Shown: in pieces, positions 1 to 64,000 of the stretch
Layout of the letters: each line of letters begins with the position of its first letter
How positions within the stretch are numbered: position 1 is the first letter of the stretch
DNA from: Nitrospirota bacterium
GTDB lineage: Bacteria; Nitrospirota; Thermodesulfovibrionia; Thermodesulfovibrionales; Dissulfurispiraceae
Assembly: GCA_040752355.1 (NCBI GenBank)
Contig: JBFMHE010000012.1
Location: forward strand, 1 to 64,000
DNA length: 64,000 nucleotides
Reading direction: 5' to 3'
The notes under the pieces: generated by a model
The model's database searches: none
Told to the model about the DNA's origin: nothing
The model's input: the letters and a program-made list of their open reading frames with translations, nothing else
Program-made: the position numbers and the translations under genes

Positions 1-15
1 CAAGCATAAGGTCAT
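1..15 (-). CDS. Start of a gene running off the left edge
   Basis: An ATG on the minus strand at 15-13 is preceded at good spacing by a strong ribosome-binding site (GGAGGAATCCT). Only five codons lie in the window, so the product cannot be named. It follows the flippase and a small membrane protein on the same strand, so it probably belongs to the polysaccharide cluster. Confidence 0.45.
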
Positions 16-109
16 AGGATTCCTCCGTTCACTGCAAAAGCTGCCTGGACTTGTTCGTAATTTCTTCCAGGCTCCTTCTGTTCGCTATGCCGCCGATATG
101 TAGCCTTAC

Positions 110-304
110 TTACGTACACCTTAGTAACAGCAGACTTTCCTTGAAGGGTTTGTAGAAAAAGAAGAGACTTGCTGGCCAGCTCAAAGCAATAAGCATTGAA
201 ACCACCATAGCAAAGGACTCGCTGTCTCTATAATAGGTACGCATAAATAAGCCGTTGAGCAGAATAACGAATAACCAGAGACAAAATAGAAGCGGCTTCC
301 TCAT
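110..304 (-). CDS. Small hydrophobic protein, 64 aa
   Basis: The predicted product has two hydrophobic stretches (about residues 4-20 and 33-50) separated by a short charged loop, so it looks like a small inner-membrane protein. It starts 15 bases after the flippase stop codon and has a good ribosome-binding site (GGGAAGGAT) just before its ATG, which argues that it is translated. I do not recognise a family. It could also be the truncated N-terminus of a larger membrane protein such as an O-antigen polymerase. Confidence 0.45.
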   Translation of the reverse strand: MRKPLLFCLWLFVILLNGLFMRTYYRDSESFAMVVSMLIALSWPASLFFFYKPFKESLLLLRCT

Positions 305-319
305 ATCTATCCTTCCCTG

Positions 320-1798
320 TCAGACGCGGCTTACCATTACCTGATAGTCGCGTGTCACACGATTTTTGAATAACATGATAAAAGTTCCCGTCACTATCAG
401 AAAAATGCTGGAAACGCCGGCAAAGGCCATGAGCGTATAACTGCTTTCGAATAAATAGAGATGTGCAAGCTTGCCCGCCAGCCCTGCTGATCCGGCTATC
501 AGCAGAGCGATCCAATAGGACTGCCAGGGGAAACGCCACTCCAAGGCTTGCTTCCCTGCATACAACAAAGCCGCTGCATTGAACGCATAGGCCAAAAAAG
601 TCGAGATACCGGCGCCGGCTATTCCCCAGCGCGGCACTAAGAGGAGATTTAGACCTATATTGATACCTGCGGCGAGGGCGGATATTTTCAACAGCGGCAT
701 GGTCTGCTTCATAACCAGGAGCGCATTCATTACAATGTTTCCAAATACCCACATATATATTCCCAAGCCGATCCAGACGATAGCGTCGACGCCGCTCCAA
801 AATGCAGGAGCCACAAGCCAGCGCATCAACCATTGGTGCATAATGATGAAGGCCGCGAGCATCGGCACACTGATCCATGCAAAAGCGACAAGAGCGGAAG
901 AAATCTTTTCTGCCCCTTTCTTCACCGACATACTGCTGTACTGAAAAATAATCGGCTGCACCAAAAACCCGAAAACGCCCCCCAGAAACTGGAACGGCGC
1001 GCTCCCCACCTGATATGACGCAACATATGTTCCAGTCAGCGCTTCGCCCAAAAACATATTGACGATATACCTGTCGCTCAATGAGAGCATCCAGTTAAAA
1101 CCTGCAAGCCCGATCCAGGGAAGAATATATGGCAACACTTGTCGCACATATGCAGTATCGGGCATAGCTTGTCTAAAAAGGGATGCGCTCCCATACCGGT
1201 TAATCCATACCATCCCCGCCGCACCCGTTAATATGGTAGACAAAGCATACCCTAAAACAAACGCGTCGACACTCGGCTTCCAGATAATACAAAGCGCTAG
1301 CGCTCCCAAAGGTTTCAACCAGGCATCCGGCAAAGATAAGGCGACAAGGCTCCCTCTTTTTCTACTTGTATTAAGAAGGGCCTGGGCGATCGTAATACTG
1401 GCCAATGAGAAAAAATACGCGGGCATTATCAGCAGCGAGACCTTGTTCTCTCCTCCTGCATATCCAAAGAAGAATACAATTATTGCATAGAGTATGGTTA
1501 ACCCGCAGGTAATCCATAACTGAAAACGCCACACCATACCCAAAAGAGCATCAAGCCGGTTCCTGCGCTCCTCTTCATGATAAAAGCGGCGTACTGCCTG
1601 CGCCAGAGGATGTGCAAATACCATAGCAATAAGGGTCACTCCGTTTATAAATAACCATGAGAGGCCGTACACCTCGCGGGAGAAATAGCCCGTAAGCATG
1701 CGAATTGCAAATAACCCGCCGAGAGCCGATATTATATGCCCAAGTATCAGCCAGAATGCTTCGCGCCCAATATTTTGCCATAGCTCTTTCAGTGTCAC
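320..1798 (-). CDS. Polysaccharide flippase (Wzx/MATE-like)
   Basis: The 492-residue protein consists almost wholly of membrane-spanning segments, about 12 to 14 of them, in the pattern of the MOP-superfamily polysaccharide exporters that flip lipid-linked repeat units across the inner membrane. The early segment with a glycine-rich FAIRML-type motif and the length fit the family. The start is a GTG codon with GAGGG upstream. It lies downstream of galE and the UDP-xylose synthase-like gene on the same strand, which supports a role in surface glycan export. The substrate cannot be read from sequence. Confidence 0.85.
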   Translation of the reverse strand: MTLKELWQNIGREAFWLILGHIISALGGLFAIRMLTGYFSREVYGLSWLFINGVTLIAMVFAHPLAQAVRRFYHEEERRNRLDALLGMVWRFQLWITCGLTILYAIIVFFFGYAGGENKVSLLIMPAYFFSLASITIAQALLNTSRKRGSLVALSLPDAWLKPLGALALCIIWKPSVDAFVLGYALSTILTGAAGMVWINRYGSASLFRQAMPDTAYVRQVLPYILPWIGLAGFNWMLSLSDRYIVNMFLGEALTGTYVASYQVGSAPFQFLGGVFGFLVQPIIFQYSSMSVKKGAEKISSALVAFAWISVPMLAAFIIMHQWLMRWLVAPAFWSGVDAIVWIGLGIYMWVFGNIVMNALLVMKQTMPLLKISALAAGINIGLNLLLVPRWGIAGAGISTFLAYAFNAAALLYAGKQALEWRFPWQSYWIALLIAGSAGLAGKLAHLYLFESSYTLMAFAGVSSIFLIVTGTFIMLFKNRVTRDYQVMVSRV

Positions 1799-1819
1799 TG
1801 AGCCCTCTCGTTTGTCACC

Positions 1820-2644
1820 CTAAGGTCCTGATTTGTCGAGACTTCCCCTAAATTTTTTTGTTTCAGTCCACCATGCTGCATGCTCATTCCATTCTTCCTG
1901 CCATCCCCCCCATATTATTACGCCGTCAGCATAATCGCGGGATATGTTAAGCTGGAGATGCCAGAAGTCGCCAGAAATATACTGCTCCTTCAGCAAAAAA
2001 TTACTTTCGTGATACATCGGCCATAGAAACGGGTAAACAGGCTTGCTGTACTTTTTGGCCTCCTTCAGGTTCTCAATAGCGTAAACTTCCCATCCCTCTT
2101 TATCACTATAAAAGGTATAAAGCGAAGGGAACACGACATCTATGACTTCAGCTATGGGCTGTAATGCTTTATTTTCAAGAAGCCACTCTTCAAATTTGTC
2201 TTTTCCCTTTGCGCCGTTAGCTCTCCAGTAATCCCTGACGGGCAGCACACCGTAAAAGCCTATTTTAACCGTCGGGTTTATTTCTTTGATCAGCGAAGCA
2301 ACAGTCTTGTATTTAATGATGCTTTTCTTTACCTCATCCGGATTACCCACAACAGGCCAGTGCTCAATATCAATACAGACAATCGAATGGGGCTGCAATG
2401 TCTTCGCAATCTCGATAATTTTCTCCCTGTTCGGCTCATCTTTGTTTTCCCCTTTATTCCAAAGCTCTCCAGTGTAAATAATGCGGAGAGGAATCAAGCC
2501 ATGCAGTGAAAGATCAGGTTTCTCTTTATACAGCGTGGCATCGAAAACCGGAAATCTAGTCTTTGAATCCTGTGCGTATGCTGCAAGAGAAAGGAGAACA
2601 ACTAATATAAAAAAAAATAATGATAACCATTTATATTTAGACAT
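1820..2644 (-). CDS. Secreted TIM-barrel glycosidase-like protein
   Basis: The product (274 aa) begins with a clear signal peptide (hydrophobic run at residues 6-22, then AYAQDS). The mature part alternates beta-strand and helix as in a TIM barrel. It has an acidic motif CIDIEHW near residue 90 and aromatic-rich strands (FPSLYTFY, YPFLWPMY, IIWGGW) like those lining sugar-binding barrels. The DxE-x-W arrangement resembles hyaluronidase-type glycosidases, but I would not assign a family. I chose the ATG at 2644 because GGAGGTGG sits 7 bases before it; it overlaps the end of galE by 8 bases. Its place among polysaccharide genes suggests glycan trimming or hydrolysis. Confidence 0.55.
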   Translation of the reverse strand: MSKYKWLSLFFFILVVLLSLAAYAQDSKTRFPVFDATLYKEKPDLSLHGLIPLRIIYTGELWNKGENKDEPNREKIIEIAKTLQPHSIVCIDIEHWPVVGNPDEVKKSIIKYKTVASLIKEINPTVKIGFYGVLPVRDYWRANGAKGKDKFEEWLLENKALQPIAEVIDVVFPSLYTFYSDKEGWEVYAIENLKEAKKYSKPVYPFLWPMYHESNFLLKEQYISGDFWHLQLNISRDYADGVIIWGGWQEEWNEHAAWWTETKKFRGSLDKSGP

Positions 2645-3602
2645 GACAGTGCCACCTCCATGCTGTCTCAATAATTGCAGATAACGAATCGTAATCGGGT
2701 TTCCATTTTAGGGTTTCTCTTATTTTTTTTGAGCTACCAATAAGTATGTGAGGATCGCCTACCCTCCGCTGGCACTCGACCGCATTGATTTTTTTTCCGG
2801 TTACTTCTCGCGCAGCTTCAATCACTTCTCGTACTGAGAACCCACTACCGTTTCCCAAATTAAAAACATCGCTCTTGCTGTTATTAATCAAATATTCGAG
2901 AGCCAGGATGTGCGCACCAGCCAGATCAGTGACATGGATATAGTCCCGTATGCATGTTCCGTCGGGAGTATCATAATCTGTGCCGAATATTTTAATCTCA
3001 GCGCTTCTACCTGCTGCTGCATCCAAAATAAGTGGTATCAGGTGGGTTTCGGGCTCATGCCATTCCCCAAGCTCACCCTCAGTATCTGCTCCTGCAGCAT
3101 TAAAATAGCGCAAGATGATGTGTTTAATACCGTAGGCCCTGTCATAATCTTTCAGTATCTCCTCAACCATTAACTTGCTTTTACCGTAGGGATTTACTGG
3201 ATTCTGCGGGTGATCCTCTCTAATAGGGATTTGAGTTGGCATTCCATACGTCGCGCAGGTCGAGGAGAAAATGAAATACTTTACGTTATATTCCCTCATG
3301 ACCGCTAGAAGATTCAGCGTATTGGAAACATTGTTATGATAATATTTTGCTGGATCAGTGACAGATTCACCGACGTACGCGTAGGCGCTGAAATGCAGAA
3401 CTGCCTTTACCGGGAATTTTTCGAAGCAACACCTTATCTGGTCTTTGTCTGCCAGATCGCCTAATACAAACTCTCCCCATTTGACGAATTCTCTATGACC
3501 ATAGATCAGGTTATCGAATACAATAGTTTTATATCCTTTTTTATTGAGAAGCTTATTTGTATGGGAGCCAATATACCCTGCACCCCCTGCAATGAGGATC
3601 AT
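2637..3602 (-). CDS. galE: UDP-glucose 4-epimerase
   Basis: This 321-residue short-chain dehydrogenase/reductase interconverts UDP-glucose and UDP-galactose, supplying sugars for surface glycans. It carries the N-terminal NAD-binding motif GGAGYIGSH, the SSTCATYG segment and the catalytic YGKSK (YxxxK) motif, plus the GalE-typical [10 protein letters not shown] and C-terminal KPDYDSL segments. Its start overlaps the stop of the upstream sugar-nucleotide gene by 4 bases, indicating translational coupling. Its length is normal for the family. C4-epimerases acting on uronic acids or N-acetyl sugars look similar, so the exact substrate is less certain than the fold. Confidence 0.88.
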
Positions 3603-4561
3603 TTCAGATTGCCCTTGATCAAAGTCTCAAAATAGACAATAGTCTTCTTGAGCCCCTTATCCAAGGATACTGCTGGCATCCAGCTTAGCTGCTGTTCGGC
3701 AAGCGTAATATCCGGCTTTCTCTGCATCGGATCGTCCTGAGGAAGTGGACGAAATATTATCTTCGAACTCGAACCCGTCATTTGTATCACCTGCTCGGCA
3801 AGCTCAAGGATGGTAAATTCAGTCGGATTACCAAGATTCACCGGCCCCGTGAATTCATCAGCGCTGTCCATGAGCCTGACGAGTCCGTCAACAAGATCAT
3901 CGACATAACAAAAGCTCCTCGTCTGTTTCCCGTCACCGTAAACCGTAATATCCTCGCCCTTAAGGGCCTGCATAATAAAGTTACTTACTACCCGACCGTC
4001 ATTAGGATGCATTTTCGGTCCATACGTGTTAAATATCCTTGCGACTTTGATTCTCAGCTTATGCTGACGGTGATAATCGAAAAAGAGTGTTTCAGCACAG
4101 CGTTTACCCTCGTCGTAGCATGATCTCATGCCGATGGGGTTCACATTGCCCCAGTATGACTCGCATTGTGGATGGATTTTGGGATCTCCATAGACTTCGG
4201 AAGTCGATGCTTGCAATATTTTAGCCCTTATCCGTTTAGCCAGACCGAGCATATTAATTGCGCCGTGTACACTGGTTTTGGTGGTTTGCACAGGATCGAA
4301 CTGGTAGTGTATGGGTGATGCCGGACAGGCGAGGTTATAAATTTCGTCAACTTCCAGATACAAAGGGAACGTGATATCGTGTCTCAGGACCTCAAAATAC
4401 GGATTCTTGAGGAGATGTGCGATATTTGCCCGACGGCCGGTAAAAAAATTGTCTGCGCATACTATTTCATGGCCCTCACTTAAAAGCCGTTCGCAGAGAT
4501 GCGCACCGATAAAGCCTGCGCCACCGGTTACCAGTATTCTTTTATTTAGGTAATTTTTCAT
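3599..4561 (-). CDS. UDP-glucuronate decarboxylase (UDP-xylose synthase-like)
   Basis: This 320-residue extended SDR protein has the NAD-binding motif GGAGFIGAH, a TSEVYGDP segment carrying the catalytic Ser/Thr, and a CYDEGKR motif supplying Tyr and Lys. The motif set, including the [14 protein letters not shown] stretch and the GRVVSNF segment, is characteristic of UDP-xylose synthases, which convert UDP-glucuronate to UDP-xylose. It is the first gene of the leftward polysaccharide operon and overlaps galE by 4 bases. Its upstream region is AT-rich and I see no convincing ribosome-binding site. Confidence 0.85.
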
Positions 4562-4719
4562 AGCTGATTCTATTTTATCGTCGCATTTAACCTACAATTT
4601 ATCTGTTACTATATCTCAACCTATACTCATGCCTACTCACGCTTAAGCAACATGCTTAATATTATACTATTTTCAAGCTGCCCCAATATATAATCCCTTT
4701 TGCAGCATAAGCATCAATA

Positions 4720-4758
4720 AACAAGGAGGTGCGCTGTTCTGCAGCGCACCTCCTTGTT
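4720..4758 (-). terminator. Strong hairpin terminator
   Basis: A perfect 17-base-pair inverted repeat (4720-4736 with 4742-4758, 5-base loop) lies just past the stop of the leftward gene ending at 4777. On the minus strand it is followed by TTATTGATG, a weak U-tract, so it is a probable intrinsic terminator. The rest of 4562-4719 is AT-rich and holds the presumed promoter of the polysaccharide operon, with no clear motif. Confidence 0.75.
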
Positions 4759-4776
4759 TTAGGACAAGAGTTGAAA

Positions 4777-6816
4777 CTACCAGTTTCCGGTCACCGGCTG
4801 GTCGCCTGCCACACCGTATGTGTAACATGCGTCGACACCGCAGGCATCGAGAATGCCGTTTCCATTGAGGTCAAGAGTCCACGCGCCGTTTCTGAAGACA
4901 CCGATCCTTGTTCTGCCATTTCCGGTCCAGTCTCCGGTCACCGGGATGTCCCCGGCAGATCCATAGGAATAGCAGCCATCAATCGCGCATCCGTCAAAGA
5001 GACCGTTGCCGTTAATGTCAACTGTCCATGTGCCGCCTCTGAAGACGCCGATCTTCGTCTTGCCGTTTCCGGTCCAGTCTCCGGCTACCGGAGTATCACC
5101 GATGCTGCCAAAAGTGTAGATGGTATCAGTACCCGGATTCCATACGCCGTTGCCATTATCAAGGAACCATTGGCCGTTTCTAAAGGTTCCGATCTTTGTC
5201 TTGGTATCACCGTTCCAGTCACCGGTCACCGGGATATCGGTCGAGAGACCAAAGCTGTAGGTAAAATCAATACCAGGGTTCCATGCGCCGTTGCCGTTGG
5301 CGTCCAAGAACCATCTGCCGCCGCGGAAGGCGCCAATTTTTACCTTGCCATCACCGTTCCAGTCACCGGATAACGCTTTATCGCCTGCGAGACCAAAATT
5401 ATAGACAAGGTCTATTCCCGCATCAAAAATGCCATTGGTATTCACGTCGAGGTTCCATATACCGCTGCGGAAAATACCGACCGACTGAGGAGAGCCCAAA
5501 AGGGCAACCTGAGCAGTGGCAGATCCTCCTGCCGATGATGTCACAATAACTGAAGCCGGAGGTGCCTGAATTCCCGTTAACACCAAAGTGTCATTGGTAA
5601 GAGTTCCGAGCGGGAGACCAGCGCCAGGAGCATCAGCGGTAAGCGATGGGGGCACAGCCTTGTCACTCGACGATGCCATAATGGTAAGCGTTGCTTTTGT
5701 AATATTGTATTCCGCTTTACTAATAGTGACTGAATCAGTAAGAGCACTACTAATGGAGGAAGCAGAGCTACCCGCGGCATTTGCAGTCAACGTCACAAAG
5801 GGTGGTAGTACTGTCGCATCAGCCAGATTTATAGTGGCAAAGAAGTTCCCTATTGCGCTGCCCGCAAGAGCGACTTCGCCTGGCGGCATATTGGCGCCGC
5901 CGCTCACGGTGACGGTCGCCGCCGGTGCGGAATCGGCGAAAATATCAATCTGCCCCTGACCGGCTGCAGTCCTGCTGTAGGTCGTCCTTGTCGGGGTCAG
6001 GGGGGTGGGAAGGACGCCGTCGAATAATCTGCCGACGAGCTCGAAATTCACAGTTTCGATAGAGTTTATGCCGGGGCCCCCGATGTTCGGGCCCTCAACG
6101 CGGAATACATTGCCGAAAGGACCTCCCGTCACAGGCCCGAGTGCGGCAGGCTGGGCGATATAAAGCTTGCCGCTTCCCGGATAGAGATCGAAGAACGGAA
6201 GCGGCGCGCCTCCCGGCGTTAACGAAGGTCTGAGATAGGGCCCGATGCTGCTGCCGAGCGCACCGGTGAAGACGCCGGGAACGGTGATGCCGATATCCTG
6301 GGTCATATTGATCGCCCTGACCCCCGGCTGTACATTGTTAAACGGAAAAATACCATAAGGGGTCGTCACTACATAGTTTCCGCCTGGAGCGGGAATATCG
6401 ACCCGGATGCGGACGCGGCCGAACGATACCTGGTCGCCCTGGATCGGTTCCTCGAAGGCGAAGGCCGCTTCAAGGGCCATGACCAGATCGGCGCTGCCGC
6501 CGCCCGGCAGATCGATGATCGTGCCGCCCGCCCACCAGAACGCTTCTCCGGGGAAGTTGGTAGGGAAGACGATGGGGGCGAGGGGGCTCGGCACATCCGC
6601 TGGCAGAATGAGACATGCGCCGTCGGCCAGTTCCTGCACATTCGGTATGCACAATTCGAGCGCCAGCCCGTTGCTGTCCTGGTAGTATTTCGGGAACCCG
6701 TTGTTCGGATCGATCGGTCCCATTACATTCAGAGCAGCGTGGGCCGCTGACGATACTATGAGCGATAGGACAAAAGCTGCTGTAACGATGAGCATGATAC
6801 GTTCTCTTTGCTTCAT
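4777..6816 (-). CDS. Secreted protein with five C-terminal calcium-loop repeats
   Basis: The 679-residue product has a signal peptide (residues 8-28, ending AHA) and a beta-rich N-terminal region of about 440 residues that I do not recognise. The last ~230 residues are five tandem repeats of about 45 residues. Each has the pattern IGxFRxGxWxLDxNGNGxxDxGxD, then an aromatic-Gly strand, then GDxPVTGDWxGDGKT. The DxNxNG and DWNGDG loops look like calcium-binding loops of the FG-GAP/VCBS kind. The last two repeats carry extra cysteine pairs (DGCAIDGC, DACGVDAC), probably disulfides. The same repeat domain ends the upstream gene. Extracellular adhesion or matrix binding is inferred. Confidence 0.7.
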   Translation of the reverse strand: MKQRERIMLIVTAAFVLSLIVSSAAHAALNVMGPIDPNNGFPKYYQDSNGLALELCIPNVQELADGACLILPADVPSPLAPIVFPTNFPGEAFWWAGGTIIDLPGGGSADLVMALEAAFAFEEPIQGDQVSFGRVRIRVDIPAPGGNYVVTTPYGIFPFNNVQPGVRAINMTQDIGITVPGVFTGALGSSIGPYLRPSLTPGGAPLPFFDLYPGSGKLYIAQPAALGPVTGGPFGNVFRVEGPNIGGPGINSIETVNFELVGRLFDGVLPTPLTPTRTTYSRTAAGQGQIDIFADSAPAATVTVSGGANMPPGEVALAGSAIGNFFATINLADATVLPPFVTLTANAAGSSASSISSALTDSVTISKAEYNITKATLTIMASSSDKAVPPSLTADAPGAGLPLGTLTNDTLVLTGIQAPPASVIVTSSAGGSATAQVALLGSPQSVGIFRSGIWNLDVNTNGIFDAGIDLVYNFGLAGDKALSGDWNGDGKVKIGAFRGGRWFLDANGNGAWNPGIDFTYSFGLSTDIPVTGDWNGDTKTKIGTFRNGQWFLDNGNGVWNPGTDTIYTFGSIGDTPVAGDWTGNGKTKIGVFRGGTWTVDINGNGLFDGCAIDGCYSYGSAGDIPVTGDWTGNGRTRIGVFRNGAWTLDLNGNGILDACGVDACYTYGVAGDQPVTGNW

Positions 6817-6908
6817 GGCTCTCTCCTTTTTCGTCTTGTTGCGCCTTCTCGTTTCTAACTATTAAAGTTCGGAGGGCGCTCAAGGTTTTCTAGAGCGTCC
6901 CTGACTAA

Positions 6909-8420
6909 CTACCATATGCCGATAACCGGTTTATCTCCTGCTGCACCGAAGGTGAAACAGCCGTCAATAGTGCAATCCTCAAGAATCCTATTACCGTTCA
7001 GATCCAGTATCCATGTTCCACTTCTAAAAACTCCTATTTCTGTTATACCATCACCGTTCCAGTCGCCTGCTACAGGGATATCGGTAGCAAGACCGAAGGT
7101 AAAGGCAGAGTCGATGCCGGCATCCCATCTACCGTTGCCGTTGTCAAGGAACCATGTGTTTCCGCGGACTACACCGATCTTTGTTGTCCCCGAGCCGTTC
7201 CAGTCGCCTGTTATCGGTTTATCCCCCGTTAGACCAAAGGCAAATGTAGAATCCACTCCCTGATCCCATCTCCTGTTGCCATTTGCATCCAGATACCACT
7301 TGCCGCCACGGAACACACCGATATCAGTAATGCCGTCGTTATTCCAATCTCCGGTCACCGGGATGTCGCCAGCGATGCCGAAGGCTATGGTAGCATCTAC
7401 CCCTTGATTCCATATGCCGTTGCCGTTAGTGTCGAGGAACCACTTGCCGCTTCTGAATGTTCCTATCCTCGAAATGGCCGATCCATCCCAACTTCCTGCT
7501 ACAGGAACATCGCTTGCGAGGCCAAATCTGTTGGAAGTGAAGTCAGTGCCAGGGTCGAAGACACCGTTTCCATTAGAGTCGAGTCTCCATATGGCATTGC
7601 CGAACACCCCGATCTTCGCTGCCGGGAAATTCTCCGAGAACTCCACCGGCGCAAGGAAGACGGCAGAATCGCCGTCCATGTCGAACCCGTCGTCGCTCGT
7701 GTCGGCGATCACGATCTTGACGTGGTGGACCGCTCCTGGGTCGATGGGAACCGTCGCTGATATCACCTTGCTGAACCCGTTATATTGCGTGCCAAAAGGG
7801 GTAGGCGTCCCGAAATCGAGGGGATCGTTGTTGATGAAGCCGGCGGGGGTCGCGGTCCCGTTGAGGGTATTGATGGTTACGGGGTTCGAGGTACCCGGGA
7901 CCAGGGCGTAGTTCACGCCGTCGACGTACAATGCGACAATATCGTTGAACTCCTCGCCGACGAAGGTGTTGTACTCTTCCGAGGCGAAGACGAAGCTGAA
8001 GGTGGCGATGTTCTTGTTCGAGGGCGGGATGAAATCGAACTCGAGCACGCTCGCGTCAGCCGTCATATACGGCGCAACGAGGCCGTCGAGATCGGTATCG
8101 CCATCCAAAAAGTTTGCGCTGCCGTATGCCCCGTCGTTGGGACCGACGGCATTGAAAATGGACCCCGTGGTCAGCAGGATACCTTCATCGATGCCGATGC
8201 CGTCCACGAGGCCGTTCCTGAATATACCCGCCGCTTCAGGCTCCCCGGTGTAGACGATATTGCTGACCTGAGGCCCCCCCGAGCCCATCAGCTTGTCCGT
8301 AAGCTCCTGCTCGGTGATCTCGGTCAGATCCTGCAGGTCTTCGAACCCGATGGCGAACGCCGGAATGCCGCTTGCGATGATGAATACTGAAATGAGCGCC
8401 ATCTTCAGTACCGTTCTCAT
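6909..8420 (-). CDS. Choice-of-anchor-L domain protein with C-terminal repeats
   Basis: This 503-residue protein has a signal peptide (residues 1-23, ending PAFA). A domain at about residues 25-265 contains the hallmark SFVFASEEYNTFVG and DIVALYVDG strands of the choice-of-anchor L family of exported proteins. The remaining ~230 residues are five repeats homologous to those of the next gene (IGVFRGGKWYLDANGN, then GDWNGDG). Its ATG follows GGGGAGG at good spacing. It heads a two-gene unit driven by the sigma-54 site at 8496-8511, and an 8-base-pair imperfect hairpin lies after its stop at 6874-6900. I saw no PEP-CTERM or LPXTG sorting signal, so surface retention must use another route, or the protein is released. 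Confidence 0.78.
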   Translation of the reverse strand: MRTVLKMALISVFIIASGIPAFAIGFEDLQDLTEITEQELTDKLMGSGGPQVSNIVYTGEPEAAGIFRNGLVDGIGIDEGILLTTGSIFNAVGPNDGAYGSANFLDGDTDLDGLVAPYMTADASVLEFDFIPPSNKNIATFSFVFASEEYNTFVGEEFNDIVALYVDGVNYALVPGTSNPVTINTLNGTATPAGFINNDPLDFGTPTPFGTQYNGFSKVISATVPIDPGAVHHVKIVIADTSDDGFDMDGDSAVFLAPVEFSENFPAAKIGVFGNAIWRLDSNGNGVFDPGTDFTSNRFGLASDVPVAGSWDGSAISRIGTFRSGKWFLDTNGNGIWNQGVDATIAFGIAGDIPVTGDWNNDGITDIGVFRGGKWYLDANGNRRWDQGVDSTFAFGLTGDKPITGDWNGSGTTKIGVVRGNTWFLDNGNGRWDAGIDSAFTFGLATDIPVAGDWNGDGITEIGVFRSGTWILDLNGNRILEDCTIDGCFTFGAAGDKPVIGIW

Positions 8421-8495
8421 AATGCCTCCCCAATTTACGCTTTCAGCGAATTAACATCGTAAGGAATATCTCTTCGATGCACCTGGAGAGTAAGT

Positions 8496-8511
8496 AGCAA
8501 GATGCAGGCCA
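8496..8511 (-). promoter_or_regulatory. Sigma-54 (-24/-12) promoter
   Basis: Read on the minus strand the sequence is TGGCCTGCATCTTGCT, matching the -24 TGG and -12 TTGCW elements with correct spacing. Transcription would start near 8484, about 64 bases before the ATG of the choice-of-anchor-L gene. It shares an upstream architecture with the sites at 18767-18782 and 24649-24664. Confidence 0.75.
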
Positions 8512-8515
8512 AAAA

Positions 8516-8531
8516 ATTAAAAAAGCTTAAT
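8516..8531 (-). promoter_or_regulatory. ATTAA-N6-TTAAT element next to the -24 box
   Basis: The 16-mer ATTAAAAAAGCTTAAT lies 4 bases upstream of the sigma-54 box. An identical copy is at 18785-18800 and a diverged copy at 24667-24682, each 2 bases from its own -24 box. It may be an accessory protein site or a curved-DNA element. Confidence 0.6.
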
Positions 8532-8542
8532 CACCGCAGAGT

Positions 8543-8591
8543 CTGCCACATGTGGCGCTAGCGCGAGCCGATCCTGCCACTTCTGTCACAG
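8543..8591 (-). promoter_or_regulatory. Upstream activator sites (CTGYCAC palindromes)
   Basis: This stretch holds a perfect 12-base palindrome GCCACATGTGGC (8545-8556) and a second half-site pair CTGCCAC/CTGTCAC (8574-8591). Comparable sites lie upstream of the two multicopper oxidase promoters. Their distance from the -24 box fits enhancer-binding-protein sites. The remaining bases to 8691 show nothing further. Confidence 0.65.
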
Positions 8592-8691
8592 AGTAGAAGA
8601 AAAGAGAGCTCAGGTATTATTTCGTGCTGCGGGGTCCATTCATTTTGAATTAATCAATTTAGAGCATCGAGCAGACAGAATGAGGAGAATG

Positions 8692-10326
8692 TTAGCGGGG
8701 AGTGATCCAGTCGCCGGCGGGTCTGAAGGTCTTATCGACGAGATCGACGGTGATGATATGGGCGCCCAGTGCGCCGGTGCGCCTGTTCGGGGCATAGGAT
8801 ATGCGCGGCGTCACGCCGGTCTCGAAGCGGTAGAGCCCCTCGAGCGCCTTCACCAGCTTTTCTCTCGTCAGCTCCCTGCCGCCCGACTTCAGCCCCTCTA
8901 CCAGGATGCGGGCAGCGGCATACGCGGAGATCTGAGCCGCCTTATGGTCCGGAGAAAGGCGATACTTCTCGGCAAGCAGGGCGAATTCGACGGCCCCCGG
9001 TCCATGGAGATCGGAGGGCGCTGTCGGCGAGGAGAGGACTATCTTCTCATGGAACGAGAGCGGCATGGCGAAAAGCTCTTTTGCGCTCTGTGCCCCTGCA
9101 AGAAGCACGAGCGGCTGCCACTGGACGCGGTCCGCTTCGGCCAGCACGGACTTCAACGCCTCCGGCGACCCGAAAAAGAGCAGGGAGTCGACGCCGGCCT
9201 GCTGCAGCTCCCGGACTGTCCGGGCAGCATCGGGCCGACCGCCTCCGAACCCGATGACGCTGACAGCGGCAAGCCCATGCTTCCGCAGCTGCTCCCGCGC
9301 CGCCTCGATAATGCCGTGCCTGGTCCCGGTGCTGTCGTACACAACGGCCATTGCCGGCCTCTTCTGCCGCTGCGTTGCGTAATCGACCAGCGCGCGCGCC
9401 TGGTCGCCCAATCCTGAGAAGACATAAAAGGTGGCGTTGTTCAGCGTATGCGGGTCCTGCGGGAAAAGCGTAAGAGGACCGATGAACGGCACGCCCTCGG
9501 CTTCGACGAGCGCCGCGACCTCGCCTTCCGCACCGGCAAAGAGGCCAGCAGCGAGTGCGAAGACGTCGCCCTCCTCTATCATGGTACGCGCTTTTACGAC
9601 CGGCGCAGTCGCGCCGGCGCCGTATTCGGCTGCCACGAGCTCGAGCCGCCGGTTATACAGCCCTCCCTGCTGATTGATCTCCATGAAATACGCCTCGACC
9701 GCGGCCCTCATGGCAGCGCCGGCGCCGGTGAGCTGACCGTGCGAAGGCAGGAGCGTACCGATCCGTATGCCCGAAGGGGAGACGCCCGGATCGGAGAGGC
9801 TGCCGAGCCGCTTCATATACGCGACGAGGTCCGCCATGTCCTGTTTCGAGAGCAGGTAGAGCGGCATCGAGGGGTCGAGTCGGTTTCCCGCGGGATCGAT
9901 GCCCTCTGCGATAGACCTCGCGAGGGTCTCCCCGGTGTAGGGGGGATGCGTCCTGCCGCTCTCGTGCCGCACGCCGTAGGGCTTCGTCATATGCTCCCAG
10001 GTGACGTTGGTGGGGATGACCCCGCTCTCGGGCCTGCCGAGCCCGTCCATGCCGTGGCAGCCTGCGCAGGGCATGGCAGAGCCGGGCGCTTCCATCAGAT
10101 CCTTCCCGATATAGGCCCTGATCTTTTCGCCGGAGGGGCTCTCGGTCCTTATATAAATATGCCTGCCCCGCTTCTCCTGCGGGGTCAGGGAGCCCGCCGC
10201 CGAGAGAGAGGCGGAACAGAGCAGCCCGGCGCATAAAAAGACAGCGGCAATGAGGCAGAGGGGGCGGGGAATGGTATGCCCCGCCCCCTCTCTCCGCTCA
10301 TTTTGATAGATGCTCTTATTCATCAT
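8692..10326 (-). CDS. Cytochrome c / periplasmic binding protein fusion (first copy)
   Basis: The 544-residue exported protein has a signal peptide (hydrophobic at residues 24-43) and then a small cytochrome-c-like domain with one CAGCH heme site at residues 87-91 and downstream methionines (DPSMPLYLL) as possible axial ligands. From about residue 175 to the end it matches the Leu/Ile/Val-type periplasmic binding protein fold (IRIGTLLPSHGQLTGAGAAMRAA at its start, with GGLYNRRLELV following). No permease or ATPase lies nearby, so it is unlikely to serve an ordinary ABC importer. It is the last gene of the giant-oxidase operon and overlaps the upstream SCO gene by 4 bases. A paralogue, also directly after a SCO gene, is at 19862-21541. 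A redox-coupled ligand sensor or electron carrier is inferred. Confidence 0.8.
   Translation of the reverse strand: MMNKSIYQNERREGAGHTIPRPLCLIAAVFLCAGLLCSASLSAAGSLTPQEKRGRHIYIRTESPSGEKIRAYIGKDLMEAPGSAMPCAGCHGMDGLGRPESGVIPTNVTWEHMTKPYGVRHESGRTHPPYTGETLARSIAEGIDPAGNRLDPSMPLYLLSKQDMADLVAYMKRLGSLSDPGVSPSGIRIGTLLPSHGQLTGAGAAMRAAVEAYFMEINQQGGLYNRRLELVAAEYGAGATAPVVKARTMIEEGDVFALAAGLFAGAEGEVAALVEAEGVPFIGPLTLFPQDPHTLNNATFYVFSGLGDQARALVDYATQRQKRPAMAVVYDSTGTRHGIIEAAREQLRKHGLAAVSVIGFGGGRPDAARTVRELQQAGVDSLLFFGSPEALKSVLAEADRVQWQPLVLLAGAQSAKELFAMPLSFHEKIVLSSPTAPSDLHGPGAVEFALLAEKYRLSPDHKAAQISAYAAARILVEGLKSGGRELTREKLVKALEGLYRFETGVTPRISYAPNRRTGALGAHIITVDLVDKTFRPAGDWITPR
10257..10291 (-). repeat. Perfect 13-bp hairpin inside a coding region
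   Basis: Arms 10257-10269 and 10279-10291 are perfectly complementary and GC-rich, beginning AGAG and ending CTCT. The hairpin falls at about codons 12-24 of the cytochrome-binding-protein gene, between the start codon and the signal peptide. There is no U-tract. It resembles the hairpin at 13542-13581 in the same operon. Confidence 0.7.
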
Positions 10327-10943
10327 TTCTCATCCGCCAGGGAGAGGAGCGTCTCGGCGATCTTCGATGCCGGAGCGCTCGGCAGCATCTTGATCCAGTG
10401 CCCTGTCTTCAGATTGCCCATGAGCATGACCGTCAGGTGCGACCCGGGCTCCGGATGGATGTTCCCGAGCTTGCGGTTGATGGCAGCGATGTCCTCTTTC
10501 TCTCCCGTGACGAAGAGCCATCCCTGCTGCGGCTCGAAGACCTTGGCGTAATATCTGATCGCTTCGGGCGTATCTCTGCCGGGGTCCACGTTCAGCGACA
10601 GGAGGAGGATATCCTTTCCGAGCCGCTCGCCGAGCATCTTCTGCACCTCGGTAAGCCGCGACAGCGCAGGCGGACAGACCGTGGTACAGCGGATATAGAA
10701 GAAGTGAATCAGTACGGTCCTGTCTTTCAAAAGATCGCTGTAGAACCGCACCTCGTTGCCTTCATGCGTGACGACCGGAAGGTCGGTGAAGTAGCGGCGG
10801 TTCGCGTCCTCACGGGAGATGTGCAAGCCCGCTGCACCGGCTGCGGTTGCGCCGCCGCCTTCTTCCCCGGCGAGACTCCTGCACGGCGCCAGGCTGACCG
10901 CCGCAAACAAAAGGATCGCCAGCAGCGCAGACCGCCGGATCAT
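10323..10943 (-). CDS. SCO1/SenC copper chaperone (operon, second SCO)
   Basis: The 206-residue product has a signal peptide and a thioredoxin-like SCO fold. The copper-binding CTTVCP motif has cysteines at residues 86 and 90, and the conserved distal histidine sits in a GSHLTVMLMG segment. SCO proteins deliver copper to CuA-type or other copper enzymes and can reduce their cysteines. The ATG at 10943 is chosen because it overlaps the upstream SCO stop as ATGA; the longer upstream extension has no signal-peptide character. It also overlaps the downstream cytochrome-binding-protein gene by 4 bases. Copper loading of the giant oxidase in this operon is the likely job. Confidence 0.88.
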   Translation of the reverse strand: MIRRSALLAILLFAAVSLAPCRSLAGEEGGGATAAGAAGLHISREDANRRYFTDLPVVTHEGNEVRFYSDLLKDRTVLIHFFYIRCTTVCPPALSRLTEVQKMLGERLGKDILLLSLNVDPGRDTPEAIRYYAKVFEPQQGWLFVTGEKEDIAAINRKLGNIHPEPGSHLTVMLMGNLKTGHWIKMLPSAPASKIAETLLSLADEK

Positions 10944-11584
10944 GATCTTCCTTTCTGCTGAAGCGCTGCGCTCTTCCGTTCCTCGATGAGGGCCGCGATA
11001 TGCTTCATGAGCTGCCTGGGCCCGGCAAAGCCGTAAAAACGCTTCCATCCGGTTTTATTATCGCCGATGATCGTCATGACCGGGTGCTCGTCGATCTTGA
11101 GCGAATAGGCGTCGAGCCCGAGCAGCACTCTGCTCAGGTTGTCCCGGTCTCCGGTAAGGAAGACCCATCCCGGCTTCGCCTTCTGTTTGCGGGCGAACTC
11201 CTTCAGCCGCAGCGGCGTGTCGGTCCGCGGATCGACGCTCAGGGAGACGAGCACCACCTCCCTGCCGAGGTACTCACCGAGCAGCTCCTGGAGCTCGACG
11301 AAGATATAGATGAGGGCCGGGCAGACGGTGGTGCAGGCCGTATAGAAGGTGTTGATCACCACGATGCGGTCGCCTATCACCTCGCTCCTGAACTTCACCT
11401 TCCTGCCGTCCTGGTCGAGGAGCTCCAGATCGAGGAGCTCGACCTTCACCAGCTCGGGGTCTTTCACGCGGGACGGCGTTTTGGCAGAGGCATCGCCGAA
11501 CACCATAAGAGCGATGATCAGTGCAGCAATATAGCCGGGCGCCTTTCGGCACTTCATCATTACGCGGGTCCGCATCGCCTTCAT
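10940..11584 (-). CDS. SCO1/SenC copper chaperone (operon, first SCO)
   Basis: This 214-residue SCO-family protein has an N-terminal signal or anchor segment (about residues 17-33), the CTTVCP copper motif at residues 84-89, a SLSVDPRTDTP segment typical of the fold, and the distal histidine in a DEHPVMTI segment. It starts a few bases past the beta-propeller gene, with AAAGGAAAG upstream, and its stop overlaps the next SCO gene. Two adjacent SCO genes that differ substantially in sequence suggest division of labour, for example one for copper transfer and one for thiol reduction, but that is inference. Confidence 0.88.
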   Translation of the reverse strand: MKAMRTRVMMKCRKAPGYIAALIIALMVFGDASAKTPSRVKDPELVKVELLDLELLDQDGRKVKFRSEVIGDRIVVINTFYTACTTVCPALIYIFVELQELLGEYLGREVVLVSLSVDPRTDTPLRLKEFARKQKAKPGWVFLTGDRDNLSRVLLGLDAYSLKIDEHPVMTIIGDNKTGWKRFYGFAGPRQLMKHIAALIEERKSAALQQKGRS

Positions 11585-11588
11585 GTGA

Positions 11589-13604
11589 TCACTTTCCTTT
11601 CTCCCCGTGCGCCTCCCCCGGAGCGCGGTCCCTTTCTACGGCATGGAACGTCAGCGACGGCGCCTGATTGGAGCGTATATTCAGAGAAGCGCTCTCGAGG
11701 AAGACGAAATAGAGGCCCCGGCGCGGCGCGGTCACGGACAGTTCGTAGACGCCGTTGTCACGAGGTTCCGCAAGGGTGCGGCGCTGCCACGTGCCGGGAG
11801 AGGTAAAGGAGAGGGCGCTGATGTCCCGTATTCCCGATTTCGGCTGACCTGTCGTGCTGTCGGTGACTCTGAAGCGTATCGTTACGGGCTCTCCTGCGGT
11901 GACCGCCCTCTCTATTTTCGCGAATTCGATACGGACCGGCGACTCCTCCCTGCGGGCGAGGGCCGGATTCTCCTTCACCTCCACGGTAAAGCAGTGGTGC
12001 AGGCGGGGAGCGTCGAGCAGGAAGGCGACATCGTAGACACCCTTCTGCGGCGCCCTGAAAACAGTGGTATAGGAGCCGGGCCCCGTCTCCCTGAGGCTCC
12101 GGTCGACCACCAGTACTGCACGCGGCACATTGCCGTAGTTCTGGAACGTGCCCATGGGGGAGATCATCCCTTCCATGTAGTAGTAGATCGTCTTATCGAC
12201 CGGGTTGGCGACGAGCATGACATCGCCCTCGGGCGTTCTGGTCATGGTGTCGGCAGGACCGAGATCCGGATACCGCTCAGGCGGCGTCTGCCCCCCGCTG
12301 AAGGTGAGCACCGGGAGGGTGTCGCCCTTTCCCAGGGCGTTCAGCTGGACCATGCTGATATTTTCGGACCCGAGGCGGCGGATGAAGGCGAAGGCGCCGG
12401 TGAAGACGATCCGGTCGGGCCGGTCGTCGACGGTGATGCTGTGGAGCATCGCGTTGGTCGAAGCATCGATGATATGCACGGCATTCTCGCTGGTGTTGGC
12501 GACGAACCCCCAGCGGCCGTCGAGCGAGAAGCGGACGGTCCTCAAGCCGGGCTTTGCCGCAAGCGCGGTCGCCGCGAGGGTCCTCGGATCGAAGACAGTG
12601 ATCTTCCCGTCACCCTCGCTCGCTGCATAGAACGATTTCGAGAGCTTCGAAAAAGCGAGCGACGAGGGACGGCTGCCTGCTGCAATATCGCCGATCTTGC
12701 GGAGCGTGAAGGTCTCGATCACCGAGACCGTGCCGCTTTCGCTGTTGGATACCGCGGCATAGCGGCTGTCGTCGCTGAAGGCGATCTCGTGCCTCCCTGC
12801 GCCGGTAGCAATATGCGCCGCTGCCGTAAGGGCGCCGACATCGATCACCGTCACCCCGCTTTCGGCATTGTCGCCGGCAGCGGTGTCGTTGCCGACCCAG
12901 AGATACTTCTCGTCCGGCTGAAGGGCTATGCGCACGGGATTCTTTCCTGCATCGATCTCGGCGACTGCTTTCCAGAGCGCCGTATCGACGACAGCGACCG
13001 AACCTGCTTTCGGCATGGTGACGAAGAGCCTCTTGCCGTCGCGGCTCAGGGCCCAGTCCTCGCCGGGGCTTTTCAGGATGACGGTGGTGATCAGCTTGCT
13101 CGTGTAGTAGCCGAGAAGCGGGTCGATCACCGAGATGGTCGGCTTCTCGTTGAGGGCTAGTATATAGTACGTGTTGAGATCGACCTCCGGCCTGAAAGCG
13201 AGACTCCCCCTGAGAAAGGACCTCACCTTCTCTTCGCAGGGCACGACTTCGGGCTCTCCCTTGACAGGGCCGATGCGCGACTTGCGCCGGTCGATCCAGA
13301 CAGCGGGACGGAGCCCCTGCAGCGGTGCGCCGGTGCCGCTGCCGGTGATCGTGAAGGAGACAGCGGCATCCTCACCCTCGCGGACTCCCTCCGCCGCACC
13401 TTTCTCGGCCGCGATCGGCGTGACCCGCATCTCGACGGCAACGCCCTCTTTGACCAGTTTCTGCTCTCCGTCTGCATAGGCCGACCGGGGCATAGCGAAG
13501 GGCAGCAGGGCGTATAGCAGCACGAGGACGAGAGCGATTCCGACAGAGCGCGCAGCCCGTGGCCGGGCTGCGCGCTCTGTCTTGATATGGATACGACCGT
13601 CCAT
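11589..13604 (-). CDS. Exported YVTN-type beta-propeller protein
   Basis: The 671-residue protein has a signal peptide (residues 22-43, ending AYA). About residues 140-470 form repeated blades of the kind ISVIDPLLG, SVAVVDTALWKAV, GTVSVIETFTLRKI and NAVHIIDASTNAM, as in YVTN and cytochrome-cd1-like propellers. Two beta-sandwich-like segments flank it (about residues 45-130 and 555-650), and a HHCF motif near residue 535 could bind metal. The ATG directly follows the oxidase stop codon (TAGATG), showing translational coupling. A scaffold or partner for the multicopper oxidase in the periplasm is likely. A 17-bp perfect hairpin lies in its first codons. Confidence 0.75.
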   Translation of the reverse strand: MDGRIHIKTERAARPRAARSVGIALVLVLLYALLPFAMPRSAYADGEQKLVKEGVAVEMRVTPIAAEKGAAEGVREGEDAAVSFTITGSGTGAPLQGLRPAVWIDRRKSRIGPVKGEPEVVPCEEKVRSFLRGSLAFRPEVDLNTYYILALNEKPTISVIDPLLGYYTSKLITTVILKSPGEDWALSRDGKRLFVTMPKAGSVAVVDTALWKAVAEIDAGKNPVRIALQPDEKYLWVGNDTAAGDNAESGVTVIDVGALTAAAHIATGAGRHEIAFSDDSRYAAVSNSESGTVSVIETFTLRKIGDIAAGSRPSSLAFSKLSKSFYAASEGDGKITVFDPRTLAATALAAKPGLRTVRFSLDGRWGFVANTSENAVHIIDASTNAMLHSITVDDRPDRIVFTGAFAFIRRLGSENISMVQLNALGKGDTLPVLTFSGGQTPPERYPDLGPADTMTRTPEGDVMLVANPVDKTIYYYMEGMISPMGTFQNYGNVPRAVLVVDRSLRETGPGSYTTVFRAPQKGVYDVAFLLDAPRLHHCFTVEVKENPALARREESPVRIEFAKIERAVTAGEPVTIRFRVTDSTTGQPKSGIRDISALSFTSPGTWQRRTLAEPRDNGVYELSVTAPRRGLYFVFLESASLNIRSNQAPSLTFHAVERDRAPGEAHGEKGK
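13542..13581 (-). repeat. Perfect 17-bp hairpin inside a coding region
   Basis: Arms 13542-13558 and 13565-13581 pair perfectly with a 6-base loop (GTGGCC on the plus strand). They encode about codons 8-21 of the beta-propeller gene, between its start and its signal-peptide core. The structure is very stable in RNA and has no U-tract, so it may affect mRNA stability or coupling between the oxidase gene and the genes after it. Confidence 0.75.
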
Positions 13605-16600
13605 CTATTCCGGCGTCGGGGTCGCTGCCGGGGGCGTCACGCGCAGGATGCCCCAGAGCCCGCCGCTGAACTGGAACGACGCCATATCGCGGTAGAGGTA
13701 GTCGCCCGGCACTTTGAAGGCGCCGCCCGCGCCGTCGTGGGGCAGCACGACGAAGTGGTTCGCCGGGCCTATCCCCTCCTGCGATCCGGTCATCTCGGAG
13801 TGGTTGTCGTGATTGTGACCGATCTGGGTCGAGTTGAGCGAATGGGGGTGGCGGTCCCAGATATGGCCGTGCAGCTGGAAGACGCTGTTGCGCGGATGCC
13901 CGCCCGGGTGGAGCAGGTAGAGCCTCACCGGCATACCCGCCTCTGCTTCGAAGACCGGGGTCTGCGGGTCTGCGCCGCCGGTGATCGTATTCGAGAGGAC
14001 ATTGGTGAAGTCAATGGCGCGGGCCTCGCGCAGCGGCAGGTTGGGCGCAACGCCGAGCCGGAACCAGAGCGGCTCGGTCCGGTAGTTGAACGCCTTCTGC
14101 GCCGAATCCTCCGCGTCATCGTCGCCGCCGAAGTTTTCGATCGGGTTGCCGAAACCGTCCTTGAGATTGATGTCGTCCTGGAACATGAGGACGAACTCCC
14201 TGTGCGTCACGCCGTTGATCGACACCGTCGCCGAGGCGCGGGAGCCGGGGTCCTCGATCCAGGTCGCATTCTGGTGCTCGATGACCAGCGCTCCGACAGC
14301 GCCCTTGCCCGCCTGCTTGATCGGGTCTGCGGGCATCAGGTTGACGGGGCCGAACTCTATGGGCGTAGCCTTCAGCCTGTTCAGCGAATCGACCGCGAGG
14401 TCTCCCGCATACCAGCGGTAGACCACTGCCCTGCCCGGCGCAGCGGTCTGGACCTTCACCGCATTGAGCCCCGCGTTCGTCCCGTCATGCCGGGCGACGT
14501 CGAACGCAACGAGCTGCGGGTGGAGCCCGACGCTGTTCGACGGATGCACCTGGTTGGCGTTGAAGTCGTCCACGATCGGCGGCAGTATGGAGTAACCGTC
14601 CATATCGGGGAGCGCCTGGGGCAGCCTGTTCCGCAGGATGACCTGCAGGCACTCTCCTGCACGGGCCCTGAGGATGAGCGGCTCTACCGGCGCCCCTGCC
14701 TTGAGGGTGCCGTCGGCATTGAGATCGCTCGTGCGCACATAGAGGATCGCGGTCGGGTCGTGGAGCGGACCGGACCGGACCTCTGCCGGAGCCTCCGGAT
14801 GTTCGGGATCGAAGGCGGTCGTGAACTGGGTGTCACGCGAGTTGTAGGTCAGGGTGCCGCCCGGCAATGCATTCGCCGCGCTGACAGCGGTGACGTCCAA
14901 TGTCCTGAGCGGCGCCGCGATCGGGCAGACTCCCCTGAACTCCTTCAGGTTCGTGATCTTCGAAAGGAAGACGCCGTTGGCAGGAGCCGGGTTATTCGGC
15001 AAAGGCAGCAGGTCGTTCCGCCGGGAGCTGTAGGAGCGCAGGAAGCCCCATATACCGTTCCACTGCCCGTCCGACGAGGCGTCCATCTTGTAGAGATAGT
15101 CCCTGAAGGGACCGGCGAGCCCCTCCGTAGGCGTCATCGGGATCAGGAGCTCGAAGTGCTCGGAAATGCCGAGCATCTGCGCGTTGCGATACCCCGAGCC
15201 GGCGTCGAGGGGCTCGGAGAACCACTTGAGCCCGTGGAAGGTCATGGTGTGCCCCTCCTCGGTAGCACCCACCTGTACGCGTATCTGTATTTTATCGCCG
15301 TCGTACGTCCTCAGGAGCGGCGTGTAGGGGTCGCCGGCAGTGACGCCGAGGCGCGGCGGATAGAAGGCGGGCTGCACATTCAGCCCGGGGATCGCCCGCG
15401 CCACATCGGACCGGTAGACGAGCGAGAGGTCTCCCGCCCTGCCGAGGGCCTGCTTGCCCGCAGGGTTGGCGAGGTCGGCCAGCCCCGGATCGAGCACGCG
15501 GAGGGCTACGGGCTCGTTGCGGTAATTAACGGTGAACGTGCCCACGTCAGCCGCCGAGATCGCTTCAGGACAGGGCGGCGTGCTGACGCCGTCGGGGCAG
15601 ACATCGACGAGCTTCTTTACGAGCAGCGGCAGCGGCGCTTCCTCCTTTGCCGGAGGATTGATAACGCCTTCCGGATCGGGCACGGGAGAGGCGGCGGTAC
15701 CGCCGCTCCCCGCCTGGTAGGCGAGCTGGAAATCGGCGAACTGGAAGAGGAACTCGCGGTAACTGTCGGCGCTGTTGCGCGGCAGGATGTCGGCGCGCCA
15801 GCTCGTCGGTCCGCCGTCGTCGCGCGTGCCGTAGAACGTACCGGTCTCGGGATCGCGCCACCGCGACCCCGCAGGTTCGACCACGAGCGACGCATAGAGC
15901 CCTGCCTGCTGGTGCGTCGAGGGGCCGAAGTGGTCGTGGGTGAAGATCGTGCGGAGCGTCCTGTCCTGGCCGCGGTTGTTCAGGGTCGGGTCCTCGTACC
16001 AGCGCTGGACCGTCGTCTGCGCGCCGAGCGCGTCGACGCCCGGGACCGACCCGAAGAACGGATGCGGTTTCGCAGCGAGCGTTGTCTGTGCGGCGAGATC
16101 GTACAACCATAAGCCGCCGCGCTGGTTTATCGCATGGATGCGCTCCCGCACCTCCTGGGGGCTGAAGGTGCCGTCTTCGTAGTTGTAGCCGTTGCCCGAG
16201 CCGTCGGAGGAGGTGACGTCGAACTTGACCAGGTGGATGTGCTGCCCGATGATATCGGTCGGGGTCCTCACCTGGTAGTCGTCCAGCTCGTAGATGTTGG
16301 GAACGAGGTTGGTATGCAGAAAGGTCATGCAGTCGTTCGTGTTGGCCCTGAAGAAGAGCGGCTCCGGCGCTCTCGTACCGTTCAGTGTCGGCTCGACATC
16401 GCGCCACAGGGCGAGTATGCGCGACTGCGGGAAATGCCATCCCACTTTATTGAAGGTCATATCGAGCTGAATGGCGGCAGCCTTGTAGGTGCGCCTGTTG
16501 CCGGTTGCCGTGCCGAAATCGGTCAGGCAGGGGTCGGCAAAGGGCGCTCCCTGCGCCGGCGGACGGCCGTTCGTCTTGAACCCGCTCGTGCCCGTTGCCG

Positions 16601-18701
16601 GCGCGCCGTTCGGAAGGTAGCTGTTATGGAAGCGCTTCGCGTGGAAGTTCATCGCGAGCAGCTCCATCGGAGTCCCGCTCTCGGGTATCTGGATCGCGTC
16701 TGCCTCGTGGAGCACCTTGTCGAGGTTGAGCCGCATCTCGGCGACCGTGGTCGGGAATGTCGCCACGCCGCCGGTAATGATATGGCGCGGCAGACCTCCG
16801 TCGTGAACAGTGCCGTCCGCCTCTTTCGCGAAATCGAGCGGCGGATGGGGAGGCCGATGCCCGGCCAGGCCCGGGATATAGAAAGGATAGCCGGGGTTTC
16901 TGGTGGTGTCGTCGAAGACCACCTGGCCGGTGGTGTTATCGATATGAAGAGCGCCCGGCATCGGCGCCATGGCGCGGTGCGGAAGCGGCACCACCGCCGG
17001 GATCGGCGTCCCCGCCAGGATCTCCGCATCCGGCAGCGCACGCGCGCCGGGGAGCGGAGCGCCGGTTGCAGAATCGAGCTCGGTCCCCGCCTCGAAGACA
17101 TCATGCACCCGCCAGAGCTCCCACATGCCCTGCGCGAAATGGGGATAGAAATGGCAATGGAAGATCGAATCGCCCACGGTCTGGTTCCGGTTGCCGGAAC
17201 CGTTGTACGCGATGTCGTACGTGTAGCCCGAGCCGGGTCCGATCGCCTGGCTGTCGAGGTAGCTCGAGTCGTCGTCATCGGGGCTGAAGAGCCACTGATG
17301 GGCGTGGAGGTGGAATATATGGTGCTCTTTCGGCCCGGCATGGAGATTCCTGAACTTCACATGGTCGCCGATGTAGCTGTGGTGAACGTTCGAGGGGTCG
17401 TCGGGGTAGAAGGCGACGGTCGCCTTCGGCCCGGTGATGACCTGCCCTGTCCCGTCCGCAGCGTTTGCCGGGATATCGACCACCATCGCGGGGTCTCCCA
17501 CTGCCCAGGAGGTGAGGAAGAACTCCTCGAACTTGCATTCGGGGCAGTCCCACATCGGCCCGACATTCTTGCGATTGGCGAGCACCTCGGCGCCTGCGCC
17601 GGCAGTGCCGTAGTTGATCGCGAAACCGTCCCGCACGCCGTGGAGCGTATGGCTCAGTATCGGGTCGGTAAACTCGGGGAATGCCTGCTTCGCGAAGATC
17701 TCGTCATGGAAGATGACGGTGAACTCCCGGTACGGCTCGAGACGGCTCCGCGGCGTTGCATCGTCGGTACGGGCAGGCACGAGCACATCGTTGCGCGGAT
17801 AGGTCCCTGCAGGGAAGTTGCCCCTGTTCGGGCCGGTGATGATCGCGTTGATATCGGTATGGACAAGCGCATCGTTATGGAGCATCTTCAGGATGGGGAG
17901 CCCTGCCTTCCCTTCCGCCAGGTACGGCTCTTCGCCCGGATAGAGCGCGTCATAGTCGATGACCGGGTGTCCGTCGGGAGTCTTCCTGGGGGCGCCGTCC
18001 TGGTTTCTGAGGGTCGCGAGGTCGAGCTCCTCCCGCGTCGCCTGGCTGCGGTACCACTCGGCCCCGCGCTTCTGGACGTTCACCGCACCGAAGAGGCCGA
18101 ACGGCAGCGAGCCGCCGTTGCCCTCGCCTCCCACCGTCGATGCGGCGTTATAGAGGAGAAAGGTCCCTTCCCTCTCCGCACGGAGCGTATAGGTGGCGGT
18201 CCCGCCCGGCGCCACGAGACTGTTCGGATTGCTGCCCACATAGGAGCCGTCGTCGTTGATACTGTTCACCGGCTGCATGCCGAGCACATGGACCGATGCT
18301 GTCCTCGTCGCCGGCTGGTCGCCCCTCGGGTCGGGCAGCGCAGGCAGGGCAGGCGCCAGGAGATTCTGGAAATTGATCTGGAGGCAGTCTCCCTCATTCA
18401 TGCGCAGCACGATCGGCCTCGGCCTCTTGTCGGGCCGCAGCGAGACAGCGCCTGCGGTTGCGCTGCCCCCTGCAGTCAGGGGCACGCCGCTGGCGTCGAC
18501 CACGTCGCGCCTCAGGGCGAAGATCATCCCCGCAGGGTTTACCGCCCCCAGGCGGTTGTAGAAGAAGGGCTGGTCGAGCGCGACGACATCCGCGGTAATC
18601 GTCCGTTCGCAGACGCCCGCAGCCGTTGCTGCAGGAGCGCCCGCCAGGGCGATCGCCGTCGCCACGAGCAAAAGTGCCATACTACGTGTTGCGGTCTTCA
18701 T
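13605..18701 (-). CDS. Giant multicopper oxidase (MofA/MnxG-size class)
   Basis: This 1698-residue protein with a signal peptide (residues 5-28) contains several cupredoxin domains. Copper-ligand motifs include HLHAHQW (464-470), HCHFYPH...GM (515-526, a combined type 1/type 3 motif), HIH (821-823), HDHFGPSTH (922-930), HTMTFH (1151-1156) and QLHGHIW (about 1609-1615). Its size and multiple cupredoxin units resemble the bacterial manganese-oxidase candidates MofA and MnxG rather than three-domain laccases. I chose the ATG at 18701 (GGGGAGG upstream) because the sigma-54 promoter would start transcription near 18755, inside any longer version. It heads an operon with a propeller protein, two SCO chaperones and a cytochrome-binding-protein fusion. 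Substrate (Mn(II), Fe(II), Cu(I) or organic) is not determined by sequence. Confidence 0.88.
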   Translation of the reverse strand: MKTATRSMALLLVATAIALAGAPAATAAGVCERTITADVVALDQPFFYNRLGAVNPAGMIFALRRDVVDASGVPLTAGGSATAGAVSLRPDKRPRPIVLRMNEGDCLQINFQNLLAPALPALPDPRGDQPATRTASVHVLGMQPVNSINDDGSYVGSNPNSLVAPGGTATYTLRAEREGTFLLYNAASTVGGEGNGGSLPFGLFGAVNVQKRGAEWYRSQATREELDLATLRNQDGAPRKTPDGHPVIDYDALYPGEEPYLAEGKAGLPILKMLHNDALVHTDINAIITGPNRGNFPAGTYPRNDVLVPARTDDATPRSRLEPYREFTVIFHDEIFAKQAFPEFTDPILSHTLHGVRDGFAINYGTAGAGAEVLANRKNVGPMWDCPECKFEEFFLTSWAVGDPAMVVDIPANAADGTGQVITGPKATVAFYPDDPSNVHHSYIGDHVKFRNLHAGPKEHHIFHLHAHQWLFSPDDDDSSYLDSQAIGPGSGYTYDIAYNGSGNRNQTVGDSIFHCHFYPHFAQGMWELWRVHDVFEAGTELDSATGAPLPGARALPDAEILAGTPIPAVVPLPHRAMAPMPGALHIDNTTGQVVFDDTTRNPGYPFYIPGLAGHRPPHPPLDFAKEADGTVHDGGLPRHIITGGVATFPTTVAEMRLNLDKVLHEADAIQIPESGTPMELLAMNFHAKRFHNSYLPNGAPATGTSGFKTNGRPPAQGAPFADPCLTDFGTATGNRRTYKAAAIQLDMTFNKVGWHFPQSRILALWRDVEPTLNGTRAPEPLFFRANTNDCMTFLHTNLVPNIYELDDYQVRTPTDIIGQHIHLVKFDVTSSDGSGNGYNYEDGTFSPQEVRERIHAINQRGGLWLYDLAAQTTLAAKPHPFFGSVPGVDALGAQTTVQRWYEDPTLNNRGQDRTLRTIFTHDHFGPSTHQQAGLYASLVVEPAGSRWRDPETGTFYGTRDDGGPTSWRADILPRNSADSYREFLFQFADFQLAYQAGSGGTAASPVPDPEGVINPPAKEEAPLPLLVKKLVDVCPDGVSTPPCPEAISAADVGTFTVNYRNEPVALRVLDPGLADLANPAGKQALGRAGDLSLVYRSDVARAIPGLNVQPAFYPPRLGVTAGDPYTPLLRTYDGDKIQIRVQVGATEEGHTMTFHGLKWFSEPLDAGSGYRNAQMLGISEHFELLIPMTPTEGLAGPFRDYLYKMDASSDGQWNGIWGFLRSYSSRRNDLLPLPNNPAPANGVFLSKITNLKEFRGVCPIAAPLRTLDVTAVSAANALPGGTLTYNSRDTQFTTAFDPEHPEAPAEVRSGPLHDPTAILYVRTSDLNADGTLKAGAPVEPLILRARAGECLQVILRNRLPQALPDMDGYSILPPIVDDFNANQVHPSNSVGLHPQLVAFDVARHDGTNAGLNAVKVQTAAPGRAVVYRWYAGDLAVDSLNRLKATPIEFGPVNLMPADPIKQAGKGAVGALVIEHQNATWIEDPGSRASATVSINGVTHREFVLMFQDDINLKDGFGNPIENFGGDDDAEDSAQKAFNYRTEPLWFRLGVAPNLPLREARAIDFTNVLSNTITGGADPQTPVFEAEAGMPVRLYLLHPGGHPRNSVFQLHGHIWDRHPHSLNSTQIGHNHDNHSEMTGSQEGIGPANHFVVLPHDGAGGAFKVPGDYLYRDMASFQFSGGLWGILRVTPPAATPTPE

Positions 18702-18766
18702 GGTGCCTCCCCATTTATTGCATCTGACGTTATCCCGTAAAACATACATCCCGGCGAGCATGAGAG

Positions 18767-18782
18767 AGCAAAATCCGTTCCA
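18767..18782 (-). promoter_or_regulatory. Sigma-54 (-24/-12) promoter of the giant oxidase operon
   Basis: On the minus strand the box reads TGGAACGGATTTTGCT, an excellent -24/-12 match. The predicted start near 18755 leaves a leader of about 54 bases before the chosen ATG. It is flanked upstream by the ATTAA element and activator-type sites. Confidence 0.8.
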
Positions 18783-18784
18783 TT

Positions 18785-18829
18785 ATTAAAAAAGCTTAAT
18801 CGATGCCCGATATCTGCCACATCTGTCAG
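18785..18829 (-). promoter_or_regulatory. ATTAA-N6-TTAAT element and CTGCCAC activator site
   Basis: The 16-mer at 18785-18800 is identical to that at 8516-8531. A site CTGCCACATCTGTCAG follows at 18814-18829. This is the same order as at the promoters near 8500 and 24660, suggesting one activator. Confidence 0.65.
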
Positions 18830-19038
18830 GACGGATGCCATAGATGACGCGAAAGGGGAGGGGAAAACGTACAATCGCTTTAGCCGTATTTCACTTTGAC
18901 CCGTTCATTTTAACGCGCCCGGCGGAAAATAAAAAATCAAAAAGAAAAATGCACAATTAAGGACTCCTTATCTTCGATTTTTTCTTTTGATTTTTGCTCT
19001 CTCTCCTCTTCGCGTTATGGTAGAATGCTTTGAAAATA
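18830..19038. other. Intergenic region with an A/T-rich inverted repeat
   Basis: Between the two divergent oxidase-related operons I see an imperfect inverted repeat of about 19 bases (18931-18950 and 18976-18995). It is A-rich on the left and T-rich on the right, and could form a hairpin on either strand. No gene is apparent, and no sigma-54 site faces rightwards. Confidence 0.4.
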
Positions 19039-19221
19039 AGAGTCCCTAACGAAATGAAAGAGCTTGGAGTCGGATGAGGTATAGTATGTGGAGCGGTATC
19101 AGCAGCCCGAGCGAAGTCATGGATGACGAAGCGGGCTGGTGCCTCGGAGGTCGCATCGACCGAGAATGAGCGAACATACTGTGCCTCGTCTGACTCCCCT
19201 CCTCATTCCGTTAAATGCTCT
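19039..19221 (+). repeat. Palindromic repeat element, copy 1 (183 bp)
   Basis: The ends of this element are inverted repeats of roughly 50 bases, both starting AGAG. Their 24-base core (19073-19090 region and its partner near 19174-19196) differs only at positions that would still pair as G-U in RNA. An internal segment (19142-19166) forms a smaller hairpin, CTCGG...CCGAG. A related element in opposite orientation is at 21541-21785. The two bracket the SCO and cytochrome-binding-protein genes. It looks like a MITE-like or structured-RNA repeat; no transposase is present. Confidence 0.7.
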
Positions 19222-19253
19222 AAGTTCGGTCATCCGCTGCGAAAGAGGTGTGT

Positions 19254-19865
19254 ATGGTGAAGTTTGTGCTCGTACTGTTTTTGCTTGCGCTCCCGTTAAG
19301 GGACCAGTGCGGTGCAGCCGCCAGGGGCGCTGCCGATGAAGCACTCCGGCAAGAGGCCAAAGGAGCCAAAGGGAAATATCTCCGCACGATAGAGGATTAC
19401 CGGGTCCCGAATGTGACGCTCCTGAACCAGGACGGAAAAAAGATAAAGCTCCGCTCCTTTCTCGATCAGGGCAAGCCGGTGATCATCGATTTCATCTTCA
19501 CGACCTGCACGACCATATGCCCCGTCCTCTCGGCGGGGTTCTCCCATCTCCAGGACCGGCTCGGCGACGGGGCGAAGTCGGTGCAGCTCGTCTCGATATC
19601 AATCGACCCTGCGTACGACAGGCCCGAACAGATGAAGGCGTACCTCGCACGCTACAATGCGGGAGCGGGATGGGACTTCCTCACCGGGAGCAGGGAGGAC
19701 ATCGCCCTCGTGCTCAAGGCCTTCGATGCAGCGGTCGCCGACAAGATGTCGCACCTCCCCCTCTATATTCTTCGCGGCCCGGAGTCGGACGAATGGGTCC
19801 GCATCAAGGGTTTGATCAGCGGCGCCGAGCTCATGCGCGAGCTCGGGAAGGTGCAGAAGAAATGA
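19254..19865 (+). CDS. SCO1/SenC copper chaperone (rightward operon)
   Basis: The 203-residue product has an N-terminal hydrophobic signal (residues 2-15), the copper-binding CTTICP motif with cysteines at 85 and 89, the SISIDPAYDRPEQ segment of the SCO fold, and a distal histidine in MSHLPLYIL. The ATG at 19254 has AGAGGTG close upstream; a GTG at 19248 is an alternative. It overlaps the next gene as ATGA. It is only moderately similar to the two SCO genes of the leftward operon, so this SCO plus cytochrome-binding-protein pair is probably an old duplication of that module. Confidence 0.87.
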   Translation: MVKFVLVLFLLALPLRDQCGAAARGAADEALRQEAKGAKGKYLRTIEDYRVPNVTLLNQDGKKIKLRSFLDQGKPVIIDFIFTTCTTICPVLSAGFSHLQDRLGDGAKSVQLVSISIDPAYDRPEQMKAYLARYNAGAGWDFLTGSREDIALVLKAFDAAVADKMSHLPLYILRGPESDEWVRIKGLISGAELMRELGKVQKK

Positions 19866-21541
19866 GAAATCAGCCATTCTCCCGGGCAGTGCCGCCGCTC
19901 GTTCTCTTCCTCTTCGTCATGTTTTTCTTGTCCGCCCCTGCGATAGCGGATAAGGATGCAACGATAGCCGGGCATTCGCCGGAGGAAGCGCTCCGCCTCG
20001 GCGAGGCGATGTACGCGAAGGGGCTGCTCCCTTCCGGCAAGCCGATGAGCGCCGTTCTCCAGGGCGATCTCGTGGTGAAAGGCACGATGGTCACCTGCGC
20101 CAACTGCCATATGCGGAGCGGCCTCGGCTCGGTCGAGGGGGGAGTCCTCACGCTCCCGACCAACGGAGCGCTGCTCTACGCTCCTCTCAGGAGCAGCCGC
20201 GACCTCCCGGGAATCGGCATGGGGCGGGGAGAGCTGAAGTATCCCAGGCCTGCGTATACCGATGCGTCTCTTGCAAAGGCTATCCGCTCAGGGGTGGATG
20301 CAGCCGGACGGATAATGGAGGAGACGATGCCGCGCTATCTCCTCGACGACCGGGAGATGGAGATCCTGGTCTTCTATCTGAAGAACCTCTCGTCGAAGCC
20401 CTCGCCCGGCGCATCGGGCGACTCGATACGGCTCGCGACGATCGTAACCGAGGGCGTAAGCGATAACGAGCGGAGGGCAATGGTCGATCCCCTTGCGGCA
20501 TATATACGGCAGGAGTGGAATGCGAACCTGACGGTGCTCTCGATGACCACGAGAGAGAAGACCTACCGCCCCGTCTCGCTCGATATATGGGAGTTGAAAG
20601 GTCCTCCCGAGACATGGAGGGAACAGCTCGAGGCCTTCTACAAGAGGGAGCCGGTCTTTGCTCTCATAGGAGGGATAGCAGCTTCCCCCTGGCACCCTGT
20701 CCACGGCTTTTGCGAGGAGAACAGGATACCGTGCATTCTCCCCATAACCGATCTGCCGGTGGTCTCGCAGGGCGACTGGTACACGCTCTACTTCTCGAAG
20801 GGATACCACCAGGAGGGCGAGGCTGCTGCGAACTACCTCGCCCACGTCCTCGATCTGCCGCAGGACAAGGAGGTCGTCCAGGTGTTCAGGAATAAGGACG
20901 AGGGAAAGGCCCTGGCAGAGGGATTTGCCGGCGCATGGAAGAGGCAGGGCAGGACCGGTCCCAGAGATCGTATGCTTTCCCCGGGGGAAAGAGCGGACAG
21001 GCCCTTCTGGAAAGAGCTTGCGGCGCAGCACCGGAACGCGGTCTTCCTCCTCTGGCTCGGCCCCGGAGACCTGAGCGGCGTCGAAGCGCTGGCCGACACC
21101 GCAGACCGTCCCTCGATCGTCTTCGCCTCATCGACGATGCTCGGCAACGACTACGCGGCGCTCCCCGACGCTGTCCGGGATTTCGCTCTCTTGACCTATC
21201 CCAACCGCCTCCCCGAAGAGAGCGCCGGCGCTCTGTTCTCCGTGGAGCAGTGGCTGGGGGCGAAAAAGATACCGGTGACCGGCATCGCGACCTCGTCGAA
21301 GGTCTTTCTCCTTACGCGCGCCCTGTCGAGGGTGATGATCGCCATGAAGGGACACTTCTACCGCGACTATTTCCTCGATCTCTTCGATATGCTCGAGGAC
21401 CAGACCACGGCGGTCGCTGCCTATCCCGTGCTCAGCTTCGGCCCCGGGCAGCGCTACGCAGCGAAAGGCTGCTATGTCGTCAAGCTCACCAGGGGAGAGC
21501 AGCCGAAGATCATAAAGCAGAGCGACTGGATCATATACTAA
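19862..21541 (+). CDS. Cytochrome c / periplasmic binding protein fusion (second copy)
   Basis: This 559-residue exported protein has a signal peptide (residues 11-29, ending AIA) and a cytochrome-c-like domain with a CANCH heme site at residues 79-83, followed by tyrosine- and methionine-containing segments (METMPRYLLDD region). From about residue 180 it is a two-lobed periplasmic-binding-protein-like domain (IRLATIVTEGVSDNERR onwards, with VFALIGGIAASPW in the middle). The first copy at 8692-10326 has the same domain order and also follows a SCO gene. I chose the ATG overlapping the SCO stop; longer versions upstream run through the SCO gene in another frame. The stop codon touches the end of repeat copy 2. 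Confidence 0.8.
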   Translation: MRNQPFSRAVPPLVLFLFVMFFLSAPAIADKDATIAGHSPEEALRLGEAMYAKGLLPSGKPMSAVLQGDLVVKGTMVTCANCHMRSGLGSVEGGVLTLPTNGALLYAPLRSSRDLPGIGMGRGELKYPRPAYTDASLAKAIRSGVDAAGRIMEETMPRYLLDDREMEILVFYLKNLSSKPSPGASGDSIRLATIVTEGVSDNERRAMVDPLAAYIRQEWNANLTVLSMTTREKTYRPVSLDIWELKGPPETWREQLEAFYKREPVFALIGGIAASPWHPVHGFCEENRIPCILPITDLPVVSQGDWYTLYFSKGYHQEGEAAANYLAHVLDLPQDKEVVQVFRNKDEGKALAEGFAGAWKRQGRTGPRDRMLSPGERADRPFWKELAAQHRNAVFLLWLGPGDLSGVEALADTADRPSIVFASSTMLGNDYAALPDAVRDFALLTYPNRLPEESAGALFSVEQWLGAKKIPVTGIATSSKVFLLTRALSRVMIAMKGHFYRDYFLDLFDMLEDQTTAVAAYPVLSFGPGQRYAAKGCYVVKLTRGEQPKIIKQSDWIIY

Positions 21542-21785
21542 GAGCTCCTAGCAGAATGAGCAAAGAGAGTCAGACAAGGCACAGTACATTCGCTCAACTG
21601 CCACCCCAAAGATCTTCGATCTTCGGGGACCCCGATTCTCGGTCGATGCTACCTCCGAGGCTAGGGCAGCTCGGAATCGAGTCGTACCGACCCGCTCCGC
21701 CATCCTGGCTCCGCCCCGGCTGCCCATGCCGCTCATATACTATGCCTCGTCCGAATCTAAGTTCTTTCATTTTCTTAGGAGCTCT
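21541..21785 (-). repeat. Palindromic repeat element, copy 2 (245 bp, inverted)
   Basis: Both ends read AGAGCTCCTA inwards and continue into inverted arms of about 55 bases related to copy 1 at 19039-19221, but in the opposite orientation. The inner segment resembling CTCGGAGGTAGCATCGACCG is shared with copy 1. Extra palindromic sequence (around 21605-21640) accounts for its greater length. No target duplication is evident. The left end coincides with the stop codon of the upstream gene. Confidence 0.7.
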
Positions 21786-21790
21786 GAGAA

Positions 21791-21821
21791 AGAGAGGGCT
21801 TGCATGGCGCAGGCCCTCTCT
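21791..21821 (-). terminator. Hairpin between convergent operons
   Basis: Arms 21791-21803 and 21809-21821 (AGAGAGGGCTTGC with GCAGGCCCTCTCT) pair with one wobble. It lies 9 bases past the stop of the leftward oxidase gene and after the rightward operon, so it may terminate both. U-tracts are weak. Confidence 0.6.
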
Positions 21822-21829
21822 ATTGACAG

Positions 21830-23116
21830 CTAGCTGATGGTGACCGGGATCCTTCCGGTGAAGAGCACCTCTTTGGGGTTCCGGTGGTTCCTGAATTGAA
21901 CGATCCCGTGTCCGCTCACCGGCGCTGTCGGCCTCATCAGCACATCGAAACGCCGCGCGGTCGAGAGAAAATAGGAATGCCCTGCCCTCAGCACAAAGGC
22001 GTTGTTGTAAAGCCCGTACGGCGGCACGCCGAGCGCCCTGCCGTCGAAGGCGATGATCACCACATCCGTCGGGAAGCTCACCGTGACAGGACAGTAGGCG
22101 GCGTTGATGAACCGGACGAGGACCGTCTGCCCCACCCGTGCATTGACCGGCACCTGCATGCCGCTGACCCCGCTGTTCAGGTCCGGCGGGACGACGAAGC
22201 TTGGAGCGCAGGTGCCTGTTCCTCCCAGCGGTGCGGGAAAGGGGAGCCCGGTGACGAAGAAGTAGTCGGGGTTGTAATCATGGAAGTCGCCCTTGAGAAA
22301 CATATCGTCCACACCCGGGTTATTGCCGTGGGCCGGGAAGGTGTCTTTGGGGTTATCCATGAAGTCGCTCCATTGCGAAGAGCGGTCGTCAACGACCCAG
22401 GCGGCCTCCACGTCGTAGGGAACGGTCATGGCGTGGGGGTCTCCGCTGGTCAGCGGTTGATTGTTGAATCCCGGGAACTGCGGGAATCTGGCGAGGTTCG
22501 CTGCAGTGCGGCGGGGGTAGCCGCCGGAGGTCGCGGGATTCGCAAAGGCGTCGGGAGGCTCGATCACGAGCATCCCGTAGAGGCCGAACTCGAAGTGCTG
22601 CATCGTGTTCCGGTGGCAGTGGTAGAAGTACGTCCCGATGTAATTGGGCTGGAACTGGTAGGTGTATCTGCCGATCTCGAACGAGCAGTGCCCCACCCCG
22701 TCGTTCATGGGCGTCGGCTCGATGCCGTGCCAGTGGACCGTATGCGGCGGCGATCCTCCGGATTCGGTATGCCCGTGGAAAATGGCGCCGCGCGGCACGC
22801 GGATCGTCGCCGCAGGAAAGGTGCCTCCCTTGGTGGCGGGGACATCGTCGTCCGAGAACAGGAAGAACGCCACCCTCCTGCCGTCCCACATATCGATGTC
22901 CAATCCATGCATGAGGCCCAGCGAAACGGTGTTGGGTATCTGCTGCGTAGCCCCCGGGACGGTAGCCGCTATGAACGCAGGCACCGGGTTCGTCGGGTTG
23001 AGGCGCTCCGGGGTCGGCGGGCTGGCCTTGGGGGGATCGAAGTGCTTTACCCATTCGCCTTCGCCGCCTGCTATCGATCTCCTCGCTATTCTATGAGCCG
23101 GATTCGTGAATGACAT
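21830..23116 (-). CDS. Multicopper oxidase, type 1/trinuclear-site-bearing subunit
   Basis: The 428-residue protein carries HGH (114-116), HWHG (128-131) and HCHRNTMQH...GM (166-182). These are the four-motif histidines of multicopper oxidases, placed here in the first half of the chain. The C-terminal half looks like a second cupredoxin domain without its own ligands. There is no clear signal peptide. It follows the Tat-exported oxidase gene by 26 bases with a double ribosome-binding site (AAGGAGAAAGGAGC), so the two proteins may be exported as a complex. The split arrangement suggests a two-subunit oxidase rather than two independent enzymes. Confidence 0.82.
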   Translation of the reverse strand: MSFTNPAHRIARRSIAGGEGEWVKHFDPPKASPPTPERLNPTNPVPAFIAATVPGATQQIPNTVSLGLMHGLDIDMWDGRRVAFFLFSDDDVPATKGGTFPAATIRVPRGAIFHGHTESGGSPPHTVHWHGIEPTPMNDGVGHCSFEIGRYTYQFQPNYIGTYFYHCHRNTMQHFEFGLYGMLVIEPPDAFANPATSGGYPRRTAANLARFPQFPGFNNQPLTSGDPHAMTVPYDVEAAWVVDDRSSQWSDFMDNPKDTFPAHGNNPGVDDMFLKGDFHDYNPDYFFVTGLPFPAPLGGTGTCAPSFVVPPDLNSGVSGMQVPVNARVGQTVLVRFINAAYCPVTVSFPTDVVIIAFDGRALGVPPYGLYNNAFVLRAGHSYFLSTARRFDVLMRPTAPVSGHGIVQFRNHRNPKEVLFTGRIPVTIS

Positions 23117-23142
23117 GGTCTTGCTCCTTTCTCCTTATGGGC

Positions 23143-24552
23143 TCAGTGTCCCGCGTGGTCGGGCCCTGCCGCCGGCCCGGTGGCGTCCGGTCCATGCTCC
23201 GCGGATGAATTCGGGAAGGTTACGATGCCGCCCTCCATGGTCCGGTCGCCGATAAAGTCCATTCCCGACATCAGTCCGAAGTTGTAGTTGCCGCCCTGGG
23301 CCACCTGGGAGGGCTCGCAATGGTCGTGCATCGGGTAGCAGAGCGGCGACTGCTGCACCGAGATATCCACCGAGTTCGGATTCAGCGGGTCCGCGAGGGT
23401 CCCCACAGGGGGGAAGTACGTCCCCAGCTCCTCCTCGGGGGGCCATGTCTTGCCGCCGTTCACGGTGGTCAGCGGCGGGTCGGGAAGCCCGATGCCGCGG
23501 GTATTGGGGATATCGGGCGGCCGGTGGAACGGCACCAGCCAATCGAACCCGCCGAGCGGCACCGCCTGAATCGTGTCTACCCAGAGGACATTGTCCTGCA
23601 CCCTGCGGTTCAGGGAGATGACGTACATGTGGTTCGCGTGCATATGCATTGAATGCAGGTAGAGCCCCGCATTGAGGACGCGTACGATGCAGGGCTCGCC
23701 GACGCGGAGCTTCGGGCATATATAGCCGTTGTGGTGTCCGAAGAAGCCCGACTGCCCGTTGAGCGTGTAGTACTGCGCCTTCCTGTTCATAACGCCGGTT
23801 TCGAAGGCATTGGCGTAAGGGTCGTTCAGCATGGCATTCACGAACTGGGCCGCAGGATAAATCTGTCCCGGCGGGAGGCTGCCCACCTCCGCGAAAAGCA
23901 CGGGGCTCGCCTGGTGGAGCACCCAGACGTACTGCCTGAACGGCGGCGTATGGTTCGCCATGTCGCCCGCTTCCCACGAGAGGCCGGGGAAGTGGCCAGC
24001 GGTCCCCAGGTCGTCGAAGAGCCTCTGTACCGCAGGGGTCGGCCTGTCGTAGGGCGTAAATTTATGGCCCGGAGCAGCGAGCCTCGGCATGACGATGAAC
24101 GCGCCGTGGAGCCCCATCACGCGGTTTACCGGCGCGTTGAGGTTGTCGTAATAAAGAAACGAGCCTGCCCTGGAAGCGGTGAAAGAAAAGGTCTTCGTTT
24201 CAGCCGGTGCGATGGGGCCGCTCGAGAATACGCCGGGAATGAAAAAGGCATGCGGCTCGTCGAGTTCGTTCGTCAGGGTGATGCTGATCGTGTCTCCCTG
24301 GGTGCAGAAGATGTTGGGGCCCGGACAGTCTGCCGGCAGGTCGGGGGCATCGCTCTTGTATATCCAGAAGTAGCACCGCGCATCGTTGATGCTGTTGTGC
24401 GTTATCATCTCCTTCATCGCATCGGTGATGCGGAAGTTGAGCGTCTGCGTCTGGACCGCGGCAAAGACATCGCTTTCGAGGATCCAGGGCATCTGGCTTC
24501 CGACCACAAGAGTCGCCATGCCCTTCAAAAATTGTCGTCTGTTTATCTCCAT
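23143..24552 (-). CDS. Tat-exported multicopper oxidase-like protein
   Basis: The 469-residue product begins with a Tat signal (NRRQFLKG, residues 4-11, then a hydrophobic run). Cupredoxin-like domains follow. Histidine motifs are HMHANH (about 302-307) and MHDHCEP (about 408-414), the latter resembling a C-terminal copper motif with an unusual order. The first domain lacks the HxH pairs of typical laccases. The ATG at 24552 is preferred because of GGAGAGAAGG upstream and because the sigma-54 promoter would start transcription near 24637. It is co-transcribed with the oxidase at 21830-23116, which supplies the classical copper motifs. Confidence 0.8.
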   Translation of the reverse strand: MEINRRQFLKGMATLVVGSQMPWILESDVFAAVQTQTLNFRITDAMKEMITHNSINDARCYFWIYKSDAPDLPADCPGPNIFCTQGDTISITLTNELDEPHAFFIPGVFSSGPIAPAETKTFSFTASRAGSFLYYDNLNAPVNRVMGLHGAFIVMPRLAAPGHKFTPYDRPTPAVQRLFDDLGTAGHFPGLSWEAGDMANHTPPFRQYVWVLHQASPVLFAEVGSLPPGQIYPAAQFVNAMLNDPYANAFETGVMNRKAQYYTLNGQSGFFGHHNGYICPKLRVGEPCIVRVLNAGLYLHSMHMHANHMYVISLNRRVQDNVLWVDTIQAVPLGGFDWLVPFHRPPDIPNTRGIGLPDPPLTTVNGGKTWPPEEELGTYFPPVGTLADPLNPNSVDISVQQSPLCYPMHDHCEPSQVAQGGNYNFGLMSGMDFIGDRTMEGGIVTFPNSSAEHGPDATGPAAGPDHAGH

Positions 24553-24648
24553 GACCTTCTCTCCTTTCTCCGTCTGCTTCTCTTCCCCGGCCTGACCGTT
24601 CATCCGTTCCTCACAGGCGCTCCTCACAGGATGTCTGCCGGAAAGAAT

Positions 24649-24664
24649 TGCAAGCTTCATTCCA
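24649..24664 (-). promoter_or_regulatory. Sigma-54 (-24/-12) promoter of the oxidase pair
   Basis: On the minus strand the box reads TGGAATGAAGCTTGCA with correct spacing. The predicted start is near 24637, about 85 bases before the Tat-oxidase ATG. It is the third promoter with this architecture, and it lies in the divergent region next to the activator gene at 24986. Confidence 0.78.
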
Positions 24665-24666
24665 GA

Positions 24667-24733
24667 ATTAACTAATTTTAATGAACTGTCAGGCCCTGCC
24701 ACCGGTGGCAGCAAGGAGAACCTTTTCTGTCAC
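24667..24733 (-). promoter_or_regulatory. ATTAA element and perfect CTGCCAC palindrome
   Basis: ATTAACTAATTTTAAT lies at 24667-24682. A perfect 16-base palindrome CTGCCACCGGTGGCAG is at 24696-24711, with further CTGTCA half-sites at 24686-24691 and 24727-24733. This is the best-formed copy of the proposed activator site. The remaining bases to the activator gene at 24986 show no other clear signal. Confidence 0.7.
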
Positions 24734-24985
24734 AATTGACATGATATGCGCTGCATACCGTCAGCAGGTAATTTTCACCATGCCAAAAGTGAACGGGCCA
24801 TTTTAGGCGAAGGGGCGCACGATGCGCCATTATGATGCAGTTCACCCCCGCTCGTGCGGACGAGGGCGTCCGTTGTAACACTGATCGTCCATCCTGTATA
24901 CTTCAAAGACGAGCAGAGCCGGACCTGTTCTTCCGGCCGTCGTATTCATCCCAAGCCCAAGCCCAAGAACGGGAGAGTGAGCTTT

Positions 24986-26320
24986 ATGACGCATTCAGTA
25001 GACCTGCAGACCCTGGCCGATACGCACGACGAACCCTTTATCGTCCTCGACAGGGAGTACCGCATACGCTCGGCCAACAAGGCCTTCGAGGAGGTCTTCA
25101 AGCTCAAGCTCGGCGAGGTGATAGGAAAGCATTGCTATGAAGTGAGCCATTTCGGCACGCTGCCGTGCCGTCTCAGCGAAGAGCATTGTCCCCATCTCGC
25201 GGTGTTCAGCCTCGACAAGGCATCGACCTGCGAGCATACGCACTTCGACACCGACGGCTGTCTCCACCGCGTAAAGATAAAGTTCTTTCCCCTCCATGCC
25301 CATGAGGACGAGGTGTTCGTCGGCCTCTCGATCCGGAGCTTTGCCAATCGTATCGAGGCGATCAAGAGGCAGGGACAGCAGCTGGCAGGCAGCTCCCCCG
25401 TATTCCTGCACTGCCTGGAACGGCTCCATACCGCAGCGCAATCCGATATGCCGGCGCTCATAGCAGGAGAGACCGGGACCGGGAAGCAGCTGGCGGCCGA
25501 TTTCATACACCGGAGCTCAGGCCGCAGAGAGAGGCCCTTCGTGACCGTGGACTGCATGCTCCTGAGCGAAGATCTCTTCGAGCGGGAGCTTTTCGGCTGC
25601 GAGCGGGAAGGCGCGGAACGGCCGGGGCTCATCGAGCTGGCCGACGGCGGGACGCTCTTCCTGGACGAGGTGAGCGAGCTGCCGCGCAGCCTGCAGGGCA
25701 AGCTGCTGAGAGTCATCGAGACCGGGGAGTTCAAGCGCCTCGGCAGTTCGAAGGTCCAGAAGGCCGATATCCGGGTCATCTGCGCTACGAACCGCAATCT
25801 CGGCGGCTTGATGAGAAGAGGGGACTTCCGCAAAGACCTCTACTACCGCATCGCCGGCATGACCATAACGATGCCGCCGCTGCGCGACCGCAGGGACGAT
25901 ATCCCGGCCATCGCCGGGGAGCTCCTGGCGCAGCTGAGCATGAAAAGCAAAACCGCCTACCGGATCACCGCCGAAGCGCTCCGGTCCCTCGCAGAGCACG
26001 ATTATCCGGGGAATGTGCGGGAGCTGCGGAATGTCCTTTATGACGCAGCGATGACCGCTGCCGACGGCGTGATCGGGACGGTGACCATACACAAGTCCGT
26101 CGATCACGGGCACGGGCCCGAAGATCACGAAGCGCCTCCGGCCGGTCGAGAGAAGAGCGGGACCGCATCCGGCCAACCCGTCTCGATTAACGACGCCGAG
26201 GCCCGCCACATCGCGGCCACCCTGAAAAAAGTAAAGGGAAGCCGCCGGGAGGCCGCCAGGGTCCTGGGGGTCAGCGAACGGACCCTCTACCGTAAAATAG
26301 AGCGGTACGGCATCGAGTAG
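24986..26320 (+). CDS. PAS-AAA-Fis regulator lacking the GAFTGA loop
   Basis: The 444-residue protein has a PAS domain (about 10-125) rich in Cys and His (GKHCYE, LPCRLSEEHCP, TCEHTH), an AAA+ domain with Walker A GETGTGKQ (near 162) and Walker B TLFLDE, and a C-terminal Fis-type helix-turn-helix (SRREAARVLGVSERTLYRK). There is no receiver domain. At residues 204-211, where sigma-54 activators have GAFTGA, the chain reads ELFG-CEREGAER-PG, about five residues shorter. The reading frame is intact, so this is not a sequencing artefact of the frame. It is divergent from the oxidase pair, so it probably controls it, but without the loop it may act as a repressor or by an altered mechanism. The ATG at 24986 follows GGGAGAG. 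Confidence 0.85.
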   Translation: MTHSVDLQTLADTHDEPFIVLDREYRIRSANKAFEEVFKLKLGEVIGKHCYEVSHFGTLPCRLSEEHCPHLAVFSLDKASTCEHTHFDTDGCLHRVKIKFFPLHAHEDEVFVGLSIRSFANRIEAIKRQGQQLAGSSPVFLHCLERLHTAAQSDMPALIAGETGTGKQLAADFIHRSSGRRERPFVTVDCMLLSEDLFERELFGCEREGAERPGLIELADGGTLFLDEVSELPRSLQGKLLRVIETGEFKRLGSSKVQKADIRVICATNRNLGGLMRRGDFRKDLYYRIAGMTITMPPLRDRRDDIPAIAGELLAQLSMKSKTAYRITAEALRSLAEHDYPGNVRELRNVLYDAAMTAADGVIGTVTIHKSVDHGHGPEDHEAPPAGREKSGTASGQPVSINDAEARHIAATLKKVKGSRREAARVLGVSERTLYRKIERYGIE

Positions 26321-26358
26321 GATCAGCCATCAGTTCTCGGCACAGAGCGACGTTCGCC

Positions 26359-27927
26359 CTAATTCGCGCTTGCTTTCTGAGGGATGAGAATGTCCACTAC
26401 GGTACCCTCGCCTTTTCTGCTCGTAATCGTGATCGTTCCGTTCATCCTGGCGAGGATCCGCCGTGCAGTGAGCAGCCCGAGGCCCAGAGCGCGGGGCTTG
26501 GTCGAAAAGAAGGGCTTGAAGAGAGTGCGCTGCTGCGCTTCGTCCATACCGCTTCCGTTATCGGCTACCCGTATCATGATCATGCCTCCCAGGGCGGGCT
26601 CGACGCTCAGGAAGACCTCGGGCTTTACTCTCCCCGTGCAGGCATCGGCGGCATTGGACAGGACGATGAGGAGGACCTGCTGCAGTGCGCGGGGGTCGAC
26701 GGCGCAGAAGATCGCCCCGGGGGCGAAGGAAGGCAGGAGAGAGATGCCCTGCGCAGCGAAGTCGATGTTCATATGGACGAGGAGCTTCTCGAAGAAGGAG
26801 AGGAGCGCGACGTTCTGGATTTCGGGGTGCTCGAAGAGAGAGCACTTCTTGAGCAGCTTCATGAACTGCTCGACCTTGGCGAGCTCGTCGAGAGAGCGCT
26901 GGAGGTACTCTCCCATGGCCGCCTGGTCATAGCGCGCGAGATTGTCCCTGAGCATGCTCAAGACCATCTTGACGGAATTGACCGGGTTGCCTATCTCCTG
27001 CATAAGTCCCGCAAACAGGGCGCTCACCGTGCTCGTCGCCTTCAGTGCGTCGTCGAGCGACTCCTTCCGGTGCTGCTCCGTACGGTCACGCCGGATCGAG
27101 AGATAACTGTCGATGCCGCCGTCCCGGTTCCGCATCAACGCTATGGTGGCCGCTTCTTCGTAGAGCGTTCCGTCCTTCTTCCGGTGTATAAGCGACCCGT
27201 TCCAGGTGTCGCTGCGCCGGAGCGTCTCCCTGAGCTCACGATAAAAGGCGGCATCATGCCTGCCGCTGTCGAGGATATGGAGATCGCGGCCGAGCGCCTC
27301 GTCTCTCCCGTATCCGGTAATGCGTTCGAATGCAGGGTTGGTGTAGCGTATGATGCCCCTCGTGTCGGTGATGACCACGGCATCGGACAGGCCTTCGGCG
27401 ACCGGCGCGACATAGTCTCCTATCCGGCCGCACCCCTGCCGTCCCTCACCGGCGGCCTGATCATCGCGGGCGTCACCGCGGCCCGCATCCTCATGATTGC
27501 TCGGCCCCTGCGCCCACCACGCCTCGTCGCTCGCGGCGCCCTTGCCGAGGGGAAAGCCGGTCTTGACCACGTAACTGAGCGCCCCCCGCTCATCGGAGAG
27601 GACGGCATCGGTCCATGAGATCAGCCGTTTGCCGCTGTCCTTCGTCTGCCAGAAGGTGAGCTGCCTGCAGGCCGGCTTCCCTTCGATGAGACTTTTGAAG
27701 GAGCACCGGGCGATCTCCGCCTCCTCGGGAGTGAGGAAGAGCTCCCAGAAATGCCTGCCTTTGACTTCATCGGAAGAGTAGCCGGTCAACTGCTCGAGGG
27801 TCCGGTTGAGCCGGACGATGCGGCCCTCACGATCGAGGGCGACGACGAGGGCGTCGGTGGAATCGAGTACCGAAGAGAAAAAATCCCGCTCCCTCCTGAA
27901 GACCTCTTCTCGATCCCTCTCGCCCAT
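26359..27927 (-). CDS. PAS-PAS histidine kinase with Gln at the phosphoacceptor site
   Basis: The 522-residue soluble protein has two PAS domains (about 12-130 and 170-290), a dimerisation region and a complete ATPase domain (DNGSGM, then LGLGLL). It is closely similar to the C-terminal half of the kinase at 29427-32732. There the H-box reads RHEMGNP; here it reads MQEIGNP, with Gln at residue 310 (codon CAG at 27000-26998). It therefore cannot phosphorylate itself at the usual position. It may act as a pseudokinase, a phosphatase, or a heterodimer partner of the paralogue. A sigma-54 promoter lies just upstream, and the gene converges on the PAS-AAA regulator. Confidence 0.82.
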   Translation of the reverse strand: MGERDREEVFRRERDFFSSVLDSTDALVVALDREGRIVRLNRTLEQLTGYSSDEVKGRHFWELFLTPEEAEIARCSFKSLIEGKPACRQLTFWQTKDSGKRLISWTDAVLSDERGALSYVVKTGFPLGKGAASDEAWWAQGPSNHEDAGRGDARDDQAAGEGRQGCGRIGDYVAPVAEGLSDAVVITDTRGIIRYTNPAFERITGYGRDEALGRDLHILDSGRHDAAFYRELRETLRRSDTWNGSLIHRKKDGTLYEEAATIALMRNRDGGIDSYLSIRRDRTEQHRKESLDDALKATSTVSALFAGLMQEIGNPVNSVKMVLSMLRDNLARYDQAAMGEYLQRSLDELAKVEQFMKLLKKCSLFEHPEIQNVALLSFFEKLLVHMNIDFAAQGISLLPSFAPGAIFCAVDPRALQQVLLIVLSNAADACTGRVKPEVFLSVEPALGGMIMIRVADNGSGMDEAQQRTLFKPFFSTKPRALGLGLLTARRILARMNGTITITSRKGEGTVVDILIPQKASAN

Positions 27928-27969
27928 GGCACCCCGTTCTCGAACTGGACCTCACCGAAGTCATTGTAA

Positions 27970-27985
27970 TGCAATACTGATGCCA
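27970..27985 (-). promoter_or_regulatory. Sigma-54 promoter of the Gln-box kinase gene
   Basis: On the minus strand TGGCATCAGTATTGCA fits the -24/-12 consensus, with a start near 27958 and a leader of about 30 bases. It lacks the ATTAA element and CTGCCAC sites seen at the three oxidase-region promoters, so it may answer to another activator. Confidence 0.7.
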
Positions 27986-28094
27986 GGGAATAACATCCCG
28001 GTAACAGACACAATTCAAAGGGATTAATCGGGGAGTGGCGAGAAAGGGTGAGGCGTTCAGTTATAATGGACAGCCCATTATGAATCGAGAGGAT

Positions 28095-29446
28095 TCATTT
28101 CAGGCCGTATTCCTTGATCTTTCGCTTGAGCGTCGAGAGGGATATGCCGAGCGCTTTCGCTGCGCGGGTATAATTACCCGAAAGGCGCTCGAGCGCGTGT
28201 TTTATGTAATTCCGCTCCATCTCGCTGAGGGGAGCGATCGCCTCGTCGCCTCCCTTGTTCTCGCTGTTCGGCGCTGCAGAGGCGGCCTTGCCGAGGAGCT
28301 CCGAAGGCCGCATGACATCGCCCTTCTGGAGGATAACGGACCGCTCGATGATGTTCTTCAGCTCCCTGATATTGCCCGGCCAGTCGTACTCCATCAGTTT
28401 CTTCAGCTCTCCTTCGGCGAGCCGGACATCCCGGCCGAAGGCGATCTTCCTGACGAGATAATCGCAGAGCAGAGGGATATCCTCCTTTCACGGAGGGGGG
28501 GGATATGGACGCGTATGACGCTGAGCCGGTAGTAGAGATCGCTTCTGAAGGTCTTGCCGAGGACATTCTCGAGGTCCGCACTGGTTGCGGCCACGATACG
28601 GACATCGACAGGCCGGATGGTATCGCCGCCGAGGCGCTTGATCTGCTTGTCTTCAAGGACGCTGAGGAGCTTCGACTGGAGGTGCATCGGCATCTCGCCG
28701 ATCTCGTCGAGGAGGAGCGTCCCCCCTTCCGCCATCTCGAAGATCCCCCGCTTCGAGGTCGCGGCTCCGGTAAAGGCGCCCTTCTCGTAGCCGAAGAGCT
28801 CGGCCTCGATCAGGTTTTCGGGCAGCGCGGCGCAGTTGATGCTGATGAAAGCATCCTTCCGCGCCGTGCTCTTGTAATGGACCGCCTTCGCGACGACGTT
28901 TTTACCCGTGCCGGTCTCCCCGGTAATCAGCACCGGGACATCGGCCGTCGAGGCGAGCTCCACGAGGCGGGCGATCTCGAGGAGCTCGTCGCTCTGCCCG
29001 ATGAGGACCGTGCCCTCGCTCGCCTTATGGCTCTTGTAATCTTCAACCTGGGCCACCTTCTCGAGGGCGAGCGTCTTCAGCGCCTGCCCGATAGCGAGCG
29101 AGAGCTCCTCGAGCTCGAAGGGCTTGGAAAGATAATCATGGGCGCCCGCCCTGATCGCCTTTATGGCGCCGTCGAAGCTCGGATGGGCGGTGATGAAGAT
29201 TATTTTCGACTGCTCGTTATGCTTGAGGATCGAGGGGCAGAGGGTATGCCCTTCGGCGTCGGGAAGGTTCTGGTCGAGCAGGACCACATCCACCTTGGCA
29301 GCGCCGCACTGGGCAAGACCGTCGCCGCCCGAGTTCGCGATGAGCACCTCGATGCTGTTGCGGCCGAAGTAGTCTTTTACCGCATCGCAGAGGAGTTTAT
29401 CGTCATCGATAATCAGTAATGTCTTCTTATGGCTGCCTGCTCCCAC
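28095..29446 (-). pseudogene. NtrC-type response regulator interrupted by a frameshift
   Basis: The first frame (29446 to about 28480) encodes a receiver domain (IIDDD, LLDQNLPD) and most of a sigma-54 AAA+ domain with Walker A, GAFTGA and IPPLRER. After RERR the frame breaks. The continuation (DIPLLCDYLVRKIAFG, then WPGNIRELKN and a Fis-type helix-turn-helix) is in another frame ending at 28095. Losing one G in the AGGAGG run near 28478-28486 would explain it. It starts with GTG (GGAG upstream) and overlaps the MASE3 kinase gene by 20 bases, so they are a two-component pair. It may be a true inactivation or a single-base sequence error. Confidence 0.85.
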
Positions 29447-32400
29447 TCAAGCTCTCCGGCAGGGTGATCTCGACGACCGTGCCTTCCCCTCTCGTGCTCG
29501 TCACCTGTATCGTGCCTCCCATCATCGCGAGCATGCGTTTGGCGATGACCAGGCCGAGGCCCGTACCCTGCTCCTTGGAGGTGCGGAAGGGCTTGAAGAG
29601 GTCGCGCTGCTGCTCTTCCGTCATACCGCACCCCGTGTCGGCGATTTTGAGTAGTATTATACCTGAATCGGCCGTTATTGTTATAGCAATTTCCGATCGC
29701 GGCCTGCCCATGCAGGCATCGGCAGCATTGGTAAAGATATTCAGGAGCACCTGCTGCAGTGCCCGGGGATCGGCAAGGCAGCGCTCTGCGCCCGGCGCAA
29801 GGGAGAGGGTCACGGAGACCCCCCTCTTCGAAAAATCGTCCCTCACCAGGGGAAGCAGCTTGTCCATGAAGGACCGCAGCTCTACGCTCTGGAGCTCCGG
29901 GGTCTCGTACATGGTGAAGCTCTTCAGGCTCTTGAGGAGATACTCGATGCGTGAGAGCTCGCCCAGCGACCGCTCGAGATACTCGCTGATCGTCTCGCTG
30001 CTGTAGGAGCCGATATTCGCCTTCAGCACGCGCAGCGCCATCTTCATCGAGTTGATGGGATTGCCCATCTCGTGCCGGATACCCGAGAAGATATAGCCGA
30101 TATTGTCCATGACGTTGACCGCCTCGGCGATCGACTCGAGCCTGAGTTTCTCGGTCACGTCGCGTTTGACGTACACGTAATTGATGACGTCGCCCGAGGC
30201 GGACTTGATCGGGGAGATGGTGCACTCCTCGTAATAGATGCTGCCGTCCTTTCTCTTGTTGATGAGCTGCCCGCTCCAGGTAGTGTCCTTGTGCAGCGCC
30301 TCCCGGAGCGTGCGGTAAAAGGCCTCGTCCTGCCTGCCGCTGTCCAGGACATGAAGATCGCCGCCGACAACCTCGTCGCGGGCATACCCGGTGATCCGCT
30401 CGAAGGCGGGATTGACATACTGAACGAATCCCCTGGTGTCGGTGACGACGATCGCCTCGGCAGCCGACTCTATGGCGGCCACCAGCCGGGCGTGCTCGGC
30501 TTCGGTCTCTATGCGCTGGTTGATCTCATAGGCGAGCTGCTCGTTGCTCGCGGTCAATGCCGCAGTACGCTTCTGCACCAGCTCTTCGAGGTTGTCCCGG
30601 TGGCGCTTCAGCTCATTCTCGAGCTGCTTCTGGGCGGTAACGTCCTGCAGGGTGGTGATCGCCAGAATTATCTCGCCCCTGCTGTTTACCACCGGCGCAG
30701 CACTGAACCTGCCTATCCATTCCTCTCCCGAATTGCGCCTCCTGACCACGAGCTCCTGGTGGAATACCGCTTCCCCTTTCAAGGCCCTCACGAGCGGCCA
30801 CTGCCCGAAAGCGAGGGGATTGCCGTCAGGAGTACGGAGCTCGATTATCCGGGCAACCTGCTCCAGGGGAATACGCGCTTCTTCCTCGTTCCGGAAGCCG
30901 TGGAAGTGGAGCGCCGACGGATTCATGGAGCGGACCGTGCCGTCGAGGTCGACGATGATCAGTCCATCGTTCATGCTCGTGACGATCGCCTGGAGCTGGG
31001 TATAGCCGGCCTCGACCGCCTGCTTGGCCTCGATATGCTTCAGCCCGAGCGAAGCGAGGGCGGCCAGCTGAGCCAGGAGGACCTCATCTTCGGCAGTAAA
31101 CTCTCCCTCGCCCTTGTGCGAAACCATGATGATCCCGCTTACCTGGTCGTCGACACCCTTGAGGCGTGCGCCGAGCAGCCCCTTCAGCGGCACGTGGCCT
31201 TCGGGCAGCCCCCACCAGGCGGGGTGGCGTGTCAGTTCCTGCTCGCTGAGCCGCAGTGAGTCTTTTCCCTTGACCAGCTCGAAATAGACCCCGCCCTTCT
31301 GGACGCTGAACGCCTCCTTGGGCGGGCACGGGGGTATATCGGATGCCCTCGAAGAGACCCTGACGGTGAACGCTCCCTCCTGATACCCGTGCCCTGCGAT
31401 GCCGAGCTTTGCATCCGTCAGCTCGCGCGCGGCGTCCACCACTCTCTGAAGGAGGCCGCTGAGCGTCGTCTCGGAAAGGACTTCAGCGGATACGCGGATA
31501 AGCGTGTGAAGACGCTGAAGATAGGACGCCCGCCGTTCCTCTGCCTCTCTCCGTTCGGTAATATCTATGCCGGTGCTGATGACGTATTCGACGCGGCCTG
31601 CGCTGTCGAGAAGGACGGTATTCGCCCAATCGATGAGCCGGCGGCCGCCATGCTTGGTGAGCCAATAGTTTTCATGCGTGTTGGGGAACTCGCCGGCGGC
31701 GAGCCGGTCGAAGACGCCCCGCACCGCCGCGGACTCTTCGGGGAGCAGAAAGATATCCCAGAAATGTTTTCCCTTCACTTCGTCGGCCGTATAGCCGGTG
31801 ATCTGTTCGGCGGTACGGTTGAACCGCGCGAACGTACCGTCGGGCTTGAGCACCACCACGAGAGCCCCGGCGGTGTCGAGGACAGCGGAGATGAAGTTTC
31901 TCTCATTGTGAAGCGCCTCTTCATGGTGTTTCAGGTCCCTGAAAAGGAGATCGTAGGGTTTTGCAAGGCCGTTGACGACAATCGCCCGGTAGGCGAGGTA
32001 AAAAGAGATGATCAGCAGGAAGTGTCCGGTGAAGGTGGTCAGGCCGTCACCGTCCGGCGAAATGATGACGAGGGCCTCGAGGCCGACGGTGACGGCGAGC
32101 GAGCAGAGCAGCAGTGTCCAGACGCTTTTTCCGAGGGAGGCGCGTTTGCGGTAGAGGTGGACCGCTGCACCGAGGAATATCCCGGTCACCAGGTATTCGC
32201 TCACGGTCTTGAAGGAGGTCACCCCTGACGCCTCGCGGTAGCTTTCAGGGAAGTGCCCCGAGAAGACCGCAACAAGCAGGGCGGTTGCTGCCGCCGTATA
32301 GACGACGAGCAGAACCCCGTAGTTGAGCTTCCGGTTAATGAAGGAGGGGGCAGCGAGCATGGATACGCTCTGCAGGTACCGTCCCGCTGTCCAGAGCTGT

Positions 32401-32732
32401 GCGGTAAGGCCGGCGTCATAGCCGCAGAATATGTTCATCTCCCGGTAGGCGAGGAAATGGAGCAGGTTGAATATCCCTACGAAGAGATACGCAAGGCCGA
32501 TAAACGGGAAAAAGCCCCGGTCGAAATATCTTCGCGAGTTCCAGGTGAGCATGAAGATGGCGAGAGCGACGGCGACGGCGAAGAGCTCGGCAAGGCTGAG
32601 GAGGAGCAGGTAGTTGTAGCGGCCGCTCAGGTAGAGGCCAGTGAAGATGAGCAGACCGACGAGAAGCGACGCGGCGCCCAAGGCGGGAGCGCTGCCCTGC
32701 GTGACGAGGTTTCTGCTTACCTGCCGGTCCAT
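29427..32732 (-). CDS. MASE3 multi-PAS/GAF sensor histidine kinase
   Basis: This 1101-residue kinase has an N-terminal MASE3-type membrane sensor of about seven helices (13-245, with FFPFIGLAYLFVG and the HFLAY segment), a PAS domain (about 255-375), a GAF-like domain (about 390-560), two more PAS domains (about 565-690 and 735-855), and a histidine kinase core. The phosphoacceptor His is 887 in RHEMGNP. The ATP-binding domain has DTGCGM and GTGLGL. It overlaps the downstream NtrC-type regulator gene by 20 bases, its probable partner. No good ribosome-binding site is visible at the chosen start. The signal is unknown; MASE3 sensors are membrane-embedded and often linked to redox or metal stress. 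Confidence 0.85.
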   Translation of the reverse strand: MDRQVSRNLVTQGSAPALGAASLLVGLLIFTGLYLSGRYNYLLLLSLAELFAVAVALAIFMLTWNSRRYFDRGFFPFIGLAYLFVGIFNLLHFLAYREMNIFCGYDAGLTAQLWTAGRYLQSVSMLAAPSFINRKLNYGVLLVVYTAAATALLVAVFSGHFPESYREASGVTSFKTVSEYLVTGIFLGAAVHLYRKRASLGKSVWTLLLCSLAVTVGLEALVIISPDGDGLTTFTGHFLLIISFYLAYRAIVVNGLAKPYDLLFRDLKHHEEALHNERNFISAVLDTAGALVVVLKPDGTFARFNRTAEQITGYTADEVKGKHFWDIFLLPEESAAVRGVFDRLAAGEFPNTHENYWLTKHGGRRLIDWANTVLLDSAGRVEYVISTGIDITERREAEERRASYLQRLHTLIRVSAEVLSETTLSGLLQRVVDAARELTDAKLGIAGHGYQEGAFTVRVSSRASDIPPCPPKEAFSVQKGGVYFELVKGKDSLRLSEQELTRHPAWWGLPEGHVPLKGLLGARLKGVDDQVSGIIMVSHKGEGEFTAEDEVLLAQLAALASLGLKHIEAKQAVEAGYTQLQAIVTSMNDGLIIVDLDGTVRSMNPSALHFHGFRNEEEARIPLEQVARIIELRTPDGNPLAFGQWPLVRALKGEAVFHQELVVRRRNSGEEWIGRFSAAPVVNSRGEIILAITTLQDVTAQKQLENELKRHRDNLEELVQKRTAALTASNEQLAYEINQRIETEAEHARLVAAIESAAEAIVVTDTRGFVQYVNPAFERITGYARDEVVGGDLHVLDSGRQDEAFYRTLREALHKDTTWSGQLINKRKDGSIYYEECTISPIKSASGDVINYVYVKRDVTEKLRLESIAEAVNVMDNIGYIFSGIRHEMGNPINSMKMALRVLKANIGSYSSETISEYLERSLGELSRIEYLLKSLKSFTMYETPELQSVELRSFMDKLLPLVRDDFSKRGVSVTLSLAPGAERCLADPRALQQVLLNIFTNAADACMGRPRSEIAITITADSGIILLKIADTGCGMTEEQQRDLFKPFRTSKEQGTGLGLVIAKRMLAMMGGTIQVTSTRGEGTVVEITLPESLSGSRQP

Positions 32733-32889
32733 GGAGTTTTGGAATATTCTAACGGGCAGCTCGTGCCCTCACCCGTCTCCCCCGCGATTAAAAACACTTT
32801 ATTATATAGAATCTCTCCCCTCAAAAGCCAAAGATTTTTATGGTGCGAGCGTTTGACAGAACGGCGCGAGAAGAGTCGTGGCGAGAAGC

Positions 32890-34275
32890 CTAGGAAATGC
32901 GGTATTCCTTGATCTTGGTCAGGAGCGTCTTGTAACTGACTTTGAGGAGCTCCGCAGCCCTGCTCTTGTTTCCCTGGGTCTGGCGCAGCGCCTGTTCTAT
33001 GCGGGAGCGCTCGGCATCGTGCACCGCTCGCTGCGCAATCTCGTGCAGGGTGAGTTCCGGTGCGGCTCCGCCGCAGGAGGCGCTCTCCTTTCCGGCGACG
33101 GTAAAGCTCAGGTGCTCGGGCAGCAGCTGCGGTCCGTCACAGAGAATGACCGCCCGCTCCATGATATTCCTGAGCTCCCGGACGTTTCCCTTCCACTCGT
33201 GGCCGAGGAGCATCCTCTCGACCTCGGGGGAGAGCGAAGGGGTCTCCTTTCTCATTTCACCCGAGAAATACGCTGCAAAGGAGCACGCGAGCGGAATGAT
33301 GTCGTCCCTCCGTTCGCGCAGCGGAGGAATAAGGACGGGAAAGACATTCAGACGATAGAAGAGATCCTCTCTGAACCGTCCAGCGCCGACCTCGCGCTCG
33401 AGGTCCTTGTTGCTCGCAGCGACGATCCGGAGATCGACCTTGATCGTCCTGGTCCCGCCCACGCGCTCCACTTCGCTCTCCTGGAGCACCCTGAGCAGCT
33501 TCGCCTGGAGCGGCAGCTCCATGTCGCCGATCTCATCGAGGAAGATCGTGCCCCGGTCGGCGAGCTCGAACCTGCCGGGCTTCATCTCTGCGGCGCCGGT
33601 AAACGCGCCCTTCTCGTGGCCGAAGAGCTCGTTTTCGATGAGGTCTTTCGGTATCGCCGCGCAATTTACCGCGACGAACGCTTCCTCCGCCCTCGGGCTC
33701 AGGCGGTGAATGCTCCGGGCAACAAGCTCCTTGCCGGTCCCGCTCTCGCCGAGCAGGAGCACGGTGGTCTTCAAGGGCGCCACCTTGCGCACCTTCCCCA
33801 GCACCTCCTGCCAGACCGCGCTGCGTCCGACGGCATCGGGGAGCTGCACCCTGTTCGTCAGCTCGCCCTTCAGAACGAGGTTCTCCTTCTGCACGCCCTT
33901 CTCGGAAAGGGCGCGCTTCACGAGCACCACCAGGTGATCGGGATCGAAGGGCTTGGCGATGAAGTCGTACGCGCCCTGTTTGATGGCGGCGACGGCGCGC
34001 TCGATGCTCCCGTAGGCGGTCATGACGACTACCGGGATAAAGGGGAAGCTCTGCCGTATCTCGCTCACGAGGGTCATACCATCACCGTCGCCGAGCTTCA
34101 GGTCGGTGACGACGACAGAGATACGCTCCGCCGAGAGCCGGGCCAGCCCGTCCTGTACGCTCGCTGCCGTTCTGACGCCGAACCCTTCGGCCTCGAAAAC
34201 GTTCGCGAGCATGGCGGCCATGCTCTCTTTATCCTCGACGATCAGTACGGTATACAGGGTATCCCGGCTCCGCAT
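32890..34275 (-). CDS. NtrC-family sigma-54 response regulator
   Basis: The 461-residue protein has a receiver domain (VLIVED, phospho-Asp in VVTDLKLGDGDG, conserved Lys in AKPFD), an AAA+ domain with GESGTGKE, an intact GAFTGA loop, TIFLDEIGDM and a C-terminal Fis-type helix-turn-helix (NKSRAAELLKVSYKTLLTK). It should activate sigma-54 promoters when phosphorylated by the kinase encoded just upstream. The ATG at 34275 has GGAGGAGC before it; the longer version has a low-complexity N-terminus out of family. It is the only complete canonical activator in the window, so it is the leading candidate for the sigma-54 promoters found here. Confidence 0.9.
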   Translation of the reverse strand: MRSRDTLYTVLIVEDKESMAAMLANVFEAEGFGVRTAASVQDGLARLSAERISVVVTDLKLGDGDGMTLVSEIRQSFPFIPVVVMTAYGSIERAVAAIKQGAYDFIAKPFDPDHLVVLVKRALSEKGVQKENLVLKGELTNRVQLPDAVGRSAVWQEVLGKVRKVAPLKTTVLLLGESGTGKELVARSIHRLSPRAEEAFVAVNCAAIPKDLIENELFGHEKGAFTGAAEMKPGRFELADRGTIFLDEIGDMELPLQAKLLRVLQESEVERVGGTRTIKVDLRIVAASNKDLEREVGAGRFREDLFYRLNVFPVLIPPLRERRDDIIPLACSFAAYFSGEMRKETPSLSPEVERMLLGHEWKGNVRELRNIMERAVILCDGPQLLPEHLSFTVAGKESASCGGAAPELTLHEIAQRAVHDAERSRIEQALRQTQGNKSRAAELLKVSYKTLLTKIKEYRIS

Positions 34276-34306
34276 GCTCCTCCGAATGCGCGGCTGAGAT
34301 GCACTC

Positions 34307-35176
34307 TCACTGCAGCGGCAGCACGACACGGAACGTGCTGCCCCTCCCCTCGCCGCTCTCGACGGCGACGGTTCCGCCGTGGGCGGTGACGATCTTGTGC
34401 ACCAGCGCAAGCCCGATCCCGGCGCCGCCGCTCTTGGTGGTAAAGAAGGGCATGAACACCTTGGAGAGATGGTCGTTCGCTATGCCCGGTCCATCGTCGC
34501 TCACCGACAGGCAGACCGCCGCCCGCCCGCCCGCGCTGCACGGTTCGGCGGCCACACCTATATTCGTCCCTGCGTCGCAGGCGTTCTGCACGAGATTTCT
34601 CATCGCCTGCTTCAGGAGCGTTTCGTCCGCCCTGATGACAAGGGCATCGTCGACGGCGCAGGATATCCGCTTTTCCGCTCCCTGCTGCTCGGCGACGAGG
34701 TCTCTCATCAGCGGGGCGATGCGTATCTCCTTTTTACTTATCGGTTCCGGACGGGAGAACCTGAGCAGCTCCTCCATGACCCGGTTCATCGCCTCCACCT
34801 CCTTGAGAATGCTCTCGGCCGCGGCTCTTCCCGCGGCCTGCCGGGGGTCGTTCCCCTCGTACTGCTTCATGAGGAGCTTGGCGTACCCGGCGATCACCCC
34901 GAGGGGGTTCCTGAGCTCGTGGGCGATGCCGGCGGAGACCTCCCCGAGGGCGGCGAGGCGCTCTCTGATGATGAGCTGCTCCTTGAGTGACTGCAGCTCG
35001 GAGCCGAGGGCGGAAAAAGCGCCCATGACGGTATTCATCTCGAGGGCCTCGCCGCTCCGGTCGTCACGCCGGAGAAAGCGGGGCCGGAAGGAGATGAAGA
35101 GCACGATCGCGACAAGGGCCGCGAGCGCGAGGAAGACGAGCAGAAGGAGCAGGAGAAAGTCGGGGGAGGCGCTCAT
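34307..35176 (-). CDS. Membrane-anchored sensor histidine kinase
   Basis: The 289-residue protein has one N-terminal membrane helix (about 7-29), a short coiled-coil linker, the H-box AHELRNPLG with phosphoacceptor His near 87, and an HATPase domain (NACDAG, SDDGPG, AGIGLALV). It lacks a periplasmic sensor domain, like many NtrB/ZraS-type kinases that sense through partners. It overlaps the upstream DsbC-like gene as ATGA and lies 31 bases before the NtrC-type regulator, so the three form one operon and the kinase probably reports on envelope redox state or metal. Confidence 0.88.
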   Translation of the reverse strand: MSASPDFLLLLLLVFLALAALVAIVLFISFRPRFLRRDDRSGEALEMNTVMGAFSALGSELQSLKEQLIIRERLAALGEVSAGIAHELRNPLGVIAGYAKLLMKQYEGNDPRQAAGRAAAESILKEVEAMNRVMEELLRFSRPEPISKKEIRIAPLMRDLVAEQQGAEKRISCAVDDALVIRADETLLKQAMRNLVQNACDAGTNIGVAAEPCSAGGRAAVCLSVSDDGPGIANDHLSKVFMPFFTTKSGGAGIGLALVHKIVTAHGGTVAVESGEGRGSTFRVVLPLQ

Positions 35177-35973
35177 CGCCTCCCGGTAATCAGCTCTATG
35201 AGCTTATCCGCGGCCAGGAAACCCGAATGCACTCTTCCATTGGGCAGCACCATGGTGGGGGTGCCGGTGATGCCGAGGGATTCGGCGAGCTTGATGGTCT
35301 CGTCCACCTCCCTGGTGTCGCATTCGGTCTTCGGGATCGGCTTCTGCTCGAAGTTGTCCTCGAGCATCTTGAGCGATTTGTTGCAGACGATGCTCTTCGA
35401 TTTCCAGTAGGCGTCCTTGTGCATTTTGAGAGGGAAGAGCTTGATGTAAAAGACGATATCCTTCCGTTCTTTCACCACCTTTTCCATCTCCTTGTGGAGC
35501 TTTCCGCAGTACGGGCAGTCGGGGTCGGTGAAGAGGACGACCCGTTTGGCAGCCTTCGGATTGCCCATAACGAGCGCATTGGCGAGCGGTATCTTCGCGA
35601 CATCGACCTTTCTGGTCTGCTGCAGTTTCTCGAAGCGCTCCTGCGTCTTGTTCGATCCGCTGGCGACATCGATGATCTGTCCGGTGACGACATACTTTTT
35701 CGAGTAGTCCACATAAAAGAGACCGCGCTGCCCCTGGTTCTCTATCGAGATCTCCCAGAGGCTCTTCACCGGGCTCAGCTCGATGTTCAGGATCTTGGCG
35801 TTCGGGATGTTCAGTTTCTTCAGAATGCCGCCGACATCCTCTTTATTCAGGGAGTGGCACTTCTTGCAGTCTCCTTCACAGCCCGACGCGCTGAAAGCGT
35901 ACGCGTGCGCAGCAGCGAAGAAGGTGACTATTACCGTGACTAAAAACGGGACACCAACTACAATACGTTTCAT
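35173..35973 (-). CDS. DsbC-like thiol isomerase with an N-terminal CxxCH motif
   Basis: The 266-residue exported protein (signal peptide ending AYAF) has a DsbC-type layout: a dimerisation-like region (about 45-110), a linker, and a thioredoxin-fold domain with CPYC at residues 153-156 and a cis-proline in GTPTMV. Unusually the mature N-terminus reads GCEGDCKKCHSL, with CKKCH at 36-40 fitting a heme c site or a metal/thiol site. It heads the operon with the kinase and regulator and has GGAGGTG before its ATG. Disulfide repair of copper or heme proteins is a reasonable role; heme binding is a suggestion only. Confidence 0.82.
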   Translation of the reverse strand: MKRIVVGVPFLVTVIVTFFAAAHAYAFSASGCEGDCKKCHSLNKEDVGGILKKLNIPNAKILNIELSPVKSLWEISIENQGQRGLFYVDYSKKYVVTGQIIDVASGSNKTQERFEKLQQTRKVDVAKIPLANALVMGNPKAAKRVVLFTDPDCPYCGKLHKEMEKVVKERKDIVFYIKLFPLKMHKDAYWKSKSIVCNKSLKMLEDNFEQKPIPKTECDTREVDETIKLAESLGITGTPTMVLPNGRVHSGFLAADKLIELITGRR

Positions 35974-36046
35974 GAAACACCTCCACGACTATAATAGATA
36001 AGTTTTTATTTGAATTTCAAGCATTGCTTTGGTTATAATTGCCGCG

Positions 36047-36577
36047 ATGGAAACGTATCAGAAAAAAGCCATGCTCGAGGCCCTGCTCTTCGCCGCCGGC
36101 GAGCCGATAACGCTCGGCAGCATCATCAAGGCGACGGAACTGCAGGAGCCAGAAATCAAGACGATGCTCGACGAATTGGCGGCAGACTATCGCGAGAGGA
36201 ATGCGGGGCTGATGGTCGTCGAGGTGGCCGAAGGGTACCAGATGGTCACCAACCCCGACCACGCGCTCTGGATCAAGCGGTTCAAACAGATCCACCAGAG
36301 CAAGAAGCTTTCGCAGACCGCTCTCGAGACCCTCGCGATCATCGCCTACAAGCAGCCGGTGACCAAGCTCGAGGTCGATCAGCTGCGCGGGGTCAATTCG
36401 GACGGCCCGGTAAAGAGCCTGCTCGACAAACGGCTCATCAAGATCGTCGGGAAGAAGGAGGCTCCCGGACGTCCGTTCCTGTACGGCACGACCAAGGAGT
36501 TCCTGCACTACTTCGGTCTGAAGAACCTGAGCGAGCTGCCGCCGATCAGCGACTTCTTGAAAGAAGAGGCAGCCTGA
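36047..36577 (+). CDS. scpB: Segregation and condensation protein B
   Basis: The 176-residue protein matches ScpB, a winged-helix partner of SMC-ScpA in chromosome condensation. Recognisable segments are LEALLFAAGEPI at the start, LSQTALETLAIIAYKQPVT in the middle and GRPFLYGTT near the end. I prefer the ATG at 36047 over a TTG 18 bases upstream, although the ribosome-binding site is weak. It is transcribed divergently from the DsbC-like gene. No scpA lies in the window. Confidence 0.92.
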   Translation: METYQKKAMLEALLFAAGEPITLGSIIKATELQEPEIKTMLDELAADYRERNAGLMVVEVAEGYQMVTNPDHALWIKRFKQIHQSKKLSQTALETLAIIAYKQPVTKLEVDQLRGVNSDGPVKSLLDKRLIKIVGKKEAPGRPFLYGTTKEFLHYFGLKNLSELPPISDFLKEEAA

Positions 36578-36680
36578 CACGCATATAACATACAGTACGC
36601 AATAAGAGCAGAGTAAAGCGGCGCATAAAGTCCCCGATAATGTAACTGCGCCGAATCCAGAATGACGCTGTGGGGGAAAC

Positions 36681-37808
36681 ATGAAACGGTTCTCTGTAGT
36701 CCTGTCTCTTGTGTTCATGCTGTTCTGTGCCGGTCCGGTGTACGCCGCCGGCGCCTCCTATGCGGTAAAAAAAGGCGATACCCTTTTCAGCATCGCCAGG
36801 AAACATAACGTCACCATCGCCGAGCTCAAGAAGGCGAACGGCCTGAAGTCGCAAAAACTGACCGCGGGCATGAGGCTGACCATTCCTGCCGGCGATGCAG
36901 CCCGCCTGAAGAGGGCCGGAAGCGAAAGCTCCCCTGCTGTCCATACCGTCAAGAAAGGCGAGACCTTCAGATCCATCTCGAAGAAGTATGCCCTCTCGGT
37001 GAGCGAGCTCAAGGAGATGAACGGCATCAGAAAAGAAGCACGGCTTAAAGTCGGCCAAAAGCTCATCGTGAAGCAGGCGGCTCAGCGCCCGAATGCCAGG
37101 AATGCGGACGAGCCGGACGTCTATATCGTCAAGAGGGGCGATACCGTAAAAGGAGTGGCCCGTAAATTCAGAATGAGCAGCAAGGAGCTCAAAGAGCTCA
37201 ACGGCCTCGAAGGCAACAGGCTCAAGCCGGGGCAGAAGCTCCTCCTGGCGAGAATGCCCGCGCCGCAGAAGGCAGAGCCGAAACCCACCCCCGTCTCCTA
37301 TTCTCCTGCTGCTCCGGGGCCGTCCGCAGCCTCGCTGCGCCTGGAGGAGGTCAAGGCATTCTCGCAGTCCGACAACCTTGCAAAGCTCGGCATGAAGGAG
37401 CGGCTCGTCCTCTTTGCGAAGAAAATGCTCCACCTCCCCTACCGCTTCGGCGGCAACGGTGCCTTCGGGCTCGACTGTTCGGCTTATGTGCAGAAGGCCT
37501 ACGGCCTGGTGGGCATCACCATCCCGCGCAGCGCGCGAGAGCAGTTCTCCGTCGGCGAAGCGGTGGACAAGGAAGAGCTCTCGACAGGCGATCTCGTCTT
37601 CTTCAGGACCTACGCGTCCTTCCCCTCTCATGTGGGGATATACATCGGCAACAATCTCTTCATCCACGCCTCGTCCCTCTCGAAGAAGATCACCATCGAC
37701 AGCCTCGAAAGCCCCTACTATTTCCAGCGCTACATCGGCGCAAAACGCCTCATCCCCGAAGAAGAGCTCGAAATCGAGATAGACGACGAGCCTGCCAAAG
37801 AAAATTAG
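36681..37808 (+). CDS. LysM-repeat NlpC/P60 peptidoglycan endopeptidase
   Basis: The 375-residue exported protein has a signal peptide (ending VYA) and three LysM domains (about 26-70, 92-136 and 151-195, each starting YxVKKGDT or similar) that bind peptidoglycan. A C-terminal NlpC/P60 domain has the catalytic Cys in GLDCSAYVQ, His in PSHVGIYIG and a third polar residue in NLFIHASS. It would cleave stem peptides during growth or division. GGGGGAAAC precedes the ATG. Its stop overlaps the converging ASKHA gene by 4 bases. Confidence 0.93.
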   Translation: MKRFSVVLSLVFMLFCAGPVYAAGASYAVKKGDTLFSIARKHNVTIAELKKANGLKSQKLTAGMRLTIPAGDAARLKRAGSESSPAVHTVKKGETFRSISKKYALSVSELKEMNGIRKEARLKVGQKLIVKQAAQRPNARNADEPDVYIVKRGDTVKGVARKFRMSSKELKELNGLEGNRLKPGQKLLLARMPAPQKAEPKPTPVSYSPAAPGPSAASLRLEEVKAFSQSDNLAKLGMKERLVLFAKKMLHLPYRFGGNGAFGLDCSAYVQKAYGLVGITIPRSAREQFSVGEAVDKEELSTGDLVFFRTYASFPSHVGIYIGNNLFIHASSLSKKITIDSLESPYYFQRYIGAKRLIPEEELEIEIDDEPAKEN

Positions 37809-39298
37809 GATTTCAATACGTCGGGGTTGGTGTGGGGGATGAAGAGCGCGGCGGGGAACTCCCTCATGAATGCTCCGTCCGTATTCATTTCACGGTAGGT
37901 AATCAGCCCGCAGATCCGGTCGACCGCAGCGAGCGCGCCCCGGTCCGTCAGCACCGCCTCCGCACCTTTCAATGAGGAGTTCCCCAGGGCGACGAAACGC
38001 TCCCTCGGGATATCGGGGAGCATCCCGATACGGACCGCCTTATCCGCGTCGATGCCGGCGCCGAAGGCGCCGCTTACATAAACCGTGAGCACATCGCCGA
38101 AGGTCAGGCCGACGGCGTGCACCATGACATACAGCGATGCGAACATCGCCGCCTTCGACCGCAAGAAATTATCGATGTCGGTATCCTTGATCATCAGCCG
38201 CGCGCCCGCCGACTCGTAGAGCACGAACGCCCTGCCGCCGTCGCGCTCCACGACGTTAGGCGAGGAAGCGGATAATCTCCCCTGTCCGTCGATAATGCCG
38301 TTATCGTACAGCTCGGCGACGAGCTCGATCACTCCCGATCCGCATATGCCGCGGGGCGCTCCCCCGCCGATTACCTTCAGGACAGCCGCAGGGGTGTCCT
38401 TCTCCAGGACGACACCGGCGACCGCCCCCTCCGTGGCCCTCATGCCGATTTCGGCGATGCCGCTCTCGAGGGCAGGACCGGCAGCGCCGGCTCCCACCAT
38501 GATCCATTCGCTGCAGCCGAGGACGATCTCCGCGTTCGTCCCCACATCGATGAGCAGCGAGGGCCGTTCGTTCGCATGCAGTCCCGAGACCAGGATACCG
38601 GCGATGATGTCTCCGCCGACATAACTGCCGGCGTTGGGGAAGATATACACCACCGCCTGGTCGTTTATGGCGATGCCCGCATCGCGGGGCCTGACGAAGT
38701 CCATGCGGTGCGCCACCGGGAGATAGGGGTCGACAGGGATCGTATGCACCGGCAGGTCCAGGAGAAAGTGCATCATTATGGTGTTGCCCGCGATGACCGC
38801 GGCGCAGATATCCTCGCTGCGTATGCCATGGTCACTGCATAATTCCCCGATCAGGGCATTGATCCCGTCGATGAGCAGCGCATGCAGCTCCTCGCCTCTG
38901 CCGCTCATGGCAGCATGGACCCGGCTGAGCACATCGAGCCCTTCCGCGATCTGCGGGTTCTCGTGCTCCCTGGCAGCGATCCTGCGGCAGGCGGTCATAT
39001 CGAAAAGGGAAGCGACGATATTCGTCGTGCCTGCATCGATGGCGAGCCCGTACACAATGCGTTTATTGATCGCAACGACGCGCGCCCGGTCGCCTTCCCA
39101 TCCGAGCGTGAGGAGAGGAGAGAAATCGCATGCCCTCAGCGCTGCCGGCAGCCCGGCGAGCAGCGCAGGAGACATCTCTACCGGCGTATGCACACCCGAA
39201 CGAACGAGGCCGTCCAGGAGCCGTTCCTTGTCGGCCCTCTTATCCGATGCCGAGGGGAGATCGAGCGATACCAATACTGTCGTGATCAGGGGATCCAT
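37805..39298 (-). CDS. ASKHA-type reductive activator ATPase (RACo/DUF4445-like)
   Basis: The 497-residue protein matches the C-terminal ATPase part of reductive activators of corrinoid proteins (AIDAGTTNIVASLFD, LLIDVGTNAEIVLG, GICGSGVIELVAELY, VSGAFG). The usual N-terminal [2Fe-2S] ferredoxin domain is replaced by about 90 residues without a Cys cluster. Such proteins reactivate Co(II) corrinoids with ATP and reductant. No corrinoid methyltransferase is nearby, so its partner is elsewhere. The ATG at 39298 is the best start in the frame. It converges with the NlpC gene. Confidence 0.8.
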   Translation of the reverse strand: MDPLITTVLVSLDLPSASDKRADKERLLDGLVRSGVHTPVEMSPALLAGLPAALRACDFSPLLTLGWEGDRARVVAINKRIVYGLAIDAGTTNIVASLFDMTACRRIAAREHENPQIAEGLDVLSRVHAAMSGRGEELHALLIDGINALIGELCSDHGIRSEDICAAVIAGNTIMMHFLLDLPVHTIPVDPYLPVAHRMDFVRPRDAGIAINDQAVVYIFPNAGSYVGGDIIAGILVSGLHANERPSLLIDVGTNAEIVLGCSEWIMVGAGAAGPALESGIAEIGMRATEGAVAGVVLEKDTPAAVLKVIGGGAPRGICGSGVIELVAELYDNGIIDGQGRLSASSPNVVERDGGRAFVLYESAGARLMIKDTDIDNFLRSKAAMFASLYVMVHAVGLTFGDVLTVYVSGAFGAGIDADKAVRIGMLPDIPRERFVALGNSSLKGAEAVLTDRGALAAVDRICGLITYREMNTDGAFMREFPAALFIPHTNPDVLKS

Positions 39299-39538
39299 GG
39301 GCAAATCGCGGCGCTTACCGCCACGCTCACGATAGTATACCACAGGGTCATGCCTCGATGAGGACGCAGTGAAGAGGGTCGGGGAGCGGCTGCCCGTCCG
39401 CAGTGAGGAACATCGCTTCAGGTTTCGGCGGTTTGGTGCTATTATTTAAAGAGAGACTCGCGCAGAGCGCTCTTTTCATTCCGCCGCTCTCATCATCTGC
39501 GTACGAACCGCAACCGACCCCTCACGAGAGGTGCATCC

Positions 39539-40336
39539 ATGAGAACGATGAAGCTCATCCTTCCCGGCATCGTCCTTATCCTTATCGCCTGCCAGACGGT
39601 CCCCATCACGGGACGGCGGCAGCTCAGCCTCGTCCCTTCCGAAACGCTCCTTCCCATGAGCTTCAGCTCCTACCAGGAGTTCCTGGCAAAGCACCGGGTG
39701 ATCGAAGGCACTCCCGAGGCGCAGATGGTGCAGAGGGTGGGCACACGGATACGGAATGCCGTTGAGCGCTACTTCGCCCGGCAGAACATGTCCGAACAGT
39801 TGAGCGGCTATCAATGGGAGTTCAATCTCATTGCCGATGACTCGATCAATGCCTGGGCCATGCCCGGCGGGAAGGTGGTCGTCTATTCAGGGCTGATGCC
39901 GGTTGCAAAGAACGAGGCGGGTCTCGCCGTTGTCATGGGACACGAGATCGCCCATGCCGTGGCGCAGCACGGCGAGGAGCGCATGAGCCAGGGCCTCCTC
40001 GCCCAGATGGGCGGCATGGCGCTCGGCGCCGCTATCGCCCAGAGGCCGCAGGAGACGCAGCAGCTCTTCATAACCGCCTTCGGCCTGGGCACACAGGTGG
40101 GCGTGCTTCTTCCGTACAGCAGGCTGCAGGAGACCGAAGCCGACCGCCTCGGCCTCATCTTCATGGCCATGGCCGGCTACGACCCCCGCGAGGCGGTCGA
40201 CTTCTGGCAGCGGATGACCGCAGCCAAGGAAGGCCCCGCCGTTCCGCAGTTCTTGAGCACGCACCCTGCCGACACGCCGCGGCTGAGCGCCATCAAGGAG
40301 TTCCTTCCCGAGGCGCTGAAGTATTACAAGAAGTAG
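39539..40336 (+). CDS. M48-family metalloprotease lipoprotein
   Basis: The 265-residue product has a lipoprotein signal (LILIACQ lipobox near residue 18) and an M48 domain with the zinc motif HEIAH and third-ligand segment ETEADRLGL. NAWAMPGGKVVVYSGL is typical of LoiP/BepA-like periplasmic proteases that handle outer-membrane protein quality control. GAGGTG precedes the ATG. It appears to be a single-gene unit. Confidence 0.9.
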   Translation: MRTMKLILPGIVLILIACQTVPITGRRQLSLVPSETLLPMSFSSYQEFLAKHRVIEGTPEAQMVQRVGTRIRNAVERYFARQNMSEQLSGYQWEFNLIADDSINAWAMPGGKVVVYSGLMPVAKNEAGLAVVMGHEIAHAVAQHGEERMSQGLLAQMGGMALGAAIAQRPQETQQLFITAFGLGTQVGVLLPYSRLQETEADRLGLIFMAMAGYDPREAVDFWQRMTAAKEGPAVPQFLSTHPADTPRLSAIKEFLPEALKYYKK

Positions 40337-40351
40337 CCGGGGAGACTCTCG

Positions 40352-42280
40352 TCATCCCTCGAAGATCACCGTCCCCATGTCCCTCGTGTCATACCCGCCG
40401 AGGGACTCGACAATGCTCCTGAATTCCTGATTGTTTCTCATGATATCGAGGACAATGCGCATCATCGGCGTATCGATGAACTCCTTAGGTATCGCCAGAT
40501 CGTAACGCTCGTTCGCGACCGGGATGAAGTCGAGGCCGAGGGCCTGCGCCGATGAGCAGATGGCGAGTCCCGTATCGGCGAGGCCGGTGAGCACCGCTGA
40601 AGCGACGGACATATGCGTATATTCTTCACGCTCGTAGCCGTTGATGATATAGGGATTCACGCCCATCTCGCGGAGATGCTTATCGAGGAGCAGGCGTGTG
40701 CCCGATCCCGCCTGGCGGTTGATGAAGAGCACGTCCTCTCTCAGGAGGTCCTCGAAGCCGTGAATGTTCTTCGGATTGCCCCGCTTCACCAGCAGGCCCT
40801 GCTGCCGGTAGACCAGGTTGACGAGGACCATGCGCCGATCCGGGAGAAAGCGCTTGAGGTAGGGGACATTATAGTCTCCCGACTGTTCGTCGAGGAGATG
40901 GGTGCCGGCGATATGCGCCTCGTTCTTCTTGAGCGCCATAAGGCCGCCCATGGAGCCGACGTGTGCCGAGGAGAGGGAGAAAGCGGGATGCTCCTTCTTG
41001 ATGATATTGGCGAGCACATCGAGGGCGTTGTCGTGGCTGCCGATGCAGACGGCGGTGTTCCTTATCTCCTCTTTGCTCCGCAGGAGCGCGACATCGACCT
41101 CCTGCCCTGCCTGCACCCCCTCGGAGCCGGAGGGTATGCGCACGATCCCGTCGGCCCGCACCAGCGACATCAGAAGACCGGCCCCCCTGCCGACGGGGGT
41201 GGTTATGTACTTCTCACCGACCAGGCCCACCTTCACTCTCACGAACTCATCCACGCCGAGGGGTGAAGCGAGCTGCCGCGATATGATCGCCCGCAGCGTC
41301 TCCTGCTCCGCTGCCGCCGTGCCGAGGAGCCGTGCAAGGACGGGCGCCACGAAGAGCGTGAAGGTGAGATATGCGGATACGGGATAGCCGGGAATGCCGA
41401 ATACAGGGGTGCTGCCGATGAAGCCGATGATCACCGGTTTGCCCGGCTTGATAGAGACGCCATTGACGATCACGTCGCCGAGCTCCCTGATCGCCGTCAG
41501 GGTGTAGTCTTCCGAGCCCCTCCCCGATCCCGCATTGATGAGCACCACGTCGGCCTTGTCCGCCGCCTCCCTCAGCGCCTTTTTTATGGCATCGAGATCG
41601 TCCCTCACAATGGGAAACCGGAGCGCCTCTGCTCCCGCATCGCGGGCGAGGCCCGCAAGCACTGCCGAGTTGTACTCGATGATCTCCGGAGGCCGGGGCG
41701 GGCGCTCACGCACTGCTTCGGGCTCGATGATCTCTGTCCCGGTCGGGATAACGGCGACACACGGCCGTCTCCTGACGAGGATATCCAGGTGCCCGCTCGC
41801 GAGCATCGCGCCGATATCGATGGCCCGCACCCGATGCCCCTCGGGAACGATGAGCTCCGTAGCGACGATGTCCTCGCCGATAGTCCGTACATGCTCGTAG
41901 GGCGGTACGGGATGGTAGATCTCGATGCCCTCTTCCGTCTTGTTGACATCCTCTATCATGATTACCGCATTGAAACCCTCGGGCATCGGGTCTCCGGTAT
42001 CCACATAGATCGCCTCCTGTCCCGCTTTCAGATGGCACGGGGCGGTCTCCGCAGCGGTAAAGGTGTCGGAGAACCTGACGGCATACCCGTCCATCGCTGC
42101 TGAATGGTAGAAGGGAGAGGAATACTTCGCGAATACCGGCGCCGCCGTTATCCGGCCCTGCGCCTCCTGCACCGGTATGCGCTCCGGCTGCATCCGGTCC
42201 ATTCCCCTCGCATCAAGACCGCTGCGTAACCGCTCAAGAGCCTTTTCGAGGGATACGCTGTCGAGAAACACCTGCTTCAT
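40352..42280 (-). CDS. moeA: MoeA molybdenum insertase fused to a PBP-like domain
   Basis: The 642-residue protein has a MoeA part (about 1-405; AMDGYAVR, DTGDPMPEGFNAV, SGRGSEDYT, FGIPGYPVSAY) that inserts molybdate or tungstate into adenylylated molybdopterin. A C-terminal periplasmic-binding-like domain (about 415-640; CIGSHDNALDVLA, GSGTRLLLDKHL) is common in such MoeA fusions and may sense the oxyanion. The ATG at 42280 lies after AGGATAGGAAT. It is divergent from moaD and adjacent to the aldehyde oxidoreductase and formate dehydrogenase that need the cofactor. Confidence 0.9.
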   Translation of the reverse strand: MKQVFLDSVSLEKALERLRSGLDARGMDRMQPERIPVQEAQGRITAAPVFAKYSSPFYHSAAMDGYAVRFSDTFTAAETAPCHLKAGQEAIYVDTGDPMPEGFNAVIMIEDVNKTEEGIEIYHPVPPYEHVRTIGEDIVATELIVPEGHRVRAIDIGAMLASGHLDILVRRRPCVAVIPTGTEIIEPEAVRERPPRPPEIIEYNSAVLAGLARDAGAEALRFPIVRDDLDAIKKALREAADKADVVLINAGSGRGSEDYTLTAIRELGDVIVNGVSIKPGKPVIIGFIGSTPVFGIPGYPVSAYLTFTLFVAPVLARLLGTAAAEQETLRAIISRQLASPLGVDEFVRVKVGLVGEKYITTPVGRGAGLLMSLVRADGIVRIPSGSEGVQAGQEVDVALLRSKEEIRNTAVCIGSHDNALDVLANIIKKEHPAFSLSSAHVGSMGGLMALKKNEAHIAGTHLLDEQSGDYNVPYLKRFLPDRRMVLVNLVYRQQGLLVKRGNPKNIHGFEDLLREDVLFINRQAGSGTRLLLDKHLREMGVNPYIINGYEREEYTHMSVASAVLTGLADTGLAICSSAQALGLDFIPVANERYDLAIPKEFIDTPMMRIVLDIMRNNQEFRSIVESLGGYDTRDMGTVIFEG

Positions 42281-42341
42281 ATTCCTATCCTCTGATCCTC
42301 TCTCCATGCGGCAGCAATAAGATAATTTAATGAATCAATTT

Positions 42342-42355
42342 GGTATAATTATACC
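42342..42355. promoter_or_regulatory. Palindromic divergent -10 element, moaD/moeA
   Basis: GGTATAATTATACC is a perfect palindrome that gives TATAAT on both strands and abuts the moaD ATG directly. Initiation about 7 bases past the plus-strand TATAAT would fall on the ATG, implying a leaderless moaD message. On the minus strand it could serve moeA. It could also be an operator. Confidence 0.5.
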
Positions 42356-42604
42356 ATGAACGTCGTCCTGAAACTCTTCGCCTCGCTGAGGAGCTACGGC
42401 CCCGATTACCAGCAGATGGAGGTCCCCGAAGATACGCGCCTCGAAGAGGTCATCGCCCGGCTCGACCTTCCCGAAAAGATGCCGCTGCTCAAGATCGTCA
42501 ACGGCAAATTCGCCGATCCCAAACAGCCGCTCAACGAAGGCGACGAGATCGCCCTCTTCCCCCCCATCGCCGGCGGCTCACCGCCCTGCGGCGGCAACCG
42601 ATAA
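42356..42604 (+). CDS. MoaD/ThiS-like sulfur carrier with extended tail
   Basis: The 82-residue ubiquitin-like protein (VVLKLFASLRSYG, then LEEVIARLDLP and the LFPPIAGG end motif) is a small molybdopterin synthase subunit or a related sulfur carrier. The Gly-Gly that must be C-terminal for thiocarboxylation is followed by eight more residues (SPPCGGNR). This tail would have to be removed, unless the protein serves another role. No Shine-Dalgarno sequence is present; see the palindrome at 42342. Its 3' end overlaps the converging gene by 27 bases. Confidence 0.75.
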   Translation: MNVVLKLFASLRSYGPDYQQMEVPEDTRLEEVIARLDLPEKMPLLKIVNGKFADPKQPLNEGDEIALFPPIAGGSPPCGGNR

Positions 42605-43186
42605 CACGACGACCTCATCCCGCTGCAGCGCCCCCTCACTGCACAGAACCTCCACAGTACGACGCTCCCCATCGAGAAGGAGCTCTCCGCTCCCTGCCTC
42701 GATCTCGCGCCGGTGCTCTCGAACAAGAGCCATGAGCCGAGAGGCCCGCACCAGAACCCCTCGACTGAGCAGATCGGGCCCCATTGCTCCCAGCAGTACA
42801 TTGAAAAGTTTGAGGGTTATTACGCTCTCTCCTCTCGCAGCCGGCAGCGCGCTTTCCTGATATGTAAGGGAGCTCCTCATCGGCGAGCACAACCCCTCCC
42901 GCCTCATGACAGCGCCCACCAGCCCGGGCAGCGCCCCGGAGAGCGCCAGGCACGATTCGTTCCTAAGGATCGCGCTGTCGAGGTCATCGACGGGCCTGCC
43001 GTCCAGAAGCACGGTCGCGATCCGTTCCCTGATGAAGCGCTCGTCGAGACAGAGGAGGTCGCGGAGGAACATCCCGACACTGCAGCCGCCGGGAACCCGC
43101 ACCATCACGCCCTGCTGCAGAAGAGAAAAGAACAGGGGCAGCATATCGGCGCGCAGCAAGAGACGCAGCGGGCGGGGACCGGGCAT
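42578..43186 (-). CDS. Uncharacterised protein after aldehyde oxidoreductase
   Basis: The 202-residue protein is not one I can name. Two segments (about 25-75 and 125-200) each look like a beta-grasp ubiquitin-like unit with hydrophobic strands around a GxSVxxFL or SRLMALV helix, and a segment CLALSGALPGLVGAVMRR links them. Its ATG follows the aldehyde oxidoreductase stop by one base, so the two are translated together. A helper for the tungstopterin enzyme is plausible from position alone. Confidence 0.55.
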   Translation of the reverse strand: MPGPRPLRLLLRADMLPLFFSLLQQGVMVRVPGGCSVGMFLRDLLCLDERFIRERIATVLLDGRPVDDLDSAILRNESCLALSGALPGLVGAVMRREGLCSPMRSSLTYQESALPAARGESVITLKLFNVLLGAMGPDLLSRGVLVRASRLMALVREHRREIEAGSGELLLDGERRTVEVLCSEGALQRDEVVVLSVAAAGR

Positions 43187-43187
43187 G

Positions 43188-44924
43188 TTACCAGTTGAAC
43201 ACCTTATCCAGGTCCTCGTCCTTCACCTCGAAGGTGACATTGTGCGGGGCGAGCGTTTCGGTCTTGAAGTACCGCGGCAGCCGGTCCTGCTGCGCGGTGA
43301 AACCAGCGCGCGCATTGAAGTCCCGCTCCATGCTCAGCACCTTTTTCCCGAGATCGGTGACGCCGTCCGCGGTGAGGTCGATGCCGTGGAACGCATTGAG
43401 CAGATCGAGCAGCGCCTGGAAGGTGTCGGGCTGATCGAGCAGCGCAAAGGCGATGAAGAGGCACATGCCGGTCGAGTCGATCGCTGCCGTGGCGATCTGG
43501 AGATTCCGCGAAAGCTCGATCTGTCCCTCGGGCTTGAGCGGGTCCACATCCCCGCCGACCTTCAGGATATTCTGGGCCACTGCATAGCCCGCCGTATGGT
43601 CCGCGCCCATAGGGCTCGTCGCATAGGTGACGCCCACGCCCTGAACCGCGCGGGGGTCGTAGGCAGGCATCGCCTGGCCCTTTACCACCGGCGCCCGCTC
43701 CACGCCGAAGGCCTTTGCGGTAAAGGCCGCGCCGTTGCCGAGGATGCGGCCTAGGTGCGAGCCTTTGCCGACCTCATGGATCAGATTGATCGCAGCCTCG
43801 GCATCGCCGAACGTGGCAAGCCCCGCCTCCATGGCGACGCCGATGGTCGCGCCCATCTCGATCGTATCGAGGCCGTAGTTGTCGTCGAGGAAGTCGAGCA
43901 TGGCGATGGCGTCGAGGTCGCAGATCCCGCAGTTTCCGCCGTGGGCCCATACCGTCTCGTACTCGGGCTGCTTGGTGAGATAGTGGCCGTCCTTGTCATG
44001 ATAGACGCCTGAACAGCGGATAACGCACCCGCGATGGCACCCGTGCGTAGCGAGGCCGCCGCGCTTTACTTCGAGCTCGGCCTGCGTCTCGCCGCTGATT
44101 TTGGCGGCGCCTTCGAAGCGCCCCTGTTTGAAATTGTAGGTGGGATACCCCCCCACCTCGTTGAGAATATTCGTGAGGACATTCGTCCCGTAGGCAGGAA
44201 GCCCCTGCCCGGTGACCGCATGCCGCTGGAGCCCTTCGACGAACCGCCTGTTCGCATCCTTGAACTTTTCGGGGTCTTTCGGGGCACGCATCTTCGCCCC
44301 GGAATCGTCGAGGACGATGACCTTCACCCCCTTTGCTCCCATCACCGCACCGACGCCGCCGCGGCCCGCATGCCGCGTGGGTCTCAGCTCCATATCGGTG
44401 CAGGCTATCGATGCGGCGCCCATCTTCATCTCTCCGGCCGGGCCGATCGAGATGCAGGCGATCTTGTCGCCGTATTCGCTCTTCATCTTTTCGACGAGCG
44501 GATAGTTGGGCAGCATCCGCAGGCTGTTATCCTTGCTGACCGTCACCCCATCCTTGTTGATGAAAATCTTGTAGAGGTCGTCGCCCGCGGGCTTGCCTTC
44601 GAGAATGATCGCCGCATAGCCCAACCGCGCCAGCACCTGCGAGGGCTGTCCGCCGGCGTTCGCCTCCTTGATCCCGCCGGTGAGAGGGCTCTTGCATCCC
44701 ACCGAGAGGCGGCCCGACATCGCGGCGATGGTGCCGCTCAACATGCCCGGCGCGATGACGAGCTTGTTCTCGGCGCCGAGGGGATGACAGAGCGGCGGCA
44801 CTTCACGGGATACGACGGCAGAGGTCATCGCCCTTCCCCCGAGGCCTGCGTAATCGCCGAGAGGCGCCGCTGTCGCTTTCGGTCCGCCTTCGGCCCCCAT
44901 GTCTATCCTGAGAATCTTGTCCAT
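43188..44924 (-). CDS. aor: Aldehyde:ferredoxin oxidoreductase (tungsten type)
   Basis: The 578-residue enzyme matches AOR-family proteins that oxidise aldehydes to acids with ferredoxin, using a tungsto-bispterin and a [4Fe-4S] cluster. Motifs include GGLGGRAM-like LGGRAMT near the start, GRGGVGAVMGAKG, the cluster cysteines in CHRGCVIRC and the later Cys in STGMCLF, and the pterin-binding CDLDAIAMLDFLDD. The chosen ATG has AAGGAGG upstream; length is near the ~600 family norm. The moaD, moeA and formate dehydrogenase neighbours supply cofactor and metabolic context. The physiological aldehyde is unknown. Confidence 0.92.
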   Translation of the reverse strand: MDKILRIDMGAEGGPKATAAPLGDYAGLGGRAMTSAVVSREVPPLCHPLGAENKLVIAPGMLSGTIAAMSGRLSVGCKSPLTGGIKEANAGGQPSQVLARLGYAAIILEGKPAGDDLYKIFINKDGVTVSKDNSLRMLPNYPLVEKMKSEYGDKIACISIGPAGEMKMGAASIACTDMELRPTRHAGRGGVGAVMGAKGVKVIVLDDSGAKMRAPKDPEKFKDANRRFVEGLQRHAVTGQGLPAYGTNVLTNILNEVGGYPTYNFKQGRFEGAAKISGETQAELEVKRGGLATHGCHRGCVIRCSGVYHDKDGHYLTKQPEYETVWAHGGNCGICDLDAIAMLDFLDDNYGLDTIEMGATIGVAMEAGLATFGDAEAAINLIHEVGKGSHLGRILGNGAAFTAKAFGVERAPVVKGQAMPAYDPRAVQGVGVTYATSPMGADHTAGYAVAQNILKVGGDVDPLKPEGQIELSRNLQIATAAIDSTGMCLFIAFALLDQPDTFQALLDLLNAFHGIDLTADGVTDLGKKVLSMERDFNARAGFTAQQDRLPRYFKTETLAPHNVTFEVKDEDLDKVFNW

Positions 44925-45002
44925 TGGTGTTCCTCCTTGTCTCTCTCTATGGTCTGTCTGCGGCCTGCTCAGGCGCGGCGAAGGCATTTACCTATAATAA
45001 TA

Positions 45003-45038
45003 CAGAATCCGCCCGTATTCATGAACGGGCGGATTCTG
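45003..45038 (-). terminator. Hairpin terminator
   Basis: Perfect 14-base-pair arms (45003-45016 and 45025-45038) with an 8-base loop lie just after the stop of the alcohol dehydrogenase remnant. On the minus strand they are followed by TATTATTATAGG. It probably ended the original dehydrogenase transcript. Confidence 0.65.
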
Positions 45039-45054
45039 TTCCGGGCGCCGGATG

Positions 45055-45213
45055 TTATAACGCTGCCCTATAGGTGCTGATGACGTCATCGAACGACGGG
45101 CAGCGCGGGTTCGTCAGGCCGCAGGCGTCTTTCTGCGCATTTTCCGCCATGGTCTTGAGGTCCTGCTCTTTCATGCCCAATTCCTTGAGACCGGACGGGA
45201 TGCCAATGCCCAT
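45055..45213 (-). pseudogene. Remnant of an iron-containing alcohol dehydrogenase
   Basis: The last ~53 residues of a Fe-dependent alcohol dehydrogenase are recognisable (GIPSGLKELGMKEQDL, then KDACGLTNPR and an end like DVISTYRAAL). Everything upstream of this point is missing and the frame runs into unrelated sequence before fdhE. An 8-base direct repeat AGCGTTAC at 45215-45222 and 45266-45273 flanks the junction, consistent with deletion by short homology. An alcohol dehydrogenase beside aldehyde oxidoreductase would be a logical lost partner. Confidence 0.78.
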
Positions 45214-45269
45214 GAGCGTTACCGTATGAATGAAAAAAACCGCAGCCCTGCTCACCGGGGCTCTTAGCG

Positions 45270-46031
45270 TTACGCTATCCTTATCATGCCGAGGGGGTTC
45301 GGGGCATTGCGGCGGTATCCTCTGCCCTGCGCGATGATATCGAGGGGCAGGCTCATCAGGTCGGCATAATCAGGGGGAATCGCCTCGAGCACCCCGGCGC
45401 GGGCGGTCTTGCTATACGAAAGGCAGGCGCTGCAGGTCTCTATCCTGAAGTCTTCATCACCCTCTATCGTCATGATGGTGAGGGTATCGGCATCCCTGTT
45501 GAGGCATACGGGGCATCCGATGCGGGGAGCAGGGCCGGTCGTGCCGCAGAACGAGCAGGCGAGATACCGCCTGCTGTCCCAGCCGAGAAACGACAGCGCG
45601 GGCTGTGCGCTGCAGACGGGGCACCTCCCTTTCTCCCATGCCTGCTGCTTATCGCGGCTCCCTTTTCCCAACGCGAGAAAAAAGGGCCGGCTCAAGAGAA
45701 AGAGCAAGGGGGAGAGCTCGTCTTCATGATAGGGCAGCGAGAACGCCGGGGTCTCTTTCAGCGGCAGCCTCGTGAAATCGATCTGCCCGAGCTGCATCGC
45801 TTCCTTGAGCGGGGTGAGATTCTCCTCGGGTATCCCGAAGATCGAGGAGAACCGCTCGAAAACGGCATCGATGAGCTGAGGAGGATACGCGACTGCTCCC
45901 TCGCTCACACCGTTTCCGTTCACGCTCTCCAGAGTGAGGCCGGAGAACTCCTGCACCTTCCCGTAGAGCTTGAAGATATCCTCGAGATGAGGCTTTTTCG
46001 ACACGATCTCTTCTATGGTCAGTGGTTGCAT
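45270..46031 (-). CDS. fdhE: Formate dehydrogenase accessory protein FdhE
   Basis: The 253-residue protein has the FdhE rubredoxin-like region with CxxC pairs (CPVCSAQP, CSFCG, CPVCLN, CSACLSY) at about residues 137-205, and a helical N-terminal part. FdhE is needed for maturation of respiratory formate dehydrogenases. AAAGGAAC lies before the ATG. It follows the three structural genes on the same strand, with a hairpin between. Confidence 0.9.
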   Translation of the reverse strand: MQPLTIEEIVSKKPHLEDIFKLYGKVQEFSGLTLESVNGNGVSEGAVAYPPQLIDAVFERFSSIFGIPEENLTPLKEAMQLGQIDFTRLPLKETPAFSLPYHEDELSPLLFLLSRPFFLALGKGSRDKQQAWEKGRCPVCSAQPALSFLGWDSRRYLACSFCGTTGPAPRIGCPVCLNRDADTLTIMTIEGDEDFRIETCSACLSYSKTARAGVLEAIPPDYADLMSLPLDIIAQGRGYRRNAPNPLGMIRIA

Positions 46032-46094
46032 AGGTTGTTCCTTTAGGTTCGGTGAGAATTAATGCTCTCTTATTTTACCTGATCGAGCGAAGAG

Positions 46095-46124
46095 AGAGAC
46101 GGGATGTCGCCCCATCCCGTCTCT
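46095..46124 (-). terminator. Hairpin between the NrfD-like gene and fdhE
   Basis: Arms 46095-46106 and 46113-46124 pair perfectly over 12 bases (AGAGACGGGATG) with a 6-base loop. No U-tract follows, so it may be a partial terminator or an mRNA-stabilising hairpin that lowers fdhE expression. Confidence 0.5.
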
Positions 46125-46143
46125 GTGGTGAGCACTTCCGGTA

Positions 46144-47271
46144 TTACTGTTCGGTCTCGGCATGAAACACCGGCAGGTAGAGCGCTGCCAGCCGGTAGGC
46201 GAAGATGCCGCCTGCCACGATCCCTATGCTTATGGCGACCTCCATCCAGGTCGGGAAATAGGTGACGCCGTTGCCGAGCTGGGCGGAGAAGTTGGTATTG
46301 AAGCGGTTGAAAAGAACGCCGAAGATCACGAGGCTGACGCTGAAGAGCGTGCCGGAAACCGTCTCCCTGATCCTCTTCTGGAAGAGGATCACCATCGGGA
46401 TAACAAAGCCGATGAGCAGCTCGGCGAGGTAGAGCATACTCGAGGCGCTGCCCTCGAACATCCGGGGCAGTGCGCCGCGCACCGCGAGATCGGCGATCCT
46501 GGCGGTGATATACACGGCCAGGGCGATGGCAGTCCCCTTGCCGAGCCCCTGGATGATGTCCGTCTCGCAGGGCCGTTTGAATGCCCTGGCGCTCATGATG
46601 GATTCGAAGGTGACCATCGCCAGGCCGACACAGATAGCCGAGAGATAAAAGAGGTACGGCATATTGGCCGAATACCAGAGCGAAGGCACTTTCGAGGGCA
46701 TGATGAGGAAGAAGCCGCCCAGGGAGGACTGGTGCAGGAACGACAGCACGATACCGGCGATGATGAGCGGATAGTGGAAGGGCCTGAGGAGCCGCAATGC
46801 CCAGCCCAGCCGCAACCGCTCGAAGACGGACGGCGCGAACTCGAGGGTAAGCACCGTCGTATACAGCGTGATGCACATGACGACCTCGAACATCACCGAC
46901 CGGACCTGCGGCATCACGAGGGTGTGCCAGAACCTGAGCGGCTGCCCGATATCGACGATCAGGCCGACGACGACCATCAGGTAGCCCAGGAAAGCGGTCA
47001 GGATCGCCGGCCGCGCGATCGGCTTGTACTTCTTCATGTTGAAGATATAGACCGCAGCGGTGATCGTAAAGCCTCCCGCTGCCAGGGCGACGCCGCTCAG
47101 GACGTCGAAGGCGACCCAGAAGCCCCAGGGGACCGCGTCGCTCATGTTCGTCGAGGCGCCGAGGCCGAAAGCGAAACGATAGAAGGCGGCAACGCCGCCG
47201 ATACCCATCAGCACCAGGAGGACCAGCGTGCCGAAGGAAAAAAGCGGAACTCTCGTCGTGGCGGTATTCAT
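46144..47271 (-). CDS. NrfD/HybB-like quinone-interacting membrane subunit
   Basis: The 375-residue protein is almost all membrane helices (about 9-10) in the NrfD/PsrC family pattern. These proteins pass electrons between an iron-sulfur subunit and the quinone pool without heme. Segments such as PWGFWVAFDVLSGVALAAGG and RFWHTLVMPQ are typical. The ATG at 47271 has GAGAGGGAGG upstream and lies 2 bases after the ferredoxin-subunit stop. It is the membrane anchor of the formate dehydrogenase, used in place of the usual cytochrome b subunit. Confidence 0.88.
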   Translation of the reverse strand: MNTATTRVPLFSFGTLVLLVLMGIGGVAAFYRFAFGLGASTNMSDAVPWGFWVAFDVLSGVALAAGGFTITAAVYIFNMKKYKPIARPAILTAFLGYLMVVVGLIVDIGQPLRFWHTLVMPQVRSVMFEVVMCITLYTTVLTLEFAPSVFERLRLGWALRLLRPFHYPLIIAGIVLSFLHQSSLGGFFLIMPSKVPSLWYSANMPYLFYLSAICVGLAMVTFESIMSARAFKRPCETDIIQGLGKGTAIALAVYITARIADLAVRGALPRMFEGSASSMLYLAELLIGFVIPMVILFQKRIRETVSGTLFSVSLVIFGVLFNRFNTNFSAQLGNGVTYFPTWMEVAISIGIVAGGIFAYRLAALYLPVFHAETEQ

Positions 47272-47273
47272 GG

Positions 47274-48083
47274 TTATCCCTCCCTCTCTTTCTTGGACGC
47301 TGCTCCCTCGCTCGCTCCCCGGTTCCTGAAATAGGCGATTGCCGCCAGGATGGCGACGAGCCCTCCCACTTTGTAGGGGATCGTCTTCAGCATCGCCCAG
47401 GTGAGGTCGGGCAGCGGCGCGGCCGGGATATTCGTCTTGAACCCGAGCGCCTCGAAGGGAACGGCGGAGAGATACATCCATGAGGTCCCGCCCGCCTCGT
47501 TCCTGCCGTAAACATGGTTCACATAGTCGCCGGGATGCTCCTTGATCCGCCGTTCTGCCTCTGACACGATCTCGTCGTAGCTGCCGAAGATGATCGCCTT
47601 CGGCGCACAGGCCTTGGCGCAGGCGGGCGTCATGCCCATGGCGAGGCGGTCGGCGCAGAAGGTGCACTTCTGCACGATCGGCGACGTCTTTTCCCATTCG
47701 TATTTAGGGACATCGAAAGGACAGGCCATCATGCAGTACCGGCAGCCGATGCAGCGCTCGTCGTGGTAGATGACCGGTCCGTCCTGCCTCTTCTCGAAGG
47801 CGCCTACCGGGCATGCCGAGGCGCAGGCCGGGTCCTTGCAGTGCATGCACTGGGTCTTGATGAAGTCCCAGCCGCTGATCATGTTGTCCTTTTCGGTCTC
47901 GACGAACTTCACGACCGTATAGGCCTCGGAGTTCATATCGACGGGGTTCGTAAAGTTGCCGTTCAGCGTGGTCGGCTTGACTCCCCGGTTATTCCAGCTC
48001 TTGCAGGCGATCTGGCAGCTCCTGCAGCCGATGCACTTGGTCAGGTCTATCAAAGCAGCTTTGGGTTGCGTGTTGGTTGCCAT
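47274..48083 (-). CDS. Formate dehydrogenase iron-sulfur subunit
   Basis: The 269-residue protein has four ferredoxin-type cysteine clusters (CIGCRSCQIAC, CMHCKDPACASAC, CIGCRYCMMAC, CTFCADR with CAKAC) and one C-terminal membrane helix (about 240-256), as in FdnH/FdoH-type subunits. It carries electrons from the catalytic subunit to the NrfD-like membrane protein. AGGAGGAGC precedes its ATG, 8 bases after the catalytic gene. Confidence 0.92.
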   Translation of the reverse strand: MATNTQPKAALIDLTKCIGCRSCQIACKSWNNRGVKPTTLNGNFTNPVDMNSEAYTVVKFVETEKDNMISGWDFIKTQCMHCKDPACASACPVGAFEKRQDGPVIYHDERCIGCRYCMMACPFDVPKYEWEKTSPIVQKCTFCADRLAMGMTPACAKACAPKAIIFGSYDEIVSEAERRIKEHPGDYVNHVYGRNEAGGTSWMYLSAVPFEALGFKTNIPAAPLPDLTWAMLKTIPYKVGGLVAILAAIAYFRNRGASEGAASKKEREG

Positions 48084-48091
48084 TGCTCCTC

Positions 48092-51000
48092 CTATGCCTT
48101 TGCCTTTTCGATATTGACCATGAAGGCCTTGGATTCAGGGATCATGGTGTTCGGGTCGCCGATAGTCGGCGTCAGGAGGTTCGAGCTGTCTCCGGCGCTG
48201 CCGTCCTCGGGGAACTGCCATCCGAAGTGCCAGGGGAGCCCCACCTGGTGTACGGTGGAGCCGGCAACCTTGAAGGGCTTGAAGCGCTTGGTGACGACCG
48301 CGACCGCCCAGACCTCGCCGCGCGCCGATTTGACCGTAACCTTGTCGCCGTTCCTGATCCCTTTCTCCCTGGCGAGCTCCTCGCTCATCTCGACGAACTG
48401 CTGGGGCATCGCCTCAAGGAGCCACGGCACATGGCGTGTCATGACGCCGGTCTGCCAGTGCTCGGAGACGCGGTAGGTCGTCGCCACATAGGGGAACCTG
48501 ACATCGCACGAGAGATAGATATCCTCGAGATTCTTTCCCCCTTCCGTATAGAAGAGTTTGACGGCCGGGTTGATCCGCTGTTTGGACATGAGGTTTTCCT
48601 GGAGCGGACACTCCAGCGCCTCGTAATGCTCCGGGAACGGTCCGTCGTTGAGCCCGGGACCGAAGATCGCGCCGACGCCGTCGGCCCGCATGATGAAGGG
48701 GAGCTTGCCCTTCTCGTCCGCCATCGGCGGCGCAGGACCGTCGGGCACGTCGCCCTCCCAGACACCGGGCTTGTTGGTCTTGGGGTCGGGCTTGGTCGCG
48801 TTCCATTTGACGAGCGGGCGGTTCGGGTCCCAGGGCTGCCCCTGGGGGTTCACCGATGCGCGGTTGTAGATGATGCGCCTGTTGACCGGCCAGCTCCAGG
48901 ACCACTCCGGGTAGAGGCCGAGCCCGGTGGGGTCGGTCTTCTTCCTGCGGGCCATCATATTGACGATCTTGCCCTCTTTCTGCGTGTAGCTCTGGCAATA
49001 GATCCAGTTGCCCGAAGAGGTCGTCCCGTCGTCCTGGAGATGGACGAAGGTCTGGCAGAGCTCTCCCTTCTTGCCGAGCAGGACCGGGGGATTCGCCTTC
49101 TTGTCGTACACGTCTTCGAGATAGTAGCCGTTGATCTCTTTCGCGATCTCGTGGACATGGACCTCTTTGATCTTGCCGTCCGGCCCCTTCTCTCCGTAGT
49201 TCCAGGTGATGTTCAGGAGGGGAGCGGGATATTTGCCGCCCTTCTCCTGGTAGAGCCTCTTGACGCGGAAGTAGAGCTCGTTGATGATCTCCGCATCCGG
49301 CTTCGACTGGCCTATCGGCTCCACCGCCTTGTACCGCCACTGCGCCCAGCGGCCGGAGTTGCTGATGCTCCCCTCCTTCTCGACAGAGGAGCAGCACGGC
49401 AGCATGAAGACCTCGGTCTGTATCTCTTTCGGGTTCATGCCCGGACCTCTCCAGAACGAGGCGGTCTCGTTATCGAAGAGGTTGACGTTGACCATCCACT
49501 TCAGCTGGGCGAGGGCCTTCCTCGTCTTGTTGGCGTTGGCACTGGAGCACGCGGGATTCTGCCCCCAGGCGAAGAAGCCTTCGAACTTGCCCTTGAGCAT
49601 CTGGTCGAAGAGATTGAGCCAGGAGGCGTTCATCCCTTCATCCAGCTTCGGCAGCCAGGTGTAGCCGAAGTCGTTCTCCTTTGTGGCACTGCTGCCGTAT
49701 ATGGCCTTGAGATAGCTGGTGATGTACTTGCCGCGGTTGCCCCACCAGTTGACGCTCTTCGGCTCCTTGGTCTTGGGCGTATGCTTCTCGATATACCCCT
49801 TGAGATCGGCCAGCGCTGCCGTGGGGGTCGGGATATAGCCCGGCAGTATATGGAAGAGGAGCCCGTAATCGGTAGAGCCCTGGACATTCGACTCGCCTCT
49901 CAGGGCGTTGATGCCGCCGCCGGCCATACCTACATTGCCGAGGAGGAGCTGGATGATCGCCATGGTCCTTATGTTCTGGGTGCCGACGGTATGCTGTGTC
50001 CAGCCCATGGCATAGCACTCGGTGCCGACCCGGTTCGGCTTGCCGGTAGAGGCATAAAGTTTATAGACTTCGAGGAGCTGCTCCTTCGGCGTGCCCGTGA
50101 TGGTCGCGACCTTATCGAGCGTGTAGCGGGAGTAGTGTTTTTTCAGGAGCTGGAACACGCAATTCGGGTCCTTGAGAGCCGGATCCTTTTTCGGATTGCC
50201 GTTCTCGTCCATCTGATAGGACCAGGCCTTTTTATCGTACTTCCTCGTCTTTTCATCATAGCCCGCGAAGAGACCGTCCAGCTCACCCGGGCCTCTGTAA
50301 TCGGGAGTAACGAGGAATGAGGCATTGGTATAGTTGACGACGTATTCCCTGAAATAAAGGTTGTTGTCGAGGATATACTTGATCATGCCGCCGAGGAAGG
50401 CGATATCGGTTCCGGAGCGGAGGGGGGCATAGAGATCCGCCTTCGCCGCGGTCCGCGTAAAGCGGGGGTCGACGACGATGAGCTTGCCGCCCCGCTCCTG
50501 CGCCTTCATGATCCACTTCATCGATATCGGGTGATTCTCGGCGGGGTTGCCGCCCATCACGAGGATTACATCGGCATTCTTGAGATCGATCCAGTGATTC
50601 GTCATTGCACCGCGTCCGAACGACTCTGCCAGAGCCGCTACCGTAGCGGAGTGTCATATTCGGGCCTGATGCTCTATATAAACGAGGCCGAGCGAACGGA
50701 CCCACTTCTGGAGGATGTAGCACTCCTCGTTATCGAGCGCAGCGCTGCCCACATGGGCGATGCCGTCGGTCCTGTTGACGACGAACTCTTTCTCGACCTC
50801 GATCTCGGCGCCGTCGGGCTGCTTTTCCTTCACCTTCGACTTTGATGTGGTCTTGAAGGTCCTGTCGCGGGTGTCCTTGATCTTTTTCGCGATCTCACCG
50901 AGCGCCCAGTCCCACTCGACTTCTTGCCACTTGTCAGACCCCGGTGCGCGGTAGAGCGGTTTGGCAACGCGTTTGTCGTTATTGACGAGCTGATAGAGGG

Positions 51001-51259
51001 ACGATCCTTTGGAACAGAGCGCCCCCTCATTGACAGGATGCTCGGGATCACCCTCGGTATTCACCACCTTGCCGTCGATGCTGTGCACCAGGATGCCGCA
51101 TCCCACCGAACAGTAAGGGCAGATGGTGGTCGTCTCCTTGGCGCCCTTGATCTTGAGCTCGCGGGCGTAGGCCTTGGCGGGCTCGAGATTAACGCCGACA
51201 GAGCCTGCGAGAAACGATCCGCCGGAGATTTTAAGGAAATCTCTGCGTGATAACCCCAT
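48092..51259 (-). CDS. Selenocysteine formate dehydrogenase catalytic subunit (in-frame UGA)
   Basis: Reading through one TGA (50656-50654) gives a single 1055-residue molybdopterin enzyme. It has a Tat signal (SRRDFLKISGG), a [4Fe-4S] motif (CPYCSVGCG plus CSKGSS), and the active-site context HQARI-Sec-HSATVA at residue 202, matching the FdnG-type QAR(V/I)-U-HG site. GRGAMTNHW and MGGNPAENHP follow immediately after it. Without read-through the protein would end just before its active site. A hairpin follows the UGA (50622-50636). It oxidises formate in the periplasm and feeds the two genes downstream. The start has AAGGAGG upstream. Confidence 0.93.
50622..50656 (-). promoter_or_regulatory. 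UGA selenocysteine codon and candidate bacterial SECIS
   Basis: On the minus strand UGA is followed after 17 bases by GGCTCT-GGC-AGAGTC, a 6-base-pair stem with a G-containing loop. Bacterial SECIS hairpins lie in this position directly downstream of the UGA. The smaller stem CCGCT/AGCGG just before could stack on it. Folding and SelB specificity are not tested. Confidence 0.6.
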
Positions 51260-51571
51260 ACATTCCTCCTTCTTTATGTTTGATATAAGCAATCCTTATC
51301 GCCCGATTAATATACGTTTGCATGTTCCTTAAAGTCAAGCTCTTTAGTGTCACTTGAATGTTACTAACAGTTTAAGTTTGTTACATAGGTATAAGCAGAT
51401 TGATTGAAAGCAGGTGCTGCAGGAGGAGCATCGAGATTGGAGCTATCACATTTTTACAAATAGTTATACAGAGAAAACCCGGAATAGCCTTTGAAATGAT
51501 GGCCATAGTGCATCTTCAGACTGCCAGCAGGCTTGTTTACAGTTGAGTGGAACAGCGATACAGGCTCTCGC
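51260..51571. other. Intergenic region between fdh operon and bactofilin gene
   Basis: This is about 310 bases of mostly AT-rich sequence, presumably containing the fdh promoter. A TTGCT-like -12 box near 51310 has the wrong spacing for sigma-54. I saw no convincing FNR or NarL site, no hairpin terminator and no small gene. Confidence 0.4.
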
Positions 51572-51955
51572 CTATTTTGCGGCTGCCTCTTTAGCCGGAA
51601 AGTCGACTACATTGGCCTCTACCTTCTGCGCAAGGGAGTGCCCCTCGAAGACTCCCCCCTCGGCGATAGAGAGCGTCTTCGTCTGGATATCGCCGAAGAC
51701 TTTGCCGTTATGCTTGATCTCGAGAAGCTCCTCGGTCTTGATATTCCCCTCAACCCTGCCGCCGATGACGACGGTCTTCGCCGCTATGTTGCCCCTCACC
51801 GAGCCGTCTTCGCCGATGATGACCCAGTCGGCAGCGATATTGCCGATTAAGGCGCCGTCGATCCTGAAGGTCCCCTGCGTGGTGATATCGCCCCTGAACT
51901 CGGAGTTGGCGCCGACGAGCGCCTCGAGCTTGTCGAAGTTCTTCTTCTTGAACAT
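51572..51955 (-). CDS. Bactofilin
   Basis: The 127-residue protein consists of short repeating beta-strands (FRGDITTQGTFRIDG, VRGNIAAKTVVIGG, VEGNIKTEELLEI) typical of the bactofilin beta-helix, a polymer-forming cytoskeletal protein. Its ATG overlaps the M23 peptidase stop (TGATG) and has GGAGG upstream. A bactofilin next to an M23 peptidase is a recurring pair in which the filament positions the hydrolase to shape the cell wall. Confidence 0.93.
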   Translation of the reverse strand: MFKKKNFDKLEALVGANSEFRGDITTQGTFRIDGALIGNIAADWVIIGEDGSVRGNIAAKTVVIGGRVEGNIKTEELLEIKHNGKVFGDIQTKTLSIAEGGVFEGHSLAQKVEANVVDFPAKEAAAK

Positions 51956-52821
51956 CACTTTTCCTCCTTTGCAGCCCGGGCCTCTACTATGAACTGACGG
52001 GGATTGATCGGCTTGCCTTTATGCCACACCTCATAATGGACATGCGGCCCTGTCGAATTGCCGGTAGACCCGGAATAGGCGACCGTATCGCCCCGCTTCA
52101 CCCGGCTCCCGACCTTTACTGCCAGGGATTTATTATGCGCATAGAACGTTGAGTAACCGAACCCGTGCTCGATCACCACCAGGTTCCCGTTGCCGCCGCT
52201 CCAGCCTGCAAAGCTGATGACCCCTTCGGCAGTCGCCGTCACCGGCGTTCCTGAAGGGGCGGCGAGGTCGACTCCGGAATGGAACTCAGCGCCGCCCTCG
52301 CGGGGGTCCTCTCTCATCCCGTAACCGGAGGTGAGCCTGCCCTGAATCGGCAATCCCCTCGGTGTCGCCATGTAGACCGTCCGCTGCTCTTTCAGGAACT
52401 CCCTGATCTCGCTGACAGTGTTGACGCTGTTTTTGATCTGGTCCTTCAGGATATCCATATCGAGCGAGCCTGCATCCGAAGTGTTCACCTTCGGATCGAG
52501 ATTCTCGAGTATCCGCTCCTTATTGCCGAACGAGAGCAGGCGGGAAAGCTCTGCCTCGGCCTTTTTCATGGCGGAGAGCGACGACTTCATCTCACTGAAC
52601 TGATCGGCATAGAAGTTCAGCTTTTTCTGCATATCGTAGTACTCGACCGTGTTGATCGCTATGGTCACGACGTATCCCGTGCCGATGAGCCAGAGGAACA
52701 CCGAGGCGATGATCCCGATCGAAGGGAGCTTGAGGTTGATAGTCCTCTTGCTGTCGTGAGGAATGAGCATGATCGTTACCGGTGTAAAAAGCTTTTTGAA
52801 AAGTCTTTTTATCTTATACAT
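51955..52821 (-). CDS. M23 peptidoglycan endopeptidase
   Basis: The 288-residue protein has one N-terminal membrane helix (about 32-54), a coiled-coil segment (about 62-115) and a LytM/M23 domain with zinc ligands in FHSGVDLA and HVHYEVW and the YAH motif. It cuts peptide cross-links in the wall. It overlaps purM by 8 bases upstream and bactofilin downstream, forming one transcriptional unit. It is probably positioned by the bactofilin filament. Confidence 0.92.
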   Translation of the reverse strand: MYKIKRLFKKLFTPVTIMLIPHDSKRTINLKLPSIGIIASVFLWLIGTGYVVTIAINTVEYYDMQKKLNFYADQFSEMKSSLSAMKKAEAELSRLLSFGNKERILENLDPKVNTSDAGSLDMDILKDQIKNSVNTVSEIREFLKEQRTVYMATPRGLPIQGRLTSGYGMREDPREGGAEFHSGVDLAAPSGTPVTATAEGVISFAGWSGGNGNLVVIEHGFGYSTFYAHNKSLAVKVGSRVKRGDTVAYSGSTGNSTGPHVHYEVWHKGKPINPRQFIVEARAAKEEK

Positions 52822-53848
52822 ACCGTAACTTTTCCGATCCCCCTTTTTCGATTGAGCCTATCCGGCAGGCGTCGTACCCGTGCTGCTTCAGTAGCGAGAT
52901 GGATTTGTCGGCATGCCGCTCTTCGAGAACGACAACGTACCCGATGCCCATATTGAAGGTCTTCTGCATATCCTTATCGGGGACATTCCCTATCCCTTTA
53001 ATGAGCGTGAAGACCGGGGGCACCGGCCACGAGCCTTCCCGTATCACCGCCGTGACCCCATCCCGTAAAATCCTCGGGACATTGCCGACGATGCCGCCGC
53101 CCGTGATATGCGCCATGCCCTTTATCGCCACCGCGGCGCTGAGCGCGGCGACGGCCTTCACATAGATGCGCGTCGGCTTGAGCAGCTCCTCGCCGATCGT
53201 GCAGCCCAATTCGGGAAGCTGTCTCTTTATGTCATACTGTGCGACATCGAAGAAGGCCTTGCGGGCGAGCGAGTAGCCGTTGCTGTGGAGACCGCTTGAT
53301 GCGATGCCGATGATGGCGTCGCCCTCCCTGATCGCCGAGCCGTCGACGACCTTGGGCCGGTCCACCACCCCGACCGCGAACCCGGCGAGGTCGTACTCGC
53401 CCTCCCCGTAGAAGCCGGGCATCTCCGCCGTCTCGCCGCCGATGAGCGCGCAGCCCGACTCCCTGCACCCCTCGGCAATGCCTTTCACTATATCTTTCGA
53501 CTTGTCTGCATCGAGCCTCCCGGTCGCGAAGTAATCGAGGAAGAAGAGCGGCTCGGCGCCGAGGGTGAGGATATCGTTCACGCACATCGCCACCAGGTCG
53601 ATGCCCACCGTGTCATGCTTATCCATCATGAAAGCGATCTTCAGCTTCGTGCCGACACCGTCGGTCCCGCTCACCAGTACGGGCTCCTTGTACTTGGCGA
53701 TATCGAGCTTGAAGAGCGCGCCGAACGACCCGATATCCGTCAGCACCTCGGGCCTGAAGGTCTTCTTGACTATGGGAGAGATGAGGCTGACGAAACGATC
53801 CCCCTCGTCGATATCAACGCCCGCTTTCTTATAGGTCAACTCGTCCAT
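52814..53848 (-). CDS. purM: Phosphoribosylformylglycinamidine cyclo-ligase
   Basis: The 344-residue protein matches PurM (AIR synthetase) of purine synthesis. YKKAGVDIDEG, the GTDGVGTKL nucleotide-binding segment, GGETAEMPGFY and ASSGLHSNGYSL are diagnostic. The ATG at 53848 has GAGGTG before it; a longer in-frame start adds five residues. Its 3' end overlaps the M23 gene. The 53849-54089 gap upstream shows no clear regulatory element. Confidence 0.96.
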   Translation of the reverse strand: MDELTYKKAGVDIDEGDRFVSLISPIVKKTFRPEVLTDIGSFGALFKLDIAKYKEPVLVSGTDGVGTKLKIAFMMDKHDTVGIDLVAMCVNDILTLGAEPLFFLDYFATGRLDADKSKDIVKGIAEGCRESGCALIGGETAEMPGFYGEGEYDLAGFAVGVVDRPKVVDGSAIREGDAIIGIASSGLHSNGYSLARKAFFDVAQYDIKRQLPELGCTIGEELLKPTRIYVKAVAALSAAVAIKGMAHITGGGIVGNVPRILRDGVTAVIREGSWPVPPVFTLIKGIGNVPDKDMQKTFNMGIGYVVVLEERHADKSISLLKQHGYDACRIGSIEKGGSEKLRYV

Positions 53849-54089
53849 GAGCACCTCAACCAAATAGTTTGATCGGATAAAGCAACTTTTTTGCGTACTT
53901 ACGTTACCATACTGCGCCGATTAATTCCATAGGGCGTAACGGTACTTTTCACCTCGACAGCCCGCCGGTGAAGAGAGAGCCGCCGGCTTTGCGATAAGTA
54001 TAAACGCTGCGCGGCTGGATATGCAGTGCGCGCTGTCACAATTATTATGCTGCAGGAGTGAGGCGCGTCGAGGAGGGGCGCGGGGCGGT

Positions 54090-54935
54090 CTACGAGGAGA
54101 TCTTCATGCTGATGTCCACCGCCCGCGCCGAGTGGGTGAGCGCCCCGATGGAAATGATATCGACGCCTGTCCCGGCGACTTCGCGGAGGTTGTCGATAGT
54201 GATGCCGCCGGAGGCTTCGAGGAGCGCCCTGCCTCTGACGAGAGCGGCGGCTTTCTTCATGTCGGCAGCGGACATATTGTCGAGCATGATGATGTCGGCG
54301 CCGCCTTCGAGGGCTGCGTTCAGCTCATCGAAGTCCTTCACTTCGATCTCTATTTTCATAAGGTGATGCGCCTTTTTGGCGCGCTCGAGCGCCTCTTTCA
54401 CCCCGCCTGCGATCGCGATATGGTTATCCTTGATAAGGATGCCGTCGAAGAGCCCGAAGCGGTGGTTCGCGCCGCCGCCGATCCTGACCCCGTACTTCTC
54501 CATGAGGCGCATGCCCGGCGTGGTCTTCCTCGTATCGACGATCCGCACACGGAGTCCGGCGACTTGCTCGATGAAAGATCTGGTCAGCGTCGCTATACCC
54601 GATATGCGCTGCAGCATGTTGAGCGCTACGCGCTCGCCGGCGAGCAGGCTCCGGGCGCTTCCGCTGATACGGGCCACCTCGGTTCCGCGGTTAACCCGCT
54701 CGCCCTCTTCCCGGAGCACGGTTATCCGGATGCCGGGGTCGACGGCATGGAATACCCTCTTGACGAAGGGCATGCCGGCGAGGACGAATTCTTCCTTCGC
54801 CTTTATGATGCCCTCGGCTTCCCTCTCTTCGGGAACGGTCAGGAGCGAGGTGATATCGCCCTGACCTATATCCTCGGCAAGGGCGAGACGGACGGTCTCG
54901 TCGATAAGATGCGAATAGTGCGGTTCGCTGTCCAT
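54090..54935 (-). CDS. nadC: Quinolinate phosphoribosyltransferase (decarboxylating)
   Basis: The 281-residue enzyme makes nicotinate mononucleotide from quinolinate and PRPP in NAD synthesis. ALAEDIGQGDITS, the DTRKTTPGMRLMEKYGVRIGG substrate loop (Arg/Lys-rich), IKDNHIA and LEASGGIT are diagnostic, and the length is normal. AGGGAG precedes its ATG. It is a single gene between purM and a hypothetical protein. Confidence 0.95.
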   Translation of the reverse strand: MDSEPHYSHLIDETVRLALAEDIGQGDITSLLTVPEEREAEGIIKAKEEFVLAGMPFVKRVFHAVDPGIRITVLREEGERVNRGTEVARISGSARSLLAGERVALNMLQRISGIATLTRSFIEQVAGLRVRIVDTRKTTPGMRLMEKYGVRIGGGANHRFGLFDGILIKDNHIAIAGGVKEALERAKKAHHLMKIEIEVKDFDELNAALEGGADIIMLDNMSAADMKKAAALVRGRALLEASGGITIDNLREVAGTGVDIISIGALTHSARAVDISMKISS

Positions 54936-55014
54936 GTCTCCCTATGAAAAGTATTGATATGAGTAATTGCGAGAATGAGCGAACCTGCCATGCCCTGCCA
55001 TGCCCTCCCGCACG

Positions 55015-55497
55015 CTATCGCTTCCTGAAAAGGCTGAACAGTCCGAAGAGCCCCCCGGCCACCGCGCCGATGGCGGCTGCTGACTTCCAGTCGAGCAGGG
55101 TCGTCACATTGCCGTTTATGTTCTTCCCGATCATGAGAAGGGCGGAACTGTTGTTCGCGGTAATTTCATTCGCCACCGCGGCTCCGACGGCGGACCTGTT
55201 TACCGTCATCTCCCCTGCCGAGACCGCAGCGGTCGAAAACGAGAAATTGAGGTTCGTCGTGCTGCCGGCGGCAAGAACGCCGATACTTTGGTTCAGGGAG
55301 AGGTTCGCCCCCCGCATCAGCACCGATGCCCCTTGCGTCACCTCCACCCGTTCGCCGTCGATGCTCAGGGCTCCCACCTGCTGCAGCTCCACATGGCCGC
55401 CGTCAACGGCGCGGACCGTGCTCTGCTTGATCGTGATGAACTCCGCCTCGACCAGATCGACCTTCTTTTCTTCTATATCCATCGTCTCCTTTTCCAT
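55015..55497 (-). CDS. Hypothetical protein with C-terminal membrane helix
   Basis: I do not recognise this 160-residue protein. It begins with a charged segment, followed by short beta-like repeats (about 20-130) rich in Val, Ser, Thr, Gly and Asn, such as VELQQVGALSIDG and VTQGASVLM, which could form a beta-helix. One hydrophobic segment (about 136-156) precedes a basic end (FRKR). GGGGGAG lies before the ATG. A C-terminally anchored, filament- or scaffold-like protein facing the cytoplasm is possible. Confidence 0.6.
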   Translation of the reverse strand: MEKETMDIEEKKVDLVEAEFITIKQSTVRAVDGGHVELQQVGALSIDGERVEVTQGASVLMRGANLSLNQSIGVLAAGSTTNLNFSFSTAAVSAGEMTVNRSAVGAAVANEITANNSSALLMIGKNINGNVTTLLDWKSAAAIGAVAGGLFGLFSLFRKR

Positions 55498-55524
55498 TTC
55501 CGCTCCCCCTCTCTCGTGGCCGGG

Positions 55525-58344
55525 TTACTTGATGGTTTCCAATAACGTCAGGGTCTCTTCTATCTTGCCCTTCTTGCTCACCAGGTCGTCGAACTTGGCC
55601 CTGTCCTTTTCCAGAACACTTCTCGGCGCGTTCCTGAGAAAATCCTCGTTCTGGAGCTTCCGGTTCAGGAACGACAAGGATTCGTCGACCTTCCCCATCT
55701 CCTTCCGGAGCCTGCCGACCTCGGCGCCCACATCGAGCAGCCCTTCGATCGGGATATAAATCTCCATATCCTTCTGGACCGACACGGCCGAGCCCTTGAT
55801 GCGCTCCACGCCGGGACCGATGGTCACGTCTCTCGCCCTCGTCAGTTTTTTGAGCGCTGCGAGTGTGGCGGAAAGCACCTCTTCCGCCTCCTTCGAGAGG
55901 GTCCTGATAGCGACGGTGAGCTCCACCGAGGGGCTTATATTCAGCTCTCCCCGTATGCTCCTGATGCCCGTTACGGCGCCGAGCAGGTATTCCATGCTGC
56001 GCTCGGCTTCCGGGAAATCGGGCAGCTCCGCGGGATAGGCGGAGAGCATGACCGTCCCTTCATGATCGAAAACGCTCTTCCAGAGCTCTTCAGTGACGAA
56101 GGGCGTAAAGGGGTGCAGCAGCTGGAGGCTCTTTTCGAGCACGAAGTAGAGGCAGGTGACCACGGCCCTCTTCTGCTCGGTATCGTCGCCGTAGAGCACC
56201 GGCTTGCTCAGCTCGAGATACCAGTCGCAGAACTCGTGCCAGAGGAAATGGTAAAGACTGTTCGCCGCATCGTTGAAGCGGTAGCTCCGGAGGTTGCGGT
56301 CTGCCTCACGGGCCGCGGAGGCGAGCCTGCTCAGTATCCACCTGCTCGAGAGGTCGAGGTCTCTTTCGATTTCGCTGAGAGGCTGCCGGGTCCACTGCTC
56401 CTCGTTCCGGACGATGAATTTGGCCGCATTCCAGAGCTTGTTGATGAAGTGCCGGTAGCCTTCGAGCCGCTCCTCGGAGAAGCGCACATCCCTCCCCTGC
56501 GCGGCAAAGGCAGCGAGAGAGAACCGGAACGCATCAGCGCCGTACTTGTCGATCATCACGAGCGGGTCGATGACATTGCCCTTCGATTTGCTCATTTTCT
56601 GACCCTTCGCATCGCGCACGAGGGCATGGATGTAGACATCCCTGAAGGGCACGTCATCCATGAACTTGAGCCCCATCATGAGCATGCGCGCCACCCAGAA
56701 GAAGAGGATGTCGAACCCGGTCACGAGAACGCTCGTCGGATAGAAGGCGCCGAGGTCATCGGTCTCCTCGGGCCAGCCGAGGGTCGAGAAGGGCCAGAGC
56801 GCGGATGAGAACCAGGTGTCGAGCACATCGGGGTCGCGGATAAGGGCGGAGCTTCCGCAGCCCGGGCAGGCGGCGAGGTCTTCACGCCGGCAGAAGGGTT
56901 TCACCTCTTTCGAGATGCGGATTATCTTCGAACTCTTTATGATCTCGTCATGGCTGAGGCCGGATGCCCTCAGCTCGGCATAGGTTCCGCCCGTCAGGGT
57001 ACGCCCGTCCCGGAGCGTCACCGGCGAATGGAAGATATGCTCGATCAGACCGGCCTGGGGCTGTCCCGCATCATTCCTGCATTCGGGGCAGTACCACACC
57101 GGTATCCGGTGTCCCCACCAGATCTGGCGCGAGATGCACCAGTCCTTGATGTCGCGCATCCAGGCATAATAGTTATTGTTCCACGAATCGGGAATGAGCT
57201 TTGTCCTGCCCTCCTCCACCGCCTTCACCGCCTCGGCAGCGAGGGGAGCGATCCTGACGTACCACTGGATGGTGAGGAGCGGCTCGATGACCGTCTTGCA
57301 CCGGTAGCAGTGGCCCACGGCATGGGTGTGCTTCTTCTCCTCGTCGAGGAGCCCCGCCTCTTTGAGGTCGGCGAGGACCCGCTTTCTGCATTCGTAGCGG
57401 TCGAGCCCTTTATAGGCGTCGCCGGCTTCGGGAGCCATCCGGCCGTCTTCGGAAATGACCGTTATCGACGGGAGATGATGGCGCTTCCCCATCGCCTCGT
57501 CGTTGAAGTCGTGGGCAGGAGTGACCTTCACCGCTCCTGTGCCAAAGGCCGGGTCAACGGCAGCATCGGCGATCACCGGAATGGTCCTGCCGGTGAGCGG
57601 CAGGGCGAGCTGCTTGCCGATAACGGTCCGGTACCGCTCGTCCTCGGGATTTACGGCCACGGCCGTATCGCCGAGCATGGTCTCGGGCCTGGTCGTGGCG
57701 ACCGTAAGATACCCGCTCCTGTCGGCGAGAGGATACCTGATCGAATAGAGCTTTCCGCCGATCTCCTCGTACTCCACTTCGAGATCCGAGAGCGCCGTAT
57801 GGCAGCGCGGACACCAGTTGATGAGCCGGTTATCACGGTAGATCAGCCCCTCGTCGAAGAGCCGCACGAAGACCTCACGGACCGCCCTCGAGAGCCCTTC
57901 ATCGAGGGTAAAGCGCTCCCGCGACCAGTCGCAGGAGGCCCCGAGCTTCTTGAGCTGGTGTATGATCCTTCCGCCGTACTCCGCCTTCCACTTCCAGACC
58001 TCTTCGATGAACTTCTCCCGGCCCACCTCCTGCCTGCTTATGCCCTTCTTCCCGAGCTCGCGCTCCACCACATTCTGGGTGGCGATACCGGCGTGGTCGG
58101 TCCCCGGGAGCCAGAGGACCTCATGCCCGAGCATCCTCTTCCAGCGCGCAAGAATATCCTGGATGGTGGCATTGAGGGCATGGCCCATATGCAGCGAGCC
58201 GGTGACGTTGGGGGGCGGGATGACGATGCTGAAAGGACCGCGCGGCGCTCCGGCTGCGGGTTTGAAATAGCCCTTGCCCTCCCAGTACTGATACCATGTA
58301 TCTTCGATGTCGGCGGGATTATAGTTCTGTTTTATTTCGCCCAT
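55525..58344 (-). CDS. valS: Valyl-tRNA synthetase
   Basis: The 939-residue class I synthetase has the HIGH-type motif (HMGHALNATIQD), the KMSKS loop (KMSKSKGNV), a CP1 editing domain (TTRPETMLGDTAV, TPAHDFND) and a C-terminal coiled coil (about 880-935) as expected for ValRS. Length is standard. Its ATG has AGGGAGAG upstream. It is a housekeeping gene. Confidence 0.97.
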   Translation of the reverse strand: MGEIKQNYNPADIEDTWYQYWEGKGYFKPAAGAPRGPFSIVIPPPNVTGSLHMGHALNATIQDILARWKRMLGHEVLWLPGTDHAGIATQNVVERELGKKGISRQEVGREKFIEEVWKWKAEYGGRIIHQLKKLGASCDWSRERFTLDEGLSRAVREVFVRLFDEGLIYRDNRLINWCPRCHTALSDLEVEYEEIGGKLYSIRYPLADRSGYLTVATTRPETMLGDTAVAVNPEDERYRTVIGKQLALPLTGRTIPVIADAAVDPAFGTGAVKVTPAHDFNDEAMGKRHHLPSITVISEDGRMAPEAGDAYKGLDRYECRKRVLADLKEAGLLDEEKKHTHAVGHCYRCKTVIEPLLTIQWYVRIAPLAAEAVKAVEEGRTKLIPDSWNNNYYAWMRDIKDWCISRQIWWGHRIPVWYCPECRNDAGQPQAGLIEHIFHSPVTLRDGRTLTGGTYAELRASGLSHDEIIKSSKIIRISKEVKPFCRREDLAACPGCGSSALIRDPDVLDTWFSSALWPFSTLGWPEETDDLGAFYPTSVLVTGFDILFFWVARMLMMGLKFMDDVPFRDVYIHALVRDAKGQKMSKSKGNVIDPLVMIDKYGADAFRFSLAAFAAQGRDVRFSEERLEGYRHFINKLWNAAKFIVRNEEQWTRQPLSEIERDLDLSSRWILSRLASAAREADRNLRSYRFNDAANSLYHFLWHEFCDWYLELSKPVLYGDDTEQKRAVVTCLYFVLEKSLQLLHPFTPFVTEELWKSVFDHEGTVMLSAYPAELPDFPEAERSMEYLLGAVTGIRSIRGELNISPSVELTVAIRTLSKEAEEVLSATLAALKKLTRARDVTIGPGVERIKGSAVSVQKDMEIYIPIEGLLDVGAEVGRLRKEMGKVDESLSFLNRKLQNEDFLRNAPRSVLEKDRAKFDDLVSKKGKIEETLTLLETIK

Positions 58345-58440
58345 GTCTCTCCCTGAATGAACACTATCACTGATAGTCGATAGATTTTTGATTATACTAC
58401 GAGCACGAAGAGGGGGGCAACAAGGGGATTGCGCTCCCCA

Positions 58441-59499
58441 TCAGAGGGCCGAAGTGATCCTTTCTATCTCTTTCTTGATGATCGCTTCGGCGACTTCGGG
58501 GACGACCCTGTTGACGCTAGCCGTAATCTCGTTGCGGAGATAGGCGGAGATATCTTTCACCAGCTCCCGGGAGACCTCCTCGACAATGGCCGAGGCGATG
58601 CCGGGGAGCGCACGGTCCGCGGCATCCCTGAAGGCTGCCGAGAGGTGCGGGACCATCGAGCTGTTCAGCACCGCGGCGACCCTGCTCTCCAGAATCTCCC
58701 GCATCATGGCGGCAATGTCGTCTTTCGAAGGGACCTCGATCGGGAGCCCTGCAGTACCCGCAACGGCTCTTCCCGTTGGAGGAGCTGCTTCGGCCGATGC
58801 CGTTATAGACACCGCCGCGCTCTCTTCGGCCATCGCGGCGCTCAGTTCCTCCTCGAATCCCCTGGCGGTCTCTGCGAGCGCTACTTTCGCCTCATACTCC
58901 TCATCCCCAGTGTCGCACGCCGATTCCTGAGTCCCTGTCTCTCCTGCCGGGGCCTCCTCCTCGATAACAGGCAGCTCATCATCCCAGCGCGGCTCCTTCG
59001 ACTCCGGAGCGCCGGCTTCCATGGGTCCGCCAGCTGCCGCAGCCCCCCCCTGCAGTACGTCCTCCGCTCCCCCCGTGGAGGCCTGTTCCATTTCCTGGAG
59101 CATCTGGGGCTCGGACATCTGCGGAGGAACGGCGCTGACCAGCAGCGCTTTTACCTTGCTGATGAGTTCCTGTGACTCGAAGGGTTTGATGATGAAATCA
59201 TCGGCGCCGACGGTCTTCGCGTATTCCTCGTCGAAGGGCTCGAATGCCCCGGCGAGAAGAATGACCGGGATATGGACGGTCGTCATGTTGTTCTTTATCT
59301 TTTCGCAGAGCTGATACCCATTGACCTTCGGCATCTCGATATCGGCAAGGACGATATCGGGGGTGAAAGAAGCAAGCGCCTCGAGGGCCTGCTCGCCGTC
59401 GTTCACCGCTTTGATCTCGAAATTCTCGTGTACGAGAACGAGCTCTACCACTTTCTGGATGGTGAGGCTGTCGTCGGCGAGCAGCAGTTTATTGAGCAT
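58441..59499 (-). CDS. Response regulator with long C-terminal extension
   Basis: The 352-residue protein has an N-terminal receiver domain (LLADDS, phospho-Asp in VLADIEMPKVNG, Lys in IIKPFE). An acidic, Ala/Glu/Pro-rich linker (about 125-245) and a helical C-terminal region follow (about 250-350, EILESRVAAVLNSSM then KDISAYLRNEITASV). There is no DNA-binding or enzymatic output domain I can identify. It could work through protein contacts, for example in motility or polarity control. No kinase gene is adjacent. Confidence 0.82.
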   Translation of the reverse strand: MLNKLLLADDSLTIQKVVELVLVHENFEIKAVNDGEQALEALASFTPDIVLADIEMPKVNGYQLCEKIKNNMTTVHIPVILLAGAFEPFDEEYAKTVGADDFIIKPFESQELISKVKALLVSAVPPQMSEPQMLQEMEQASTGGAEDVLQGGAAAAGGPMEAGAPESKEPRWDDELPVIEEEAPAGETGTQESACDTGDEEYEAKVALAETARGFEEELSAAMAEESAAVSITASAEAAPPTGRAVAGTAGLPIEVPSKDDIAAMMREILESRVAAVLNSSMVPHLSAAFRDAADRALPGIASAIVEEVSRELVKDISAYLRNEITASVNRVVPEVAEAIIKKEIERITSAL

Positions 59500-59611
59500 C
59501 CCTATTCTCCACGCTTGTTTCTCTCGCGTCTCTCCCGTTTCTCTTCCCCCGTTCCCCGGGGGGCAATCCTTTGCGACAATGGACAGATTTTAGAGAGATA
59601 CCCTGAATTTG

Positions 59612-59983
59612 TCAAGATTTTTTCTTGCCGCGGTAGTCCTCTATCGCTTTCTTGAGCGCATCGGCGCCGAGGTTGGAGCAGTGCATCTTCTGCGGAGGCA
59701 GGCCGCCCAGCTCCTGGGCCACCGCCTCCTTGGATATGGCGAGCGCCTCATCGAGGGTCTTTCCCTTGACCATCTCGGTGATCATGCTGCTCACGGCAAT
59801 GGCGGCGCCGCAGCCGAAGGTCCTGAACTTCGCATCGACGATACGGTCGTTCTCGACCTTTATGAAGAGCTGCATGGCATCGCCGCAGGTCGGGTTGCCC
59901 TCCATACCGACGCCGTCGGCATCCGGCATCTCCCCGACATTCCGGGGGTTCATGAAATGGTCCATCACCTTCGGTGAGTACAT
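59612..59983 (-). CDS. IscU/NifU-type Fe-S scaffold
   Basis: The 123-residue scaffold has the three cluster cysteines in NPTCGDAM, FGCGAAI and MHCSNLG, along with the conserved Asp beside the first. The ATG at 59983 follows AAAGGAGG. It is the last gene of the Rrf2-TusA-IscS-like-IscU unit. In this operon the sulfur donor lacks its PLP lysine, so the scaffold may receive sulfur from sulfide or another source. Confidence 0.92.
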   Translation of the reverse strand: MYSPKVMDHFMNPRNVGEMPDADGVGMEGNPTCGDAMQLFIKVENDRIVDAKFRTFGCGAAIAVSSMITEMVKGKTLDEALAISKEAVAQELGGLPPQKMHCSNLGADALKKAIEDYRGKKKS

Positions 59984-60047
59984 CGTCTGACCTCCTTTTT
60001 CTGGCTTTAAATGGCTCTCGTGCTGCCACAATCAAACAGCCGCATGG

Positions 60048-61244
60048 TCACCCCGTATAACAGAGGTCTCCTTTTTCACCTTCTCCCCATCCCTTTGCAA
60101 AGGGCGACATCTCCCGCAGCCGCGTAATCACCTGCGGAAACTCGGTGAGACAGTACTCTATATCCTCCCTGCTGTTGTCCTTTCCGAGGCTGAAGACGAC
60201 CGACCCCTGGGCCAGGGCAGTAGGGACGCCGAGGGAGAGGAGAACAGGAGACGACTTGAGCGCCTTGGACGAGCAGGCGGAGCCGCTCGCCACGTAGATC
60301 CCCTTCATCGAGAGCATGAGGAGCATCGCCTCCCCTTCGATGAACTCGACGACAAAGCTCGCGTGGTGCGGCAGCCGCTGCTCGGGATGGCCGGTCAGAT
60401 AGACATTCGGTATCTTCAGGATGCCCTCGGTCAGGGCATTACGCAGGGCCGTAACGTGCCGTATCCTGTCGTTCAGCTCCTTCCGGGCAAGCGCTGCGGC
60501 AACGCCCATGCCGACGACGGCAGGCACATTCTCGGTGCCGGCCCGTCTGCCTCCTTCCTGGATGCCGCCGTAGATGAGGGGGACGATCCTCAGTCCCTCC
60601 CTCACATAGAGGGCGCCGGCGCCCTTGGGCCCGTAGAACTGGTGGGCGGCCATGCTGAGGAGATCGACGCCCAGCTCCTTGACATCCACCGGTACAGTGC
60701 CGGTGGTCGCCACGCCGTCGGCGTGCATGATGATTTTCCGCTCCTTCGCTATAGCGGCGATCTCCTTAATGGGCTCGATCGTCCCTATCTCGCTGCTCGC
60801 ATGGGTTATCGAGATGAGCACCGTCTCTTTCGTGATCGCGTTCCTTACCGTTTCGGGATCGACCACGCCCTGCTTGTCCACGGGCAGATAGGTCACCACG
60901 AAGCCGCTCTTTTCGAGGAAACGGGCGGTATTCAGGATCGAGTGGTGCTCGACCTTCGAAACGATGATGTGTTTGCCCTGGGTCTGCTTAGCGAGGGCTA
61001 TGCCCCTCAGGGCGAAGTTGTTCGCCTCGGCGCCGCTGGCGGTAAACACGATTGTCGACGGTTTGGCGTTGATCAGGAAGGCGACCTCCTCACGCGCTTT
61101 CTCGATCGCATCCCGGGCATTCATCCCGAGATCGTAGACGCTCAGGGGATTGCCGAAATTCTCCTTGAAATAGGGCATCATCGCATCGAGCGCTTCCGGA
61201 CGCAACGGGTTCGTCGCCACATGATCGAAATAACACTTCCTCAT
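60048..61244 (-). CDS. IscS/NifS-like protein lacking the PLP lysine
   Basis: The 398-residue protein matches class I cysteine desulfurases over its whole length (ASGAEANNFALRG, KVEHHSIL, MHADG, FYGPKGAGALY, AGTENVP). The mobile active-site Cys is present (GSACSSKAL, Cys324). The residue that should be the PLP Schiff-base Lys is Gln202 (HQFYGPKG; codon CAG), and the Gln that normally contacts the PLP ring is Ala179 (DGVA). PLP-dependent desulfurase activity is therefore doubtful. The archaeal Archaeoglobus IscS is a known natural lysine-less case. GAGGAGAGGG precedes the ATG. Confidence 0.9.
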   Translation of the reverse strand: MRKCYFDHVATNPLRPEALDAMMPYFKENFGNPLSVYDLGMNARDAIEKAREEVAFLINAKPSTIVFTASGAEANNFALRGIALAKQTQGKHIIVSKVEHHSILNTARFLEKSGFVVTYLPVDKQGVVDPETVRNAITKETVLISITHASSEIGTIEPIKEIAAIAKERKIIMHADGVATTGTVPVDVKELGVDLLSMAAHQFYGPKGAGALYVREGLRIVPLIYGGIQEGGRRAGTENVPAVVGMGVAAALARKELNDRIRHVTALRNALTEGILKIPNVYLTGHPEQRLPHHASFVVEFIEGEAMLLMLSMKGIYVASGSACSSKALKSSPVLLSLGVPTALAQGSVVFSLGKDNSREDIEYCLTEFPQVITRLREMSPFAKGWGEGEKGDLCYTG

Positions 61245-61275
61245 ACCCTCTCCTCATCGAGCGATCAGCCGACCG

Positions 61276-61533
61276 CTATCGGCTTTCAGCTGTTTTTCTC
61301 ACGTAAAACTTATAGTAATCCTCGTCCTCATCCAGGCCGATGAATTCGTTGCCCGTGCGTACGCACCATTGCGGGATATCTTCGAGTGCGCCGTCGTAAT
61401 CGGTAAGGATTTCGAGCACCTGGCCCCTCTCGAGCCCCTTGATCATCTCGTCGAGCTTGAGGAGATGCATGGGACACATCATATAGACGATATCGGCGGT
61501 GACGTCTGCCTTGATTCCCTGGACGAATTTCAT
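61276..61533 (-). CDS. TusA/SirA-like sulfur carrier
   Basis: The 85-residue protein has the TusA/SirA fold pattern (CPMHLLKLDEMIKGLERGQVLEI, then DIPQW). The usual CPxP motif is CPMH, keeping the reactive Cys but not the second Pro. Such proteins relay persulfide sulfur. It lies between the Rrf2 regulator and the IscS-like gene, so it probably handles sulfur for cluster assembly. Confidence 0.82.
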   Translation of the reverse strand: MKFVQGIKADVTADIVYMMCPMHLLKLDEMIKGLERGQVLEILTDYDGALEDIPQWCVRTGNEFIGLDEDEDYYKFYVRKTAESR

Positions 61534-61541
61534 ATCTCAGC

Positions 61542-61994
61542 TTAAGATACTTGAGCTTTTTTGTCAACTTTTATGCGCAGTTTTCCCACGTCGCCCGAGA
61601 CAAGGTCCTTGAGCGTAATGGTCTTCAGGAAGCCCTCTATCTGCTGCCCGAGGGCTTTCCAGAGCAGATGAGTGACGCAGTTGTCGGCCCGGACACAGCC
61701 CTCATCGGGATCGAGGCACGACGTGATCGCCACCGGTCCTTCCAGCTCATCCAGGATCGCGGCGATGCTTATCTTCTCGGGCCTCTTGCTCAGGAGATAG
61801 CCGCCGCCCGGTCCCTTTACGCTCCTGACGATCTCGGCTTTCCGGAGCTTGTTCAGGATCTGCTCAAGATAGGCGACCGAAACGTCCTGACGCTCGGCGA
61901 TCTCCTTGATCGTCACCGGCGTCTCCGGATACCCCTTCGCGATCTCGTACATGGCCCGGACCCCGTACTGCCCCTTTGTCGATAGCCTCAACAT
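61542..61994 (-). CDS. Rrf2-family (IscR-like) regulator
   Basis: The 150-residue protein has an N-terminal winged helix (LSTKGQYGVRAMYEIA, VSVAYLEQILNKLR) and three cysteines at about 93-104 (CLDPDEGCVRADNC), as needed to hold an Fe-S cluster. It is the first gene of the iscS-like/iscU unit and probably represses it when clusters are abundant. There is no Shine-Dalgarno sequence, and the promoter predicts a start at or next to the ATG. Confidence 0.9.
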   Translation of the reverse strand: MLRLSTKGQYGVRAMYEIAKGYPETPVTIKEIAERQDVSVAYLEQILNKLRKAEIVRSVKGPGGGYLLSKRPEKISIAAILDELEGPVAITSCLDPDEGCVRADNCVTHLLWKALGQQIEGFLKTITLKDLVSGDVGKLRIKVDKKAQVS

Positions 61995-62000
61995 CAGTCT

Positions 62001-62029
62001 ATGCTATAAAACCCTAGTGGCTTTGTCAA
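62001..62029 (-). promoter_or_regulatory. Sigma-70-type promoter of the Fe-S operon
   Basis: On the minus strand TTGACA (62029-62024) and TAGCAT (62006-62001) are 17 bases apart. Initiation would fall on or beside the ATG at 61994, so the transcript is probably leaderless. ATACTTGAC at its upstream edge resembles the start of an IscR-type site. Confidence 0.65.
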
Positions 62030-62139
62030 GTATTACGACTGTAAGGAAAGGCAACTCTCTTGTAAAAGCCTTTTACGCTCCGGTGCACCAGGCAAGGGAT
62101 CGGAAAGGAAAATACCTTATCCCCCAGGAGCGCATCTCC

Positions 62140-62155
62140 TGGCATCGCTATTGCA
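62140..62155 (+). promoter_or_regulatory. Sigma-54 promoter of the secreted repeat gene
   Basis: TGGCATCGCTATTGCA matches the -24/-12 consensus; its start would be near 62168, about 95 bases before the ATG. A small hairpin (CAGGAG/CTCCTG, 62125-62141) overlaps the -24 end and a 7-base inverted repeat (62119-62125, 62166-62172) brackets the box. It resembles the kinase promoter at 27970 (TGGCAT...TATTGCA) more than the oxidase promoters. Confidence 0.7.
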
Positions 62156-62261
62156 TCGTTATCGTGGGGGATTCTGACATGTGCCGGCCTCACATCACGG
62201 CGCGCAGGGGTTACCAATCATTGTCATCGGCCTTTTCCAGGGCTGAAAGGGGGAGATTCGT

Positions 62262-64000
62262 ATGGGTATCGTACATCGACATCGGCAACGAGCTCTTGCA
62301 TTTTGCCTGCTCGGCTTACTTCTGCTCATCCCCGCCGTCGCCTCCGCAGCATGGGACCTGACTACCGTGGACAGCGCCGTGGATGCGGACTACACCTCGG
62401 TCGCCGTCGACAAAAATAACAAAATCCACATCAGCTACTACGACACTGCAAGCGGCAATCTCAAGTACGCCACGAATGCAGCGGGCTTCTGGGCAAGCAT
62501 GACCCTCGACTCAGTAGGAGACGTGGGCAGGTACACCTCCATAGCCGTGGATTCGACGAACAAGGTGCACATCAGCTATATGGATTACGGCGGAGGAAAC
62601 CTCAAGTACGTCACCAACGCCTCGGGGACCTGGGTCGCCTCGGTGATCGACACGTACGGCGATACCGGATGGGGCACCTCGATCGCCATAGACAGGAACA
62701 ACAAGGTGCACATCGGTTATTTCGAGATATGGTTCGGCTCCCTGAGGTATGCGACCAACGCCTCGGGCGCGTGGGCAACTGCCGACGTAGTACGCGGGAA
62801 TATGCTCGAGAGAGAGAGCACGTCGATTGCGGTCGATGGAAACATCAAGGCCTATATCGTTCTGGACGGCAGCAACAGCTACTACACAAACGCCCCGGGG
62901 ACCTGGACCTCGATCCCCTTCGCCGGCGGAGCATTCGATTACTACTACCCGTCGATCCGGGTGGATTCAGCCAACAAGGTGCATATCAGCTATGCAGAGC
63001 TCGACAGCAGCATGAATAACTCGTATCTCAAGTATGCAACGAATGCTTCGGGCTCCTGGGCTACAGCAATAATAGAGAGCGCACCGTATCCCGGCGTGTA
63101 TTACAGCACCTCCCTGTCGCTCGACATCCACAATAAAGCCCACATTACCTATGATAAGTATATTCATGATGACTATCTTCAAGGAGGGGTGAGGTATGCC
63201 GCGAACGCTACCGGTGCGTGGGTCATCTCGGCAGTAGAGGGCGCCTTTGACTCTTTGCGTTACCCCTCGATCGCCGTTGACAAGAACGGTGCGGCGCATA
63301 TCAGCCTCTCCGGCGCAGGCCTGCAGTACGCGACCAATGCCGCAACAGCCGACCTCATCATCGACAACCGCGATACGGCCACCACCTCGCGGACCGGCGC
63401 CTGGCATGTATCGAGCGGGCCGGATCCCTACGCCGCCGACTCCCTCTGGAGCAACGGCGGGTTCACCTTCAGCTGGCACTTCACTCCTCCCACTACCGGC
63501 AGCCGCGAGGTGGCGATGTGGTGGACCGCCATGCCTTCCCGGGGCAGCCGTATCCCGGTCGATATCCAGCACGCAGGAGGAACCGCGAGGGTCTATGTCA
63601 ACCAGCAGGCCAACGGTGGCAAATGGAACACGCTCGGCACCTTCACCTTCCAGGCGGGGATACGCTACAAGGTGACCATTGTAGCGCAGGCATATCCTAC
63701 CACTACCTGCGCCGACGCCGTAAAGGTCAGTTCTGTCACGCCAGACCTCATCATCGACAACCGTGACACTGCCAGCACCTCACGCACCGGTACCTGGTAT
63801 ATTTCGGGCGCTCCCGACCCGTACGGCCCGGACTCCCTCTACAGCCGCGACGGATCGACCTTCAGCTGGTATTTCAGACCAACCGAGAACGGCGAGAGGG
63901 GTGTTTCGATGTGGTGGACCCAGTGGCCCTCGCGGAGTACGACCATTCCGGTCGATATCGAGCACGCCTTCGGAACCGCACGGGTCACCATCAACCAGCT
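62262..64000 (+). CDS. Large secreted repeat protein (3' end outside window)
   Basis: An uninterrupted reading frame from the ATG at 62262 (GGGGGAG upstream) runs to the window end, giving at least 579 residues. It has a signal peptide (about 10-30, ending ASA). Six or seven propeller-like repeats of about 45 residues follow, with the pattern SIAVDxxNKVHISY...LKYATNASGxW. From about residue 360 there are larger repeats of about 125 residues (LIIDNRD, then TGxW, FSWxF, MWWT, VDIxHxxGxARV and NQ). The latter resembles golvesin/xanthan-lyase-type carbohydrate-binding beta-sandwich modules. An extracellular, possibly surface- or polysaccharide-binding role is inferred. Confidence 0.8.
   Translation, partial: MGIVHRHRQRALAFCLLGLLLLIPAVASAAWDLTTVDSAVDADYTSVAVDKNNKIHISYYDTASGNLKYATNAAGFWASMTLDSVGDVGRYTSIAVDSTNKVHISYMDYGGGNLKYVTNASGTWVASVIDTYGDTGWGTSIAIDRNNKVHIGYFEIWFGSLRYATNASGAWATADVVRGNMLERESTSIAVDGNIKAYIVLDGSNSYYTNAPGTWTSIPFAGGAFDYYYPSIRVDSANKVHISYAELDSSMNNSYLKYATNASGSWATAIIESAPYPGVYYSTSLSLDIHNKAHITYDKYIHDDYLQGGVRYAANATGAWVISAVEGAFDSLRYPSIAVDKNGAAHISLSGAGLQYATNAATADLIIDNRDTATTSRTGAWHVSSGPDPYAADSLWSNGGFTFSWHFTPPTTGSREVAMWWTAMPSRGSRIPVDIQHAGGTARVYVNQQANGGKWNTLGTFTFQAGIRYKVTIVAQAYPTTTCADAVKVSSVTPDLIIDNRDTASTSRTGTWYISGAPDPYGPDSLYSRDGSTFSWYFRPTENGERGVSMWWTQWPSRSTTIPVDIEHAFGTARVTINQ

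Follow-up and report, generated by a model that had tools for sequence, protein, structure and literature searches.

The closest described counterpart of the locus analyzed here is the mnxG operon of Pseudomonas putida GB-1, which comprises mnxG, a YVTN beta-propeller gene, two SCO1/SenC genes, a gene for an ABC substrate-binding protein with a cytochrome c domain, and surA (PMC11409713, Table 4). The identical gene order is listed for two other Pseudomonas, DSV-1 and MS-1 (PMC11409713), and the same operon has been described and drawn for Pseudomonas sp. OF001 (PMC8218464). Regulation in P. putida involves the sigma54-dependent MnxR together with MnxS1 and MnxS2 (PMC11409713). The mof operons of Leptothrix discophora (mofABC) and Rubrivivax A210 likewise pair a giant multicopper oxidase (MCO) with a MofC-like protein and in some cases a copper chaperone (PMC5566968, PMC8218464); SCO genes and MofC-like proteins, which combine cytochrome c and periplasmic-binding domains, are found beside mofA and ompB (PMC5566968). 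One such cluster, that of Geobacter sulfurreducens OmpB, a MofA homolog with MofC-like and SCO neighbors, is linked to Fe(III) oxide reduction (PMC5566968); we liken it to our locus by description. The Mnx complex of Bacillus sp. PL-12 includes the MnxG of structure 9bxa, with MnxE and MnxF encoded directly upstream.

The stretch of DNA that we analyzed, hereafter the window, spans 64,000 nucleotides of a Nitrospirota genome (assembly GCA_040752355.1, contig JBFMHE010000012.1, positions 1 to 64,000). From 18701 down to 8692, its minus strand carries five genes in overlapping or near-touching frames:

13605 to 18701, minus strand: giant multicopper oxidase of the MnxG family, 1698 aa (NF041487, 9bxa, invariant ligands, Foldseek)
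11589 to 13604, minus strand: YVTN-type beta-propeller, 671 aa, TAGATG-coupled to the oxidase (TIGR02276 and related propeller families; surface-layer protein 1l0q, E=9.7e-20)
10940 to 11584, minus strand: SCO family copper chaperone 1 with CTTVC, 214 aa (PF02630, E=1.1e-15)
10323 to 10943, minus strand: SCO family copper chaperone 2 with CTTVC, about 206 aa (PF02630, E=4.4e-18)
8692 to 10326, minus strand: MofC-like fusion of cytochrome c and Peripla_BP_6, 544 aa (PF13458, E=2.5e-40; PF00034, E=1.3e-6)

The oxidase gene starts with an ATG at 18701, preceded by a GGGGAGG ribosome-binding site, and stops at 13605. An alternative ATG at 18761, which would give 1718 aa, was rejected because transcription, as predicted from a sigma54-type site, would begin downstream of it, and the presence of GGGGAGG before 18701 also favors the shorter frame. 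The oxidase/propeller junction reads GGAATAGATGGAC (TAGATG), the second SCO gene probably starts at 10943 in an ATGA overlap with the first (206 aa, versus 241 aa for the maximal open reading frame [ORF]), and the start of the fusion gene sits inside the stop of the second SCO gene, AAATGATGAAT. The Peripla_BP_6 domain of the fusion protein scores 139.6 bits, and its single CxxCH motif occupies C87 to H91. The 1698-residue oxidase coupled by TAGATG to a propeller gene, and the two SCO proteins and cytochrome c/periplasmic-binding fusion in overlapping frames, are thus as the original prediction had described them.

The oxidase is, judged from its sequence, an MnxG-family protein. It matches the NCBIfam MnxG model NF041487 with 1671 bits (1671.1; E=0), far below the cutoff of 3100 set for this Pseudomonas MnxG equivalog, a cutoff that none of the 296 genomes of the phylum passes. 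In a phmmer search, the sole solved relative found was Bacillus MnxG (9bxa; E=1.6e-103), which is homologous over most of its length and has the same permuted copper-motif order, with HxxHxH and HCH ahead of both HxH motifs; the Bacillus protein has 1227 aa, whereas the window oxidase has 1698 aa and belongs to a propeller/SCO/cytochrome operon. An AlphaFold2 model of residues 400 to 1000 (601 residues; pTM, 0.86; mean pLDDT, 79), built from an alignment from which three rows derived from plasmid records had been left out, again gave 9bxa as the top Foldseek match (E=7.6e-25; TM, 0.53). Its pLDDT is low around the HCH loop, which makes the model unsuited to judging copper-site geometry.

Four canonical copper motifs are present, namely, HxxHxH at 461 to 466, HCHxxxHxxxxM at 515 to 526, and HxH at 821 to 823 and 922 to 924. 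We take the assignment of residues to type 1 (T1), type 2, and type 3 copper from the general multicopper-oxidase motif pattern, which predicts H461, C516, H521, and M526 as T1 ligands. The twelve type 1/2/3 ligand positions are kept in 102 or 103 of the 103 aligned sequences, the sole exception (L076) being gapped, and H521, counted along the alignment, pairs with residue 340 of 9bxa, an alanine in this entry, whose title is Mnx H340A. Other conserved His and Cys residues are H332, C386/C389, H441, H454, H468, H533, H687, and H1151. The earlier count of at least six copper-ligand clusters was therefore too high, since the four canonical motifs cover the expected T1 and trinuclear sites; its comparison in size class with manganese-oxidase candidates was apt, in that the protein does belong with these giant MCOs. 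As for the refuting conditions named in the original prediction, the ligands align with the known sites, and the nearest families comprise Mn oxidases instead of functionally unrelated enzymes.

The first five genes of the GB-1 operon and those of the window agree in kind and order, and both oxidases belong to the MnxG family. GB-1's sixth gene, surA, has no counterpart downstream, where the window instead carries a choice-of-anchor L gene followed by a gene of a family without a name. Unlike GB-1, the window also has a divergent pair of SCO and cytochrome c fusion genes, and its host is a dsrAB-bearing Nitrospirota with two copies of mnxG. No MofB peptidyl-prolyl isomerase, as encoded in mof operons, was found among the Pfam-scanned window neighbors. 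The interval from 18761 to the start of the divergent pair, where MnxE and MnxF would be sought, contains no minus-strand ORF of at least 100 aa.

The distribution of the operon was assessed by a homolog scan of one genome per species (84,980 species), which yielded 521 stretches encoding oxidase relatives; 80 loci were kept, and 63 of these had enough downstream DNA for genes to be counted. A propeller gene lies downstream of the oxidase in 54 of the 63 loci, propeller, SCO, and fusion genes occur in 39, and all five genes occur in 29, from Acidobacteriota, Pseudomonadota, Myxococcota, Bacteroidota, and Planctomycetota. By homology and gene order, then, this five-gene set is a copy of the known Pseudomonas mnxG manganese-oxidase operon, which is widespread in bacteria. 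The original prediction had held that the accessory set differs from that of known manganese oxidases, suggesting an undescribed oxidase system; the set instead matches that of GB-1 gene for gene (PMC11409713), and the five-gene order in the Pseudomonas papers (PMC11409713, PMC8218464), together with the 29 complete loci, leaves the undescribed-system reading without support. As to the copper loading and electron acceptor proposed there, it is still reasonable to suppose that the SCO proteins load copper and that a cytochrome c is the partner of the oxidase. Recognizing a standard mnxG operon removes a false claim of novelty and maps the reach of the operon across five phyla; the only surprising part of the locus is its host setting.

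Given the gene content, the gene order, the family membership of the oxidase, and the conservation of its ligands, the locus as a whole is best explained as an mnxG-type manganese-oxidase operon that oxidizes metal by the mechanism proposed here, a reading in which we are fairly confident. By homology, the exported oxidase would oxidize Mn(II), and possibly Fe(II), at the T1 copper, with O2 reduced at the trinuclear center. The two SCO proteins, through their CxxxC copper/thiol motifs, would load or redox-protect copper, and the propeller is probably a structural partner or an assembly platform. The MofC-like fusion may move electrons to or from the oxidase or aid its maturation. Homology does not settle the substrate or the direction of the reaction, since in Geobacter it is Fe(III) reduction to which MofA/OmpB relatives have been linked (PMC5566968).

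Expression of the operon is probably sigma54 dependent, from a site just upstream of the oxidase gene and via one of the nearby sigma54 activators. The relevant features are as follows:

18767 to 18782, minus strand: candidate sigma54 promoter, TGGAACGGATTTTGCT, with one mismatch to TGGCACRNNNNTTGCW
24854 to 26320, plus strand: PAS-sigma54 activator, candidate regulator (PF00158, E=1.7e-52)
26359 to 27927, minus strand: PAS histidine kinase (PF02518, PAS)

Apart from the site at 18767 to 18782, none in the 64 kb comes within one mismatch of the consensus; 10 shuffles gave 0 to 2 such sites anywhere. Sites with two mismatches lie at 8496 to 8511, immediately upstream from the gene for a choice-of-anchor L protein, at 27970 to 27985, upstream of the histidine kinase gene, and close to where the ORF of 23143 to 24714 starts. 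Upstream of the homologs, sites with at most two mismatches are enriched (15 of 102, versus 3.25 in shuffled sequences, with a maximum of 7). Such a site is missing upstream of the two closest Nitrospirota relatives (L006 and L013; best, 4 to 5 mismatches), and the host's second mnxG copy has one only at three mismatches, so that this regulatory element does not hold generally. Sigma54 activators are encoded near mnxG in all three genomes of the order that match MnxG strongly, i.e., the host (G000), G053, and G276. A parallel between the regulation of this operon and MnxR/MnxS1/MnxS2 of P. putida is plausible, as is sigma54-linked control of both operons. Further along the minus strand, 29427 to 35973 encodes a MASE3/PAS histidine kinase, a sigma54 response regulator, and a histidine kinase, with a DsbC-like thioredoxin gene adjoining.

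The genes flanking the operon include the following:

19248 to 19865, plus strand: third SCO protein, with CTTIC, divergent (PF02630, E=5.3e-22)
19862 to 21541, plus strand: second cytochrome c/Peripla_BP_6 fusion, 559 aa, CxxCH at 79, divergent (PF13458, E=2.8e-9; PF00034, E=3.8e-4)
6909 to 8420, minus strand: secreted choice-of-anchor L protein carrying NGNG repeats, encoded downstream of the operon and on its strand (NF038133, E=8.3e-56)
4777 to 6816, minus strand: secreted protein, 679 aa, of a family recurring beside mnxG

The divergent pair, which the original prediction passed over, is of the same kinds as the last two genes of the operon. The protein encoded at 4777 to 6816 has no Pfam or NCBIfam match; its family shares the motif AVGPxxPxxGFPxWYQDxNGLxLELC, and for its predicted all-beta fold Foldseek returned only weak, mostly Ig/FN3-like matches (TM of at most 0.22 over the query). 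A family member directly follows the propeller gene in the host's second copy (L004), and others occur near mnxG in L013, L021, L029, L031, L039, L043, L044, and L050. Within the phylum, the family occurs in 7 of 296 genomes, including G000, G053, and G276, in G053 on another contig than mnxG. This recurrence is suggestive of a tie to mnxG, and the family is a concrete candidate for a component still missing from the mnxG system.

Another genome, G289, contains the family after a tandem pair of small MCO genes resembling the window's minus-strand ORFs at 21830 to 24714. The latter, of 428 and 523 aa, both carry multicopper-oxidase motifs, the downstream ORF having HWHG and HCH and the upstream ORF having HMHANH and HDH as well as a TAT-like signal. 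The pair recurs twice in G289 (L143 and L148) with 50 to 58% identity, followed by the secreted family; given this recurrence, a frameshifted single gene was considered but rejected, and the pair resembles an MCO whose parts are encoded by two genes.

An Rfam search gave no 16S hit in the host genome, and its taxonomy is drawn from G276, a genome of the same order whose oxidase locus is identical over 4629 bases to a public contig of a 'Nitrospirae bacterium'. Matches to dsrA and dsrB were found in the host and in almost every relative of its order that was searched. Neither the heme-copper oxidase COX1 nor cytochrome bd subunit I (CydA) was found in searches of this genome, a draft that may still miss genes at an estimated completeness of 100% and contamination of 0.38%; three genomes of the same family do carry COX1 or bd subunit I. 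Because neither was detected in the host, the supply of O2 for the oxidase is in question. Absence of a respiratory oxidase is not general among carriers, since a Desulfobacterales metagenome-assembled genome (MAG) whose oxidase is sister to that of the window (SH-aLRT, 100) has COX1. The host encodes a second oxidase, 60% identical and with its own propeller, on a 161-kb contig (C6). In the tree, this copy and those of G053 and G276 fall elsewhere than the window oxidase, and the two host copies are therefore not a recent duplication; horizontal transfer of the oxidase is likely, with paralogy a conceivable alternative. A divergent gene (L004, 9234 to 10505, minus strand), lying upstream of the second copy of mnxG at a distance of about 1.5 kb, encodes an eight-CxxCH cytochrome (PF13447, Multi-haem_cyto).

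This setting bears on what the oxidase does. It could be a general O2-scavenging or copper- or iron-detoxifying MCO that protects an anaerobe, with Mn oxidation incidental; the anaerobe-type genes on the same contig, such as those for aldehyde:ferredoxin oxidoreductase and RACo, the nearest MCO in a Desulfobacterales MAG, and the two copies in one genome are compatible with such protection. Canonical detoxifying MCOs (CueO and CopA), however, are three-domain proteins of about 500 to 600 aa. In Pseudomonas, Mn oxidation is the activity tied to MnxG-type enzymes encoded in such an operon (PMC11409713, PMC8218464). We consider this explanation unlikely as a rival, and it overlaps the main one rather than excluding it. 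Quite unlikely, in our view, is a role like that of OmpB, required in Geobacter for Fe(III) oxide reduction (PMC5566968), in which the oxidase, at the cell surface, would help the cell to reduce insoluble Fe(III)/Mn(IV) oxides or to attach to them, and the cytochrome c fusion and multiheme cytochromes would carry electrons. The dsrAB host in which no respiratory oxidase was detected and the eight-CxxCH cytochrome near the second copy would fit this role, but the oxidase retains all of the ligands for O2 reduction, scores with MnxG, and shares the MnxG operon order. That the operon is foreign DNA brought in by assembly or binning is highly improbable: the oxidase was found in only 2 of the 60 relatives searched, the host included, and its nearest sequence belongs to another phylum, but the contig's valyl-tRNA synthetase is 77% identical to those of same-family genomes, the second copy lies on a separate contig, estimated contamination is low, and two other genomes of the order have the oxidase.

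For the mnxG-type manganese-oxidase operon that we favor, the likeliest use in this host, with dsrAB and no respiratory oxidase detected, would be to react metal with O2 where oxic and anoxic zones meet, and not to conserve energy. We speculate, as a rather doubtful extension, that anaerobic dsrAB lineages without a respiratory oxidase might have kept mnxG operons (two copies here) for a purpose that differs from aerobic Mn oxidation, such as removing O2 in a way coupled to metal cycling or carrying out metal chemistry outside the cell as OmpB does; the secreted family of 4777 to 6816 would then be a new structural component. With two divergent copies of the operon in a sulfur-metabolizing Nitrospirota in which no respiratory oxidase was detected, the purpose of an O2-dependent metal oxidase there becomes a testable question. 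Many Nitrospirota genomes also encode other giant ORFs of about 1600 aa (e.g., L115 to L123, families f27 and f30), which match the MnxG model only over profile positions 457 to 522 and may represent a different giant MCO-like family.

Follow-up and report, generated by a model that had tools for sequence, protein, structure and literature searches.

Dispersed MITE-like elements in a Nitrospirota genome point to an uncatalogued mobile structured RNA

MITEs that yield RNA are already known from Coxiella burnetii, where QMITE1 and QMITE2 share with the family analysed here a copy number of about 50 per genome, terminal inverted repeats, a strong predicted RNA fold and the lack of an internal transposase (PMC5896051). 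That report describes QMITE1 as unique to C. burnetii and the relatives of QMITE2 outside it as only short; in contrast to both, our family has a branched core common to several phyla, different ends, covariation and a G-U bias. A 2024 survey (Narunsky et al. 2024; PMC11109978) listed 250 mobile or repeat structured candidates, and its example MRSC-65-2 resembles our family in its dozens of copies per genome, its occurrence in diverse phyla, its covarying structure, its inconsistent orientation and its probable nature as a selfish element. However, MRSC-65-2 consists of one long stem bearing UYCCGG repeats, whereas our family is branched and carries GAGCGG / CCUCGGAG / CGAGAAUGAGCG; this comparison covers one example, and one of the remaining 249 MRSC candidates may correspond to our family. 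The TwoAYGGAY motif (Weinberg et al. 2010; PMC2864571) consists, by its name, of two hairpins with AYGGAY loops, and the loops of hairpins H1 and H2 in our family are often AUGGAU-like. That motif is recorded from human gut, gamma-Proteobacteria and Clostridiales. A high-affinity Csr/Rsm site is an ANGGAX hexaloop placed directly on a stem (PMC4005645). Csr/Rsm small RNAs such as RsmZ are not known as mobile repeats, whereas our family is mobile and lacks GGA loops in many copies.

In the window, by which we mean the whole stretch of 64,000 nucleotides analysed (Nitrospirota bacterium, contig JBFMHE010000012.1, positions 1 to 64,000), two elements, E1 and E2, enclose a SCO1/SenC gene and a gene for a cytochrome c plus periplasmic-binding protein (Table 1). 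A sequence-only reading had reported them as an inverted repeat pair, and we recovered this pair as a 52-nt match between 19039-19090 and 21734-21785 (81%), together with inner matches of 30 nt (90%) and 27 nt (96%). Both elements are long, imperfect palindromes around an asymmetric middle part. The body of E1 (19040-19220, GAG...GCTC) is flanked by TAA direct repeats at 19037-19039 and 19221-19223 and lies in the gap separating a divergent multicopper-oxidase gene from the SCO gene. E2 contains two additional hairpin modules, M1 GGGTCGGTACGACTCGATTCCGAGC and M2 GGGGTCCCCGAAGATCGAAGATCTTTGGGG, and its start on the plus strand coincides with the stop codon of the cytochrome/binding-protein gene (TAA, 21539-21541). 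RNA folding on the tabulated strands gave z-scores of -7.17 for E1 and -6.36 for E2, equalled by none of 200 shuffles, and was weaker on the opposite strands (-4.91 and -4.54). On an alignment neutral between G-U and A-C, the arm mismatches comprised 4 G-U, 2 A-C and 1 other in E1, and 4 G-U, 2 A-C and 6 other in E2. The earlier statement that nearly all arm differences preserve G-U pairing thus fails for E1 and E2 alone; it survives as a bias across the family (see below). An apparent core-less remnant elsewhere in the window has the same kind of 3' end as E1 and E2 and adjoins SCO paralogues at about 10383-11431; covariance model R1 gives no match to it.

Table 1. Elements of the family in the window, with positions counted from its first letter
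Feature	Positions	Strand	Description
E1	19039..19221	+	5' arm, core and 3' arm; R1 match, 138.7 bits
E1 core	19066..19197	+	R1 match; comprises the inner arms, hairpin H1 GUCAUGGAUGAC and hairpin H2 GGUCGCAUCGACC
E2	21541..21785	-	Longer copy; R1 match, 83.3 bits
E2 core	21566..21758	-	R1 match
Apparent remnant of such an element, without core	10249..10318	+	Read by eye; palindromic arms ending GCTCATTTTGATAGATGCTCTTA, core deleted

Further copies, which the sequence-only reading had proposed to seek, are present both in this genome and in its relatives. BLASTN searches of the genome itself returned 49 and 65 places. R1, which was built from 26 of its copies and comprises 137 positions and 48 pairs, recovered about 50 folded-strand copies (E<=1e-5), among them E1 and E2; this count excludes two weak direct-strand matches (E 0.001 and 0.004) and reverse-strand shadows. 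In 22 of the 26 copies, the named strand folds better. Copies follow a modular order of arm, GAGCGG, H1, optional hairpin inserts, CCUCGGAG, H2, CGAGAAUGAGCG and arm, in which the conserved module is formed by a long stem, a GAGCGG / GAGCG(G/A) internal loop, H1 and CCUCGGAG-H2-CGAGAAUGAGCG, and the most constant part is the GAGCGG / CUCGGAG / CGAGAAUGAGCG core. Several arm types surround this core in the one genome, and the H2 stems are wholly different among copies (for example, GGACGGC/GCCGUCC, GGCAAAC/GUUUGCC and CAAGGC/GCCUUG). In four copies (L449, L450, L451 and L452), H1 holds nested extra hairpin modules (AAAGTCGTAGACTTT, AAAAAGACGTTGTCTTTTT), as if the RNA grew through hairpin insertion. 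Two long palindromes of the same genome (L464:1937-2150 and L467:1976-2190), each a single copy among the loci compared, have other structured middles and an AGAG-type MITE end on one side.

As E1 and E2 are inverted around exactly two genes, they had also been likened to the ends of a mobile cassette, a 2.7-kb unit carrying the SCO and cytochrome/binding-protein genes. This interpretation did not hold up, and we consider it very improbable. Identity between E1 and E2 is 82%, whereas both have closer relatives elsewhere in the genome (91.5% between E1 and L005, 91.8% between E2 and L012), indicating that they are independent insertions. Copies within 3 kb of each other form five pairs, slightly more than expected by chance (2.0, p 0.047), and these are direct (three) at least as often as inverted (two). 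In addition, no copy was linked, within 1.5-kb flanks, to the SCO homologues of this genome or of two relatives.

Pairing is strongly conserved among the copies. Over the 48 pairs of R1, 98.0% of cells were paired in the 26 copies from this genome, and 15 pairs were altered on both sides; pairing was as high in 0 of 500 shuffles and fell to 32-39% when the partner was slid. In the 66 copies of a related genus with three species (g13), 93.2% of cells were paired in an alignment that was fitted to the model and therefore leans towards it. Here, changes on both sides affected 36 of the 48 pairs and 592 cells, again with 0 of 500 shuffles as high, and slid controls reached at most 43.1% paired and at most 137 both-side cells. 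The covariance model suggested as a check thus revealed conserved pairing in this genome as well as in g13, and the condition named as refuting the earlier reading, a lack both of further copies and of conserved pairing, did not arise. Long DNA hairpins can keep their arms matched via template switching, so that covariation of the arms alone is ambiguous and a G-U bias is the better sign. In a model-free count pooled over four sets, the arm mismatches were 351 G-U to 110 A-C (75:33 in 36 elements of this genome, 63:13 in 53 of 60, 106:21 in 65 of 65 and 107:43 in 85 of 97 elements, 7 and 12 weak-arm elements having been dropped from two sets), and the g13 alignment gave 165:51. Because equal counts would be expected otherwise, the pooled ratio argues for strand-specific selection. 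Together, the conserved pairing, the changes on both sides and the G-U bias support the earlier suggestion of selection for RNA structure, and, judged from sequence, selection seems to act on one strand of the core module as RNA.

Some features would also be expected of inert MITE palindromes whose arms are matched only by template switching during replication (quasi-palindrome correction) and which have no RNA function. Many copies have near-perfect arms with copy-specific outer sequence, and core-less deletion copies occur. In one copy (L016:1485-1730), perfect matching of the arms continues for about 12 bp into the sequence beyond the usual end, an outcome expected of template switching. 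However, inert palindromes predict a 1:1 ratio of G-U to A-C mismatches, and across phyla the core nucleotides are near-invariant although the stems turn over; we therefore regard this explanation as improbable.

Mobility, in contrast to the cassette, was borne out in three settings. In g13, orthologous loci with about 80-90% DNA identity differ in the presence or absence of the whole unit with its arms. None of four empty sites (L293/L306, L286/L351, L287/L349 and L289/L347) contains a palindrome, which rejects insertion into pre-existing palindromes, and a clean target duplication was not found at them. The L287/L349 insertion separates, as read by eye, smpB from ssrA (tmRNA) and precedes a TATAAT that resembles a -10 element. 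At two further g13 loci, the core lies in the reverse orientation (L307/L343) or the same place is occupied by a different core type (L302/L311). In Desulfobacterales CG2_30_60_27 (G406), both of the inverted ends GTAACTATCCAG...CTGGATAGTTAC were present in 10 of 15 copies examined, of which five had a perfect 8-bp duplication (shuffles: mean 0.51, maximum 3) and a sixth had one of 9 bp. In the genome of the window, TWA stands on both sides of 14 of the 26 copies and is identical in 12 of these 14; taken over all 26 copies, the flanking trinucleotides match in 12, a modest excess (p 0.016).

The ends of the elements vary. Terminal inverted repeats are found in the genome of the window (AGAG ends), in G406 (GTAACTATCCAG ends) and in most copies of Desulfospira, where they are of a third kind, GCGGTTCTCAAAA...TTTTGAGAACAGC; fixed ends were not seen in g13. 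One core is thus combined with at least three end types among lineages, and the occurrence of the same module between unrelated ends argues for a portable module rather than a part of one transposon family. The ends might belong to IS5/IS1031-, IS66- or IS630-like IS families, a possibility that we do not use as evidence. A search of the genome of the window by end pattern and flanks returned only small or truncated copies and no transposase or autonomous partner with these ends, and we accordingly call the elements MITE-like. A linked gene was rejected, as even the most widely shared protein cluster within 2.5 kb reached at most 9 of the 119 named loci. At two g13 loci (L293:2948 and L339:1501), a second repeat core (CCGATGCGGATGAC.GGCATAAGA) lies within palindromic arms, and at L339 it is fused to the 3' half of the E1/E2 family as a hybrid.

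Strand asymmetry alone cannot distinguish RNA from single-stranded DNA. A structure acting as single-stranded DNA in replication or transposition, similar to IS200/IS605, REP/RAYT or integron attC, would fit it equally well, with G-T wobble mimicking selection on RNA, and would also fit palindromic arms with copy-specific outer sequence. Orientation relative to genes can be read in more than one way. Among co-directional neighbours, called with a simple ORF caller, the folded strand was antisense rather than sense in a ratio of 29:10 in g13 and 36:12 in the named genomes, and 7:7 in the genome of the window. Outside this genome, such an antisense bias is unexpected for an mRNA element acting in cis and implies one of two things, loss of sense insertions through purging or production of the RNA from its own strand; under the single-stranded DNA explanation, it could reflect the replication strand. 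However, covarying internal hairpins with conserved loops exceed the needs of a hairpin recognition site, and the 8-bp duplications in G406 are unlike single-stranded DNA transposition. Moreover, Y1_Tnp, although detected in 62 of 80 genomes of the order, is absent from the element-bearing genomes G022 and G299, which rejects RAYT as sole mover, and by coordinates its matches in the genome of the window do not adjoin R1 copies. Single-stranded DNA is thus an unlikely basis for the conserved structure. Integron attC sites were rejected as well, the GTTAGAC-like ends being confined, by eye, to copies from the genome of the window. The elements also resemble the layout of a retron msr, with a stem-enclosed non-coding RNA and AGC following the first arm. 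However, RVT_1 was not found in six element-rich genomes (G000, G012, G022, G046, G009 and G272), largely refuting a retron or group II intron remnant, and the target duplications are of the DNA-transposon type; an element driven by reverse transcriptase has a negligible probability.

After exclusion of copies with stems shorter than 3 bp, the H2 loop contained GGA in 43 of 43 g13 copies, on 19 distinct stems, and in 39 of 48 copies from relatives in the order, on 28 stems. The same was true of 7 of 7 copies in Latescibacterota, 8 of 9 in Desulfobacterota, 16 of 16 in Desulfospira and 28 of 39 in the genome of the window, whereas for other named Nitrospirota the figure was just 44 of 118, and the CA(N)GGANG form was found in none of five copies from Patescibacteria. 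E1 and E2 have one GGA hairpin each, and neither H2 contains GGA; H1 of E1 (GUC-AUGGAU-GAC) fits the ANGGAX hexaloop. Persistence of (A)(N)GGA(U) loops on many different stems favours protein binding, with a Csr/Rsm-type protein as the favoured candidate. We tentatively suggest, from these loop sequences, that the RNA may bind such a protein in many lineages, though not universally.

The family is widespread. DNA matches were obtained in 14 of 40 genomes and R1 matches in 20 of the 31 genomes of the bacterial family, with up to 92 per genome on both strands (both counts include the genome of the window). The pattern CCTCGGAG-N8-38-CGAGAATGA was detected in 82 of the 395 phylum genomes, mostly of the same order, and the reversed-pattern control gave 0; the 82 include at least seven genomes (G080, G085, G109, G238, G248, G328 and G346) whose matches do not look hairpin-like and are probably due to chance. 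A scan of named genomes returned at least 119 stretches, two of which (L215 and L224) are likewise probably due to chance. Outside Nitrospirota, record titles among the matches listed name Desulfobacterota (Desulfospira joergensenii DSM 10085, Desulfurivibrio sp. AMeS2, Desulfobulbaceae, Desulfobacterales and Desulfarculaceae), Latescibacterota, Gemmatimonadota and Patescibacteria (Parcubacteria/Spechtbacteria); these records are mostly metagenome bins, in which contamination is possible. A longer pattern gave 1 to 34 copies in each of 20 such genomes. D. joergensenii DSM 10085 (16 exact-pattern copies) and Desulfurivibrio sp. AMeS2 (9) are records without a MAG label. Viral contigs, phages and plasmids yielded no match, and carriage by phages or plasmids was rejected on these searches. 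None of the 4227 families of Rfam 15 scored above its gathering threshold, with only chance-level rows by E-value, and 12 copies compared with Rfam 15 had no match at E<=1 beyond such rows. In the literature outside subscription journals and supplements, we found no description of the motif or of mobile CsrA-type repeats. Overall, this points to an uncatalogued mobile structured RNA.

The element combines dispersed copies with target duplications in two genomes, sites that are occupied in one sister species and empty in another, and a conserved branched fold with strand bias. E1 and E2 are probably independent copies of this MITE-like DNA element, which spans about 180-250 bp, is non-autonomous and carries a conserved branched RNA module. 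In the model that we favour, a transposase encoded elsewhere would recognise the ends and move the element in trans, and its middle would be a conserved RNA module selected on one strand. This module would be portable, sitting within unrelated end sequences in different lineages, and would bind a protein, most likely of the Csr/Rsm type. More speculatively, and in our view doubtful, a portable RNA, bearing in many lineages a pair of Csr/Rsm-type hairpins, could spread among phyla inside unrelated MITEs, its 30-100 copies per genome acting as a sponge or cis-decoy that would rewire a global regulator or protect the MITE. The common view of bacterial MITEs is that of passive palindromes; in this family, a single branched RNA core lies within different transposon-like ends in several phyla. 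The core combines strong compensatory change with near-invariant unpaired bases and occurs in two named records without a MAG label, which makes the RNA function of a mobile element directly testable.
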